A stretch of 42,117 bases of DNA from an uncultured Sphingomonadales bacterium (GTDB lineage: Bacteria; Pseudomonadota; Alphaproteobacteria; Sphingomonadales; Sphingomonadaceae). A program made the position numbers and the translations under genes. The notes beneath the pieces were generated by a model. The model was given only the letters and a program-made list of their open reading frames with translations. It was not told the DNA's origin and made no database searches. Shown piece by piece: positions 1 to 42,117 of this stretch. The stretch is from contig CALMZE010000035.1 in NCBI GenBank assembly GCA_937870585.1, forward strand, positions 1 through 42,117, in the 5' to 3' direction. The first letter of the stretch is position 1, and every line of letters begins with the position of its first letter.

Positions 1-456
1 CTCAGATCGCCCCGGCTCAACCCTGCCTCCAAAAGGAAGCCTTGAATCAACCACCAAGTCTCGCGTCAACCAATTTGTCCACGCCGCCTAGCGAACGGGC
101 TCCCCACCTCATTGATCGACAGACCTACAAACTCCACCACTCAGCCGCTCTTGCTGAGTGGAAATCCATTACGGCCTGAACGCTGCACCTCCTTGCCCTA
201 GCCGCGTCAAACGGAGAGAAGTTGCGATTTGTCTGACAGCACCGCAGCAGGCAATTTCTGATGTGATCTTTTCGCGGGAAGATCAGGTCGCAGTGATGTA
301 TGGCCATCTGCCGAATATTAAGTGGTGCGCCGGGGCTCGTGCCGCTCAGAGATTCATAATGCAGTTTCCAAATTCATCGCTTATGAAAGAGGCGAGCTTA
401 TCGGTTGTGGTCGGAAAAAAAGCGCGCGGAGACATCGAAGTGCAGAGGCTAAGGTT
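1..456. other. Upstream region with no convincing gene
   Basis: This stretch precedes the first IclR regulator. Short open frames exist on both strands, but none gives a recognisable domain. The regulator's frame is open back to about position 322, but the extra 45 residues are basic, low-complexity and unlike an IclR N-terminus, so I treat them as untranslated leader. Promoter elements for the regulator probably lie here, but no clear -35/-10 pair was seen. Confidence 0.4.
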
Positions 457-1332
457 TTGACAGACGGTAGAAATCCAGCTGAAACTGGCAAAGAGTATGC
501 GGCACCGGCTTTAGATAAAGGCCTCGATATTCTCGAATTGCTTTGCCGGGCTGAAGCTCCGTTGACGCAAAAGCAGATTGCGTCCGAACTTGGACGGACC
601 GTTGGTGAGCTCTACCGGATGGTGGCTAGCCTTGTTGCTCGCAAATATGTCGGCCAGATTGGCGAGACTTACCATATCACGACCAAGCTTTTCGAACTGG
701 CACAAATCAATCCACCGACGCATCGCTTGCTGCTCGAAGCGACGCCGATCATGCAAAAACTGGCTAGCGAGATCGAGCAATCTTGCCATTTAACAGTTTA
801 TGGCCAAGGGCGTCAGGTCGTTATTGCAAAAGTCGATTCACCCAGCAGTATGGGCTATAGCATTCGCTTGGGATCCGAGCTGGATGTTATTGTGTCTGCA
901 TCGGGTCGCGTCATGCTTGCGTTTCAAGAAAAGGCGACGCGTCGTATGCTGATTGAAGAGGCACTTTTACGCAGGCCCGATCATGCGGATGCTGCCCTCA
1001 ACGATAAACTTGACGCCATTCGTGATCGTGGGTTTGAATCAGCTCAGAGTACCCAAATTCGGGGTATGCATGCTGTCAGTTACCCCATTCTCGATTCACA
1101 AAACCATGCTATCGCTGCGCTTACGGTGCCCTATGCGGACCGGATAGACTTGGTCGGGCGAAAGTCGATCGACGACGTGCAGAAGGCGCTTGGTTTGGCG
1201 GCAAGATCATTGTGTTTACGCATGGGGTGCGATCCAGACGCGCCGCCTATGCAGCCGCCGGTGGCAATCCCGAACTATGCTGACATTAAAATGCGACGTC
1301 GCCGGAAGAAGACTGCCAAAGAGTCAACTTAA
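457..1332 (+). CDS. IclR family transcriptional regulator (1)
   Basis: This is a DNA-binding regulator of about 291 residues, the usual IclR length. An N-terminal winged helix-turn-helix (roughly residues 20-80, including LTQKQIASELGRTVGELYRM) is followed by the IclR effector-binding domain, with the typical HLTVYGQGRQVVIAK, SASGRVMLAF and AVSYPI blocks. It ends in a basic tail. The chosen start is a TTG at 457, with GAGG at 445-448 spaced 8 bases upstream. The frame is open further upstream, but that part has no family resemblance. IclR proteins usually control aromatic or short-acid catabolism. The neighbours are a VOC protein downstream and a CoA/MFS cluster beyond it, so one of these is a likely target. 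The effector is unknown. Confidence 0.85.
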   Translation: MTDGRNPAETGKEYAAPALDKGLDILELLCRAEAPLTQKQIASELGRTVGELYRMVASLVARKYVGQIGETYHITTKLFELAQINPPTHRLLLEATPIMQKLASEIEQSCHLTVYGQGRQVVIAKVDSPSSMGYSIRLGSELDVIVSASGRVMLAFQEKATRRMLIEEALLRRPDHADAALNDKLDAIRDRGFESAQSTQIRGMHAVSYPILDSQNHAIAALTVPYADRIDLVGRKSIDDVQKALGLAARSLCLRMGCDPDAPPMQPPVAIPNYADIKMRRRRKKTAKEST

Positions 1333-1355
1333 ATTCATTTTTGTATATTTATATT

Positions 1356-1367
1356 CATATGTGCATT
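1356..1367. promoter_or_regulatory. Candidate operator, copy 1 (CATATGTGCATT)
   Basis: This 12-base sequence lies in the AT-rich gap after the IclR gene, upstream of the VOC gene. Its exact reverse complement occurs at 7293-7304, in the divergent region between the dehydratase operon and the hydrolase gene. A chance 12-base match between two short intergenic regions is improbable. A shared regulator site, perhaps for the IclR protein, is an inference. Confidence 0.35.
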
Positions 1368-1374
1368 GAAATTT

Positions 1375-1408
1375 GCTTGGCGCGGTCGTATTGAGACCCC
1401 GCCCAAGC
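1375..1408. other. Hairpin between IclR and VOC genes
   Basis: GCTTGG plus CGCGGTC (1375-1387) can pair with GACCCCGCCCAAGC (1395-1408), giving a GC-rich stem with one bulge and a loop of about 7 bases. No T-tract follows on the plus strand, so it is not a classic terminator. It may be a leader or attenuation structure ahead of the VOC gene. Confidence 0.4.
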
Positions 1409-1533
1409 AGATGGCAGTTCACTGCGCATTTTTGGCCCTGACAGTGTGATTGCGTCAACCCGGCGCATTGTGGTTTCGATCACTGCTCGCGGACCGAACT
1501 GCTTCGGCGTCACTGCTGGCAGGAGTCCGACGA

Positions 1534-1959
1534 ATGAAGTTCAAATTCCATCATATGAATCTGTGCACTGACAACCTTCCCCGATTGACCAAGTTCTATA
1601 AGACCCTCTTTGAGCTGGGGACCATCAACGACGAAGCACACACGGTGATCAGTCGTGATCGTGATGATCGTGCTTATACCGGTAAGGTCGATTTCCTTAC
1701 AGATGGCGATATTGAATTCCATTGGGCTGAGCGCGACCTCGATACTGGCTTCAAAATGAAGCAGTTCGTCAATCCGATGGGGCACGGCCATTTCTGTTTC
1801 CGCACCGATGACATTCAGGGCTTCATGCGTCGCTGCGAAGAACACGGCATTCGCTATTCAGATTACGGCTGCTGGGCGATTCCAGGCTGGCACCAGGTGT
1901 TCTTGCATGATCCGGACGGCCAGGTGATTGAAGTTCATCAGGATCTCAACGCAGGATGA
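1534..1959 (+). CDS. VOC family (glyoxalase/dioxygenase fold) protein
   Basis: This small metalloenzyme-fold protein of 141 residues has a single vicinal-oxygen-chelate unit. It opens with KFHHMNLCTDNLPRLTKFY, the usual first strand and helix with a candidate metal His, and closes with FLHDPDGQVIEVHQ, the usual final strand with a Glu ligand. The block GHGHFCFRTDD lies between them. The start at 1534 is preceded by AGGAG (1521-1525) at 8 bases. The frame is open back to 1450, but that part does not resemble the family. It faces the MFS gene tail to tail. The family covers glyoxalases, extradiol dioxygenases, epimerases and resistance proteins; the reaction cannot be told from sequence alone. 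Confidence 0.8.
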   Translation: MKFKFHHMNLCTDNLPRLTKFYKTLFELGTINDEAHTVISRDRDDRAYTGKVDFLTDGDIEFHWAERDLDTGFKMKQFVNPMGHGHFCFRTDDIQGFMRRCEEHGIRYSDYGCWAIPGWHQVFLHDPDGQVIEVHQDLNAG

Positions 1960-1981
1960 TCGCGGTTGAATAGGGTCGTCT

Positions 1982-2035
1982 CTGCTTGTTCCCGCTGATG
2001 CGAGAACAAGCAGCTGCCATGTCACACTTGGCAGC
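1982..2035. terminator. Paired hairpins between convergent genes
   Basis: The VOC gene (plus) and the MFS gene (minus) converge here. CTGCTTGTTC (1982-1991) pairs perfectly with GAACAAGCAG (2004-2013), and next to it GCTGCC (2013-2018) pairs with GGCAGC (2030-2035). Neither hairpin has a strong T-tract. The position fits a bidirectional transcription stop. Confidence 0.5.
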
Positions 2036-2043
2036 AGGTGTGA

Positions 2044-3282
2044 TTATCTTCGGTTTCCGAGGATTAGTCGCAGGCCAAAAACCGCTATTGCTGCAATAAG
2101 TGTGGGTGCGATGGCTGCCTTGACCACCGACATGCCTTGCCAGCCCATGCCGAGTAGCATGCCACCGACGAGCGGCCCGATGATGGAACCAATCCGTCCG
2201 ATACCCAATGCCCAGCCCACGCCCGTCGATTTGATCGCGGCGGGATAATAGGACGCGGTTACCGCGTTCATCGCAATCTGACCGCCGACAATCACGGAGC
2301 CGGCATAGGCCGACGCCACCATCAGCAGCGGGACATTTTCTCCGCCCAGGCTGATTACAGCAAGTGCCAATGCGCCGGTGACATAAGCACCTCCCAACAG
2401 CAATAGCGTATCAAACCGGCTGATCAACCAGGACAAAGCGAGCGCACCAGCGATGCCGCCCAGATTGAGCAGAGCGGTGGAGAGAGTAGCGATGGACAGC
2501 GATGATCCGATGAGGCTGAGCAGCGATGGCAGCCAACTCACCAGAAAATACATGACCAGCAGGTTTGAAAAGAAGGCCAGCCAGATGAGGAGGGTCGGAA
2601 TCATGCGGCCTTCCCGGAACAGCATCGCAATCTGTCCGCTTCCGCCATCGGCCTCGTTGCGGGCCTCCTGCCCGCGGCGGTTGGGCAGGCCAAGGAACAG
2701 CGCGGGCAGAAGAAGCAGGGGCAACGCCCCACCCAGATAGAAAATGCCTTGCCATCCCGCTGCGGCAACCAGCGGTGCCGTGATCAAACCGCCCACCGTC
2801 GCCCCCAGCGGAAAGCCGCAGAACATGATCATCACCAGCGCATTGCGCAGGCGCAGGGAGGCATGTTCATTCGTCAGCGAGATGAGATTGGGCAGAACGC
2901 CGCCAAGGCCCAGTCCGGTCACAACACGCCAGATCGCAAGCTCCGTGATGTTGGACGACAATGTCGTGCAAAGTGACGACACGCCAAAAATGGCGACGCA
3001 CACGAGAATCACGGCCTTCCGCCCGAAACGATCCGCAACCGGGCCAAAGAGCAACGCTCCCAGCGCCAGACCGACGAGACCGGCAGAAAACACCGGGCCA
3101 AGCGATTTGGGTTCGATGCCCCATTGCACCGAAATGACCGGCGCCACAAAGGCAATCGTCTGCGTGTCCAGCCCATCGCAAAAGGCAACGAGTGCGCAGA
3201 GAATAACCACGCGCCATTGCAGCGAAAGGGGAAGATCAACCGATGTCGCGGCCTGATCATTGCCCGCCTTTTGTGCGTTCAT
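2044..3282 (-). CDS. MFS transporter, aromatic acid:H+ symporter type
   Basis: This inner-membrane carrier has 412 residues and about 12 hydrophobic segments. The first membrane segment carries FCDGLDTQTIAFVAPVI, the Asp-rich signature of the AAHS family (benzoate, 4-hydroxybenzoate and related acids). The loop between segments 2 and 3 has GPVADRFGRKAVI, the general MFS motif. The start at 3282 has a strong upstream AGGAGAGGA at about 8 bases. The frame is open further upstream but overlaps the neighbouring gene. It is last in a minus-strand run with a membrane hydroxylase, SDR, CoA-transferase and dehydratase, so it probably imports the substrate of that pathway. The exact acid is not determinable. 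Confidence 0.85.
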   Translation of the reverse strand: MNAQKAGNDQAATSVDLPLSLQWRVVILCALVAFCDGLDTQTIAFVAPVISVQWGIEPKSLGPVFSAGLVGLALGALLFGPVADRFGRKAVILVCVAIFGVSSLCTTLSSNITELAIWRVVTGLGLGGVLPNLISLTNEHASLRLRNALVMIMFCGFPLGATVGGLITAPLVAAAGWQGIFYLGGALPLLLLPALFLGLPNRRGQEARNEADGGSGQIAMLFREGRMIPTLLIWLAFFSNLLVMYFLVSWLPSLLSLIGSSLSIATLSTALLNLGGIAGALALSWLISRFDTLLLLGGAYVTGALALAVISLGGENVPLLMVASAYAGSVIVGGQIAMNAVTASYYPAAIKSTGVGWALGIGRIGSIIGPLVGGMLLGMGWQGMSVVKAAIAPTLIAAIAVFGLRLILGNRR

Positions 3283-3331
3283 TCCCCTGTTCCTCTCCTC
3301 TCGCCCGCGCTCGGATGCGTGGCTGCGGCCC

Positions 3332-4315
3332 TTATCTTGCGTTGAACATCCGGCGGATCTCGGTGCGCATCGATTGCAGCGGTTCGATGAAAAACGCCCT
3401 GAGACTGTTGTGCGGGTTGTTTTCGCCGAGTTCCTGGTCGTTGAGGCCCCAGCGCCACGTTTCGCCCTTTTCCGGGATATACAGCGTGCCAAAAAGCCAA
3501 TCGAACAGATATCCTGCGCCCGCCATGTTCACATCCCGATGTTTGTCTTCGGCGCTGTGATGGACCTGGTGCATGATCGGCGACCCGATCAGCACGTCGA
3601 GAAAACGACCATAGGAAACAGGAATGTGGAGATGATCCACCGAGCGGAAGCCAATCAGAACATACAGGATGTTGTAGGCGAGAATGGCAGTCGCGGTTTC
3701 AGGAAGAAACGTGCCACCGGTGATGTAAACGGCCGCGCCCGTTCCGGCCGCTGTGCCAATCACGCGCGTTGTGCCATTGGTGAAATGTTCCAGAGGATGG
3801 CTGCGCAGAAACGCGAACAGATTTGCCGATTCAGCTGAATGATGGGCACGATGCAGTGCCCAGAGAAGCGGCACCTTGTGCAGGGCCAGATGGCCGGAAT
3901 ATTGCCCTATGCCCTGACCGAACCAAAAGCCGAGAAACTGGATCAGGACGGTGAGGGCCAGATTGTCCGTCGGCGGCGCAAGAGGGCCGAACCAGGCCGA
4001 AAACAGGCCCGAAAAAGTCACACCGGCCATCAGCCCGGCGATCACGACGCACGCTTCGAAGATCGGGATGAAAAGCAGTCCGTTCAGCAGCCACACGCCG
4101 ATATCGATTTTGGCCGATCGGGAGGTGTAGAACTCCTTTGGAAACAGATATTGCAGCCATGCTCGTGCGCTCCTGTCGCGCATATGGGGGCGAATGAAAA
4201 CCAGATAGTAAGCGGAGCCGGTTAACAAAATTCCGGCCAGCACCAGCGACACGCTCATCATCAGTCCGTGATAGGCGGAGCCCGCAGCTTCAAGTGCCAA
4301 TTGCATGGCGTCCAT
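3332..4315 (-). CDS. Fatty acid hydroxylase / sterol desaturase family membrane protein
   Basis: This is an integral-membrane di-iron enzyme of 327 residues. Several hydrophobic segments lie in the first 150 residues. The His-box series of the superfamily follows: HLALHK, HRAHHS and, near the C-terminus, HQVHHSAEDKHRDVN. Family members hydroxylate or desaturate lipids, sterols, carotenoids or alkylglycerols using oxygen. The start at 4315 has GGTGGAG just upstream, and the longer open frame to 4378 is less likely. The stop is 49 bases before the MFS start. A membrane hydroxylase amid CoA-thioester genes is unusual. It may activate a hydrophobic substrate, or it may be a lipid-modifying passenger. 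Confidence 0.8.
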   Translation of the reverse strand: MDAMQLALEAAGSAYHGLMMSVSLVLAGILLTGSAYYLVFIRPHMRDRSARAWLQYLFPKEFYTSRSAKIDIGVWLLNGLLFIPIFEACVVIAGLMAGVTFSGLFSAWFGPLAPPTDNLALTVLIQFLGFWFGQGIGQYSGHLALHKVPLLWALHRAHHSAESANLFAFLRSHPLEHFTNGTTRVIGTAAGTGAAVYITGGTFLPETATAILAYNILYVLIGFRSVDHLHIPVSYGRFLDVLIGSPIMHQVHHSAEDKHRDVNMAGAGYLFDWLFGTLYIPEKGETWRWGLNDQELGENNPHNSLRAFFIEPLQSMRTEIRRMFNAR

Positions 4316-4420
4316 TCGTGCTCCACCTCTCGCGCCGCATTTTACATTGAGAAAAAAATCGTATGATAAGTAAGGCAATCCCGCAAGCGAGGCAGGGCCT
4401 TGTCTGCCCTTTGGCGCGGG

Positions 4421-5191
4421 CTAGTGAATATGCAGCCCGCCGTTCACATCGATTGTTGCGCCTGTAACAAAGCCAGACAGTTCGGAGGCGAGAAACAGGC
4501 AGGCCCCGGCCACTTCGCGCGGGGTGCCAAGCCGCCGCAGCGGAATGTCCGACACGATGTTATCGATCTGGTTCTGGGTCATGCCGTCGATCATGGCCGT
4601 TTGCGCCATGGCGGGGCAGATAATGTTGGCGCGAATGCCCTTGGGGCCAAACTCGCGCGCAATGGAGCGCGTCAGGCTGACCACGCCGCCTTTGGCCGAT
4701 GCGTAATGGGAGCCGCCGACCAGTCCGCCGCCGCGCTGTGCAGCGAGTGAAGCAAGGTTGACAATCACGCCATCGCCTTGCGCTACAAAGGCGCGCAGCA
4801 CCGACTGACAAAGGTTGAAAGCACCCTTCAAATTGACCGCGATCATCTGGTCAAACTGATCGGAAGTGATGTCGAGCAGGCCGTGTGAGTCAACGATTCC
4901 CGCTGAATTGACGAGGACATCCAGCCGCCCGAACCGCTCGATGGCCGCTTCGACAAGATGGACACAATCATCCCCCTTCGTGATGTCACAAGCCACGCCC
5001 ATCACCTCTGCTCCGGGGAAACCGGCGGCCTCCAGTTCAGCGATGAGGCGTGTCGCGGTTTCCGGGTTGGAGGACCGGTCAGCGATGACAATTTTGGCGC
5101 CATGTTCAGCAAAAAGCCTGGCCGTTGCATTACCGATACCCTTTTCGCGCGCGGCACCGGCAACGATGCAGACTTTTCCGTTCAAAAGCAT
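4421..5191 (-). CDS. SDR family NAD(P)-dependent oxidoreductase (1)
   Basis: This is a classical short-chain dehydrogenase of about 256 residues. It shows the cofactor glycine motif as GAAREKGIG near the N-terminus (with a small insertion between glycines), the NSAG motif, the catalytic Ser in NLASLAAQ and the YASAK catalytic pair. It ends with the usual ATIDVNGG block. The start is either ATG 5191 or TTG 5206; the latter would overlap the upstream CoA-transferase stop by 4 bases. Neither has a clear ribosome site, so translation is probably coupled. Next to a CoA-transferase and a hydratase, a hydroxyacyl-CoA or alcohol dehydrogenase role is likely. Confidence 0.88.
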   Translation of the reverse strand: MLLNGKVCIVAGAAREKGIGNATARLFAEHGAKIVIADRSSNPETATRLIAELEAAGFPGAEVMGVACDITKGDDCVHLVEAAIERFGRLDVLVNSAGIVDSHGLLDITSDQFDQMIAVNLKGAFNLCQSVLRAFVAQGDGVIVNLASLAAQRGGGLVGGSHYASAKGGVVSLTRSIAREFGPKGIRANIICPAMAQTAMIDGMTQNQIDNIVSDIPLRRLGTPREVAGACLFLASELSGFVTGATIDVNGGLHIH

Positions 5192-5202
5192 GGTTTGGAA
5201 AC

Positions 5203-6411
5203 TCAATGGTGAGGGTGGGAAAGGATCGCGCCGCTAGCTTGCAGTGCGGCGACTTCGTTTTCATCACATCCAAGCTCGCGCCCAATGGCGGCGCTATCCC
5301 AGCCCTTGGGTTGCGAATAGCCTGATGCAGTCTCAGCCTTGCCGTTGAACAGCAGGGGGGAGCGGATCGTGACGGTTGCGCCCTCGACCGGATGGTCTTC
5401 ATGGCCAAACATGCCGACAGCATTCAGATGCGGATCGTTGCGGAGCGACTCAACATCATTGCACGGCATTGCAGCAATATCGGCGGCGCGAAACAGTTCC
5501 AGCCATTCATCCGTGGTCCGCTCCAAGAGCGGTGCTCCCCGAATTTCGAACCAAAGTCTCACGTTATCAGCCCGAGACCGTACCGTCGCAAAACGCGGGT
5601 CTTCCTTTAATGCGGTCCTGCCTGTCGCATCGAGAAAAGCTTGAACTTGCTTGTCGGTGTTGACCGTGAATGAGACCCAACCGTCCTTGGTCTGGACCGG
5701 TCGGTTGTGCGGGCTGAGCAGGCGCTGGTCCCCGGCCGGGCCTACTGGCGGATCAAAACTATGCTGCGCCAGATGCTCTTGCAGAACGAAGCAGGCCATC
5801 GTTTCAAACATCGGCACCTCTATAAACGTGCCTACGCCCGACCTGAATTTTTCGGTAACGGCGGCCAGTACAGCGCCTGCTGCCATTTCGCCGACAATAT
5901 GATCGCACATGACCAGCGGTGCGTATGCAGGCGTCCCGTCGCGCATCGCCATCAGTCCGGGGATCCCAGAGGCTGCCTGGATGACGCTGTCATAGGTGGG
6001 ATAGCCTGCATAAGGTCCGTCGCTGCCATAGCCGGTGATGAGGCAATAGATTTTCTCTGGGTGCGCCGCCAAGATCGTCTCATGGTCAAGCCCGAGCCGC
6101 TTGAGAGCCGCAGGGCGCATGTTGGCGATGATGATGTCCGCCTTGCCCACCAGCCGCTTCAGAATCGCGTCGGCCCCCGGCTTCTTGAGATCGCAGCAGA
6201 TGTTTCGTTTGCCGCGATTAAGGTGGAGATAGGTGCCCGAATGCTGGCCAGCGGGCGATTGTCCTCCAAGCCCTCGCATCAAGTCACCTTCCGGGCTTTC
6301 CAGCTTGAGAATGTCCGCGCCGTAGTTGGCGAGCCGTGCGGTACAGACCGGACCGACAACAACGCTGGTGAGGTCAAGGACCGTCAATCCGGCAAGGGGC
6401 CTAAAGCTCAT
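5203..6411 (-). CDS. Family III CoA-transferase (CaiB/BaiF type)
   Basis: This soluble enzyme of 402 residues would move CoA between carboxylic acids. The N-terminus has LTVLDLTSVVVGPVCTARL, followed by GADILKLESPEGDLMR, LNRGKRNI and YGSDGPYAGYPTYD, all standard for formyl-CoA / carnitine / mesaconyl-type transferases. The candidate catalytic Asp is in the MCDHIVGE block. ATG 6411 is chosen because it begins the family's usual N-terminus and overlaps the stop of the upstream dehydratase by 11 bases, which suggests coupled translation. It probably activates the acid handled by the dehydratase and SDR of this operon. The acyl group is unknown. Confidence 0.9.
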   Translation of the reverse strand: MSFRPLAGLTVLDLTSVVVGPVCTARLANYGADILKLESPEGDLMRGLGGQSPAGQHSGTYLHLNRGKRNICCDLKKPGADAILKRLVGKADIIIANMRPAALKRLGLDHETILAAHPEKIYCLITGYGSDGPYAGYPTYDSVIQAASGIPGLMAMRDGTPAYAPLVMCDHIVGEMAAGAVLAAVTEKFRSGVGTFIEVPMFETMACFVLQEHLAQHSFDPPVGPAGDQRLLSPHNRPVQTKDGWVSFTVNTDKQVQAFLDATGRTALKEDPRFATVRSRADNVRLWFEIRGAPLLERTTDEWLELFRAADIAAMPCNDVESLRNDPHLNAVGMFGHEDHPVEGATVTIRSPLLFNGKAETASGYSQPKGWDSAAIGRELGCDENEVAALQASGAILSHPHH

Positions 6412-7252
6412 GGGTGGTGACTTCCATTTCTGCAGCAACGCGAAGGCGATCATCAAGGGCGACGATCTTCAAGCCGCTTTCAGCGTTGAACGCCGATAAG
6501 GTAATGAGGCGATTGACGTAGAGCGGCCGCTTGTTAGTGACGGTGAGGGCCTTGATGGTGAGACCTAGATCAACCCGAACCATCTCTGTCATCAGCAGAG
6601 TCGTGAGGCCGCCATTCACAACTAGATCGGGAAATCCCTCGATTTCGCGGGCATATGCGCGGTCCAAATGGATCTTGTGCGAATTGAAGCTGAGAGCGGA
6701 AAACTGGAAAAGCAGCGTGTCGTTCGGCGTTACGGTTTTGGAGAGCAGCGGCGCAATGTCCGGTGCGGCTTCGCCTTCCTCGCGTTCAAAGTGGCGAGAA
6801 GAGAGCAAGAAGTAGGTCTGGTTTTCTACCAACGCAGTTTCGGCAGAGCCTGCAGCCTGGATACTATGCGAAATGGTGATGATGGAAAGCGGCCCGCCGC
6901 TCGTTTCCTTGTGCTCGATCGCGGAGATCGTACTGCTCCTCCGCATATGAACGTCGATCAAAAGCGGACTGTGGAATTTCACACTTCGTCCACCGGCAAC
7001 AAGACGGGGCAGTGTAGAGGCTGGAAAGGGCAGTCCCAATCCCGGAAAACCATCGGCGCGCAGGTCGTGGCGCGCAGTTTCCGCGCCAATCAAAGGAAAA
7101 TGCCAGCCGACGGGTACATGCCTGTTGGACGTGGTTGAAGGAAACGGCACGTCGAGCATAGCTGAAAGCCGCAAACCCGTATCTGGCGTAAAGCTGGTCT
7201 GGCGCGTCACAGACTGGGGTGTGGCGTTTCGCTCGGCGGGTTCGGGGTTCAT
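6401..7252 (-). CDS. MaoC/HTD2-like dehydratase, mesaconyl-C4-CoA hydratase type
   Basis: This double hot-dog acyl-CoA hydratase has 283 residues. The N-terminal half is an FAS1-like dehydratase domain. The C-terminal half has the motif FSALSFNSHKIHLDRAYA followed by EGFPDLVVNGGLTT, typical of HTD2 and of 3-methylfumaryl-CoA (mesaconyl-C4-CoA) hydratase. It would add or remove water at a branched or unsaturated CoA ester. ATG 7252 is preferred to TTG 7258; neither has a strong ribosome site. It is the first gene of the minus-strand operon, and its end overlaps the CoA-transferase start. The pairing with a family III CoA-transferase recalls C4/C5 dicarboxylate CoA chemistry, but the substrate here is an inference. 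Confidence 0.78.
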   Translation of the reverse strand: MNPEPAERNATPQSVTRQTSFTPDTGLRLSAMLDVPFPSTTSNRHVPVGWHFPLIGAETARHDLRADGFPGLGLPFPASTLPRLVAGGRSVKFHSPLLIDVHMRRSSTISAIEHKETSGGPLSIITISHSIQAAGSAETALVENQTYFLLSSRHFEREEGEAAPDIAPLLSKTVTPNDTLLFQFSALSFNSHKIHLDRAYAREIEGFPDLVVNGGLTTLLMTEMVRVDLGLTIKALTVTNKRPLYVNRLITLSAFNAESGLKIVALDDRLRVAAEMEVTTHEL

Positions 7253-7292
7253 GCGCAATAGTTAGAGGTTGGTGTTGATATATGCAATATCG

Positions 7293-7304
7293 AATGCACA
7301 TATG
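7293..7304. promoter_or_regulatory. Candidate operator, copy 2 (AATGCACATATG)
   Basis: This is the exact reverse complement of the sequence at 1356-1367. It lies about 40 bases upstream of the dehydratase start, in the divergent promoter region. It may link the expression of the VOC gene and the CoA operon under one regulator (inference). Confidence 0.35.
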
Positions 7305-7335
7305 GATTGACCGACCGCATGCGGACCATTAGCCG

Positions 7336-7359
7336 CTTTTTGAAGCTGTACTTTTTGAA
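7336..7359. repeat. Direct repeat CTTTTTGAA x2 in divergent promoter region
   Basis: CTTTTTGAA occurs at 7336-7344 and again at 7351-7359, a period of 15 bases. It sits between the divergent dehydratase operon and the alpha/beta-hydrolase gene. IclR-type regulators such as PobR and PcaU are known to use several 10-base repeats, so a regulator site is plausible. Confidence 0.4.
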
Positions 7360-7418
7360 CCTTTAGAGGCCGCACAGACCGCACCATTGCAGCGGCACTG
7401 GCAAGAGAGGCAATGAAA

Positions 7419-8096
7419 ATGACCAAATCCACGATAGTTATGGTGCCGGGCGCCTTCCACGGCGGGTGGTATTATTCACCCATAGCGCAGGAATTGCGCG
7501 CGGAAGGCCATGAGGTTTTCACCATCAGCCTGACCGGCCTAGGTGGCCCCAAGGAGCGCCCGCATGTCGCGATCAATCTGGATACGCATATTGACGATGT
7601 GGTCAGCCTGATTGAACTCGAAAACCTCACAAATGTTGTCCTGTGCGGACACAGCTATGGCGGACTTGTTATTGCGGGCGCTTCTGAGCGGCTTGTCGGT
7701 CGCGTCAAGTCATTGATCTTCTTTGATGCGCTTGTCCCGGCCAATGGAGATTCTGTCTGGTCCACATTCAAGGAATTTGGGCGGGAGCGTTTTATTGACG
7801 CCTCTCCTGATGGTTTGGTCACGCTACCGCCGCCGGGTGTCGACGCCCGCGCGCGCCCTCATCCGCTAGCCACTTTTCTTCAGCCTGTTGCCCTGAGTGA
7901 CAAGGCCTATGCTGTATCCCGCAAAACCTATGTTTTGTGCGCCAGAGATGTTGGCAGCCCCTTTTACGTGGTCCGCGAGCGGCTTTCACAAGATCCAAGC
8001 TGGGACTTCCGTAAGCTGGATTCTGGACATGACTTCATGAATGAAGCTCCCGCTCAGGCGTTGGGCTTGATGAGGGACATTCTAAAGGCGGGATAG
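7419..8096 (+). CDS. Alpha/beta hydrolase, methylesterase/hydroxynitrile-lyase-like
   Basis: This is a cytoplasmic serine hydrolase of 225 residues with no signal peptide. The N-terminus VPGAFHGGWYY supplies the oxyanion hole, the nucleophile elbow is CGHSYGG (Ser about 79), the acid is probably Asp in CARDVGSP (about 177), and the His is in SGHDFMNEAP (about 204). This arrangement and the short length resemble plant salicylate methylesterase (SABP2) and hydroxynitrile lyase relatives and bacterial EstC. ATG 7419 is favoured over ATG 7413 because GAGAGG (7405-7410) is 8 bases before the former and only 2 before the latter. With an IclR regulator and a gentisate operon directly downstream, an aryl-ester substrate is plausible. 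That is context, not proof. Confidence 0.82.
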   Translation: MTKSTIVMVPGAFHGGWYYSPIAQELRAEGHEVFTISLTGLGGPKERPHVAINLDTHIDDVVSLIELENLTNVVLCGHSYGGLVIAGASERLVGRVKSLIFFDALVPANGDSVWSTFKEFGRERFIDASPDGLVTLPPPGVDARARPHPLATFLQPVALSDKAYAVSRKTYVLCARDVGSPFYVVRERLSQDPSWDFRKLDSGHDFMNEAPAQALGLMRDILKAG

Positions 8097-8192
8097 TCCA
8101 TAGTCTACATGTGGAATTTGACGGCTGCTGCTAATTCCGCTCAATAGGCGTAGACGCACTGGCTCCTTGGCACGGTGCTGCTGGGGTTATGA

Positions 8193-8966
8193 ATGACTGA
8201 GATGAAGCAGAAAAAACGCGCAGGCATCAATTCAGTTGAGATCGGCATGCGCGTGCTTGAAACACTTGCCGGCCTGGGGGAAGCGCGCCCCTTGGCGGCG
8301 ATAGTCAAGGGATGTGGCCTGTCTCCATCACAGACACATCGCTACCTCGCCAGTTTGACCGAAGCAGGCATGGTCAAGCAGGATGTCAATGGCAATTATG
8401 ATCTGGGTCCGGCGGCGCTCAAGCTCGGTCTCAGCGCGCTCGCCCGTATTGATGTGTTCCGGATCGCAGATGAGAAACTCAACGAATTTTGCATCGCCAC
8501 GGGGTCAACGGTGCTGCTCGCCGCATTGGGGCCAGCCGGACCGACGATTGTCAGGTGGCATATGGGGCGCCCCCCGATCATGACCTCACTGTCGCTTGGT
8601 TCGGTTTTGTCGCTGGTCAATTCCGCGACGGGCCAAATTTTCCTAGCCTACCGGCCTGAGCAGGAAACCGACCACTTTGTGGCGGCCGAACTGGAACGCA
8701 GTAATGCTATCGACGCTGCCTCTGTGGAAAAGATCAAAGAAAAGGTGAAGGCGGAAGGCAAAGCCCATGTCGGAGGAACGCTTATCCCCGGCCTGCATGC
8801 CAAGGCATATCCAATTTTTGACCTTCAGGGGAACGCGATACTCGCCGCAACGCTTGTCACGCTTGGTGGGCGCGCAGAGCAACAAAATTGCCAGTTCGCT
8901 CGGCGATTGCGGGTAGTTTGTCATGAAATCAGCCAATTGGTCGGCCGTCCGCCGCTCACCAATTAG
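8193..8966 (+). CDS. IclR family transcriptional regulator (2)
   Basis: This is a 257-residue regulator. The N-terminal winged helix covers roughly residues 10-75 (IGMRVLETLAGLGEARPLAAI, then CGLSPSQTHRYLASLTEAGMV). The rest is the IclR ligand domain, with TIVRWHMGRPP, LVNSATGQIFLAY and a C-terminal block containing AYPIFDLQGN. The start at 8193 has CTGGGG just upstream, and a second ATG at 8202 is possible. It lies between the hydrolase and the gentisate genes on the same strand, with a promoter-like gap after it. It is the best candidate for controlling the gentisate operon, perhaps responding to gentisate or salicylate. Confidence 0.88.
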   Translation: MTEMKQKKRAGINSVEIGMRVLETLAGLGEARPLAAIVKGCGLSPSQTHRYLASLTEAGMVKQDVNGNYDLGPAALKLGLSALARIDVFRIADEKLNEFCIATGSTVLLAALGPAGPTIVRWHMGRPPIMTSLSLGSVLSLVNSATGQIFLAYRPEQETDHFVAAELERSNAIDAASVEKIKEKVKAEGKAHVGGTLIPGLHAKAYPIFDLQGNAILAATLVTLGGRAEQQNCQFARRLRVVCHEISQLVGRPPLTN

Positions 8967-8988
8967 TGTTTTAAACTGTCCAATACAT

Positions 8989-9018
8989 TTGACATTGCGG
9001 AACTGAATCGTCTATTTG
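8989..9018 (+). promoter_or_regulatory. Likely promoter of the gentisate operon
   Basis: A perfect TTGACA (8989-8994) is followed at 17-18 bases by CTATTT/TATTTG (9012-9018), a weak -10. It lies in the only gap between the IclR gene and the gentisate dioxygenase gene. A weak -10 is common in activator-dependent promoters. Confidence 0.42.
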
Positions 9019-9113
9019 GTCCGGCTACGGTAGGCTGGATCGGGGTAAACCGCACCCCTCACATTCGGCATGCTGATTGCAATCACAAAATTGTGCGGGA
9101 GGAGGAGGCTCAT

Positions 9114-10166
9114 ATGGCAAGCCAAGGCAGGAATGAGCAGCATGCGCTCCTTCAGGAGCTTTATGACCAGATGGCGCCCGAAGGTCTGACCCCACTTTGG
9201 GAAGTCCTTCATGCGCTTGTGCAGCCAGAACCGCAAAGCCCTGCGATTGTTCACAAGTGGCATTATGACAGCATTCGCACCCACCTCATGCGCGCGGGTG
9301 ATATTATATCCGCCGAACAGGCCGAGCGCCGCGTGCTGATCTTGGAGAATCCTGGAATTGCTGGACAATCCGCGATCGTGCCAAGCCTTTATGCCGGAAT
9401 GCAGTTGATCCTGCCGGGTGAAATCGCACCCTGCCATCGCCACGCTCAATGCGCGCTTAGGTTCGTGATGGAAGGTGAGGGAGCTTATACCACAGTTGAT
9501 GGGGAAAAGGCAGTGATGCGGCCGTATGATCTGGTGCTGACGCCGGGAATGCAGTGGCACGACCATGCCAATCCGACGGATAAGCCGATGATCTGGCTTG
9601 ATGGGCTCGACATCCCTACAGTGCGGTTGTTTGACGCCTCCTTTGCTGAGCGACTTGACGAAAAGGTTCATACAGAAACCGCACCTCCCGGCGATACCTT
9701 GCTGCGCTATGGCGGCAACATGCGACCGATGCGTGGATCAACGGCAGACCGTCGCCCGGCACATCAGCCATTGTTTCACTACCCTTCTGCTCAATGGCGT
9801 GCCAACTTGCTTGGCTTGGCGGAAACGGCCGAAATCGACGCTCATCTTGGCCATGCGCTTGAGTTCATCAATCCCGCGAATGGCGGTTCGGTGATGCCGA
9901 CGATTTCAGCGCACGTTCGTCTGCTGCCCGCAGGGTTTGAAACCAAGGCGCGGCGCTCCAGCGATGGCACGATATTCGTGGTCGTCCAGGGTGAAGGTGT
10001 CGCGATGATTGGCGATCAGGAGCACCGCCTGACCGAACGTGATGTGCTCGCCGTTCCTTCCTGGAATGAGGTCCGGCTTCAGGCCTCGACCGATCTTATT
10101 CTCTTCGCCTTTTCAGACAAGGCGTCTCAAGAAAAACTCAACATCTATCGGGAACAACGCTCGTGA
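9114..10166 (+). CDS. nagI: Gentisate 1,2-dioxygenase
   Basis: This Fe(II) bicupin of 350 residues opens the ring of gentisate with oxygen to give maleylpyruvate. The N-terminal cupin has CHRHAQCALRFVMEGEG (His about 108 and 110) and, later, MQWHDHANPTDKP (His about 149), the iron-binding pattern of the family. A second cupin lies near residues 270-340 and lacks a full metal set, as is usual. The start at 9114 is preceded by a strong GGAGGAGG at 9099-9106; the longer GTG start at 9093 would bury that site. Its stop overlaps the next start by 4 bases (GTGA). It is the first gene of a three-gene gentisate operon. Confidence 0.93.
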   Translation: MASQGRNEQHALLQELYDQMAPEGLTPLWEVLHALVQPEPQSPAIVHKWHYDSIRTHLMRAGDIISAEQAERRVLILENPGIAGQSAIVPSLYAGMQLILPGEIAPCHRHAQCALRFVMEGEGAYTTVDGEKAVMRPYDLVLTPGMQWHDHANPTDKPMIWLDGLDIPTVRLFDASFAERLDEKVHTETAPPGDTLLRYGGNMRPMRGSTADRRPAHQPLFHYPSAQWRANLLGLAETAEIDAHLGHALEFINPANGGSVMPTISAHVRLLPAGFETKARRSSDGTIFVVVQGEGVAMIGDQEHRLTERDVLAVPSWNEVRLQASTDLILFAFSDKASQEKLNIYREQRS

Positions 10167-10861
10167 CCCTTCTTTTTGATCCGCAACCTGCCACTCTCGC
10201 CAAGACCAGCACTAGCGATGTTTTCCCTGTACGCCGGGTATTCTGCGTTGGTCGCAACTATGCCGAGCATGCGCGTGAAATGGGTAAGGATCCGGATCGC
10301 GATCCGCCCTTCTTCTTCACCAAATGGGCAGAAACCGTGGTGCCCTCGGGCCAAACAATTGCCTATCCATCGAGCACGGCGAACTTCCATTATGAAGCCG
10401 AACTGGTTGTCGCAATTGGCAAGGGCGGCCGCAACATCGCGCGCGAAAACGCGCTTGAGCATGTCTATGGCTATGCCACCGGACTCGACATGACGCGGCG
10501 CGACTTGCAGCTCAAGGCCCGTGAACAAGGCCGTCCATGGGATTCGGGCAAGAACGTCGAACAGTCGTCGCCGCTTGGGCTGGTCCATCCGGTGTCGGAA
10601 GTCGGTCATATCGAAAACGGCGCAATCACATTGTCGGTGAATGGGGAAACGAAGCAGTCGGCTGACATAGCAGATCTGATCTGGCCGGTAGCAGATATCA
10701 TTGTGTTCCTGTCTGCGATGTACCGGATCGAGCCGGGTGACCTGATCTACACCGGCACACCTGCTGGCGTAGGTGCGGTTGTAACCGGGGACAAGATTGT
10801 CGTTTCCGTTGCCGGCTTGTCTGACACGGTAACGCCGATTGGCCCGCTCGCCAATGACTGA
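10163..10861 (+). CDS. nagK: Fumarylpyruvate hydrolase (FAH family)
   Basis: This enzyme of 232 residues hydrolyses fumarylpyruvate to fumarate and pyruvate, the last step of the gentisate route. The FAH fold is recognised from FCVGRNYAEHAREMG, the metal-binding FHYEAELVVAIG (Glu about 78 and 80) with Asp about 109 in TGLDMTRRDLQ, and the GDLIYTGTPAGVGAV block. The GTG start overlaps the dioxygenase stop in GTGA, so the genes are translationally coupled. FAH-family relatives include acylpyruvases and 2-hydroxyhepta-2,4-diene-dioate isomerases, but the neighbours fix the role. Confidence 0.9.
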   Translation: MTLLFDPQPATLAKTSTSDVFPVRRVFCVGRNYAEHAREMGKDPDRDPPFFFTKWAETVVPSGQTIAYPSSTANFHYEAELVVAIGKGGRNIARENALEHVYGYATGLDMTRRDLQLKAREQGRPWDSGKNVEQSSPLGLVHPVSEVGHIENGAITLSVNGETKQSADIADLIWPVADIIVFLSAMYRIEPGDLIYTGTPAGVGAVVTGDKIVVSVAGLSDTVTPIGPLAND

Positions 10862-11477
10862 TGCAATTGCGCTAACCCTTCACGGATTTTTCCGGTCCAG
10901 CGCAACGTACCGCGTGCGGATTGCGCTCAAACTGAAAAGTCTGGATTTCGATTACCTGTCCTATAATCTGCGTGACAAGGAGCAATTGGCACCGGCGTAT
11001 CTGGCGCTTAACCCTCAAGGCTTGGTGCCAGCGCTAGAGATAGAGGACGATGTGCTGACTCAGTCGCTCGCCATTTGTGAGTATCTGGATGAGGTGCACC
11101 CCGCGCCCGCGCTGCTGCCTGCCGACCCGCTCAAACGCGCGAAAGTGCGCGCCGCTGCCTATGTCATTGCCTGCGATGTCCACCCGGTCCAGAACCTCAA
11201 GATCCTGAACCGCCTGCGTGCGATTGGGCAGGGGGAAGACGCCGTCAACCAATGGGCGCGAGATACAATCGAAGAGGGGCTGGCGGCATTTGAGGCGCTC
11301 TTGCCTGCACATTGCGGAGCCTTCTGCTTCGGGGATACACCCAACCTCGCGGACATTTGTCTGGTCCCGCAATTGGTCAACGCCCGTCGGTTTGGGGTTG
11401 AACTGACTTCGAAGCGGATATTAGCCGTAGAATCCGCATGTCTTGCGCTGGAGGCATTTGCCGCAACTGAGGAATGA
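10854..11477 (+). CDS. nagL: Maleylpyruvate isomerase (zeta-class GST, glutathione-dependent)
   Basis: This enzyme of 207 residues isomerises maleylpyruvate to fumarylpyruvate, with glutathione as cofactor. The N-terminal thioredoxin-like domain has FFRSSATYRVRIALKLK, the zeta-class SSxxxRVRIAL active-site signature, followed by NPQGLVPALE and the glutathione-binding TQSLAICEYLDE. The C-terminal helical domain includes NARRFGVEL near the end. ATG 10854 overlaps the hydrolase stop by 8 bases; TTG 10839 is less likely. Maleylacetoacetate isomerases are close relatives, but the gentisate context favours maleylpyruvate. Confidence 0.9.
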   Translation: MTDAIALTLHGFFRSSATYRVRIALKLKSLDFDYLSYNLRDKEQLAPAYLALNPQGLVPALEIEDDVLTQSLAICEYLDEVHPAPALLPADPLKRAKVRAAAYVIACDVHPVQNLKILNRLRAIGQGEDAVNQWARDTIEEGLAAFEALLPAHCGAFCFGDTPNLADICLVPQLVNARRFGVELTSKRILAVESACLALEAFAATEE

Positions 11478-11900
11478 GGTTTATTGCTTCGAGAAAGGAG
11501 GGCGCGTAGGCATCAATTGGAGTATGGCATACTGGTGCGTCTTCACGTCGGCCAATCGGTGCAGATTGGAGAGCATCGCGTAATCAACGAGTGCACCGAC
11601 TTTCATTGAGCGCGCGGGGGCGCACATCCGCAAATGTTCGAGGACAAGAGCGCGACGTCCTTTTGGGACAGCAAGTTCGCTGCGGCAGATCGAAGGCCGC
11701 AGGATTTTCGCTATGAATACGGTTGGGAATACAATTTCCCGATGAGCCGCCACATTCGCGATCCGGCGCACAGCGCTTTACGTCCGGCCGGACGAACGCA
11801 GCAGGCGACATGTGATCCCTTATGGCAAGCGTCAGTCGATCGGCATTGTCCGTCGTAGTGATAGATGCGTGGCGATCGCGCGCGGTCCCACCACTCCAGA
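11478..11900. other. Gene-poor gap between convergent operons
   Basis: These 423 bases separate the maleylpyruvate isomerase (plus) from an SDR (minus). Open frames of 60-96 codons exist on both strands (for example minus 11481-11771 and plus 11634-11858), but none shows a domain, a good ribosome site or a family motif I recognise. No strong terminator hairpin was found. It could be a remnant of a lost gene. Confidence 0.4.
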
Positions 11901-12680
11901 CTAGATGCCAGGAGAGCCGGGATAGCCCATGTAATAGCTTCCTACAGTCATGCCGCCATCGACCACGATTTCAGCGCCTTGCATGTAGGAAGACTCGTCG
12001 CTTGCCAAAAAGGCGGTGGCCGCTGCCACTTCTTCTGGCGCCCCGACCCGCTGCAATGGGATGTGGCTGAAGGACTTGTTCACCTCATCGCGCGCGGCGC
12101 CGGTGTGATTGGTCATGATCGTGTCGACACCGCCCGGATGAACCGAGTTCACGCGAACGCCTTTATGCCCCAGTTCCATCGCCGCGACCTTGGTCAGTCC
12201 TCGCACCGCCCATTTTGAAGAGGCATAGGCGACCAGCCCGTTGGCCCCTTTCATCCCGTCCACCGACGAAAGATTGATGATAGATCCGCAGCCTCGTTCA
12301 ACCATACCTGGCGCGACAGCCTTGATCCCAAGCAGTTCCCCGACGAGGTTGACCGCAAGCACCTTTTCGAAGTCCGCCTTGGTCGTCTCCAAAATGGTCT
12401 TGAACTGCAGAATGCCGGCATTGTTGACCAGCACGTTGGGCGGGCCAAACGCCTGTTCGGTTGCTGTCACAACTTCGGCCCAGTTCTCTTCACTGGTGAC
12501 GTCCAGTTTGAAGAACCGGGCGTTTTCGCCCAGTTTGGCGGCGAGAGCGGTGCCGTGATCTTCAAGGACATCCGCGATCGCCACCTTTGCCCCCTGTTCA
12601 ACGAACAGTCGGCAGGTCGCCGCACCCATTCCCCGTGCTCCGCCAGTTATGATTGCAACCTTGCCCGTCAGCCTGCCCAT
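11901..12680 (-). CDS. SDR family oxidoreductase (2), 3-alpha/20-beta-hydroxysteroid-dehydrogenase-like
   Basis: This classical SDR has 259 residues. It has GKVAIITGGARGMGAA (cofactor glycines), NNAG, NLSSVDGMKG (catalytic Ser) and YASSK (Tyr/Lys), then NSVHPGGVDT and the C-terminal VVDGGMTVG. The wording around the glycines and the C-terminus resembles 3-alpha/20-beta-hydroxysteroid dehydrogenases, but that subfamily acts on many alcohols. ATG 12680 is favoured because GGGAAG lies 9 bases upstream; for ATG 12689 the same site would be adjacent to the codon. It points away from the ferredoxin/P450 pair across a long intergenic region and may oxidise the alcohol made by the P450 (inference). 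Confidence 0.87.
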   Translation of the reverse strand: MGRLTGKVAIITGGARGMGAATCRLFVEQGAKVAIADVLEDHGTALAAKLGENARFFKLDVTSEENWAEVVTATEQAFGPPNVLVNNAGILQFKTILETTKADFEKVLAVNLVGELLGIKAVAPGMVERGCGSIINLSSVDGMKGANGLVAYASSKWAVRGLTKVAAMELGHKGVRVNSVHPGGVDTIMTNHTGAARDEVNKSFSHIPLQRVGAPEEVAAATAFLASDESSYMQGAEIVVDGGMTVGSYYMGYPGSPGI

Positions 12681-13416
12681 TTGATGCATCTTCCCATCTG
12701 ATGGGCGCGCAATTGCGCCCCCAATATTGCGCCGTGTGAACCGCCGTCCGAATGGATTTGACCGCTCAAGATGGCCAATTCCGGATAGCGCACGGTCGGA
12801 ATTATTCGAAAACGCGGCAAGGTCAATAAGACCGGACTGAGGTTCAATGCGTGGCTGGGCCGGATCGCTTCTCGCTCCATGCGCTCGACAGCATGCCGGG
12901 CAAAGCCGCTACCCCGCTTGATCGCAGATACTAGCCACTAGGGCGCAGCAGACTAGAACGGCACTTTCTATCTCACTGATATCATGGCATTTTTCAGTGA
13001 ATTCGAATGATTTGAGACCAGACGGATTTGATTTTCGGCTGGCAGGAATCCAGACGGTACGCGCGCCTCGATACGCGATGGTTGCCCGCAGAAATTAACT
13101 CCAGAGCCGAGCGATTGACCGGTCTCAAAGGTTGATATTGGGCCGAATTGACTGCAAATCTGGGCCGTAACTACATTGCTCCTGCGAAGGCGTTCAGATA
13201 GTGATATCCATTATAAAAGAATTATTCCGTGCGAAGAATTTATTTGGTTTGAAACTTCGCTTTTTTAGGCATATATTCATATATTGATATATTTATTAAC
13301 TTGTATTTGTGAAAAAGTTCTTCAACAATCTATGTATTAATTCATAACAAACGGTAAATATCCAAAATCTGCAAAGAAAATGGCTGGGATGAACGTTTGA
13401 GAGAGGGGCGTCGTTT
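12681..13416. promoter_or_regulatory. Long divergent intergenic region with AT-rich block
   Basis: About 730 bases without a gene separate the SDR (minus) from the ferredoxin/P450 genes (plus). The last 200 bases (13200-13390) are strikingly AT-rich, with ATAT-type repeats around 13272-13300, unlike the surrounding coding DNA. GCGAAG (13231-13236) can pair with CTTCGC (13255-13260), and TTTTTT follows immediately, a weak terminator-like element pointing rightwards. Regulatory sites for both directions probably lie here; no specific promoter is clear. Confidence 0.45.
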
Positions 13417-13614
13417 ATGAAAGTGCTGGCAAACGTAAATCTCTGCCAGGGTCATGCCCGCTGCGAAGATCTGTGCCCCCAAGTCTTCGGTACAGACGCT
13501 GTCGAGGGCAAGGTCGTCATCATTCAGCCGGAATTTCCCGATGAGATGGAGGCGCAGGTGCGCCTTGCCGTGCGAAACTGCCCTGAAGGCGCCTTGCGCA
13601 TCTTCAGCAACTGA
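13417..13614 (+). CDS. Ferredoxin, [3Fe-4S] type with His in the cluster motif
   Basis: This is an electron carrier of 65 residues for the P450 encoded just downstream. The cluster motif runs Cys10-x2-His13-x2-Cys16, with the distal Cys55-Pro near the C-terminus; Cys20-Pro is an additional cysteine. His occupies the place of the second cysteine of a [4Fe-4S] ferredoxin, the known CxxHxxC...CP variant of P450-linked [3Fe-4S] ferredoxins. A GAGAGAGGGG site precedes the ATG. The gap to the P450 start is 46 bases, so co-transcription is expected. No ferredoxin reductase is encoded in this window. Confidence 0.92.
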   Translation: MKVLANVNLCQGHARCEDLCPQVFGTDAVEGKVVIIQPEFPDEMEAQVRLAVRNCPEGALRIFSN

Positions 13615-13660
13615 TCCGGAAAACGGAATTATTTTAGCCCCCGAGAGAAGGTCTTGCCCT

Positions 13661-14884
13661 ATGGAACTCAGGTTTCAGCCATCGCCACCTGACCACGTTC
13701 CGCCTGAACTCATGGTGGATTTCGATTTCTTCAAGGTGCCGCCCGGCGTGGCGGACCCATCTGAAATCTGGACCAGCCTGATCCGCAAGGGCGTGCCGAA
13801 GATATTCTATACCCCGCACAATGGCGGGCACTGGGTCTTCACGGAATATGCCGATATTACCGACGGCTTTCGCAACTATTCGATCTTTTCGAACCATCAG
13901 ACGCCCGTTCCGCCGATCGAACCCTATCCGGTGATGCAGCCGCAGGGCGTCGATCCGCCGGCGCACAAGGTATTCCGAAGCCTGCTGGCTCCGATGTTTA
14001 CGCCGATCGCGGTGCGCGAAATGACGCAGGAGATCCAGCGCCGCGCTATCAAGCTAATCGACGCGATTGCCGACAAGGGCGAATGCGATTTCGTTGAGGA
14101 CTTTGCCGATGTCTTTCCGACTAGCATGTTCCTCTACCTGTTTGGCATGCCGGAAAGCCGCCTGGGTGATTTCCGGCAACTATCGCAAACGTTCTTCCGC
14201 TCTACAGATCCGGACGTGCGGGCCAAGAACATCACCGACATCTATGCAGAACTGGATGCGTTGTTCCGCGAAAGGCAGCAAAATCCCGGCAGCGATCTGG
14301 CAAGCGCAATCGTCACGGCCCGCAACGAAGCGGGCGAGCAGCACGATTGGCAGGACATCCTGAACGCCGGTTTTCTGCTGTTCGTTGCCGGGCTTGATAC
14401 GGTCACAAACACGATAACTTTGGTCTGGCGCTACCTTGCGGCTAACCCTGAGGCGCGCCAGTTCTTCGTCGACAACTTCGACGATCCGGTAGCATTCCAG
14501 AACGGGACCGAGGAACTGCTGCGGATCAATTCCGTGGCCAACATTTTCAGGCGCGTGGCTGAGGATTGCGAATACCAGGGCGTCAAGCTACGCAGGAATG
14601 ATCGCATCGTGCTGTCGGGCGTCCTTGCCAATCGCGACCCGAAGGTGTTTGTTGATCCCGAAACAATCGATCTGGACCGTGAAGTCAACGTCCACACCGC
14701 GTTCGGCGTGGGGCCGCATCGCTGTGTCGGATCGCATCTGGCCAAACGCGAGATTATCGTTGCCCTGCAGGAATGGCTGAGGCGCATTCCTGTTTTTCAG
14801 CTCGATCCGAACAAGTCCCAGGGTAATGTCCTGACGGGATCGACAATGGGTTTCAGCACACTCAATCTGTCTTGGGAACGTTGA
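13661..14884 (+). CDS. Cytochrome P450, CYP101 (P450cam)-like
   Basis: This soluble bacterial P450 of 407 residues would hydroxylate a small, probably hydrophobic or cyclic substrate. The I-helix has FVAGLDTVTNT (acid/alcohol pair Asp246-Thr247), the ExxR helix is EELLR, and the heme loop is FGVGPHRCVG (Cys about 355). The N-terminal PPELMVDFDFF and NGGHWVFT, together with REIIVALQEWLRRIP after the heme, resemble P450cam and other CYP101 members, which are frequent in Novosphingobium. ATG 13661 has GAGAGAAGG 9 bases upstream; the frame is open back to 13454, but that part overlaps the ferredoxin. CYP101 enzymes normally use [2Fe-2S] ferredoxins, so the [3Fe-4S] neighbour is notable. Confidence 0.93.
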   Translation: MELRFQPSPPDHVPPELMVDFDFFKVPPGVADPSEIWTSLIRKGVPKIFYTPHNGGHWVFTEYADITDGFRNYSIFSNHQTPVPPIEPYPVMQPQGVDPPAHKVFRSLLAPMFTPIAVREMTQEIQRRAIKLIDAIADKGECDFVEDFADVFPTSMFLYLFGMPESRLGDFRQLSQTFFRSTDPDVRAKNITDIYAELDALFRERQQNPGSDLASAIVTARNEAGEQHDWQDILNAGFLLFVAGLDTVTNTITLVWRYLAANPEARQFFVDNFDDPVAFQNGTEELLRINSVANIFRRVAEDCEYQGVKLRRNDRIVLSGVLANRDPKVFVDPETIDLDREVNVHTAFGVGPHRCVGSHLAKREIIVALQEWLRRIPVFQLDPNKSQGNVLTGSTMGFSTLNLSWER

Positions 14885-14969
14885 TGCGGCCTGCACTGTT
14901 TGCCCGGTTCAAGTCGGTCAGAAGCGCCTTCATTTGATATGCTGAACAAGTCACTTGGAGACTGAAGCC

Positions 14970-15747
14970 ATGGCCGTATCAATCTCGGGAAAAAGGGTGA
15001 TAATCACAGGCGGGGCAAGAGGAATCGCCGCGACCACCGCAAAGGTTTTGGCGCGCGAAGGCGCAAACGTCGTTACGCTCGACATCAACGATGACGCCGG
15101 ATTGGCCGTTGCGAACGAGGCCACAATCGCCGGACCAGGCTGGGTCCGCTACTTCCATGCCGATGTGTCGAATCGGGCTGAAATATTCGATGCTATCGAT
15201 CAGGGGGTCGATATCCTGGGCGGTCTGGACGCGATCTGCTGCGTGGCCGGCGTCGAACGGGGCGGGCAGCAGAGACCCTGACGGAACAGGATTGGGACGA
15301 GCTCTTTGACATCAACGTCAAGGGACTGATGTTCTGCAATCAGGCGGCGTTCCGGCATTTGCAGGCGAGTGGCGGCAGCATCATCAACTTCGGCTCGGAT
15401 GCCGGACTGAAGCCGGGGCGAGTGGGTGCCGACTATGCTGCAACGAAAGGGCGGTTTTTGCCTATACCCACCAGGCTGCATTTGAATGGGGCCGATACGG
15501 GATCCGTGTCAATTCGGTCGTGCCGGCTATCTGGACTCCTTTGTATGACGAATTCAGGCAACGCCTGGATGCCCAAACCCTAGCGTTTCACGATGTCGCA
15601 ATGGCCGAAGCGATTCCACTTGGCGGCAAGCTGGGCGATCCTGAAACGGACCTCGCTCCCGTCATGGCATTCCTTATATCGGACGCTTCAAAGTTCATTT
15701 CTGGACAGATTATCTCTGTAAACGGAGCGCTTGGCTACGTCCGTTGA
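14970..15747 (+). pseudogene. SDR family oxidoreductase (3), interrupted by two frameshifts
   Basis: The reading starts at ATG 14970 (GGAG at 14957-14960) with KRVIITGGARGIAATTAKVLAREG. It leaves frame near 15267 after GVERGG and resumes in another frame with AETLTEQDWDELFDINVKGL, then NFGSDAG and DYAATKG. It leaves frame again at the GGG run 15449-15451 and resumes with AVFAYTHQAAFEWGRYGIR, ending at 15747 after SGQIISVNGALG. Each break is explained by one missing base. All SDR landmarks are present (Tyr and Lys in DYAATK), though the third cofactor Gly is Ala. Either a recent pseudogene or two read errors; if corrected it would be a P450-linked dehydrogenase of about 260 residues. Confidence 0.85.
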
Positions 15748-15872
15748 TCGGCTTTGGCTTTGCTCCAGCCTGAAGCCCGGATTGTTCGCCCCGATGCCAG
15801 CCTGACGTTGGCTGCAGCGGTACTGGCTGGGATGTGATGCATCTAGGAACCTGAGCCAAATCTACTCTCTAG

Positions 15873-15901
15873 TTGAGCCGTTTGACGGCAATTGTTTATG
15901 C
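15873..15901 (+). promoter_or_regulatory. Possible promoter of TonB receptor 1
   Basis: TTGAGC (15873-15878), a 17-base spacer and TTATGC (15896-15901) lie about 90 bases before the receptor start, in the 242-base gap after the broken SDR. A second TTGACG is at 15882-15887. The match to consensus is moderate. Confidence 0.35.
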
Positions 15902-15989
15902 TAGGCTGCATCATCAGCAGTCGAAACTGATCAACTGACCGGCTGAACAAGAACCCGCGCAACGCGGAAAATGGTGAGGAGGATCTCGA

Positions 15990-18383
15990 ATGCCCAAACG
16001 AATTGCGGTGTCACTATTCGTATCTGCCGCTTTCTTTTTGTCTGCCAGCGTTGCGTTTGGCCAAGATGCAGCGTCAGATAATGCGGGCGTCTCCCCGTCA
16101 GTCGAGGAACGGACCCAACTTCAGGAAATCCTCGTCACTGCGCGTCGCAAGTCCGAGGACTTGCAGCAGACCCCGGTGTCGGTGTCGGCACTGAACGCAG
16201 ATTCCCTGTCCAACCTGAACCTTGTCTCCGCAGCCAAGATCACCCAGTTGGTCCCGAACATTTCCATGTCGCAGGGTTCCGGAAACATTGTGGGGCTGCA
16301 GGCCTATATTCGTGGTATTGGAGCCAATGATCCGCTCCTGACGGTCGACAGCGGCGTCGGATTTTACCTCGACGGAGTCTATCTTGGCCGGTCGGCCGCC
16401 AACAACCTCGACCTTGTCGCGCCCGAACGCATTGAAGTGCTGCGAGGGCCGCAGGGGACCTTGTTTGGCCGAAACACGGTCGGTGGCGCGGTCAGTATCG
16501 TGACAAGGGCGCCCGAAGAAACACCTGGAGCGACAGTCAAGCTGGGCTATGGGAGCTTTGACGATTTCTCCGCCCGCGCCATGATCGATACCGGACAACT
16601 CGGTTCCAGCGGCATCACCGCCACCATTTCCGGAATGCACCGCCAGCGCAACGGCTTTGTCGACAACACACTGGTCGAAAGCAGCAAAGACCCGGGTGCC
16701 CTGCGTTCAGACGCATTATTCGGCAAAATACACGGTGACTGGGGCAACCTGAAAATCGACATCACTGGCGACTGGAACCATGTACGCGGACAGCGGAACC
16801 CGTTTCAGATCACCGACACCTACCCTGTGATCGCCTACTACAAGGATTCTGTCGCACTGGGCGGAGACCCGTTGATCGCATCTGACGACTTTCTGCGGCG
16901 ATATCCGATCAGCTATCTGGGGCCGCAAACCTCGACCGTTTATGGAACTGCTTTCTCTGCAGCTTACGAGTTCAGCAATGCCCTGACGGTAAAGTCCATC
17001 TCCTCATGGCGTGGTTGGTCAGCTACCCAGCCGACCAATTATGCCGGACGCCTTCGCGGGCGCGTACTTGACTTCCTTTCCCCGACGCTGGTCAGCGTGC
17101 AGGATGTTTCCCCATTCGTGGCGCCTGGCCAGAAACTGAGGCAGCGGCAGTTCAGCCAGGAGGTCCAGTTCTTGGGCAGTACCGACACACTCAGCTACGT
17201 GGCGGGCGTCTACTATTTCAACGAACGCGGTTCAGAGAGCAACCAGACCGCATTCACCTTGCTCGTTCCGTCGGCGTTTCTGGCAGAGTTCGGGTTCACC
17301 CAACCCGTTGAGGATGCAATCGTCGGTCAGGGTATCGGGATCATCGGCGCAAACCTAGCCCAGGACTTCAGGTACTCGACCAAGAGTTCATCAATCGCAG
17401 GGTTCGGCCAGTTGAGCTGGAAGCCGGAATTTGCCGAAGAGAAGCTCGAGTTGACCGGAGGCGTACGCTACACGCACGACAAGCGTTCGGTCGACATCGC
17501 AAGCGTCAACAACGCATCTCTGGTACCAGGCGGAATTCCGGGTTCGATCTTTCCGCCGGGCCCATCCAGAAATCGCAGTGCGAGTTTCTCCAACTGGTCG
17601 TTTCTGGCATCTGCGAGCTATCGCTGGACTCCCGATGTGATGACCTATGCCCGCGTTTCCACCGGCTATAAGGCTGGCGGCTTCTTTGCCCGCGCAAACG
17701 CGAGCCAGGAGCTGACATTCGGGCCCGAAAAAGTCACTGCCTACGAAGTGGGCTTCAAGGCAGAATTGATTGACCGGACATTGCGGCTCAACGGGGCGGC
17801 ATTCTATACCCGTCACCGCAAGCTTCAGGTCCCGCAATTCACCGGTGCCGCAGATGGCTTTGTGCCCAATGCGAACGCCACATATCGCGGCTTTGAGCTG
17901 GAACTGGTTGCGTTGCCGGCGAACGGTTTCCAACTGGACGGCAGCGTGGGATACACCGATCCGCGCTATACCAGCTTCCGGTTGAGCCCTACAGTCGACA
18001 TCACCAAGACAGCGCGTTTCCCGTTCGTCACCCGCTTGAATCTACATGGTGGCGCGCAATACTCGACGCAGCTGGATGTCGGGAAACTCGTAGTGCGTAG
18101 TGATCTGTCGTACCAGTCAAAACGCTGGTACTTCACCGATGTCGCTGTCAATCCATTGAACGATGCCTTGGCAGCACCGAGCGAGTATCTTCTGAGCGCG
18201 CGCATTTCGCTGACCGATGTGCAGATTGGAGCCAATAGCGCAACGTTCAGCCTGTTCGGCGAAAACCTTCTGAACGACACGATCCGTCCGGCAGGCATCG
18301 ATTTCGGGCCTTCGCTGGGCATCGCTGGGATCAACTTCGGACTGCCAAGGACGTGGGGCATCGAGGCAACCATGAAATTTTGA
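15990..18383 (+). CDS. TonB-dependent outer-membrane receptor (1)
   Basis: This outer-membrane active transporter has 797 residues. A signal peptide (about 24 residues, cleaved near AFG-Q) is followed by a TonB-box-like QEILVTARR. The plug domain includes AYIRGIGAND, GFYLDGVYLGR and RIEVLRGPQGTLFGRNT, and a 22-strand-type barrel ends in ATMKF with the C-terminal aromatic residue. AGGAGG lies at 15974-15979, before the ATG. It follows the P450 / SDR genes and probably takes up their substrate. Sphingomonad receptors of this type are associated with uptake of aromatics, terpenoids or glycosides as often as siderophores, so the ligand is open. Confidence 0.93.
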   Translation: MPKRIAVSLFVSAAFFLSASVAFGQDAASDNAGVSPSVEERTQLQEILVTARRKSEDLQQTPVSVSALNADSLSNLNLVSAAKITQLVPNISMSQGSGNIVGLQAYIRGIGANDPLLTVDSGVGFYLDGVYLGRSAANNLDLVAPERIEVLRGPQGTLFGRNTVGGAVSIVTRAPEETPGATVKLGYGSFDDFSARAMIDTGQLGSSGITATISGMHRQRNGFVDNTLVESSKDPGALRSDALFGKIHGDWGNLKIDITGDWNHVRGQRNPFQITDTYPVIAYYKDSVALGGDPLIASDDFLRRYPISYLGPQTSTVYGTAFSAAYEFSNALTVKSISSWRGWSATQPTNYAGRLRGRVLDFLSPTLVSVQDVSPFVAPGQKLRQRQFSQEVQFLGSTDTLSYVAGVYYFNERGSESNQTAFTLLVPSAFLAEFGFTQPVEDAIVGQGIGIIGANLAQDFRYSTKSSSIAGFGQLSWKPEFAEEKLELTGGVRYTHDKRSVDIASVNNASLVPGGIPGSIFPPGPSRNRSASFSNWSFLASASYRWTPDVMTYARVSTGYKAGGFFARANASQELTFGPEKVTAYEVGFKAELIDRTLRLNGAAFYTRHRKLQVPQFTGAADGFVPNANATYRGFELELVALPANGFQLDGSVGYTDPRYTSFRLSPTVDITKTARFPFVTRLNLHGGAQYSTQLDVGKLVVRSDLSYQSKRWYFTDVAVNPLNDALAAPSEYLLSARISLTDVQIGANSATFSLFGENLLNDTIRPAGIDFGPSLGIAGINFGLPRTWGIEATMKF

Positions 18384-18393
18384 CCAACTTTGC

Positions 18394-18424
18394 GGGGTGC
18401 GACCGAACACGTCGGTTGCACCCC
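18394..18424. terminator. Hairpin between convergent TonB receptor and AraC genes
   Basis: GGGGTGCGACCGA (18394-18406) pairs with TCGGTTGCACCCC (18412-18424), a 13-base stem with one wobble pair and a 5-base loop. It lies between the receptor stop (18383) and the end of the minus-strand regulator (18434). No T-tract is present, but the stability and position suit a shared stop. Confidence 0.6.
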
Positions 18425-18433
18425 AATATCCGT

Positions 18434-19507
18434 TCAACCCGCATCAGAATCCGGAGTTGCACCCAGGCTGCGATATTTGCCGGGCGAAGCCCCGGTCCAG
18501 CGCTTGAAGGCGTGGCGGAAGCTTGCAATGTCGGCGAATCCCAGCCTTCTGGAGAGTTCTCCGATACTGTAACGCTCACCTTCGATGCAATCGATGGCGA
18601 TCGTGCACAGCAACCCGTCCCGGATAGTCCGAAACGACGTACCTTCCGCGTGGAGGCGGCGTTTCAGGGTCGAGAGGCTGATCCGCAGCCGGTCAGCCGT
18701 CTCAAGCTCGGTCGGCAGAGTTTCTGGTTTCGAGAGCGCTGACGCGAGGATTGATCGAACGTTGTTGGTCAGGGTTTCGTGGGCCACCTTCGTATCGTTA
18801 ACGTCGAAGGGAAAGTGCTGCAGCAGGGTGTCCAATTGCCTGGGGTGTCGCAACACAGGACGGTCCAAAAGGTTGGCCGAGAAGCGAAAGGCATTCGTCT
18901 CGGAATTGAAGGAAATAGGATACGGGATCATGAAAGCTGACGCACCACTGTCAAGCAGTGGCGGATAGCACATCCGGATGCCTTGAAGCTCGACTGGCAC
19001 GTCGATGAGCCAGCCGAAGAAGCGATGGAAGGCAGCAAGCCCGGAAAGATCCGTAAGCAGCCCGGTAAGATCGCGGACAGAGTAACTGGTTTCGATCTTG
19101 AAATCGGCCAGGCCATCACGGACTTCCAGCGACAGGCGTCCCGGTTTGCTTGCCAGCGCGCGCATAAAGGCTGCCGATCGTTCGATCGCCTCACGTAAGG
19201 TCGCGCAATGGATGACGCAATGGAACAGCAGCCCGGCCTCTTCTTTGGTCATGGGCGCTTTGCCCTCTCGCGCTGCGCAGCGCTCGATGATCGCGGTCAT
19301 GCTCGCAGAAAAGGCATCGGCAAAGGCGTGATCAGTCAGCGGTCCCGCCCAGTTGGCATCGACGACCTCCGCGACCGTCCTGCCAAGATGCACCCGTGCT
19401 ATCTCATCGGCCAGCTGCGGATTGAACGCGCGCAGCTGCTGCAACACAATCCTGAGCATAGCGCGAGATGCCCGACGGGGTGCAACCTGCGCAATCTGTT
19501 TTGCCAC
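18434..19507 (-). CDS. AraC family transcriptional regulator
   Basis: This is a 357-residue regulator. The first 200 or so residues match the arabinose-binding-like sensor domain of the larger AraC/OruR-type proteins. The C-terminal 100 residues hold the double helix-turn-helix: LRISLSTLKRRLHAEGTSF, then IGELSRRLGFADIASFRHAFKRWTGASPGKYR, a standard AraC signature. The start is a GTG at 19507 with GGGAGG 4 bases upstream; a later ATG (residue 17) is possible. It lies at the distal end of the epoxide hydrolase / SDR / SnoaL run on the same strand and converges with TonB receptor 1, so it may regulate either set. Confidence 0.88.
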   Translation of the reverse strand: MAKQIAQVAPRRASRAMLRIVLQQLRAFNPQLADEIARVHLGRTVAEVVDANWAGPLTDHAFADAFSASMTAIIERCAAREGKAPMTKEEAGLLFHCVIHCATLREAIERSAAFMRALASKPGRLSLEVRDGLADFKIETSYSVRDLTGLLTDLSGLAAFHRFFGWLIDVPVELQGIRMCYPPLLDSGASAFMIPYPISFNSETNAFRFSANLLDRPVLRHPRQLDTLLQHFPFDVNDTKVAHETLTNNVRSILASALSKPETLPTELETADRLRISLSTLKRRLHAEGTSFRTIRDGLLCTIAIDCIEGERYSIGELSRRLGFADIASFRHAFKRWTGASPGKYRSLGATPDSDAG

Positions 19508-19579
19508 TGTGCCTCCCGCTGTCCGCTCAATGCAAACCTGATGATCGGGTGCTGACCCTAGCTCTCGCCTAGCGGCTCG

Positions 19580-20341
19580 CTAGATCAGGTAGCCCCCGTC
19601 AATCACCAATTCCGACCCCAGCATGAACTTCGATTCATCCGAAGCCAAGTAGAGCACGCCATAGGCAATGTCATTGGGTTCCCCCAGATGCCCGATCGGA
19701 TGTGCGGCGATCTGCGGTGCCAGCTGATCCGGATGCTCGTCGAGATAGCTCTGGACCAGAGGTGTCACGCACATGCCGGGATGGACTGAATTCACCCGGA
19801 TCGGAAGCTTCTTCGTCGCGCAGTGCACGGCTGCGGCTTTCGTCAGATTCGGACCGCCGCCCTTGCGCGCGCTATGGGCCGCTGTGTTGGTCCCCGAAGT
19901 CACCCGTTGTCGCTATGAGATATTGAGGAGCGACCCCGCCTCGCCGCAGCGGGTGATCGTGCGGATCGCGGCGCGCGTGCCCAGGAATGTTCCGTCCAGA
20001 TTGACGGCCAGCATCTTGCGCCAGAGCGTAAATTCCATCTCCATGTCGCCGGGCAACGCAATCCCTGCATTGTTGACCAGCACGTTGAGCTTGCCGGCCC
20101 AGGCGACGGTCTCATCCATTGCCCGGCCCCAGCCTGCCTCATCCACAACGTCAAGCTCGATGAACCTGGCCTTTGCCCCGCCTTCTCCAATCTCTGCCGC
20201 GATTGCCTCACCGCGGTCCCGAGACAGGTCTGCAATGACTACCCGCGCACCTTCGGCCACCAGCAACCGGACCATGGCTTCTCCCAGACCGCTCGCCCCG
20301 CCGGTCACGAACGCGACCTTGCCTTCAACCCGTCCTGCCAT
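19580..20341 (-). pseudogene. SDR family oxidoreductase (4), interrupted by an in-frame amber codon
   Basis: From ATG 20341 (GGAGGGAG 7 bases upstream) the reading gives GKVAFVTGGASGLGEA, NNAGIALPG and SLLNIS, then a TAG at 19913-19915. The same frame continues with TSGTNTAAHSARKGGG, NSVHPGM and ends with ELVIDGGYLI at 19580. The two halves therefore form one SDR of about 253 residues with a single nonsense codon. The catalytic Tyr of YxxxK is His here (AHSARK), a second sign of lost function. The upstream SnoaL-like gene ends at 20344, so the two were co-translated. Amber readthrough seems unlikely given the second lesion. Confidence 0.82.
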
Positions 20342-20343
20342 GT

Positions 20344-21279
20344 TCAAGCTCCCTCCAGGCGTGCCAGGCCGCGCGCTACGGCATCGTTCATGAAGCTGCG
20401 GTCACCCGCTTCCCAAAGCAGCGTCAGCTTCACCGCTGTCAGCCGCCAAATGCCATCATTGCCCCGTTCAAGATCGTCGGTATAGTAGCCGCCAATCACA
20501 TAGCGCCGACCCGGATCCTGATCCTGCAGGAAATGCTCGGCCTGCATGTAGACAACACATCGGGCACGGTTGCCGTCGATCGTTACGGTGGGATTGCTCA
20601 TGCTGTGTTGCGTGGCATCGAGCCCGGCAAAGAAGACCTGGCAGTTGTCGCGCAGCTCGTCGGCGCGGATGCTGTGGCGCGGAATCTCGTTCCACGACGC
20701 GAAGTCCATTTCGACCTCATCGGCGAAGATCGAACGGAAGATGGCCCAATCGCGGTTGTCGATACCGGTGGCATATTTGTAGACCGTCTGGGCGACAGTG
20801 ATCCGCTCGTCCTCAAGCGGGCGAGCGACCATGGCCAGCTCATCGCCCTGACGGACGCGGTTCAGGGGGCGGATCTCCTCCCAGTCGACCAGAAGCTTGC
20901 GTGACTTGAACCGCCATTCGGCACCGTCGCGGACCAGTTCATCGATATAGCGCAGCGACCATGCCAGCAGCTCGGCGCGGCCATTGGTCATCGTCACCTG
21001 ATCAGCGGTCGCATAGCTGACGCCCACTGCGCGATCGCCCTCGATCACATGGCTCTGGATGTGCAGGCGGTGCTGCGTGTGGGGAAAGTACTGCTCAAGA
21101 TGGTCTAGGTTGGCCAACGTGGCTTCCAGCCCTTCGGTCCGAAAGCCGGGGCCTTCCAGCACACAATCTTGGGTGAAGGCCCGCGTCCACATGCCCCTGT
21201 CGCGCAGGTCGGCCCCCACGGAATAAAGATTTGTGGCCCGCCGGATTCCTGCTTCGTCGCGTTCGGTGCTGCTGTTCAT
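20344..21279 (-). CDS. Tandem SnoaL-like (NTF2-fold) protein
   Basis: This protein of 311 residues is built from two cone-shaped NTF2/SnoaL-like units. The first covers about residues 8-140 (RRATNLYSVGADLRDRGMWTRAFTQD, then a Trp/Arg-rich end WRFKSRKLLVDWEE). The second covers about 155-300 (TVAQTVYKYATGIDNRDWAIFRSIFADEVEMDF, then WRLTAVKLTLLWE). Each unit repeats the order helix, Asp-containing turn and sheet. The start at 21279 has AAAGGA 7 bases upstream. Such proteins act as isomerases, dehydratases, epoxide hydrolases (limonene type) or small-molecule binders. Lying between SDR genes and near an alpha/beta epoxide hydrolase, it is probably a catabolic enzyme of the same pathway. Confidence 0.8.
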   Translation of the reverse strand: MNSSTERDEAGIRRATNLYSVGADLRDRGMWTRAFTQDCVLEGPGFRTEGLEATLANLDHLEQYFPHTQHRLHIQSHVIEGDRAVGVSYATADQVTMTNGRAELLAWSLRYIDELVRDGAEWRFKSRKLLVDWEEIRPLNRVRQGDELAMVARPLEDERITVAQTVYKYATGIDNRDWAIFRSIFADEVEMDFASWNEIPRHSIRADELRDNCQVFFAGLDATQHSMSNPTVTIDGNRARCVVYMQAEHFLQDQDPGRRYVIGGYYTDDLERGNDGIWRLTAVKLTLLWEAGDRSFMNDAVARGLARLEGA

Positions 21280-21301
21280 CTGATTTCCTTTGCGTTCGGA
21301 T

Positions 21302-22144
21302 TCATGGCCGCGACCCTGCTTTCGGTACATCACGTATTGCCTCGGGACCGAACATCTCGGCGACCATTCCGGAAAGGTCTGGGTTACGGCGGAGCTCGTT
21401 ACCCCCGTCGACTGCAAAGCTCTGGCCCGTCATCCAGCTTGACTCCGGTCCGGCCAGATAGCGGATGGCTGGTGCTATATCCTCGGGTTCGCCCAGTCGG
21501 CCCAGCGGGACCTGTTCAAGCGTCTGCTCCACTACCTCGGGCGAATCGAACATCAAACTGGTCCCAGCGCTTCTGGTCATGCCGGGCCGTACCGCGTTGA
21601 TCCGGATCCGGCGTCGCCCAAGTTCGTCCGCGGCTGCGCGCACGAATCCTTCTAGGCCCGCCTTGGCGGTGTTGTAGGAAACAAGGTAGGGGAACGTAAG
21701 CTTTGCCGCCGTCGATGAGATGCAAATGATGCTGCCGCCCGCCCCCATCAAGGGGACGGCATGCTTGGTGACTAGGAATGCGCTGACAACGTTCATCCGA
21801 AGATCGTCCACAAGGTCCTGTTCCCCAAGCAGTAGGACTGGCTTGAATGCGCCTCCTCCAACTGTACTGACCACGATATCGAGGCGCCCCTTCAACGCAT
21901 GAGCCATATGTAAAGCCCCGATCACGTCGGCCTCATTCAAGGCATCGCCTGTAAATATTTCGACTTGTGCTGACACATGATCGCCAAGGATCTGCTCGCG
22001 CGCTGCGACTAGTGCTGCTTTGCGCCGTCCCATCAGCACAACGGCTGCCCCATCCCTGACCAGAAGCTTTGCGGCCGCGATCGAGATTGCCGCGGCTCCG
22101 GCAGTGATAAGGACGGTTTTCCCCTGCAGGGTTTGATTTGCCAT
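21302..22144 (-). CDS. SDR family oxidoreductase (5), atypical cofactor motif
   Basis: This SDR has 280 residues. The catalytic set is intact: Ser in CISSTAAKL and Tyr/Lys in YNTAK, followed by NAVRPGMTRS and the C-terminal AVDGGNE. The N-terminal cofactor motif, however, reads ITAGAAAISIAAA instead of TGxxxGIG, so two of the three glycines are absent. NNAG is replaced by STVGGGA. These changes suggest altered cofactor binding or a divergent subfamily. The start at 22144 has AAGGA about 10 bases upstream. It lies between the epoxide hydrolase (56-base gap) and the SnoaL-like gene (22-base gap), so it is likely in one transcript. Confidence 0.85.
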   Translation of the reverse strand: MANQTLQGKTVLITAGAAAISIAAAKLLVRDGAAVVLMGRRKAALVAAREQILGDHVSAQVEIFTGDALNEADVIGALHMAHALKGRLDIVVSTVGGGAFKPVLLLGEQDLVDDLRMNVVSAFLVTKHAVPLMGAGGSIICISSTAAKLTFPYLVSYNTAKAGLEGFVRAAADELGRRRIRINAVRPGMTRSAGTSLMFDSPEVVEQTLEQVPLGRLGEPEDIAPAIRYLAGPESSWMTGQSFAVDGGNELRRNPDLSGMVAEMFGPEAIRDVPKAGSRP

Positions 22145-22200
22145 GTTCTTTGGTCCTTATGATCGGGAAATGAGGAAGGCGTCAGTAGCCAGGAACCCAT

Positions 22201-23379
22201 TCAACGCAGTTCGCGGAAGGTTGCACGAATGTCCTCCACCACCGCGGCAGGCTCCTCCGTGGCGGCGAAATGTCCGCCGGAATGCCGCTCCTTCAAATAG
22301 TGAACATTGTAGTTAGACAGATTGCGCTCGGGGAACAGAGCCGTTCTGTCACCCCTGAAAATCGAGACCCCCGCAGGGGCCTCGAAAGCTGGGGTGCGAT
22401 CATGAGTGAGGCGCCAAGGGTGACGAACGGCTTCCGTATAGAACCGTGCGGATGTTACGAAGCTCTCGGTCGCCCAATACAGTGTTGCATTGGTCAACAT
22501 AGCATCGCGGGAGAAGCGCGTTTCAACGTCGTCGCCGCAATCACTCCAAGCCCGCCACCGTTCCAGCAGCCATGCAAGAAGACCAACCGGCGAATCGTGT
22601 AACGCGTAGGAAAGGGTCTGTGGGTCGACGATGTGCGCAGTTATGTGGCTTACGACTCGTCGCTCCATGGCAATCGCCTTTTCCGCGTCTTCTCCCGAGA
22701 GCATCGACATGAACGGCCCAAGCAGATCGTAAGGACGGGGTCCTGCAAAAAGGCCTGGCCAGACCGGCATCGACACATGAATCCCGTAAAGGTCCGCGGC
22801 GTACTTGTGAGAAAGTTGAGAAGCCACGATTGCGCCCCAATCTCCCCCATGCGCAGCGAACCGTCGATACCCCAAAACCTCAGTCATCAGCTTGTGCCAG
22901 AGATCGGCCGTCTGCCAGTAGTTGACGCCTTTTCTCAGCGGCACGGAAAAACCAAAGCCGGGCAGCGACGGTACGATGACATCAAAGGCATCGACTGAAT
23001 CGCCGCCATGCGCGGCTGGATTGGATAGCGGCCCGATGAGGTCCCGGAAATCCCAGAAAGTCCAAGGCCAGCCGTGTGTCAGAACGATGGGGATCGGTGC
23101 CGACCCGACGCCGCGCTTGTGCAGATAATGGACCGGAACATCGTCCACCATTACCCGGAAATGGTCGAACGCGTTGATCGCCCGGGCCTGGGCCGACCAG
23201 TCAAACCCGTCGATCCAGTATTCTACCAACGACTTGAGGTACCCGGCTTCCACGCCGTAGCTCCAGTCGGCATTGCTGAAATCCGGTGCGAACCGCGTGG
23301 AACTCAGCCGCCGACGAAGATCAGCGAGAACCTCTTCGCCGATTTCCGGAATAAACTTCTCCGGCATTGGCACTTTCAT
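22201..23379 (-). CDS. Epoxide hydrolase, EHN / microsomal type
   Basis: This alpha/beta hydrolase of 392 residues opens epoxides to diols. The N-terminal EHN domain (LRRRLSSTRF, then GYLKSLVEYWIDGFDW) precedes the oxyanion HGWPWTFWDF (about 102), PSLPGFGFS, the nucleophile elbow HGGDWGA (Asp about 180), the helper Tyr in TLYWATES and the catalytic His in SGGHFAATEEP. ATG 23379 is chosen because GAGGGTGG lies just upstream; upstream TTG/ATG codons (23409, 23397) lack a site. It has no signal peptide. It is the first gene of the run that continues with SDR, SnoaL-like, broken SDR and AraC. Juvenile-hormone-type and limonene-type substrates are both possible. Confidence 0.9.
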   Translation of the reverse strand: MKVPMPEKFIPEIGEEVLADLRRRLSSTRFAPDFSNADWSYGVEAGYLKSLVEYWIDGFDWSAQARAINAFDHFRVMVDDVPVHYLHKRGVGSAPIPIVLTHGWPWTFWDFRDLIGPLSNPAAHGGDSVDAFDVIVPSLPGFGFSVPLRKGVNYWQTADLWHKLMTEVLGYRRFAAHGGDWGAIVASQLSHKYAADLYGIHVSMPVWPGLFAGPRPYDLLGPFMSMLSGEDAEKAIAMERRVVSHITAHIVDPQTLSYALHDSPVGLLAWLLERWRAWSDCGDDVETRFSRDAMLTNATLYWATESFVTSARFYTEAVRHPWRLTHDRTPAFEAPAGVSIFRGDRTALFPERNLSNYNVHYLKERHSGGHFAATEEPAAVVEDIRATFRELR

Positions 23380-23409
23380 GTCCACCCTCGCGGTCATCTT
23401 ATATTGCAA

Positions 23410-23799
23410 AAACGCTCCGAGAACCTTGCTCGAGTTGGGACACGAGATCCAACCCGACCCGGGTTCGCTGGTTGATCATAACGCTGTAGTTCCGCTTACC
23501 AATGTCCATACGGCTCATTTAGGGGTGTCATTCGGCCCGACGCTTTCGTCCGTTTTGGTCGGTCCGCCAATAGATTGGTCCTTCTTCCCTCTGGAAGAGA
23601 GAAGCGCTGGAATTACCGCGTTTCGCCCCTTGGTGGTTAGGAAAAACTTCGGCGTTGCGCTGGCTTTGAAGCGGGTGTTGGCGATAGAAGAAGCATGTTT
23701 TGAGCTGTATGCGTTTTAGGCGCTGGAACCCGTGAAGCAAAACCTAAAGCAATCTGGCTTGATCTGAAGAGGTGAACAAAGATCGATCCCTCAATTGGT
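23410..23799. other. Gap between epoxide hydrolase and esterase genes, with decayed sequence
   Basis: This 390-base gap holds no intact gene. It should contain the promoter of the minus-strand epoxide hydrolase operon (near 23400-23480) and the 3' region of the minus-strand esterase. Its central part (23640-23720) resembles the end of a zeta-class GST on the plus strand and is listed separately. Confidence 0.45.
23640..23722 (+). pseudogene. Possible remnant of a second zeta-class GST / maleylpyruvate isomerase
   Basis: One plus-strand frame reads KNFGVALALKRVLAIEEACFELYAF before a TAG. The C-terminus of the intact isomerase at 10854-11477 reads RRFGVELTSKRILAVESACLALEAF. By eye, 14 of about 24 positions agree without gaps, in a region that is otherwise non-coding. 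Upstream sequence does not continue the match, so this is at most a 3' fragment. It could also be chance. Confidence 0.35.
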
Positions 23800-25065
23800 T
23801 TACCGACGGGCGTAGCTTGCGGCGACGGCCTTTTGGGAAAGGTCCTGAACACTAGGCCCTTCAAGGCTTGCCATTCTCTGAATCATACCGACAAAGACAA
23901 CCTTGTTCGTAGGATCGATCCAAAACCAGGTTCCGGCAGCACCGTCCCATAAATAGCTGCCTTTGCCCATTGCTACCCCAGCCTTGGCCGGGTCGGTCAC
24001 AACGACACCATTGATGCCAAATTCGTATCCAGGTCTGATTTGCTGGAGGCCGATGCCAAAGCCCCCATTGACCAAGTTCGGAGCGAGGCGGTTCGTCATC
24101 ACTGCTTTGGCTGCACGTTTAGACAAGATCCGGTTGCCATTGAGCGCGCCGCCATTCAGCAGCATGCTCGCAAATCGAGCGTAATCGTGCGCCGTCGACA
24201 CCAGACCGCCACCACCCGAACCCATCACCGGCGTTTCGGCATAGGCTCCGGCAAAAGGTCCTGACGTGACGACAGCGAGTTTTCCATTCTGCATGTCATA
24301 GAGCGTGGCGAAGCGGTCTCTCTTGGCCTGGTGGACGACGAAATCGGTATCGACCATCTGCAACGGATCAAAAATTTCGGTTTTCATGAATGTCTGGAGA
24401 CTTTTTCCGCTCAGTCGCTGAATGATGATTCCTTCTAGGTCCATTGCGATGCTGTATTGCCATTGGGTGCCGGGCTCATAGGCCAGCGGAATCTTGGCCA
24501 GACTGGCGAGGTAGGCTGATGCTTCGGCTGCAGTAGGAAGGGGCGGGATGTGCTTTTGATATTCCCGATCGATCGGGGTGCCGCCAAAGCCGTAAATGAA
24601 CCCCGCTGTATGCGTGACGAGTTGCCCCATCGTCGGCTGCGAAACAGCGGGCTCTGCTAACAGGTTTCCTGCCGCATCGACACCGCGATAGACCTTCAAA
24701 TTTGCCAATTCCGGGAGGTGCTTCGCTATTGGGTCAGAGAATTTCCATTTGCCACGGTCATGCAGGATCATGAGCGCAACGCCCGTCACCGGTTTGGTCA
24801 TCGAGTAAATGCGGAAGATTGTATCCTTTGTCATGGGACGATGCGTTGCAATATCCGCATGGCCCTGAACGTTTGTCGCAACTGGCTTTCCGTTCTTCAT
24901 CAGAACAGTGACATAGCCTGCGAGCTGGCCATCCGTGACGAGAGGGCCCAGCGCTTGTCCTATGACCTTTTCAGGCCCGGGTTTGGCATGGCTGGGCTCT
25001 GCGTTCGTACCGGCCGTCACCAACGTGAGCGATAACACCAAGCCTTTTAGCGCGCGAAAGTTCAT
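23800..25065 (-). CDS. Secreted serine hydrolase, beta-lactamase class C / EstB-like esterase
   Basis: This protein of 421 residues has an N-terminal signal peptide (about 25 residues), so it acts in the periplasm or outside. The beta-lactamase fold is shown by the nucleophile motif YSMTKPVTG (Ser about 88, Lys about 91), a Tyr in WQYSIAMDLEG and the late block WDGAAGTWFWIDP. The last is typical of EstB- and lovastatin-esterase-like enzymes rather than true beta-lactamases, which carry KTG there. ATG 25065 is favoured over ATG 25080 because AAGG lies 8 bases upstream. It is the third gene after the salicylaldehyde dehydrogenase and DUF1080-like genes and may split an ester before uptake (inference). 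Confidence 0.85.
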   Translation of the reverse strand: MNFRALKGLVLSLTLVTAGTNAEPSHAKPGPEKVIGQALGPLVTDGQLAGYVTVLMKNGKPVATNVQGHADIATHRPMTKDTIFRIYSMTKPVTGVALMILHDRGKWKFSDPIAKHLPELANLKVYRGVDAAGNLLAEPAVSQPTMGQLVTHTAGFIYGFGGTPIDREYQKHIPPLPTAAEASAYLASLAKIPLAYEPGTQWQYSIAMDLEGIIIQRLSGKSLQTFMKTEIFDPLQMVDTDFVVHQAKRDRFATLYDMQNGKLAVVTSGPFAGAYAETPVMGSGGGGLVSTAHDYARFASMLLNGGALNGNRILSKRAAKAVMTNRLAPNLVNGGFGIGLQQIRPGYEFGINGVVVTDPAKAGVAMGKGSYLWDGAAGTWFWIDPTNKVVFVGMIQRMASLEGPSVQDLSQKAVAASYARR

Positions 25066-25158
25066 GCAATCTGCCTTCATTTTGTCGCTGAAACAATCAG
25101 CTGATGGTGTAGATTTACAGATTTTGAAGTAGCCATAGGCCGCCCGGCGGCGGGGCCA

Positions 25159-25881
25159 TTACGGCTTGGCATGTGTAACCTTCATATTGCGGAAATGGGC
25201 AATCGTTCCGGTCTCAATCCACAGGCCGATTTGGCCGCGCCTGTCCGTGCCATGTTTCAGATCATTCACGAGCAAAACGGGATTAGCGCGACCGTCAAGA
25301 AACAGCCTCGCCGTCGCACCGCGAACGTCGATCTTCAGTTTCACCCAGCGGTCGGGTGCGATGTCGGCCGCAGTTTCGTAGCGTTCGGGAGCTTCGCGCC
25401 GAAGCCGGTCAAATCGGAAATCGGGGAAAGCGGCATATTGCACACTATGATTTCGCCGGACCATATCATCGACGATGCCATTGGCCGGACGCAGATAGAT
25501 CTTTTCGAACTTTCCGCCTGAAACACGAAACGCAATGCCGACAAAGCCGCGGGCGAACGCGGGAGCTGTTGGGTCGATGGCTCCCTTTACCTCGACCTCA
25601 ATCGTCCCATCCTTAAAATCGACGGGAATGAGGGCCATATAGTCGCGGTCAGACAGCGCCTCGCGTGCTGGATCCTGCCAGGCAGAGCGGGGAAGGGAGA
25701 CACGCAATCCTTCCTTGTCCTGTCTGACATCGACGCCCTTGGCCTCAACGTCGCGGACTGCCAGCGAAACGCGTCCGTTTACGCCATCGACCGCACGGGC
25801 AAACGCGGGTAACGAAGCAGTGGAGGTTAACAGGGCCGCAGTGAATGCGAGCCCTGTTATTTTGAGCGTCTTGATACGCAT
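25159..25881 (-). CDS. Secreted DUF1080 / LamG-like beta-sandwich protein
   Basis: This exported protein of 240 residues has a cleavable signal peptide (about 28 residues ending near AFA). The mature part looks like a concanavalin-type beta-sandwich: DGTIEVEVKG, FVGIAFRVSGGKFEKIYLRP, DRWVKLKIDVRGATARLFLDG and GQIGLWIETGTIAHFRNMKV are the repeated strands of 3-keto-disaccharide-hydrolase (DUF1080)-like or LamG domains. ATG 25881 is preferred; TTG 25911 would overlap the dehydrogenase stop. Such domains bind or process glycosides. Its place directly after the salicylaldehyde dehydrogenase gene, in the same transcript, hints at an aryl-glycoside-related role. No catalytic residues can be named. 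Confidence 0.7.
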   Translation of the reverse strand: MRIKTLKITGLAFTAALLTSTASLPAFARAVDGVNGRVSLAVRDVEAKGVDVRQDKEGLRVSLPRSAWQDPAREALSDRDYMALIPVDFKDGTIEVEVKGAIDPTAPAFARGFVGIAFRVSGGKFEKIYLRPANGIVDDMVRRNHSVQYAAFPDFRFDRLRREAPERYETAADIAPDRWVKLKIDVRGATARLFLDGRANPVLLVNDLKHGTDRRGQIGLWIETGTIAHFRNMKVTHAKP

Positions 25882-25907
25882 GAGACGATCAACTTCCGTG
25901 CGCAGGT

Positions 25908-27359
25908 TCAAACAGGATAGGGCTGATCACTCGGTTCAATTGTCACCCATTTTAGCTCGGTGAATTCATCGATCACCGCACGGCCATCAAAACGCCCAAA
26001 GCCGCTGTTCTTCATGCCACCATAAGGGGCCTGCGGTTCGTTCGCCACAGTGGCGCCATTGACATGGACGTGACCCGCATCGATCTGGCGGGCGACATTG
26101 AACGCGCGGTGTGCGTCGCGACCAAATACGGCGGCGGCGAGTCCATATTCAGTGTCATTGGCTACGCGCACCGCTTCCTCGACGCCCTTAACGCGGACAA
26201 TGGTCGTGACAGGGCCGAAGGTTTCCTCGTCATAGATAGTCATGCCGGGTTTGACATGATCGACAATGGTGGCGGGCATGACTGCGCCGTCTGCCATACC
26301 ACCAACCACGATCTTCGCACCTTTGGCCATCGCATCCTCCACCATGGCGTTGATCCGCTTGCCTGATCCCGCATCAATCATCGGGCCGATAACGCAGCCG
26401 GGATTTTCCATGGGATCGCCAGCGGCCAGTTCGCTTGCACGTTTGGCAAATGCGGCAACGAATTCGTCGGCTACCGTTTCATCGACAACGAAGCGTTCCG
26501 TCGACATGCATATCTGGCCCTGATACAAGAATGTTCCGAAAATGGCCGCGTTTACGGCACTTTCAATATCCGCATCATCGAGAACGACGAAGGGCGCTTT
26601 GCCGCCCAGTTCAAGCAAACAACGCTTGAGATTGCGGCCAGACTTTTCTGCGATGATCCGCCCGATCCGTGTGGAGCCCGTAAAGTTGATGCGCCGGATG
26701 GCGGGGTGCGAAATGAGGCAATCAATCACCTCAGGCGCATCTTCCGGGGCATTGATGACGAAGTTCAAAACGCCTTCAGGCAGGCCTGCCTCGATAAAGG
26801 CTTCTGCAACTAGCAAGTGGGTCTTGGGGCTCATTTCAGAGGCGCGGAACACAACCGTATTGCCGCACGCAATTGGATAAGCAATCGCGCGGCAGGCTAG
26901 GATAATCGGGCCATTCCAAGGGACGATGCTCAAGCAGGCACCCACAGGCTGACGTAGTGTCATCGACAATGTGTCGGGTTTGTCGGTCGGGATGGTTTCG
27001 CCTTGAATCTGGGTGGTGAGAGACGCAGCTTCGCGGATGAGCCCCGCAGCGGCCGTGACGTTGAAACCGCCCCATAGACCGGATGCGCCAATTTCCGACG
27101 CCATCGCCTGGCAAATGTCACCGATTTTGGCTTCGAGATTGTCAGCAGCGGCCAGCAAAATCTTGCGACGTGCGGTTGGTCCTGTCTGAGACCAGCTTTT
27201 GAACGCTTCGCCAGCTGAAGTCGCTGCCCGATTCGCATCTTGTACACCGGCGGCGGCGGATTCGGTGATCACAATACCACTCACCGGATGCTTGCGTTCA
27301 AACACCTTGCTGTTTGCGGCATCAACCGACTGATTGTCGATAATCAACTGAACTTTCAT
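25908..27359 (-). CDS. nahF: Salicylaldehyde dehydrogenase (NahF-like)
   Basis: This NAD-dependent aldehyde dehydrogenase of 483 residues oxidises salicylaldehyde (and other aryl aldehydes) to the acid. Catalytic Glu250 is in LELGGK and Cys284 in GQICMSTERF; PWNG is at 147-150. From my memory of NahF of Pseudomonas, the catalytic pair has the same numbering, and the pocket residues Trp96, Gly150 and Arg157 are all present here. The N-terminal FERKHPVSG and the C-terminal GRFDGRAVIDEFTELKW also match that family. ATG 27359 has GGGGAG 6 bases upstream. It is divergent from the alcohol dehydrogenase / Rieske operon, with overlapping promoters. Vanillin or benzaldehyde dehydrogenase is the alternative reading. 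Confidence 0.87.
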   Translation of the reverse strand: MKVQLIIDNQSVDAANSKVFERKHPVSGIVITESAAAGVQDANRAATSAGEAFKSWSQTGPTARRKILLAAADNLEAKIGDICQAMASEIGASGLWGGFNVTAAAGLIREAASLTTQIQGETIPTDKPDTLSMTLRQPVGACLSIVPWNGPIILACRAIAYPIACGNTVVFRASEMSPKTHLLVAEAFIEAGLPEGVLNFVINAPEDAPEVIDCLISHPAIRRINFTGSTRIGRIIAEKSGRNLKRCLLELGGKAPFVVLDDADIESAVNAAIFGTFLYQGQICMSTERFVVDETVADEFVAAFAKRASELAAGDPMENPGCVIGPMIDAGSGKRINAMVEDAMAKGAKIVVGGMADGAVMPATIVDHVKPGMTIYDEETFGPVTTIVRVKGVEEAVRVANDTEYGLAAAVFGRDAHRAFNVARQIDAGHVHVNGATVANEPQAPYGGMKNSGFGRFDGRAVIDEFTELKWVTIEPSDQPYPV

Positions 27360-27447
27360 TGCATTCTCCCCAATCTCGGCCTCGTCTTTAGGGGCTGAAA
27401 TGCCCACGCATGAGTGCCATTCAATGTGATCCATCAGGATGGCGAGC

Positions 27448-27476
27448 ATTCTACATTGTAAAAGGTATTGCGTAAA
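27448..27476 (-). promoter_or_regulatory. Promoter for salicylaldehyde dehydrogenase operon
   Basis: On the minus strand, TTTACG (27476-27471) is followed after 17 bases by TAGAAT (27453-27448), a near-consensus -10. It lies about 90 bases before the dehydrogenase start and overlaps the plus-strand promoter. Confidence 0.45.
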
Positions 27477-27478
27477 AT
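27450..27478 (+). promoter_or_regulatory. Promoter for alcohol dehydrogenase / Rieske operon
   Basis: TCTACA (27450-27455), a 17-base spacer and TAAAAT (27473-27478) match sigma-70 elements at 4 of 6 and 5 of 6 positions. The -10 of this promoter overlaps the -35 of the divergent promoter, and the reverse also holds. Confidence 0.45.
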
Positions 27479-27488
27479 AAAATTTTAT
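27477..27488. promoter_or_regulatory. Palindrome ATAAAATTTTAT at the transcription start region
   Basis: This perfect 12-base palindrome overlaps the last bases of the plus-strand -10 and the expected start site. It is a candidate repressor or activator site controlling both divergent operons. AT-rich palindromes can also arise by chance. Confidence 0.35.
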
Positions 27489-27592
27489 GACAGCAGACCA
27501 GCAAGCGGGGATCACCAGCTGCGCCGTAGAATGGCATTACAAAGAAGCACCAGGCGGAAAAGCCGCGAGTCGCTTTCATGAGGAGGGAAGTC

Positions 27593-28720
27593 ATGGGAAT
27601 TCAGGAAAGTCGCATCATCAAGGCCGCCGTTTTTCGCGAGACGGGCAAGGCGCCCGTTATCGAGAATGTGACGATCGGCCAGCCCGCCGACGATGAAGTT
27701 CTGGTGCGCATTGTGGCAACCGGTATTTGCCACACCGACCTCTCCGTCCGCGATCAGTTGCTCCCCATGCCACTGCCTGCGGTTCTTGGCCATGAAGGCG
27801 GTGGCGTTGTCGAAGCCGTTGGCAGCAATGTCACCAATGTCGCGCTAGGCGACCATGTGATCATGAGCTACGCCTATTGCGGCTCGTGCGATCTTTGCCA
27901 TTCGGGCCATCCTGCTCATTGCGAGAATGTCTTGCCGCAATGCTTTGGCGGCAGCCGCGCAGACGGCTCCACGGGCATTACCGATTCCGCGGGCGCATTG
28001 GTCCATGATCATTTCTTTGCGCAATCGTCCTTTGCTGAATATTCGCTCGCGAACATGCGCAACGTGATCAAGGTGCCGAAGGACCTTCCGCTCGAACTGC
28101 TCGCACCGCTGGGCTGCGGGCTGCAAACCGGCGCGGGTGCGGTCTTGCAGGCGCTGAAGGTGAAGCCAGGCTCGTCGTTCGTGGCTTTTGGTCTTGGCGC
28201 TGTTGGCTTGGCGGCCATCATGGGGGCGAAGATTGCTGGCGCGACCAAGGTCATCGCCGTGGACATTAATCCTGAGCGTCTGAAGATGGCTGAAGAGATT
28301 GGGGCGACGCACACAATTAATGCCAAGGAAGCCGATCCGGTCGCCACAATTGGCGAGATCACGGGCAAAGGCGCAGATTTTGCGCTTGAGGCCAGCGGCA
28401 ATCCGGCTGTGCTTCGCCAGGCGATTGACTGCCTTGGCATTTTCGGGGTCTGCGGCATCGTGGGGGCGCCGGCTCTCGGGACTGAAGTCAATGTCGATGT
28501 CATGGGCGTGATGATTCCCGGCAAGATGGTGAAGGGTATCGTGCAGGGCGACGCTGTCTCCAGCACGTTCATTCCGTCTCTGATCGAGTTCTACCGCCAG
28601 GGGCGCTTCCCGTTTGACCGGCTGATCAAGCATTATGACTTTGCCGACATCAATCAGGCGATCGAGGACAGCGAGAGCGGAAAGACCATCAAACCAGTGC
28701 TGCGCATCGGCCAGCCCTGA
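27593..28720 (+). CDS. Zinc-dependent aryl (benzylic) alcohol dehydrogenase
   Basis: This MDR-family enzyme of 375 residues oxidises benzylic alcohols with NAD. The catalytic zinc ligands are in TGICHTDLS, GHEGGG and LGCGLQTGAGAV. The structural zinc lobe is YCGSCDLCHSGHPAHC with four cysteines. The Rossmann motif is GLGAVGLAA, with an NAD-type Asp in AVDIN. The layout resembles XylB-type benzyl alcohol dehydrogenases. ATG 27593 has AGGAGGGA at 27581-27588; the open frame from 27578 is less likely. The Rieske oxygenase genes follow 23 bases downstream. Beside a salicylaldehyde dehydrogenase, salicyl alcohol is a natural candidate substrate (inference). Confidence 0.9.
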   Translation: MGIQESRIIKAAVFRETGKAPVIENVTIGQPADDEVLVRIVATGICHTDLSVRDQLLPMPLPAVLGHEGGGVVEAVGSNVTNVALGDHVIMSYAYCGSCDLCHSGHPAHCENVLPQCFGGSRADGSTGITDSAGALVHDHFFAQSSFAEYSLANMRNVIKVPKDLPLELLAPLGCGLQTGAGAVLQALKVKPGSSFVAFGLGAVGLAAIMGAKIAGATKVIAVDINPERLKMAEEIGATHTINAKEADPVATIGEITGKGADFALEASGNPAVLRQAIDCLGIFGVCGIVGAPALGTEVNVDVMGVMIPGKMVKGIVQGDAVSSTFIPSLIEFYRQGRFPFDRLIKHYDFADINQAIEDSESGKTIKPVLRIGQP

Positions 28721-28743
28721 CACAGGCACATCGGAAGGGTTGC

Positions 28744-30003
28744 ATGAGCATGGCGAGCAATAAATGCGCCGTGGACGATCTGATGCGGGCGTCTTGGACG
28801 GATGACGGCTCAAGCCGGATCCCGTCCGCCGTCTACACGGATCGTGGCATTTACGAGCGGGAACAGGAGCGGATTTTCTATGGTCCGCACTGGAGCTATG
28901 TCGGCCTTGAGGTCGAAGTGCCCGAAGCGGGCTGTTTCAAGCGGACATCCATTGGCGAACGCTCGGTTATCATGATCCGCAACCGCAAGGGCGAGATCAA
29001 TGTTCTGGAAAATCGTTGCGCCCACCGTGCCATGCGGTTTTGCCAGGAGCGTTCGGGCAAGGTGAAGACGCTGGTCTGCCCCTATCACCAGTGGAACTAT
29101 AATTATGATGGCAAGCTGCTCGGCGTTCCGTTCAAAAACGGCGTGAAGGGCAATGGCGGCATGCCCCAGGATTTTCAGCTTGAGGACCACGGCCTCAACA
29201 CGCTGAAGGTCGCGGTCCGCAATGGCGTTGTTTTCGCCTGCTTCGATCACGAGGTCGAGCCGCTTGAAGACTATATCGGCGAGGAGATTCTCGCTTGCTT
29301 TGACCGGACGTTTGATGGGCGCAAGCTCACATTGCTTGGCTATTCGCGGCAACGCATTCCGGGCAACTGGAAGCTGATGATGGAGAACATCAAAGACCCC
29401 TATCATCCGGGTCTTCTCCACACCTGGTTCGTGACGTTCGGGCTGTGGCGTGCTGACAACAGTTCGCGCTTGTTGATGGACAAGCACGCCCGACACGCGG
29501 CGATGATTTCGCGGCGGAGCGATCAGGTGACGGGCAATATCGACGAAAACGTCACCAGCTTCCGCGCGAACATGCAACTGAACGAGCCTTTGCTGCTCGA
29601 TATCGTGCATGAACCCTGGTGGGGCAGCGACACCGTCTGCATGACGACGATCTTTCCCAACGTCATCTTTCAGCAGCAGGTCAATTCGCTCTCCAGTCGC
29701 CAGATCATCCCGCAAGGACCGGATTCGTTCGACTTTGTCTGGACCCATTTCGGCTTTGAAGATGACGACGAGGTGATGACGGAGCGTCGCTTGCGTCAGG
29801 CGAACCTGTTTGGACCTGCCGGATTCGTGTCTGCCGACGATGGAGAAGTAATCGAGTTCAGCCAGGAAGGCTTCCATCAGGACAAGGATTTTTCGACCTT
29901 GTGCGAGCTGGATGGCCGGGATGTCGGTTCCACCGACCACATGGTCACCGAGACGCTGATCCGCGGCATGTATCGCTATTGGCGGGGGGTGATGGAAGCA
30001 TGA
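28744..30003 (+). CDS. nagG: Rieske oxygenase alpha subunit, salicylate 5-hydroxylase (NagG)-like
   Basis: This is the large subunit (419 residues) of a ring-hydroxylating oxygenase. The Rieske [2Fe-2S] ligands are Cys92-x-His94 (CAHRAMRF) and Cys112-x2-His115 (CPYHQWNY). The mononuclear iron motif is NIKDPYHPGLLH, with His221, His226 and the bridging Asp218. The sequence around this motif (RIPGNWKLM, HTWFVTFGLWRAD) and the end (GPAGFVSADDGEVIEFSQ, TETLIRGMYRYW) match my memory of NagG, which hydroxylates salicylate to gentisate; anthranilate dioxygenases are the next closest group. Its stop overlaps the beta subunit start in ATGA. Ferredoxin and reductase genes are not in the window. Confidence 0.87.
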   Translation: MSMASNKCAVDDLMRASWTDDGSSRIPSAVYTDRGIYEREQERIFYGPHWSYVGLEVEVPEAGCFKRTSIGERSVIMIRNRKGEINVLENRCAHRAMRFCQERSGKVKTLVCPYHQWNYNYDGKLLGVPFKNGVKGNGGMPQDFQLEDHGLNTLKVAVRNGVVFACFDHEVEPLEDYIGEEILACFDRTFDGRKLTLLGYSRQRIPGNWKLMMENIKDPYHPGLLHTWFVTFGLWRADNSSRLLMDKHARHAAMISRRSDQVTGNIDENVTSFRANMQLNEPLLLDIVHEPWWGSDTVCMTTIFPNVIFQQQVNSLSSRQIIPQGPDSFDFVWTHFGFEDDDEVMTERRLRQANLFGPAGFVSADDGEVIEFSQEGFHQDKDFSTLCELDGRDVGSTDHMVTETLIRGMYRYWRGVMEA

Positions 30004-30476
30004 GCGTGCCTGCGGAACTGCGCCAGCGGATCACGGATCTCTATGCGGCCTATGCCGATTGCATCGACGCGGAACGCTTCGATGAATGGCCTGAATTCTT
30101 TACGGAAAACGGTTGGTATCGGGTTGTGGCCCGCGAGAACCATGATCGGGGTCTCCCGCTGAGCGTTTTGTCTCTCAAGGGCAAAGCCATGATGAAGGAC
30201 CGCGTGTACGGCATCACCAGCACTATCTTTCATGCGCCCTATTACCAACGCCATATCATCAGCGTGCCTGCTCTCACGTCTCTTGAAGATGGAGTGACGG
30301 CGGCATCAACCAACTATCTTGTGATCCGCACGAAGCGGGATATGGCGGCCGATGTCTATAATGTTGGCCGCTATATTGATGAAATTGTCGAGGAGGGTGG
30401 AGGCCTCAAATTTCGCAAAAAATTCTGTGTTTATGACAATGACCTTGTTCCAAATTCTCTGATTTATCCAATCTAA
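30000..30476 (+). CDS. nagH: Rieske oxygenase beta subunit, salicylate 5-hydroxylase (NagH)-like
   Basis: This is the small subunit (158 residues), a cone-shaped NTF2-like fold that supports the alpha subunit trimer and has no catalytic metal. Typical blocks are LYAAYADCIDAERFDEWPEFFTENGWY, RVYGITSTIFHAPYYQRH and the late KFRKKFCVYDNDLVPNSLIYPI. The ATG at 30000 overlaps the alpha stop by 4 bases, so the two are made in equal amounts. The next gene, a TonB receptor, starts 29 bases downstream, and no terminator is seen between them, so uptake and hydroxylation are probably co-expressed. Confidence 0.9.
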   Translation: MSVPAELRQRITDLYAAYADCIDAERFDEWPEFFTENGWYRVVARENHDRGLPLSVLSLKGKAMMKDRVYGITSTIFHAPYYQRHIISVPALTSLEDGVTAASTNYLVIRTKRDMAADVYNVGRYIDEIVEEGGGLKFRKKFCVYDNDLVPNSLIYPI

Positions 30477-30505
30477 ACGTCAATAATACTAACCTGGAGG
30501 GGATT

Positions 30506-33064
30506 ATGAAGACTCTATTGAATTCGGGCGTCGCCCGGATGTGCTTTGTTGTGGCCGCCGTTTTGGCGAGTTCGCCTGCACTTGCGCAAAATGCTGACGC
30601 CGATGAAGGTGGCATTCAGGAAATCGTCGTGACCGCGCAGAAGCGTTCTGAAAACGTCCAGAACGTGCCAATCGCGATTTCGGCTTTCAACGGTGAAGCG
30701 CTGGGTGAGCGCGCGGTGGGCAATGTCAGCCAGCTGGCGGCGCTGTCTCCTAACGTCAACTTGGACTCCGGCGTGTCGTTCAGTGCGTCGACAGCTGTGC
30801 TCGCGGCGTCAATTCGCGGCATCGGCGCGAGCGATTTTGCATTCAATATCGATCCTGCCGTCGGCGTCTATGTGGATGGCGTCTATCTGGCGCGCTCGGT
30901 TGGCGCGAACCAGGATTTGCTTGACGTCGAACGCATCGAAATCCTGAAAGGCCCGCAGGGCACGCTGTTTGGTCGCAACACCATCGGTGGTGCGGTTTCC
31001 ATCGTGACGCGCGATCCCGGCAAGGAGTTCAGCGTCCGTGGCGATCTGACGATGGGCCGGTTCAACCTGTTCCAGGCGCGCGCATCGGTTGACGTGCCAT
31101 TGGCTGAGAATCTGTATTCAAACTTCACAGTCGATGTGAAAACCCGCAACGGCTACATGAAGCGCTTGCCCTTTCCGGGTTCGATTACGGCAAACTCGCC
31201 CCCTTATACCGTTTATCCTGCCGCTGCATATGACTCGCCTTCGCGTGAAGGGGACGAGAGCAACCGCACATTCCGCGGCAAACTGAAATATGATGGCGGA
31301 TCATACCGCCTCACGCTGTCCGGCGATTATGCCTATACCGAAGGCACTGCGCCGACCAAGCTGTTGCAGACAACCAATGGCGATCCGGGCGGCTTGTTCG
31401 GCAATCTCTATAATCTGTGTATTAGCACGCCTGTCGCGGACTTGACCGCCATCGGCCTGATTAACATGTGCAACTCATCGGGGACGCAGTTGCCGTCACG
31501 CCATCGCGATCAGACATTCCCAGTGAACCGACTCTATACGCTTGCAGGCGTGAATGCAGATGCAAACCCCAATAACGATCTTTTGCCCTGGGATAATCGC
31601 TTCATCACCAATGATCGCGACACAACCTACGCGACGGGCAACAACTTTTCCCGCCTGCGTAACTGGGGTTTTACCGGCATTGCCGAAGTGGATGTTAGCG
31701 ACAATGCACTGCTCAAGTCGATCACATCCTATCGTAAGAGCTACTGGGTCAGTGGGCTCGATGGCGATGGTTCGCCCGTCAACATGTCCACCTACAGCTT
31801 CAGGCAGCGGCAGCAGCAGTTCAGTCAGGAATTGCAACTGGTTGGCAATGCTATGGACGAAAAGCTCAATTATGTCCTTGGCGGCTATTTCTTCCGCGAG
31901 TCCGGCTTCCTTGCTGACTATGTTATCTCCGGCGAAGGCATCTACGTCATTGATGGTCCGAACTGGCTCAAGACCAACGCCTATGCGGCTTTCGGCCAGG
32001 TCGATTTCCGGGCAAGCGACCTGATCGGCTTCACCGTAGGCGCGCGCTACACCAAGGAGAGCAAGAGTTTTGAAGGTGGGCAGCAGGAACTGAGTGGCCT
32101 GTTCTATAAGCTTGCTGGGGCACCCTGTTCTGATCTGGCCGGAAACATCTTCCCCAACGCTGTCCTTCCAAATGGACAGACCTGTCGGGTTGCCAACAAC
32201 TATCCTGATCCAAACAATCCTCTGCGCATCTATCCGGGAGGGATCAATCATCAGAGCTTCAACAACTTCTCTCCGAAGGTCGGCGTCCAAATCCACCCGT
32301 CGGATGACGTGATGGTTTATGGCTCGTGGTCGAAGGGTTACAAGACCGGAGGCTGGACCACGCGTTACTCAACGCCGCAGACCTTTGTCAGCAGCTTCGA
32401 TCCTGAAAAGGCCACAACCTACGAACTGGGCTTAAAGTCGACGCTTCTTGATCGCCGCCTTCAGGTCAATGCCGCCTTGTTCTATACCGATTACAACGCA
32501 ATTCAGTTGAATTATCAGGTTGGCGGGTCGCCGACGATCGCCAACGTTGGTGATGGCCGGATTAAAGGTGCTGAGCTGGAAATCACCGCCCAGCCGACGC
32601 GAGCTCTGACGCTCAACTTTGCGCTTGGCTACACTGATGCCTATTACACCAATCTCGATGCAGCGGTGGCTGTAACGAGCGGTCCCAGTGCCTTGCAGGC
32701 TGGCGCCGTGGTCGGCAGTGTGTTGCCCAAGACACCGAAGTGGAAGATCAACTTCAGCCCGCGCTATGAAATTGAATTGGGCAATGGCGGCTCCGTGACA
32801 TTGCTCGGCGACTATACGTTCATCTCGAAGCAGACGAATAATGTGGAGCGCACCTTTGCGCTCAACCGCCCTTCGGTTTCGATCCTGAACGCCAGTATTT
32901 CGTATAAGGATCCGTCAGATCACTATACGTTCACTCTTGGTGGCACCAATTTGACCAACAAGCGGTATCTGGCTTCGGGCACTGCCATCCCAGCATTCGG
33001 CGCCATTATCGGCACCTACAGCCGACCAGTCGAATGGTATGCACGCCTTGGCTTCAAATTTTAA
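30506..33064 (+). CDS. TonB-dependent outer-membrane receptor (2)
   Basis: This receptor has 852 residues. The signal peptide ends near ALA-Q (about residue 27). A TonB-box-like QEIVVTAQKRSENVQNVP is followed by the plug with SIRGIGASD, GVYVDGVYLAR and RIEILKGPQGTLFGRNT, and by a long barrel closing in RLGFKF. GGAGGGG lies just before the ATG. As the last gene of the alcohol dehydrogenase / Rieske operon, it is the prime candidate for import of a salicyl compound or its glycoside. It is distinct from receptor 3 downstream, with a longer barrel and additional loops. Confidence 0.93.
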   Translation: MKTLLNSGVARMCFVVAAVLASSPALAQNADADEGGIQEIVVTAQKRSENVQNVPIAISAFNGEALGERAVGNVSQLAALSPNVNLDSGVSFSASTAVLAASIRGIGASDFAFNIDPAVGVYVDGVYLARSVGANQDLLDVERIEILKGPQGTLFGRNTIGGAVSIVTRDPGKEFSVRGDLTMGRFNLFQARASVDVPLAENLYSNFTVDVKTRNGYMKRLPFPGSITANSPPYTVYPAAAYDSPSREGDESNRTFRGKLKYDGGSYRLTLSGDYAYTEGTAPTKLLQTTNGDPGGLFGNLYNLCISTPVADLTAIGLINMCNSSGTQLPSRHRDQTFPVNRLYTLAGVNADANPNNDLLPWDNRFITNDRDTTYATGNNFSRLRNWGFTGIAEVDVSDNALLKSITSYRKSYWVSGLDGDGSPVNMSTYSFRQRQQQFSQELQLVGNAMDEKLNYVLGGYFFRESGFLADYVISGEGIYVIDGPNWLKTNAYAAFGQVDFRASDLIGFTVGARYTKESKSFEGGQQELSGLFYKLAGAPCSDLAGNIFPNAVLPNGQTCRVANNYPDPNNPLRIYPGGINHQSFNNFSPKVGVQIHPSDDVMVYGSWSKGYKTGGWTTRYSTPQTFVSSFDPEKATTYELGLKSTLLDRRLQVNAALFYTDYNAIQLNYQVGGSPTIANVGDGRIKGAELEITAQPTRALTLNFALGYTDAYYTNLDAAVAVTSGPSALQAGAVVGSVLPKTPKWKINFSPRYEIELGNGGSVTLLGDYTFISKQTNNVERTFALNRPSVSILNASISYKDPSDHYTFTLGGTNLTNKRYLASGTAIPAFGAIIGTYSRPVEWYARLGFKF

Positions 33065-33086
33065 CTGAAGCCGAAACCCTCGAAAG

Positions 33087-33121
33087 GGCGATCCTGGTTT
33101 TGGCCAGGGTCGCCTATTTTC
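33087..33121 (+). terminator. Rho-independent terminator of the Rieske operon
   Basis: GGCGATCCTGG (33087-33097) pairs with CCAGGGTCGCC (33104-33114), with one wobble, around a 6-base loop; TATTTTCTT follows. It lies 23 bases after the receptor stop. Confidence 0.75.
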
Positions 33122-33134
33122 TTGCGGCATAAGA

Positions 33135-33188
33135 TTGACATATGAATATTAAAATGCAAATGCGGAGATGGCAATTGCACTATAGTGC
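33135..33188 (+). promoter_or_regulatory. Promoter region of TonB receptor 3 with palindrome GCACTATAGTGC
   Basis: TTGACA is at 33135-33140. A perfect 12-base palindrome GCACTATAGTGC lies at 33177-33188, 30 bases before the receptor ATG. Its centre, TATAGT (33181-33186), is a good -10 element in its own right, so a protein bound to the palindrome would block or remodel the promoter. Spacing from the TTGACA to that -10 is too long for one promoter, so either the -35 is weak and activator-assisted or the TTGACA serves another start. Confidence 0.4.
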
Positions 33189-33218
33189 CGATTCCACTGT
33201 TCGACGGTGAGACAGCAA

Positions 33219-35438
33219 ATGAGAAAGATTCTTCTGGCCGGAACAGCCGCAATGGCGTTTACGGTGGTTACGCCAGCGTTCGCACAACAAGACGCACAAG
33301 CAGATGATGCCGCAGAAACGGGCGATATTGTCGTTACTGCAACGCGCAGCGAAACGCTTTTGTCAAAGACGCCGATCGCGTTAACGGCGATTTCCGGCGA
33401 AGGCCTGCGAGATGCCGGTATCACCGATTCACGCGCCTTGACGGATATCGTCCCCAACTTGCAAATTAGCGAAAATGGCGATGGGGCACGCGTGTCGATC
33501 CGCGGCGTTACCAGCACTGACAACACCGAAAAGGGTGATCCTTCAGCGGCATTTCTGCTCGATGGTGTCTACATCGCTCGTCCGATTGAAGTGCTGAATT
33601 CGTTTTTCGATCTGGAGCGTGTTGAAGTACTGCGCGGCCCGCAAGGCACGCTGTTCGGGCGCAATACAACGGCTGGCGTGATCAACGTCATTTCAGCGCG
33701 TCCCAAGGCCGGCGAATTCCAAGCGTCAGGTGATGCAACATATGGCAATCTGGGCACGGTCAACGCCACGGGCATGATCAACCTGCCGGTTGGTGAAACG
33801 CTGGCGGTTCGCGCGGCAGTGAATTATGATCGTCAGGACAGCCCGATCATCCAAACCGGGGGTCCCATCGTAGAATCTCTGGACCCTTACCGTGACACTC
33901 TGTCTGGGCGTCTCTCATTTGGTGGCGAACTAGGCGACCGCTTCAAGTTCATCATTCGTGGTGATTACACGCAGGCGAAGGGTGGCGTTTACAACCTCCT
34001 TCCGTTGGGCAACTTCTTCCCAGATGCTGCCACGCCCAACCCGACGGTCAATCCGCGCTACACGCCCAACAAGGCGCGCTTGCAGCGCACTTTGAACATC
34101 CCGCTTCAGTTTGAAGACAAAAAGAATAACCGCTTCTGGGGCGTCGCTGGCGAGTTTTCATACGATTTTGGCGGTGTTGAGCTGACCTATCTCGGTTCGT
34201 ATCGAGAAACCCATCGTGATGACGATCGCGACTTTTTTGTCCTCGGTTTCCTGCATACCGACACCTACTTTTTCGGCGATTTCAAGCAGAACTCGCATGA
34301 AGTGCGGGCAGCGTTCGGCGGCGAAGGGCCGTTCAAGGGTCAGGTGGGCGGATATTACTTCAACGAAGAATCTACGCTTGAAGCGACCATTGGTCTTCCG
34401 TTCTCGGCCTTCGTTGTCGGACCGGGTCAACCTTTGAACTTCAATCAGACGGGTTTCGGCTTCCCTCAGGGGCCGACGAAGTCCACATCCAAGGCTGTTT
34501 TTGGTCAGTTCACCTATGATCTGACTCCGGAACTCCACCTCACGGCTGGCGCGCGCTACACCAAAGATGCAAAATCCCGTGTTGGCGCAACGATCCTTGA
34601 CTTTAACTCGGTGGCCAACAGCTTCTGCGGAGCGCTGCGTTGCGTGCTCAACGAAAATATTGCGGCCCGCAAGTATAGCAAAACGACGTGGAAGGTTGGG
34701 ATCGACTATGATGCTCCAGGTCTCGGCTTGGTCTATGCCAATGTGTCGACCGGCTACAAGGCTGGCGGGTTCAACGATGGATGTGAAACCGGCCAGGGCG
34801 TCGGTTGTTCGCTCCTGGCAACGGACCTGTACTATAGTCCGGAAACACTGACAGCTTATGAAGGTGGGTTCAAGCTGCGCTTTGCCGACAATGCGGTCCG
34901 CTTGAACGCGTCTATTTTCCACTATGATTACAAGGGCCTGCAACTGAGCCAGATCTGCTGCAGCCCGCCGCAGACACTGACGAAGAACGCGGCGGCGGCC
35001 AAGGTCGATGGGGTCGAGCTGGAAGCTGTGCTCCGCCCGAGTGACAATGACCAGGTCGACGTGGGCTTCACATGGCTGGACGCGCGTTATTCGAAATTCT
35101 TCCCGGATACGGCTAACCGCCCGACGTTCAGCTTCAATGGTCGCCCGCTTGATCACGCGCCGAAATATACTGCAAGTGCAGGCTATACCCACACGTTCAA
35201 CTTGGGGAATGGCGGGAAGGTTGACGCCTCTGTCCGCACGCGCTTGAGTGCTGCCTATTTCATGCAGGATCTCAACAACCTGTCACAGTTCCGTCAGCCG
35301 TCCTTCACAAAGACAGGCGCAACGTTGACCTATAAGGCTCCGGATGACCGGTATTACATTCAGGGCTACGTGCAGAATATTGAAAATGAAATTACGCTTG
35401 CTGCGCGGCCGCATCCGGCCTTGCCGGTGGTGTTGTAA
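33219..35438 (+). CDS. TonB-dependent outer-membrane receptor (3), C-terminus altered by frameshift
   Basis: As read, this receptor has 739 residues: signal peptide (to about AFAQ), GDIVVTATRSETLLSKTP as TonB box, plug with SIRGVTSTD, FLLDGVYIAR and RVEVLRGPQGTLFGRNT, then the barrel. It ends in PALPVVL without the aromatic C-terminal residue needed for barrel insertion. One base more near 35403-35405 would continue in another frame for 26 codons, ending EEPRTYGIRAGFKF at a TGA at 35483-35485, the normal end. So a one-base deletion (or read error) has removed the last strand. ATG 33219 is chosen over GTG 33207. It belongs to a separate transcript after the terminator at 33087. Confidence 0.9.
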   Translation: MRKILLAGTAAMAFTVVTPAFAQQDAQADDAAETGDIVVTATRSETLLSKTPIALTAISGEGLRDAGITDSRALTDIVPNLQISENGDGARVSIRGVTSTDNTEKGDPSAAFLLDGVYIARPIEVLNSFFDLERVEVLRGPQGTLFGRNTTAGVINVISARPKAGEFQASGDATYGNLGTVNATGMINLPVGETLAVRAAVNYDRQDSPIIQTGGPIVESLDPYRDTLSGRLSFGGELGDRFKFIIRGDYTQAKGGVYNLLPLGNFFPDAATPNPTVNPRYTPNKARLQRTLNIPLQFEDKKNNRFWGVAGEFSYDFGGVELTYLGSYRETHRDDDRDFFVLGFLHTDTYFFGDFKQNSHEVRAAFGGEGPFKGQVGGYYFNEESTLEATIGLPFSAFVVGPGQPLNFNQTGFGFPQGPTKSTSKAVFGQFTYDLTPELHLTAGARYTKDAKSRVGATILDFNSVANSFCGALRCVLNENIAARKYSKTTWKVGIDYDAPGLGLVYANVSTGYKAGGFNDGCETGQGVGCSLLATDLYYSPETLTAYEGGFKLRFADNAVRLNASIFHYDYKGLQLSQICCSPPQTLTKNAAAAKVDGVELEAVLRPSDNDQVDVGFTWLDARYSKFFPDTANRPTFSFNGRPLDHAPKYTASAGYTHTFNLGNGGKVDASVRTRLSAAYFMQDLNNLSQFRQPSFTKTGATLTYKAPDDRYYIQGYVQNIENEITLAARPHPALPVVL

Positions 35439-35512
35439 TTGAAGAGCCGCGCACATATGGAATTCGCGCTGGCTTCAAATTCTGACGTTCGTTGAGCAGT
35501 TGATAAAAGGGG

Positions 35513-35545
35513 AAGGGGCCGCTTCTTTGGGCGTGGCCCTTTTTC
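35513..35545 (+). terminator. Terminator after TonB receptor 3
   Basis: GGGCC (35516-35520) can pair with GGCCC (35535-35539) inside a larger AAGGGGCCGC ... GTGGCCCTTTTT arrangement; a run of five T bases ends the element. It follows the restored receptor stop (35485) and precedes the GH3 gene. Confidence 0.6.
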
Positions 35546-35589
35546 TGTATCCATCCTAAACATTAACATCGGTTGGAGAGGGGCGCACA

Positions 35590-37572
35590 ATGTCAGTTAG
35601 CAGATCGGTATCTTTGCTCGTATCCGTCAGCATTTTGGCGTGTGCATCATGGGCGGCCAGCGCCGCGACCAAATCGGCGAAACAGCCAATCGTGGAAAGC
35701 AGGGCGGTTCCGTTGATTGCCGCAGGAGATCTTCGGTTTCGGGATCTCAACCGAGATGGTCAGCTCAATCCCTATGAGGATTGGCGTTTGCCTCCCGAAA
35801 CGCGCGCCGCAGATCTGGTTGCACGGATGACATTGGCCGAAAAGGCCGGAACGATGATGCACGGCTCGATCCCCGGCATCGGCAATGTCGTCGGCTTTTC
35901 GACCGCAGGCTATGATGTGCCACTGTTTCGGCCAGACGTAACCGAGCGGAATGTGACGAGTTTCATCACGCGCCTCGCGGTCGGTCCGCGCCGGATGGCG
36001 GAGGAAAACAACAAGCTTCAGGAAATCGCCGAGGGAACGCGCCTTGGCATACCGCTGACAATCAGCACCGATCCGCGGCATCATTTCCAGTTCATCCTGG
36101 GCGCCAGCAGCATGGGCGTGGGCTATTCGCAATGGCCGGAAACATTGGGCTTTGGCGCGCTGCGAGACACGAAGCTGATGAAGCGTTTTGCCGAAGTGGC
36201 GCGCAAGGAATATCGCGCCACGGGTATCCATCAGGCGCTTTCGCCACAGGCCGATCTGTTCACCGAACCACGCTGGGCACGCGGAACAGGAACATTCGGC
36301 TCCAGCCCGCTGGTCGTCCGCGATCTGGTGGCCGCTTATGTCGAGGGATTTCAAGGCAGTGCCAAGGGATTGCATCCTGACGGGGTGCTGACGGTTGTGA
36401 AGCATTGGGCGGCCTATGGGGCGACGCCTGAGGGCTGGGACGGTCACAATCACTATGGCCGCTTTGCAAAGGCGACGAACAAAAGCTTTGCTGCTCACGT
36501 CAAAGCGTTTGACGGTGCGTTCCGGGTCAAAGTGGCGGGCGTGATGCCCACTTACTCGATCGTGCAGGGGGTCTCGGTTGCGGGCAAACCGCTCGAACTG
36601 GTCGGGGCCGGGTTCAACGCGCAGCTGCTTCAGGACAAGCTGCGCAAGGAAAAGCGCTTTGGCGGCATCATCCTGTCCGATTGGGCGATCACCAATGATT
36701 GCACGGCAGAGTGCGTCACGCCGACTAAGCCGCAAGGACCGGAATCCATCGCCATGCCCTGGGGTGTTGAAAATTTGAGCGAGCTGGAGCGCTTCGCCAA
36801 AGGCATCAACGCCGGGATTGATCAGTTTGGCGGCGTAACCAACACGGGCATCATCGTTGAGGCCGTCAACAAGGGGCTGGTGAAAGAGGCACTGCTCGAC
36901 GCGGCGGCGAAGCGCGTTCTTGTGACGAAGTTCCAGATGCGGCTGTTTGAGAATCCCTATGTCGATCCGGAAGCCGCCGCGCAGTCTGTGGGCGCCGCTC
37001 AGGCGAATGACGAGGGATTTGCAGCACAGGCGGCATCACAGGTGCTTTTGAAGAACGATGGCATCTTCCCCCTCAAGGCGGGAGCGCGCGTCTGGCTGAA
37101 GGATATTGACGCAGCGGCCGCCCGGGAGCGCGGCCTTGTTGTCGTCGACAAGCCGGAAGAGGCCGATGTGGCGTTGGTCCGCGTGGGAACCCCCTCAGAA
37201 CGGCCGCATCCGTTCCACTTCTTCGGAAGCCGGCAGAATGAAGGGCGGCTTGATTTCCGCCCCGGCGAGGCCGGGCATGATTTGGTGAAGGACCTGAGCG
37301 GCAAGACCAAGGTCGCGCTGGCCCTGTTTGCAGATCGTCCCGCTGTTCTTGGCCCGGTGGAGCGCATGTCGAGTGCAATTCTGGTCAATTTCGGTGTGTC
37401 CGATGCGGCCTTGCTGGATGTCGCCACGGGACGTTTATCAGCAAAAGGACGGCTGCCGTTTGAAATGCCTTCGAGCATGGCAACGGTTGCCGCGCAGGAC
37501 CCTGCATTGCCTGATGATAGCAAACAACCCCTGTACCGCGCTGGCGCGGGCCTGACGACACGCAAGAAATAA
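35590..37572 (+). CDS. Secreted glycoside hydrolase family 3 (beta-glucosidase-like) with EF-hand-like loop
   Basis: This exported glycosidase of 660 residues has a signal peptide of about 26 residues. Residues 52-63 (DLNRDGQLNPYE) form a perfect 12-residue EF-hand calcium loop before the catalytic domain. The GH3 N-terminal barrel follows (LVARMTLAEKAGTM, then DPRHHFQF, VVKHWAAYG), with the nucleophile Asp about 364 in ILSDWAIT. The C-terminal sandwich begins near VLLKNDGIFPL. GGAGAGG lies before the ATG. It would release glucose or xylose from beta-glycosides. The downstream FHS sugar transporter begins 7 bases after the stop. Next to salicyl-degrading genes, aryl beta-glucosides such as salicin are attractive substrates (inference). 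Confidence 0.9.
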   Translation: MSVSRSVSLLVSVSILACASWAASAATKSAKQPIVESRAVPLIAAGDLRFRDLNRDGQLNPYEDWRLPPETRAADLVARMTLAEKAGTMMHGSIPGIGNVVGFSTAGYDVPLFRPDVTERNVTSFITRLAVGPRRMAEENNKLQEIAEGTRLGIPLTISTDPRHHFQFILGASSMGVGYSQWPETLGFGALRDTKLMKRFAEVARKEYRATGIHQALSPQADLFTEPRWARGTGTFGSSPLVVRDLVAAYVEGFQGSAKGLHPDGVLTVVKHWAAYGATPEGWDGHNHYGRFAKATNKSFAAHVKAFDGAFRVKVAGVMPTYSIVQGVSVAGKPLELVGAGFNAQLLQDKLRKEKRFGGIILSDWAITNDCTAECVTPTKPQGPESIAMPWGVENLSELERFAKGINAGIDQFGGVTNTGIIVEAVNKGLVKEALLDAAAKRVLVTKFQMRLFENPYVDPEAAAQSVGAAQANDEGFAAQAASQVLLKNDGIFPLKAGARVWLKDIDAAAARERGLVVVDKPEEADVALVRVGTPSERPHPFHFFGSRQNEGRLDFRPGEAGHDLVKDLSGKTKVALALFADRPAVLGPVERMSSAILVNFGVSDAALLDVATGRLSAKGRLPFEMPSSMATVAAQDPALPDDSKQPLYRAGAGLTTRKK

Positions 37573-37579
37573 GGAGCTG

Positions 37580-38863
37580 ATGATGGCTGGACCCATGCCC
37601 GGCGCGACCGCGTCAACGAACACGAGTGGCACCAATGCACCCCGCTCGCTTGTCGTGGGGGTGGTGGCGTTGTTCTTCATATGGGGCGGCCTCACCAGCC
37701 TCAATGACGTACTCATTCCCAAGCTGAAGGGACTCTTTTCGCTCACCTACACCGAGGCGATGCTGACGCAGTTCGCATTCTTCATGGCCTATTTCATTGT
37801 GTCGCTGCCTGCCGGATCGCTCATCGCGCGCGTGGGGTATCTAAAAGGGATCGTGATCGGGCTGGGAACGATGGCGATAGGCTGCCTGATGTTCATCCCC
37901 GCGTCGGGATCGGGCATCTATGCGACCTTCCTTGCAGCCCTGTTCGTGCTCGCGGCGGGCATCACCGTGCTGCAGGTCGCGGCCAATCCGCTGATCGCCA
38001 ATATGGGCAGTGCCGACACCGCCTCCAGCCGGTTGACGCTGGCGCAGGCGTTCAACTCGCTAGGCACAACGATTTTTCCACCCATCGGCGGCGCGATCAT
38101 TTTGGGCTCGATGGCTACTGTTGATCCTGAAGCGCTGGGTGCCACGGAAAAGGCAGCTTTCCTGACCCAAGAGAGTGCCATTATTGGCAATGCTTATCTG
38201 GTCATCGCGACCATCCTCGCGGTGATCGCGACCTATTTCTGGCTGAGACGTTCGCAATTGCCCAACACCCGTGAAGAGGCAACCAGCTTGGGCGGCGCGT
38301 TCGGCCTGCTTGCTCAGCCGCGCCTCGGCGGCGGTGTCGCCTCAATTTTCCTGTATGTGGGTGCGGAAGTCGCCATCGGCTCGATGCTTATCAACTATCT
38401 GGCGCAGCCCCACATCATGGGCGTGACGGAGCAGACGGCCGCTGGTCTCATCGCCCTTTATTGGGGTGGAGCCATGGTTGGGCGATTTATCGGCTCTGCC
38501 ATTTTGCGGATGGTGTCTCCGGGCCTTGTCCTCGCGCTTTTCTGTCTGGGCGCCGCCGGGCTCGCCACGCTCTCTGGCATGTCGACTGGTACCTTTGCCG
38601 GTTACACTTTGCTGGCTGTGGGGCTGATGAACTCGATCATGTTCCCCACCATCTTCTCGCTGGGCGTGGAAGGATTGGGAGACAAGACGCCGCAAGGCTC
38701 TGGCTTGTTGTGCATGGGCATCGTTGGCGGAGCGCTGATCCCGCTGCTGTTCGGCATGATTGCCGACCGGACGACCCTTGCCGCGGCATTGAGTGTGCCC
38801 GTGATCTGCTATCTTCTGATCGCAGCCTATGGATGGTCGTGCGCCAAGCGCGGACGCGCCTGA
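37580..38863 (+). CDS. FHS-family MFS sugar transporter (glucose/fucose:H+ type)
   Basis: This inner-membrane sugar symporter has 427 residues and about 12 membrane segments. Family marks are FFIWGGLTSLNDVLIPKLK in segment 1, LQVAANPLIANMG, and AQAFNSLGTTIFPPIGG, as in FucP and GluP proteins. AAGGAG lies 4-7 bases before the ATG. It overlaps the end of the GH3 transcript (7-base gap), so it is expected to import the sugar the glycosidase frees. A strong terminator follows at 38876. Confidence 0.9.
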   Translation: MMAGPMPGATASTNTSGTNAPRSLVVGVVALFFIWGGLTSLNDVLIPKLKGLFSLTYTEAMLTQFAFFMAYFIVSLPAGSLIARVGYLKGIVIGLGTMAIGCLMFIPASGSGIYATFLAALFVLAAGITVLQVAANPLIANMGSADTASSRLTLAQAFNSLGTTIFPPIGGAIILGSMATVDPEALGATEKAAFLTQESAIIGNAYLVIATILAVIATYFWLRRSQLPNTREEATSLGGAFGLLAQPRLGGGVASIFLYVGAEVAIGSMLINYLAQPHIMGVTEQTAAGLIALYWGGAMVGRFIGSAILRMVSPGLVLALFCLGAAGLATLSGMSTGTFAGYTLLAVGLMNSIMFPTIFSLGVEGLGDKTPQGSGLLCMGIVGGALIPLLFGMIADRTTLAAALSVPVICYLLIAAYGWSCAKRGRA

Positions 38864-38875
38864 CACAAAAAATGA

Positions 38876-38905
38876 GCTGGCAGATGACCTGCCAGCCCCT
38901 TTTTG
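38876..38905 (+). terminator. Rho-independent terminator of the GH3-transporter operon
   Basis: GCTGGCAG (38876-38883) pairs perfectly with CTGCCAGC (38889-38896) around ATGAC; CCCTTTTTG follows. The tract of A bases upstream (38866-38872) allows it to work for the convergent minus-strand esterase gene as well. Confidence 0.82.
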
Positions 38906-38923
38906 TTGTTCTGCTGGATTTTC

Positions 38924-39850
38924 TTACTGCGCGGAAGCAGGCTTCATAAGCCCCTGCATGTCCATCCAGCTCACAAACTGATCAAGCATGCCGGTCGTGG
39001 TTGTGCCCGGAACACCCATGTTGAAACCGTGGCCGCCGCGTTCATAGGCGTGCAGTTCCACTGGACGCTTGGCCGCCTTCCATGCCTCGACCAGCGGGAA
39101 GCCCATCGTCGGGAACAGCGGATCGTCGAAGGCAATTGCCGCAAACATGGGCGGAGCGTCAGTGCGAACGTCTGCCTTCGCTTGGGGTCCATAGATGTAC
39201 CCAAAGAAGTCCGGACCCTCGCCGGGCTTGGCAGCAACCACTGTGTTCAGCGACGTCATCGCCCCAGCTGAAAAGCCGATCATGCCCACCCGCTTGGGAT
39301 TGACGCCCCATTCCGCCGAGCGCGCGCGCACCATTGCCAGCGCGGCCAACGCGTCATCGGTTGACGGCGGATGCTGCAACGTTGGCTGTTTGGTAGGGTC
39401 TGCGATCCCTTCCATCGCCTTCTTGTTCATGAAGGCAAGGCTGGCGTCATTATCGACCGGGGTGGGCATGATCCGGTATTTGAGGACAAAGGCGGCAATG
39501 CCCTGCTTGGCAAGCCATCGCGCGACCTTCCAGCCTTCTGGTTCGATCGCGAGCAGCATATACGCTCCACCCGGTGCAACGATAACCGCAGCCCCAGTCG
39601 CCTTGCCAGCTTCTGGAAGGAACGGGGTGAGGGTAGGGCGGCTGACATTGCGGACGACCATATGCTCGCCATTATATTTCACCCAGGTTTCGCTGCTTGC
39701 TTTGCCGGGTGTCGCCTTGCCATAGAGCGGGATCGCATCCGGCTCTGCTGGCGGTGTCATGTTTTCAACTTTAGTCACGGCTTGCGCGAGAACTGGTGTG
39801 GCGCACAGCAGCGCAGTGCTTGCGGCGAATGCCCGTATAATCCGTTTCAT
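38924..39850 (-). CDS. Secreted alpha/beta hydrolase, acetyl-esterase / xylan-esterase-like
   Basis: This exported esterase of 308 residues has a signal peptide of about 23 residues ending in VLAQ. The oxyanion region is APGGAYM (about 92-98), the nucleophile is in GFSAGA (Ser about 194), the acid is probably in AFDDPLFP and the His is in GGHGFNMG. This layout fits the BD-FAE / acetyl-xylan-esterase-like group that removes acyl groups from plant sugars. AAAGGA lies 9 bases before the ATG. It is minus-strand, between the transporter terminator and a TonB receptor terminator, so it is probably expressed from its own promoter near 39860. It may deacylate glycosides for the GH3 enzyme (inference). 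Confidence 0.87.
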   Translation of the reverse strand: MKRIIRAFAASTALLCATPVLAQAVTKVENMTPPAEPDAIPLYGKATPGKASSETWVKYNGEHMVVRNVSRPTLTPFLPEAGKATGAAVIVAPGGAYMLLAIEPEGWKVARWLAKQGIAAFVLKYRIMPTPVDNDASLAFMNKKAMEGIADPTKQPTLQHPPSTDDALAALAMVRARSAEWGVNPKRVGMIGFSAGAMTSLNTVVAAKPGEGPDFFGYIYGPQAKADVRTDAPPMFAAIAFDDPLFPTMGFPLVEAWKAAKRPVELHAYERGGHGFNMGVPGTTTTGMLDQFVSWMDMQGLMKPASAQ

Positions 39851-39908
39851 GGCAACAATCCTTTCAAATCAGTGAATTTGTTCCTGCCGGCGACCAATAT
39901 GTCACGGC

Positions 39909-39942
39909 CAAAAAAAATGGACCCTCCCGAGGGAGAGTCCAT
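39909..39942 (-). terminator. Rho-independent terminator of TonB receptor 4
   Basis: On the minus strand, ATGGACTCTCC (39942-39932) pairs with GGAGGGTCCAT (39927-39917) with one wobble, and eight T bases follow (39916-39909). It lies 28 bases past the receptor stop. Confidence 0.82.
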
Positions 39943-39970
39943 CTTTTGTGTCTTCAAACCATGCAAAGCA

Positions 39971-42117
39971 TCAGAATTTGAACTTCGCACCCACCGTGAT
40001 GTAACGGCCAATGATATCGTCACCGGAGGTTGCCGGGAACGAGAACGCTGGCGTGCCCGACGTGCCAGCCGTCAAATAAGGCGGCGGGTTCTTGTCAAAC
40101 AGGTTCTGGACCGAGAAAAATATCTGCTTTCCCTTGTCCTTACCAGCGAAGAAGGTGAAGGTCACGTCAGTATAGGCAACCGATTTGACGTCCGGAATGG
40201 CAAACACCAGCGACCGCGACGGGTTCCACTTTAGCGATGAACGCCAACGTTCCTGAATGTCGATCGAGAAGTCTTCATTGCTGTACCCGATGAAGCCTGT
40301 GAGACGCAGCTTTGGAACGCCGCCGGTCGACTGGGTCGCTGCGGTGCCCGCGCCAATTTGAGGTTCAATGCCTGGCGCGAGGATCGTCGTCAACTGCGGC
40401 TGGTAGCCAACGAGGCCGCGCATCGACATTTTGCCATTGGCGCCTACGGTGAAGTCATAATTGACCTCCGCATCGATTCCCCAGGTCTTGATCGATGAGG
40501 CATTCAGCGTCGTCAGTCGGACAAGCGTCGGGAAGTTTGCGGGCGTACGATCACTGAACGGCAATGGGCGGACAAAGAGCGAGCAGAACGGGCCTGTGCC
40601 ATTGCTGTCTTCGCAAGCCTTCTGGATCGATTGCTGACGGCCGTCGATCTGCGAGATCGCGTTGTTGATCTTGATCTTGTAGTAATCAACGGCGAAGCTC
40701 AGGCCCTGGATCCCGCGTGGGCGGAACACTGCGCCAAAGGTCAGCGTATCTGCCTTTTCCGGGACCAGGTTGGGATTGCCGCCTGTTTCAGTCGTCACGA
40801 TACCATTCACGCCCGAACTTTGGGTGTGCAAGTCGGCATAGCCGCTCGCGCCGCCGGTTTGCGGCTGGAACAACTCATACAGGCTTGGCGCGCGAATGTC
40901 GCGTGAGCGCGTGCCACGGAAGCGGAGGCCATCCATGATCTGCCAATCGCCACCGACCTTCCAAGTCGTCACGCTACCGCTGGTTTTATAATCAGTATAG
41001 CGTGCAGCGCCGCTGAGACTGATCGAACCAACCGCGCTGTCTTTCAACAGCGGGAAGTCGATCTCGATTGCGGCTTCCTTGACCGTGTCACTTACGTTGA
41101 TCGGTGTGATCAGCGTGTCCCGGAACACTGGCGTCGCACCCGGCGTACACCCAAAGCGGATGCCGGTACAATCGGCAAAGACATTCGAAGGTGTGTTGCT
41201 TGTCACATCAAGCGACAGCTTTCGATATTCGCCGCTAAGTGCGAAGCGCACTGGCCCAGCCCAATTTTCGAAGGCTTCTCCGCTTGCGCTTGCGGACACT
41301 GTGTCCATCTTGAACGTCGGGATGTTGAAGTTGTCGCCAGTGATGTAATCGAGTGCAGCCGCTTGACTGGCCGGCGATGCACCAAAGCCATTGAGGGGAA
41401 TGCAGCCTGGATAAACGGACGGATTGGTCAGCGTGACTCGGCAAGCGATCTGGCCGTTGGCCGCTCCACCGGAAAAAAGTCCACGATCCACCGCATCGAG
41501 CGACGCGAGCAGATTGCCCATCAGGACGTTGTTGACCTGTGTATTAATCGTCTTCGTCTCGCCGTGTTGATAATGGACCGTCCAGTCGAGCGCACCCAGC
41601 TTTCCGGTCAGACCAGCGGCACCCATCCAGCTTTCAGATTGCGCACGAACGCCGATCAGGTGGTCAGGATCGTCAAACACACGTGAATAGAGGAACACGG
41701 GACCGAACGGCCCCGAAGCCAGTTCAGCTTGAGCGGCTGGCGACAGGAAGGCGTTATCCGCACCAACGATCGTCGGGAAGATCAGATTTGGATAGAAGTT
41801 GTTGAACGTTTTTGCTTTGGCGTAGTTGCCCTGGACATAGAGGCTGACATTGTCGCTCAGGTCATAGTCGGCACGCGCGAAGACCTGATCAGTTTTCAAG
41901 TCGGCGGTTGCCGAAGAACCCTTGCCATAGAATCCGTCCCCGCCACTGGCCAGACCGCCACCTTGCGCAATGCCCGGTGTTGCGTTGCCAAGGACACCAG
42001 GCGCTACAAACACGCGTCCCGAAAACAGGTTGGCACCCTGGAAAGGGATCGCGGAGTTGCGGGCATTTGTGACGAGACGGAAAGGGTCAGCAGCAGAACC
42101 CGAACCGCCAATAGCCA
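39971..42117 (-). CDS. TonB-dependent outer-membrane receptor (4), 5' end beyond the window
   Basis: This is the C-terminal 715 or so residues of a receptor barrel. The frame stays open to the window edge, so the signal peptide, TonB box and much of the plug lie outside. Landmarks are DLSDNVSLYVQGNYAKAK, the LRFRGTRSRDIRAPSLYELF region, GGNPNLVPEKADTLTFG, DYYKIKINNAISQ and the C-terminal VGAKFKF. The IRAPSLYELF / NPNLVPEKADT series is common in sphingomonad and Caulobacter receptors linked to plant carbohydrate uptake. GTG 42013 is only the first start codon inside the window and is not the real start. It is likely part of the adjacent glycoside-use locus. Confidence 0.9.
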   Translation of the reverse strand, partial: AIGGSGSAADPFRLVTNARNSAIPFQGANLFSGRVFVAPGVLGNATPGIAQGGGLASGGDGFYGKGSSATADLKTDQVFARADYDLSDNVSLYVQGNYAKAKTFNNFYPNLIFPTIVGADNAFLSPAAQAELASGPFGPVFLYSRVFDDPDHLIGVRAQSESWMGAAGLTGKLGALDWTVHYQHGETKTINTQVNNVLMGNLLASLDAVDRGLFSGGAANGQIACRVTLTNPSVYPGCIPLNGFGASPASQAAALDYITGDNFNIPTFKMDTVSASASGEAFENWAGPVRFALSGEYRKLSLDVTSNTPSNVFADCTGIRFGCTPGATPVFRDTLITPINVSDTVKEAAIEIDFPLLKDSAVGSISLSGAARYTDYKTSGSVTTWKVGGDWQIMDGLRFRGTRSRDIRAPSLYELFQPQTGGASGYADLHTQSSGVNGIVTTETGGNPNLVPEKADTLTFGAVFRPRGIQGLSFAVDYYKIKINNAISQIDGRQQSIQKACEDSNGTGPFCSLFVRPLPFSDRTPANFPTLVRLTTLNASSIKTWGIDAEVNYDFTVGANGKMSMRGLVGYQPQLTTILAPGIEPQIGAGTAATQSTGGVPKLRLTGFIGYSNEDFSIDIQERWRSSLKWNPSRSLVFAIPDVKSVAYTDVTFTFFAGKDKGKQIFFSVQNLFDKNPPPYLTAGTSGTPAFSFPATSGDDIIGRYITVGAKFKF

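What the first reader, a model, noticed from the sequence alone, without database searches (positions are those of the whole stretch)
25159..38863. Possible salicin-type (salicyl beta-glucoside) utilisation system
Within 14 kb lie a secreted GH3 beta-glycosidase, an FHS sugar transporter, TonB receptors, a benzylic alcohol dehydrogenase, salicylaldehyde dehydrogenase and salicylate 5-hydroxylase, plus a secreted glycoside-related DUF1080-like protein. In order they would import or cleave a salicyl glucoside, take up the glucose and oxidise saligenin through salicylate. I know of no described bacterial island that joins all these steps; the linkage of the sugar and aglycone halves is inference from position.
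Basis: inference. Interest (0 to 1): 0.75.

Follow-up and report, generated by a model that had tools for sequence, protein, structure and literature searches.

The report
Bacterial island for salicyl plant glucosides
A bacterium carries close together the genes that appear able to cut the sugar off willow- and poplar-type salicyl glucosides and to consume both the sugar and the aromatic part, and related bacteria have the same aromatic genes beside quite different sugar-cutting enzymes.

Summary
Related loci test the sugar half. Of six other genomes or records found with S5H and this alcohol dehydrogenase, four have a GH3 gene alongside (three of five if two near-identical Sphingobium strains count once); a further locus, cut just before S5H, also has one. 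The GH3s are of three types, 23-29% identical. None of 49 well-flanked S5H loci without the dehydrogenase has a GH3 by the same search (one has a GH1). A secreted esterase with a TonB receptor and a CoA-transferase/hydratase/SDR module recur in most of the dehydrogenase-bearing clusters, so esterified salicinoids may be the natural substrate. Not shown: any enzyme activity, the substrate, co-regulation (an operator-like site occurs only at the ALDH/ADH promoter), the hydroxylase's electron donor. The DUF1080-like protein is a doubtful member. In papers seen, salicin use was split between two species; no single-organism island turned up in the listings.

The parts
322..1332 (+). IclR-type regulator 1
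   Evidence: Pfam IclR_C/HTH_IclR; 54-65% homologues in L107, L029, L027, L036, L032
1450..1959 (+). VOC/glyoxalase-family protein
   Evidence: Pfam Glyoxalase; 56-87% homologues in L107, L029, L027 (partial), L032
4421..7258 (-). SDR (4421-5206), CoA-transferase III (5203-6456), MaoC-like hydratase (6401-7258, under the Pfam cut-off): possible module for a second acid moiety
   Evidence: Pfam; PDB best hits succinate-HMG CoA-transferase 9br7 161 bits, itaconyl-CoA hydratase 8khg 78 bits; all three in L107 and L032 and YR768 (L192), CoAT and MaoC in L029, whose stretch begins there
7413..8096 (+). alpha/beta hydrolase
   Evidence: Pfam Abhydrolase_6; 50-54% in L107, L029
8193..8966 (+). IclR-type regulator 2
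   Evidence: Pfam; TIGR02431 75 bits, under its cut-off; 66-73% in L107, L029, L027, L036, L110; 55% also in naphthalene-type L030/L031
9093..10166 (+). gentisate 1,2-dioxygenase
   Evidence: TIGR02272 509.9 bits vs cut-off 442.1
10163..10861 (+). fumarylpyruvate hydrolase (FAA hydrolase family; step inferred from context)
   Evidence: PF01557 193 bits
10839..11477 (+). maleylpyruvate isomerase (maiA-type GST; step inferred from context)
   Evidence: TIGR01262 244.2 vs cut-off 171.05
25159..25911 (-). DUF1080/3-keto-disaccharide-hydrolase-like protein; its longest frame (TTG start) overlaps the ALDH frame by 4 nt; doubtful member
   Evidence: PF06439 25.4 bits vs 26.8; structure prediction failed, pLDDT 30.5; no match at 100 bits in L107, L029, L027, L036, L032
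25908..27365 (-). salicylaldehyde dehydrogenase (NahF type)
   Evidence: PDB 4jz6 698 bits
27465..27489 (.). conserved operator-like site in the divergent ALDH/ADH promoter
   Evidence: alignment of seven intergenic stretches; PWM from five of them, only site at 9 bits or more in the window
27578..28720 (+). benzylic (salicyl) alcohol dehydrogenase
   Evidence: PDB 5tnx 471 bits, 1f8f benzyl alcohol dehydrogenase 436 bits
28744..30003 (+). salicylate 5-hydroxylase alpha subunit (NagG type)
   Evidence: PDB 7c8z 614 bits; residues equivalent to NagG M257, Q316, R323 kept
30000..30476 (+). salicylate 5-hydroxylase beta subunit (NagH type)
   Evidence: Pfam Ring_hydroxyl_B 36.8 vs 27
30506..33064 (+). 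TonB-dependent receptor 2
   Evidence: Pfam; 72-83% in L027, L036, L028, L029, L032; no match in L107
33207..35438 (+). TonB-dependent receptor 3
   Evidence: Pfam; 33-38% homologues near type-A GH3 in L125, L126 and 44% in YR768 L192
35590..37572 (+). GH3 beta-glycosidase (type A), signal-like N-terminus by eye
   Evidence: Pfam; PDB 9ul7 beta-glucosidase 381 bits; SDW nucleophile and a C-terminal Glu kept in four full-length relatives
37580..38863 (+). FHS-family glucose/galactose-type MFS transporter
   Evidence: TIGR01272 over cut-off; FucP 3o7q 190 bits
38924..39850 (-). alpha/beta-hydrolase esterase, signal-like N-terminus by eye
   Evidence: Pfam Abhydrolase_3; 60-68% in L107, L029, L027, L036
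39971..42115 (-). TonB-dependent receptor 4 (cut by the contig end), paired with the esterase
   Evidence: Pfam; 60-80% in L107, L029, L027, L036

Best explanation
A catabolic island for beta-glucosides of salicyl alcohol, probably including their esters. Outer-membrane TonB receptors take up the glucoside; the esterase removes an acyl group where present; the exported GH3 cuts off glucose in the periplasm; the FHS transporter takes up glucose; saligenin is oxidised by ADH and NahF-type ALDH to salicylate, hydroxylated by NagGH-type S5H to gentisate, and opened by gentisate dioxygenase, maleylpyruvate isomerase and fumarylpyruvate hydrolase to fumarate and pyruvate. Shown here: the genes, their families and the recurrent linkage. 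Inferred: substrates, cellular location and flow.
For: Family assignments. Same aglycone genes with GH3 in L107, L029, L027/L036, and S5H-TBDR-GH3 in L028. The three GH3 types are 23-29% identical over 220 to 710 aligned residues, which suggests separate recruitment. Location fits transporter: signal-like N-terminus and FHS here; BglX without evident signal and another MFS in L107 (N-termini by eye). In 53 of 80 S5H loci with at least 7 kb on both sides, GH3 is in 3 of 4 with ADH and 0 of 49 without (Fisher 1.7e-4; two of the three are near-identical strains, not corrected for). Naphthalene-type relatives L030/L031 have equally close S5H (83%) but neither ADH nor GH3. In G164, ADH/ALDH without S5H stand beside a GH1 with signal-like N-terminus. 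Zobellella endophytica L043 has bglG-bglF-bglB and a porin-like gene upstream of a reductase and S5H. Type-A GH3 stands beside 4-oxalomesaconate tautomerase and ligK in L126.
Against: No activity data. No GH3 near the ADH-bearing clusters L032/G171 and G031. Four further genomes with a 58-62% ADH (G531, G617, G618, G624; G617 also with a 74% ALDH) show neither NagG-type S5H nor GH3 in the 16-20 kb read, so the ADH alone does not bring a glucosidase. Operator-like site at ALDH/ADH, none at GH3; terminator-like hairpin after TBDR2. No Rieske match in the own genome in a frame under 192 aa; NagAa-like reductases at best 34% identical. Clusters of one GH3 type share ancestry. The GH1 hit L043 is among the 49 ADH-less loci. 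GH3 relatives include SN243 (a glucuronidase by recall), so the family does not fix the sugar.
Confidence: 0.66

Rival explanations
1. Two neighbouring but separate units: a saligenin/salicylate-to-gentisate pathway, and a general beta-glucan, xyloside or cellobiose module (TBDR3-GH3-FHS) that landed next to it.
For: Hairpin after TBDR2 and no shared operator; GH3 relatives occur in other contexts, e.g. beside a sulfatase in L127; genomes with such clusters hold 3 to 14 GH3 matches; L032 and G031 have the aglycone genes without GH3 nearby.
Against: Recurrent GH3 of three types beside ADH-type S5H clusters and 0 of 49 without ADH; S5Hab-TBDR2-GH3 order kept in L028; rough chance estimate for 4 of 6 other genomes 3e-5, not corrected for shared ancestry.
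Confidence: 0.2
2. The glucoside is of another benzylic or phenolic aglycone (for example benzyl alcohol or gentisyl alcohol glucosides, or glucosides of salicylate itself) and salicin is incidental.
For: Benzyl alcohol and benzaldehyde dehydrogenases also act on salicyl alcohol and salicylaldehyde, i.e. are broad (PMC9959693, passage seen).
Against: No benzoate-type oxygenase among the window genes scanned; the ring oxygenase is NagG-type with the carboxylate-binding Arg kept, and an alcohol and an aldehyde step are both present and recur.
Confidence: 0.1
3. Oxidative (3-keto-glucoside) removal of the sugar with the DUF1080-like protein as lyase or hydrolase, GH3 being secondary.
For: DUF1080-like frame overlaps the ALDH frame; a 60% homologue lies about 10 kb from ADH/ALDH in G164.
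Against: Hit under Pfam's cut-off; no sugar 3-dehydrogenase family among the window genes scanned; no match in L107, L029, L027; it lies in the stretch that is absent between maiA and ALDH in L107 and L029.
Confidence: 0.04

Closest known systems
nag-type operon (naphthalene via salicylate and gentisate), e.g. Sphingobium sp. JS3065 pNIN2 (L108)
   Same: NagGH S5H, NahF-type ALDH, gentisate dioxygenase, FAH and maiA families (S5H alpha 65.6, beta 46.7, ALDH 63.1, dioxygenase 33.3, FAH 52.6, maiA 48.5% identical)
   Different: Here a benzylic alcohol dehydrogenase in place of the naphthalene dioxygenase part, no NagAa/NagAb among the window genes scanned, and glucosidase, esterase and TonB receptors alongside.
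bgl operon (beta-glucoside PTS and 6-phospho-beta-glucosidase) and its salicin split with Pseudomonas in the Rahnella co-culture (PMC9959693: abstract, outline, two passages)
   Same: Frees salicyl alcohol from salicin and uses the glucose.
   Different: There the aglycone is secreted and used by another species; here GH3 and FHS, no PTS found, and the aglycone genes are in the same island.
Salicyl alcohol pathway of Populus Pseudomonas (PMC11708038: first part of the text and passages)
   Same: Salicyl alcohol oxidised and used for growth.
   Different: Proposed route there runs to cis,cis-muconate and salicin needs a second strain; here a gentisate route with an own glucosidase.
Blastomonas sp. 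RAC04 plasmid pBSY18_2 (L107), known to me only as an annotated record
   Same: Nearly the same gene set and order: SDR, CoAT, MaoC-like, VOC, IclR, hydrolase, IclR, gtdA, FAH, maiA, ALDH, ADH, S5H alpha/beta, plus esterase and TBDR4.
   Different: BglX-type GH3 and another MFS instead of type-A GH3 and FHS; no TBDR2; no stretch of other genes between maiA and ALDH.

Membership tests
Salicylate 5-hydroxylase NagGH | Alpha subunit closest to NagG with Rieske and catalytic domains | tested here: met
   7c8z 614 bits vs 314 next; both Pfam domains
Salicylate 5-hydroxylase NagGH | Pocket residues M257 and R323 (named in PMC9060491 passages); Q316 by recall | tested here: met
   All three identical in the window protein, aligned to the JS3065 NagG
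Salicylate 5-hydroxylase NagGH | Ferredoxin and reductase partners (NagAb, NagAa) | tested here: inconclusive
   None among window genes scanned; 15 PF00355 matches in the own genome, smallest open frame 192 aa; three NagAa-like matches, best 34%; genome 96% complete
Salicylate 5-hydroxylase NagGH | Makes gentisate from salicylate | not testable with these tools
   Indirect: gentisate pathway genes in the same contig
Salicylaldehyde dehydrogenase NahF | Closest solved relative is NahF | tested here: met
   4jz6 698 bits, next 532, also named salicylaldehyde dehydrogenase
GH3 beta-glucosidase | GH3 N and C domains over cut-off, nucleophile Asp (SDW; role recalled) | tested here: met
GH3 beta-glucosidase | Acts on beta-D-glucosides | not testable with these tools
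   Best PDB relative is named beta-glucosidase; no NCBIfam equivalog reached its cut-off
FHS glucose/galactose transporter (gluP) | TIGR01272 over cut-off | tested here: met
   265.9 vs 202.55
3-keto-disaccharide hydrolase (DUF1080) | PF06439 over gathering score | tested here: not met
   25.4 vs 26.8; structure prediction uninformative
bgl salicin operon | BglG antiterminator, BglF PTS, BglB phospho-glucosidase | tested here: not met
   None among the window genes scanned; present upstream of S5H in L043

The most novel reading that the evidence does not exclude
One island mineralises acylated salicinoids such as salicortin: TBDR4 and the esterase take in and deacylate them, GH3 frees glucose, the saligenin part goes to gentisate, and the recurrent CoA-transferase/MaoC/SDR/VOC module processes the 1-hydroxy-6-oxocyclohex-2-ene-1-carboxylate moiety. 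Sphingomonads assembled such islands several times with unrelated glucosidases.
Probability: 0.22. Interest if true: 0.8.

Novelty: new variant of a known kind. Interest (0 to 1): 0.62.

Why it matters
Salicinoids are reported to reach over 15% of poplar leaf dry weight (PMC12745818, passage). The two experimental papers I saw split salicin use between a sugar-taking and an aglycone-taking species. A self-contained island, built around the same aromatic core with different glucosidases, would mean single-strain salicin mineralisation, would give a marker set (ADH + S5H + glucosidase + esterase/TBDR) for finding such bacteria around willow and poplar, and would offer candidate enzymes for the esterified salicinoids.

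Tried and rejected
Shared operator: a 25-base site at the ALDH/ADH promoter (PWM from window, L107, L029, L027, L032; also found near ALDH and ADH of G031, L110) was scanned over the window and found only there, so it does not tie GH3 to the aglycone genes. DUF1080-like fold: single-sequence prediction had mean pLDDT 30.5 and was not searched. DUF1080 homologue in G125 sits beside shikimate-pathway genes, a peptidase and a TonB receptor, no sugar genes among ten frames scanned. Esterase as a private marker: rejected, relatives in 50 of 397 family genomes, own included, at E<=1e-70, others at most 59% identical there; the L107 esterase has a 63% relative on a Novosphingobium RL4 plasmid whose surroundings I did not read. 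S5H identity as a marker of saligenin use: rejected, L030/L031 are as close (83%) without ADH. ADH as a marker: rejected, it occurs with benzoate genes (L137) and without GH3 in G531, G617, G618, G624. Populus origin of Sphingobium YR768/AP50: recalled only; the search found no paper. Electron donor of S5H: not resolved. Paper on PDB 9ul7: the code is in none of the 10 rows listed of 28. The chance estimates and Fisher test are not tree-aware and near-identical strains were not removed from the Fisher table.
Full report
WHAT IS THERE. The window is a whole contig (C35) of a 3.8-Mb draft genome in 233 contigs. The Rieske oxygenase alpha subunit (28744-30003) matches salicylate 5-hydroxylase (PDB 7c8z) with 614 bits against 314 for the next PDB sequence, is 65.6% identical to the annotated NagG of Sphingobium JS3065 and keeps the residues equivalent to M257, Q316 and R323. 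R323 (carboxylate salt bridge) and M257 are named in passages of PMC9060491; Q316 is recalled. The ALDH is closest to NahF (4jz6, 698 bits) and the ADH to 5tnx and benzyl alcohol dehydrogenase 1f8f. The GH3 has both GH3 domains, its best PDB relative is 9ul7, named beta-glucosidase (381 bits), and an SDW motif and a C-terminal Glu (in FFG.R..EG) are kept in four full-length relatives. No NCBIfam GH3 equivalog reaches its cut-off. The MFS passes TIGR01272. The DUF1080-like protein is under Pfam's cut-off.

Gentisate 1,2-dioxygenase (over TIGR02272), an FAA hydrolase and a maiA-type isomerase lie at 9093-11477, which would take gentisate to fumarate plus pyruvate. In Blastomonas pBSY18_2 (L107) and pond MAG L029 the same three genes stand directly beside ALDH-ADH-S5H; in the window about 14 kb lie between maiA and ALDH (SDRs, P450, TonB receptor, AraC, SnoaL, epoxide hydrolase, beta-lactamase-type esterase and the DUF1080-like gene, some by eye), apparently an insert. 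On the other side an esterase and a TonB receptor (38924-42115) have close relatives in the clusters of L107, L029, L027 and L036.

TEST OF THE LINK. One scan of genome contigs with the S5H alpha kept the best 80 of 187 relatives. I searched these with window proteins and GH3 proteins of L107 and L027. GH3 (over 70 bits) occurs in 4 of 80: L027, L028, L029, L036. With at least 7 kb on both sides (53 of 80), GH3 is in 3 of 4 loci with the ADH (at least 50% identity over 250 residues) and 0 of 49 without it (Fisher 1.7e-4); over all 80 the table is 3, 1, 1, 75, the odd one being L028, whose contig starts 44 bp before S5H so that an ADH could not be seen. L027 and L036 are near-identical strains (GH3 94%), so the effective number is smaller. 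A GH1 protein as query found a GH1 in one of the 80, L043. Outside that scan, Blastomonas L107 has ADH and GH3. In the family sample, 19 of 397 genomes have a match at E<=1e-100; nine, own included, are at 56% identity or more. I read around S5H in the other eight (about 20 kb each side where the contig allowed, 3.4 kb on one side of G028): G031 and G171 (the same contig as L032) have the ADH, none of the eight shows GH3. So of six other genomes or records with S5H and ADH (L107, L029, L027, L036, L032/G171, G031) four have GH3 alongside. A search of 396 order genomes with the ADH itself gave 6 matches at E<=1e-130 (own, G031 and four at 58-62%); the four show no NagG-type S5H and no GH3 in 16-20 kb. 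In the own genus 2 of 13 genomes have the S5H, the other one (G127) without ADH or GH3 in the stretch read.

DIFFERENT GLYCOSIDASES. GH3 types A (window, L028), B (L107, L029) and C (L027, L036) align at 23% (220 residues), 27% (394) and 29% (710), which I read as separate recruitment. They come with different neighbours: type A with FHS; type B with another MFS, the L107 protein passing the BglX equivalog (704.8 vs 666) and starting without an evident signal peptide; type C, with a signal-like start, with a tannase/feruloyl-esterase-family protein and a Sugar_tr-type MFS. YR768 has CoA-transferase, MaoC, SDR, VOC and a TBDR3-like receptor further along the contig, with two further GH3 regions. 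Two looser cases: G164 has ADH (65%) and ALDH (72%) beside a GH1 (PF00232; under the TIGR03356 cut-off), LigB, Abhydrolase_2 and DoxX, and is not among the 19 S5H matches; Zobellella endophytica L043 has LicT/BglG (378.7 vs 300), BglF (958.7 vs 894) and BglB (628.6 vs 623), a porin-like gene, a BenC-like reductase and S5H, with no ADH seen in its stretch and no GH1 hit in its sister species locus L039. With 80 loci looked at, one such neighbour could be chance.

CHANCE. The genomes with the clusters hold 3 to 14 PF00933 matches, the Blastomonas plasmid one. A rough Poisson estimate gives 3e-5 for GH3 near S5H in at least 4 of 6 other genomes and 9e-7 for 5 of 7 with the window (YR768 and AP50 counted once, L028 counted). 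These treat genomes as independent, which same-type clusters are not; the three different types are the sounder argument.

MECHANISM. I read the island as uptake by TonB receptors, deacylation by the esterase, periplasmic hydrolysis by GH3, glucose uptake by FHS, and saligenin through salicylaldehyde, salicylate and gentisate to fumarate and pyruvate. Gene families and linkage are shown; substrates, location and order of steps are inferred. The CoA-transferase/MaoC/SDR module (PDB hits to succinate-HMG CoA-transferase and itaconyl-CoA hydratase) recurs in L107, L029 (two of three genes), L032 and YR768 and has no match in the stretches of L030, L031, L033 nor, at 40% identity, in G031. That it handles the HCC moiety of salicortin is a guess; HCC as the unstable toxic moiety of salicortin and tremulacin is from a passage of PMC12745818.

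AGAINST. No GH3 near S5H in L032/G171 or G031; a carboxylesterase-family gene follows ALDH in L112. TBDR2 has no match in L107. The operator-like site is at ALDH/ADH alone. A hairpin with T-rich tail follows TBDR2. The S5H electron donor is unknown.

LITERATURE. PMC9959693 (abstract, outline, passages) shows salicin shared between Rahnella (bgl) and Pseudomonas; PMC11708038 (first part and passages) places salicyl alcohol on a muconate route and says strain GM17 cannot degrade salicin. Searches joining salicin, salicortin or phenolic glycosides with S5H, gentisate, sphingomonads or bacterial glucosidases listed no paper whose title or abstract start describes such an island (20 of 35 listed; 33, none; 34, 15 of 185; 67, 6; 101, 1; 102, 9); the library lacks most subscription journals. 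Assimilation of salicin as such is a common test phenotype (recall), so the novelty lies in the joined island, not in salicin use.

Noticed in passing
L135/L140 (NZ_CP110833.1), L138/L139 (NZ_CP115843.1), L136 (CP041205.1): Plasmids of Agrobacterium from quaking aspen and willow, and of a soil Rhizobium, carry an ADH (60%) and in L135 a NahF-like ALDH (67%) with FUSC, DoxX and catechol ortho-cleavage genes, and GMC oxidoreductase, sugar-dehydrogenase small subunit and cytochrome c nearby; in the two Agrobacterium plasmids a LacI/sugar ABC/Gfo-Idh set follows. Possibly an oxidative salicin route.
   Followed up: partly
L043:2391-11239: Zobellella endophytica has a bgl beta-glucoside PTS operon and a porin-like gene upstream of a BenC-like reductase and S5H.
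   Followed up: partly
window 33207-35485: A typical TonB-receptor ending (...AGFKF, stop) appears in another frame just past the stop of the TBDR3 frame, so the gene is frameshifted near its end or the assembly has an error there (by eye).
   Followed up: no
window 11478-25907: About 14 kb between maiA and ALDH (P450 with a ferredoxin-like frame before it, TonB receptor, AraC, SDRs, SnoaL, epoxide hydrolase, beta-lactamase-type esterase, DUF1080-like gene) is absent between these genes in L107 and L029; looks like an inserted catabolic module.
   Followed up: partly
L107:1897-5855; L184:2954-4746; L110:4403-5212: A LigB dioxygenase with Abhydrolase_2 and DoxX recurs near ADH/ALDH in Blastomonas and G164, LigB also in G031; the Blastomonas FUSC is 59% identical to that of the Agrobacterium/Rhizobium plasmids.
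   Followed up: partly
L126:11995-15702: In Novosphingobium resinovorum pSA2 a type-A GH3 with a TonB receptor stands beside 4-oxalomesaconate tautomerase and ligK, another glycosidase next to ring-cleavage genes.
   Followed up: no
L125:4228-13890: In Novosphingobium capsulatum type-C-like (66%) and type-A-like (56%) GH3 genes share one stretch with a TBDR3-like receptor.
   Followed up: no
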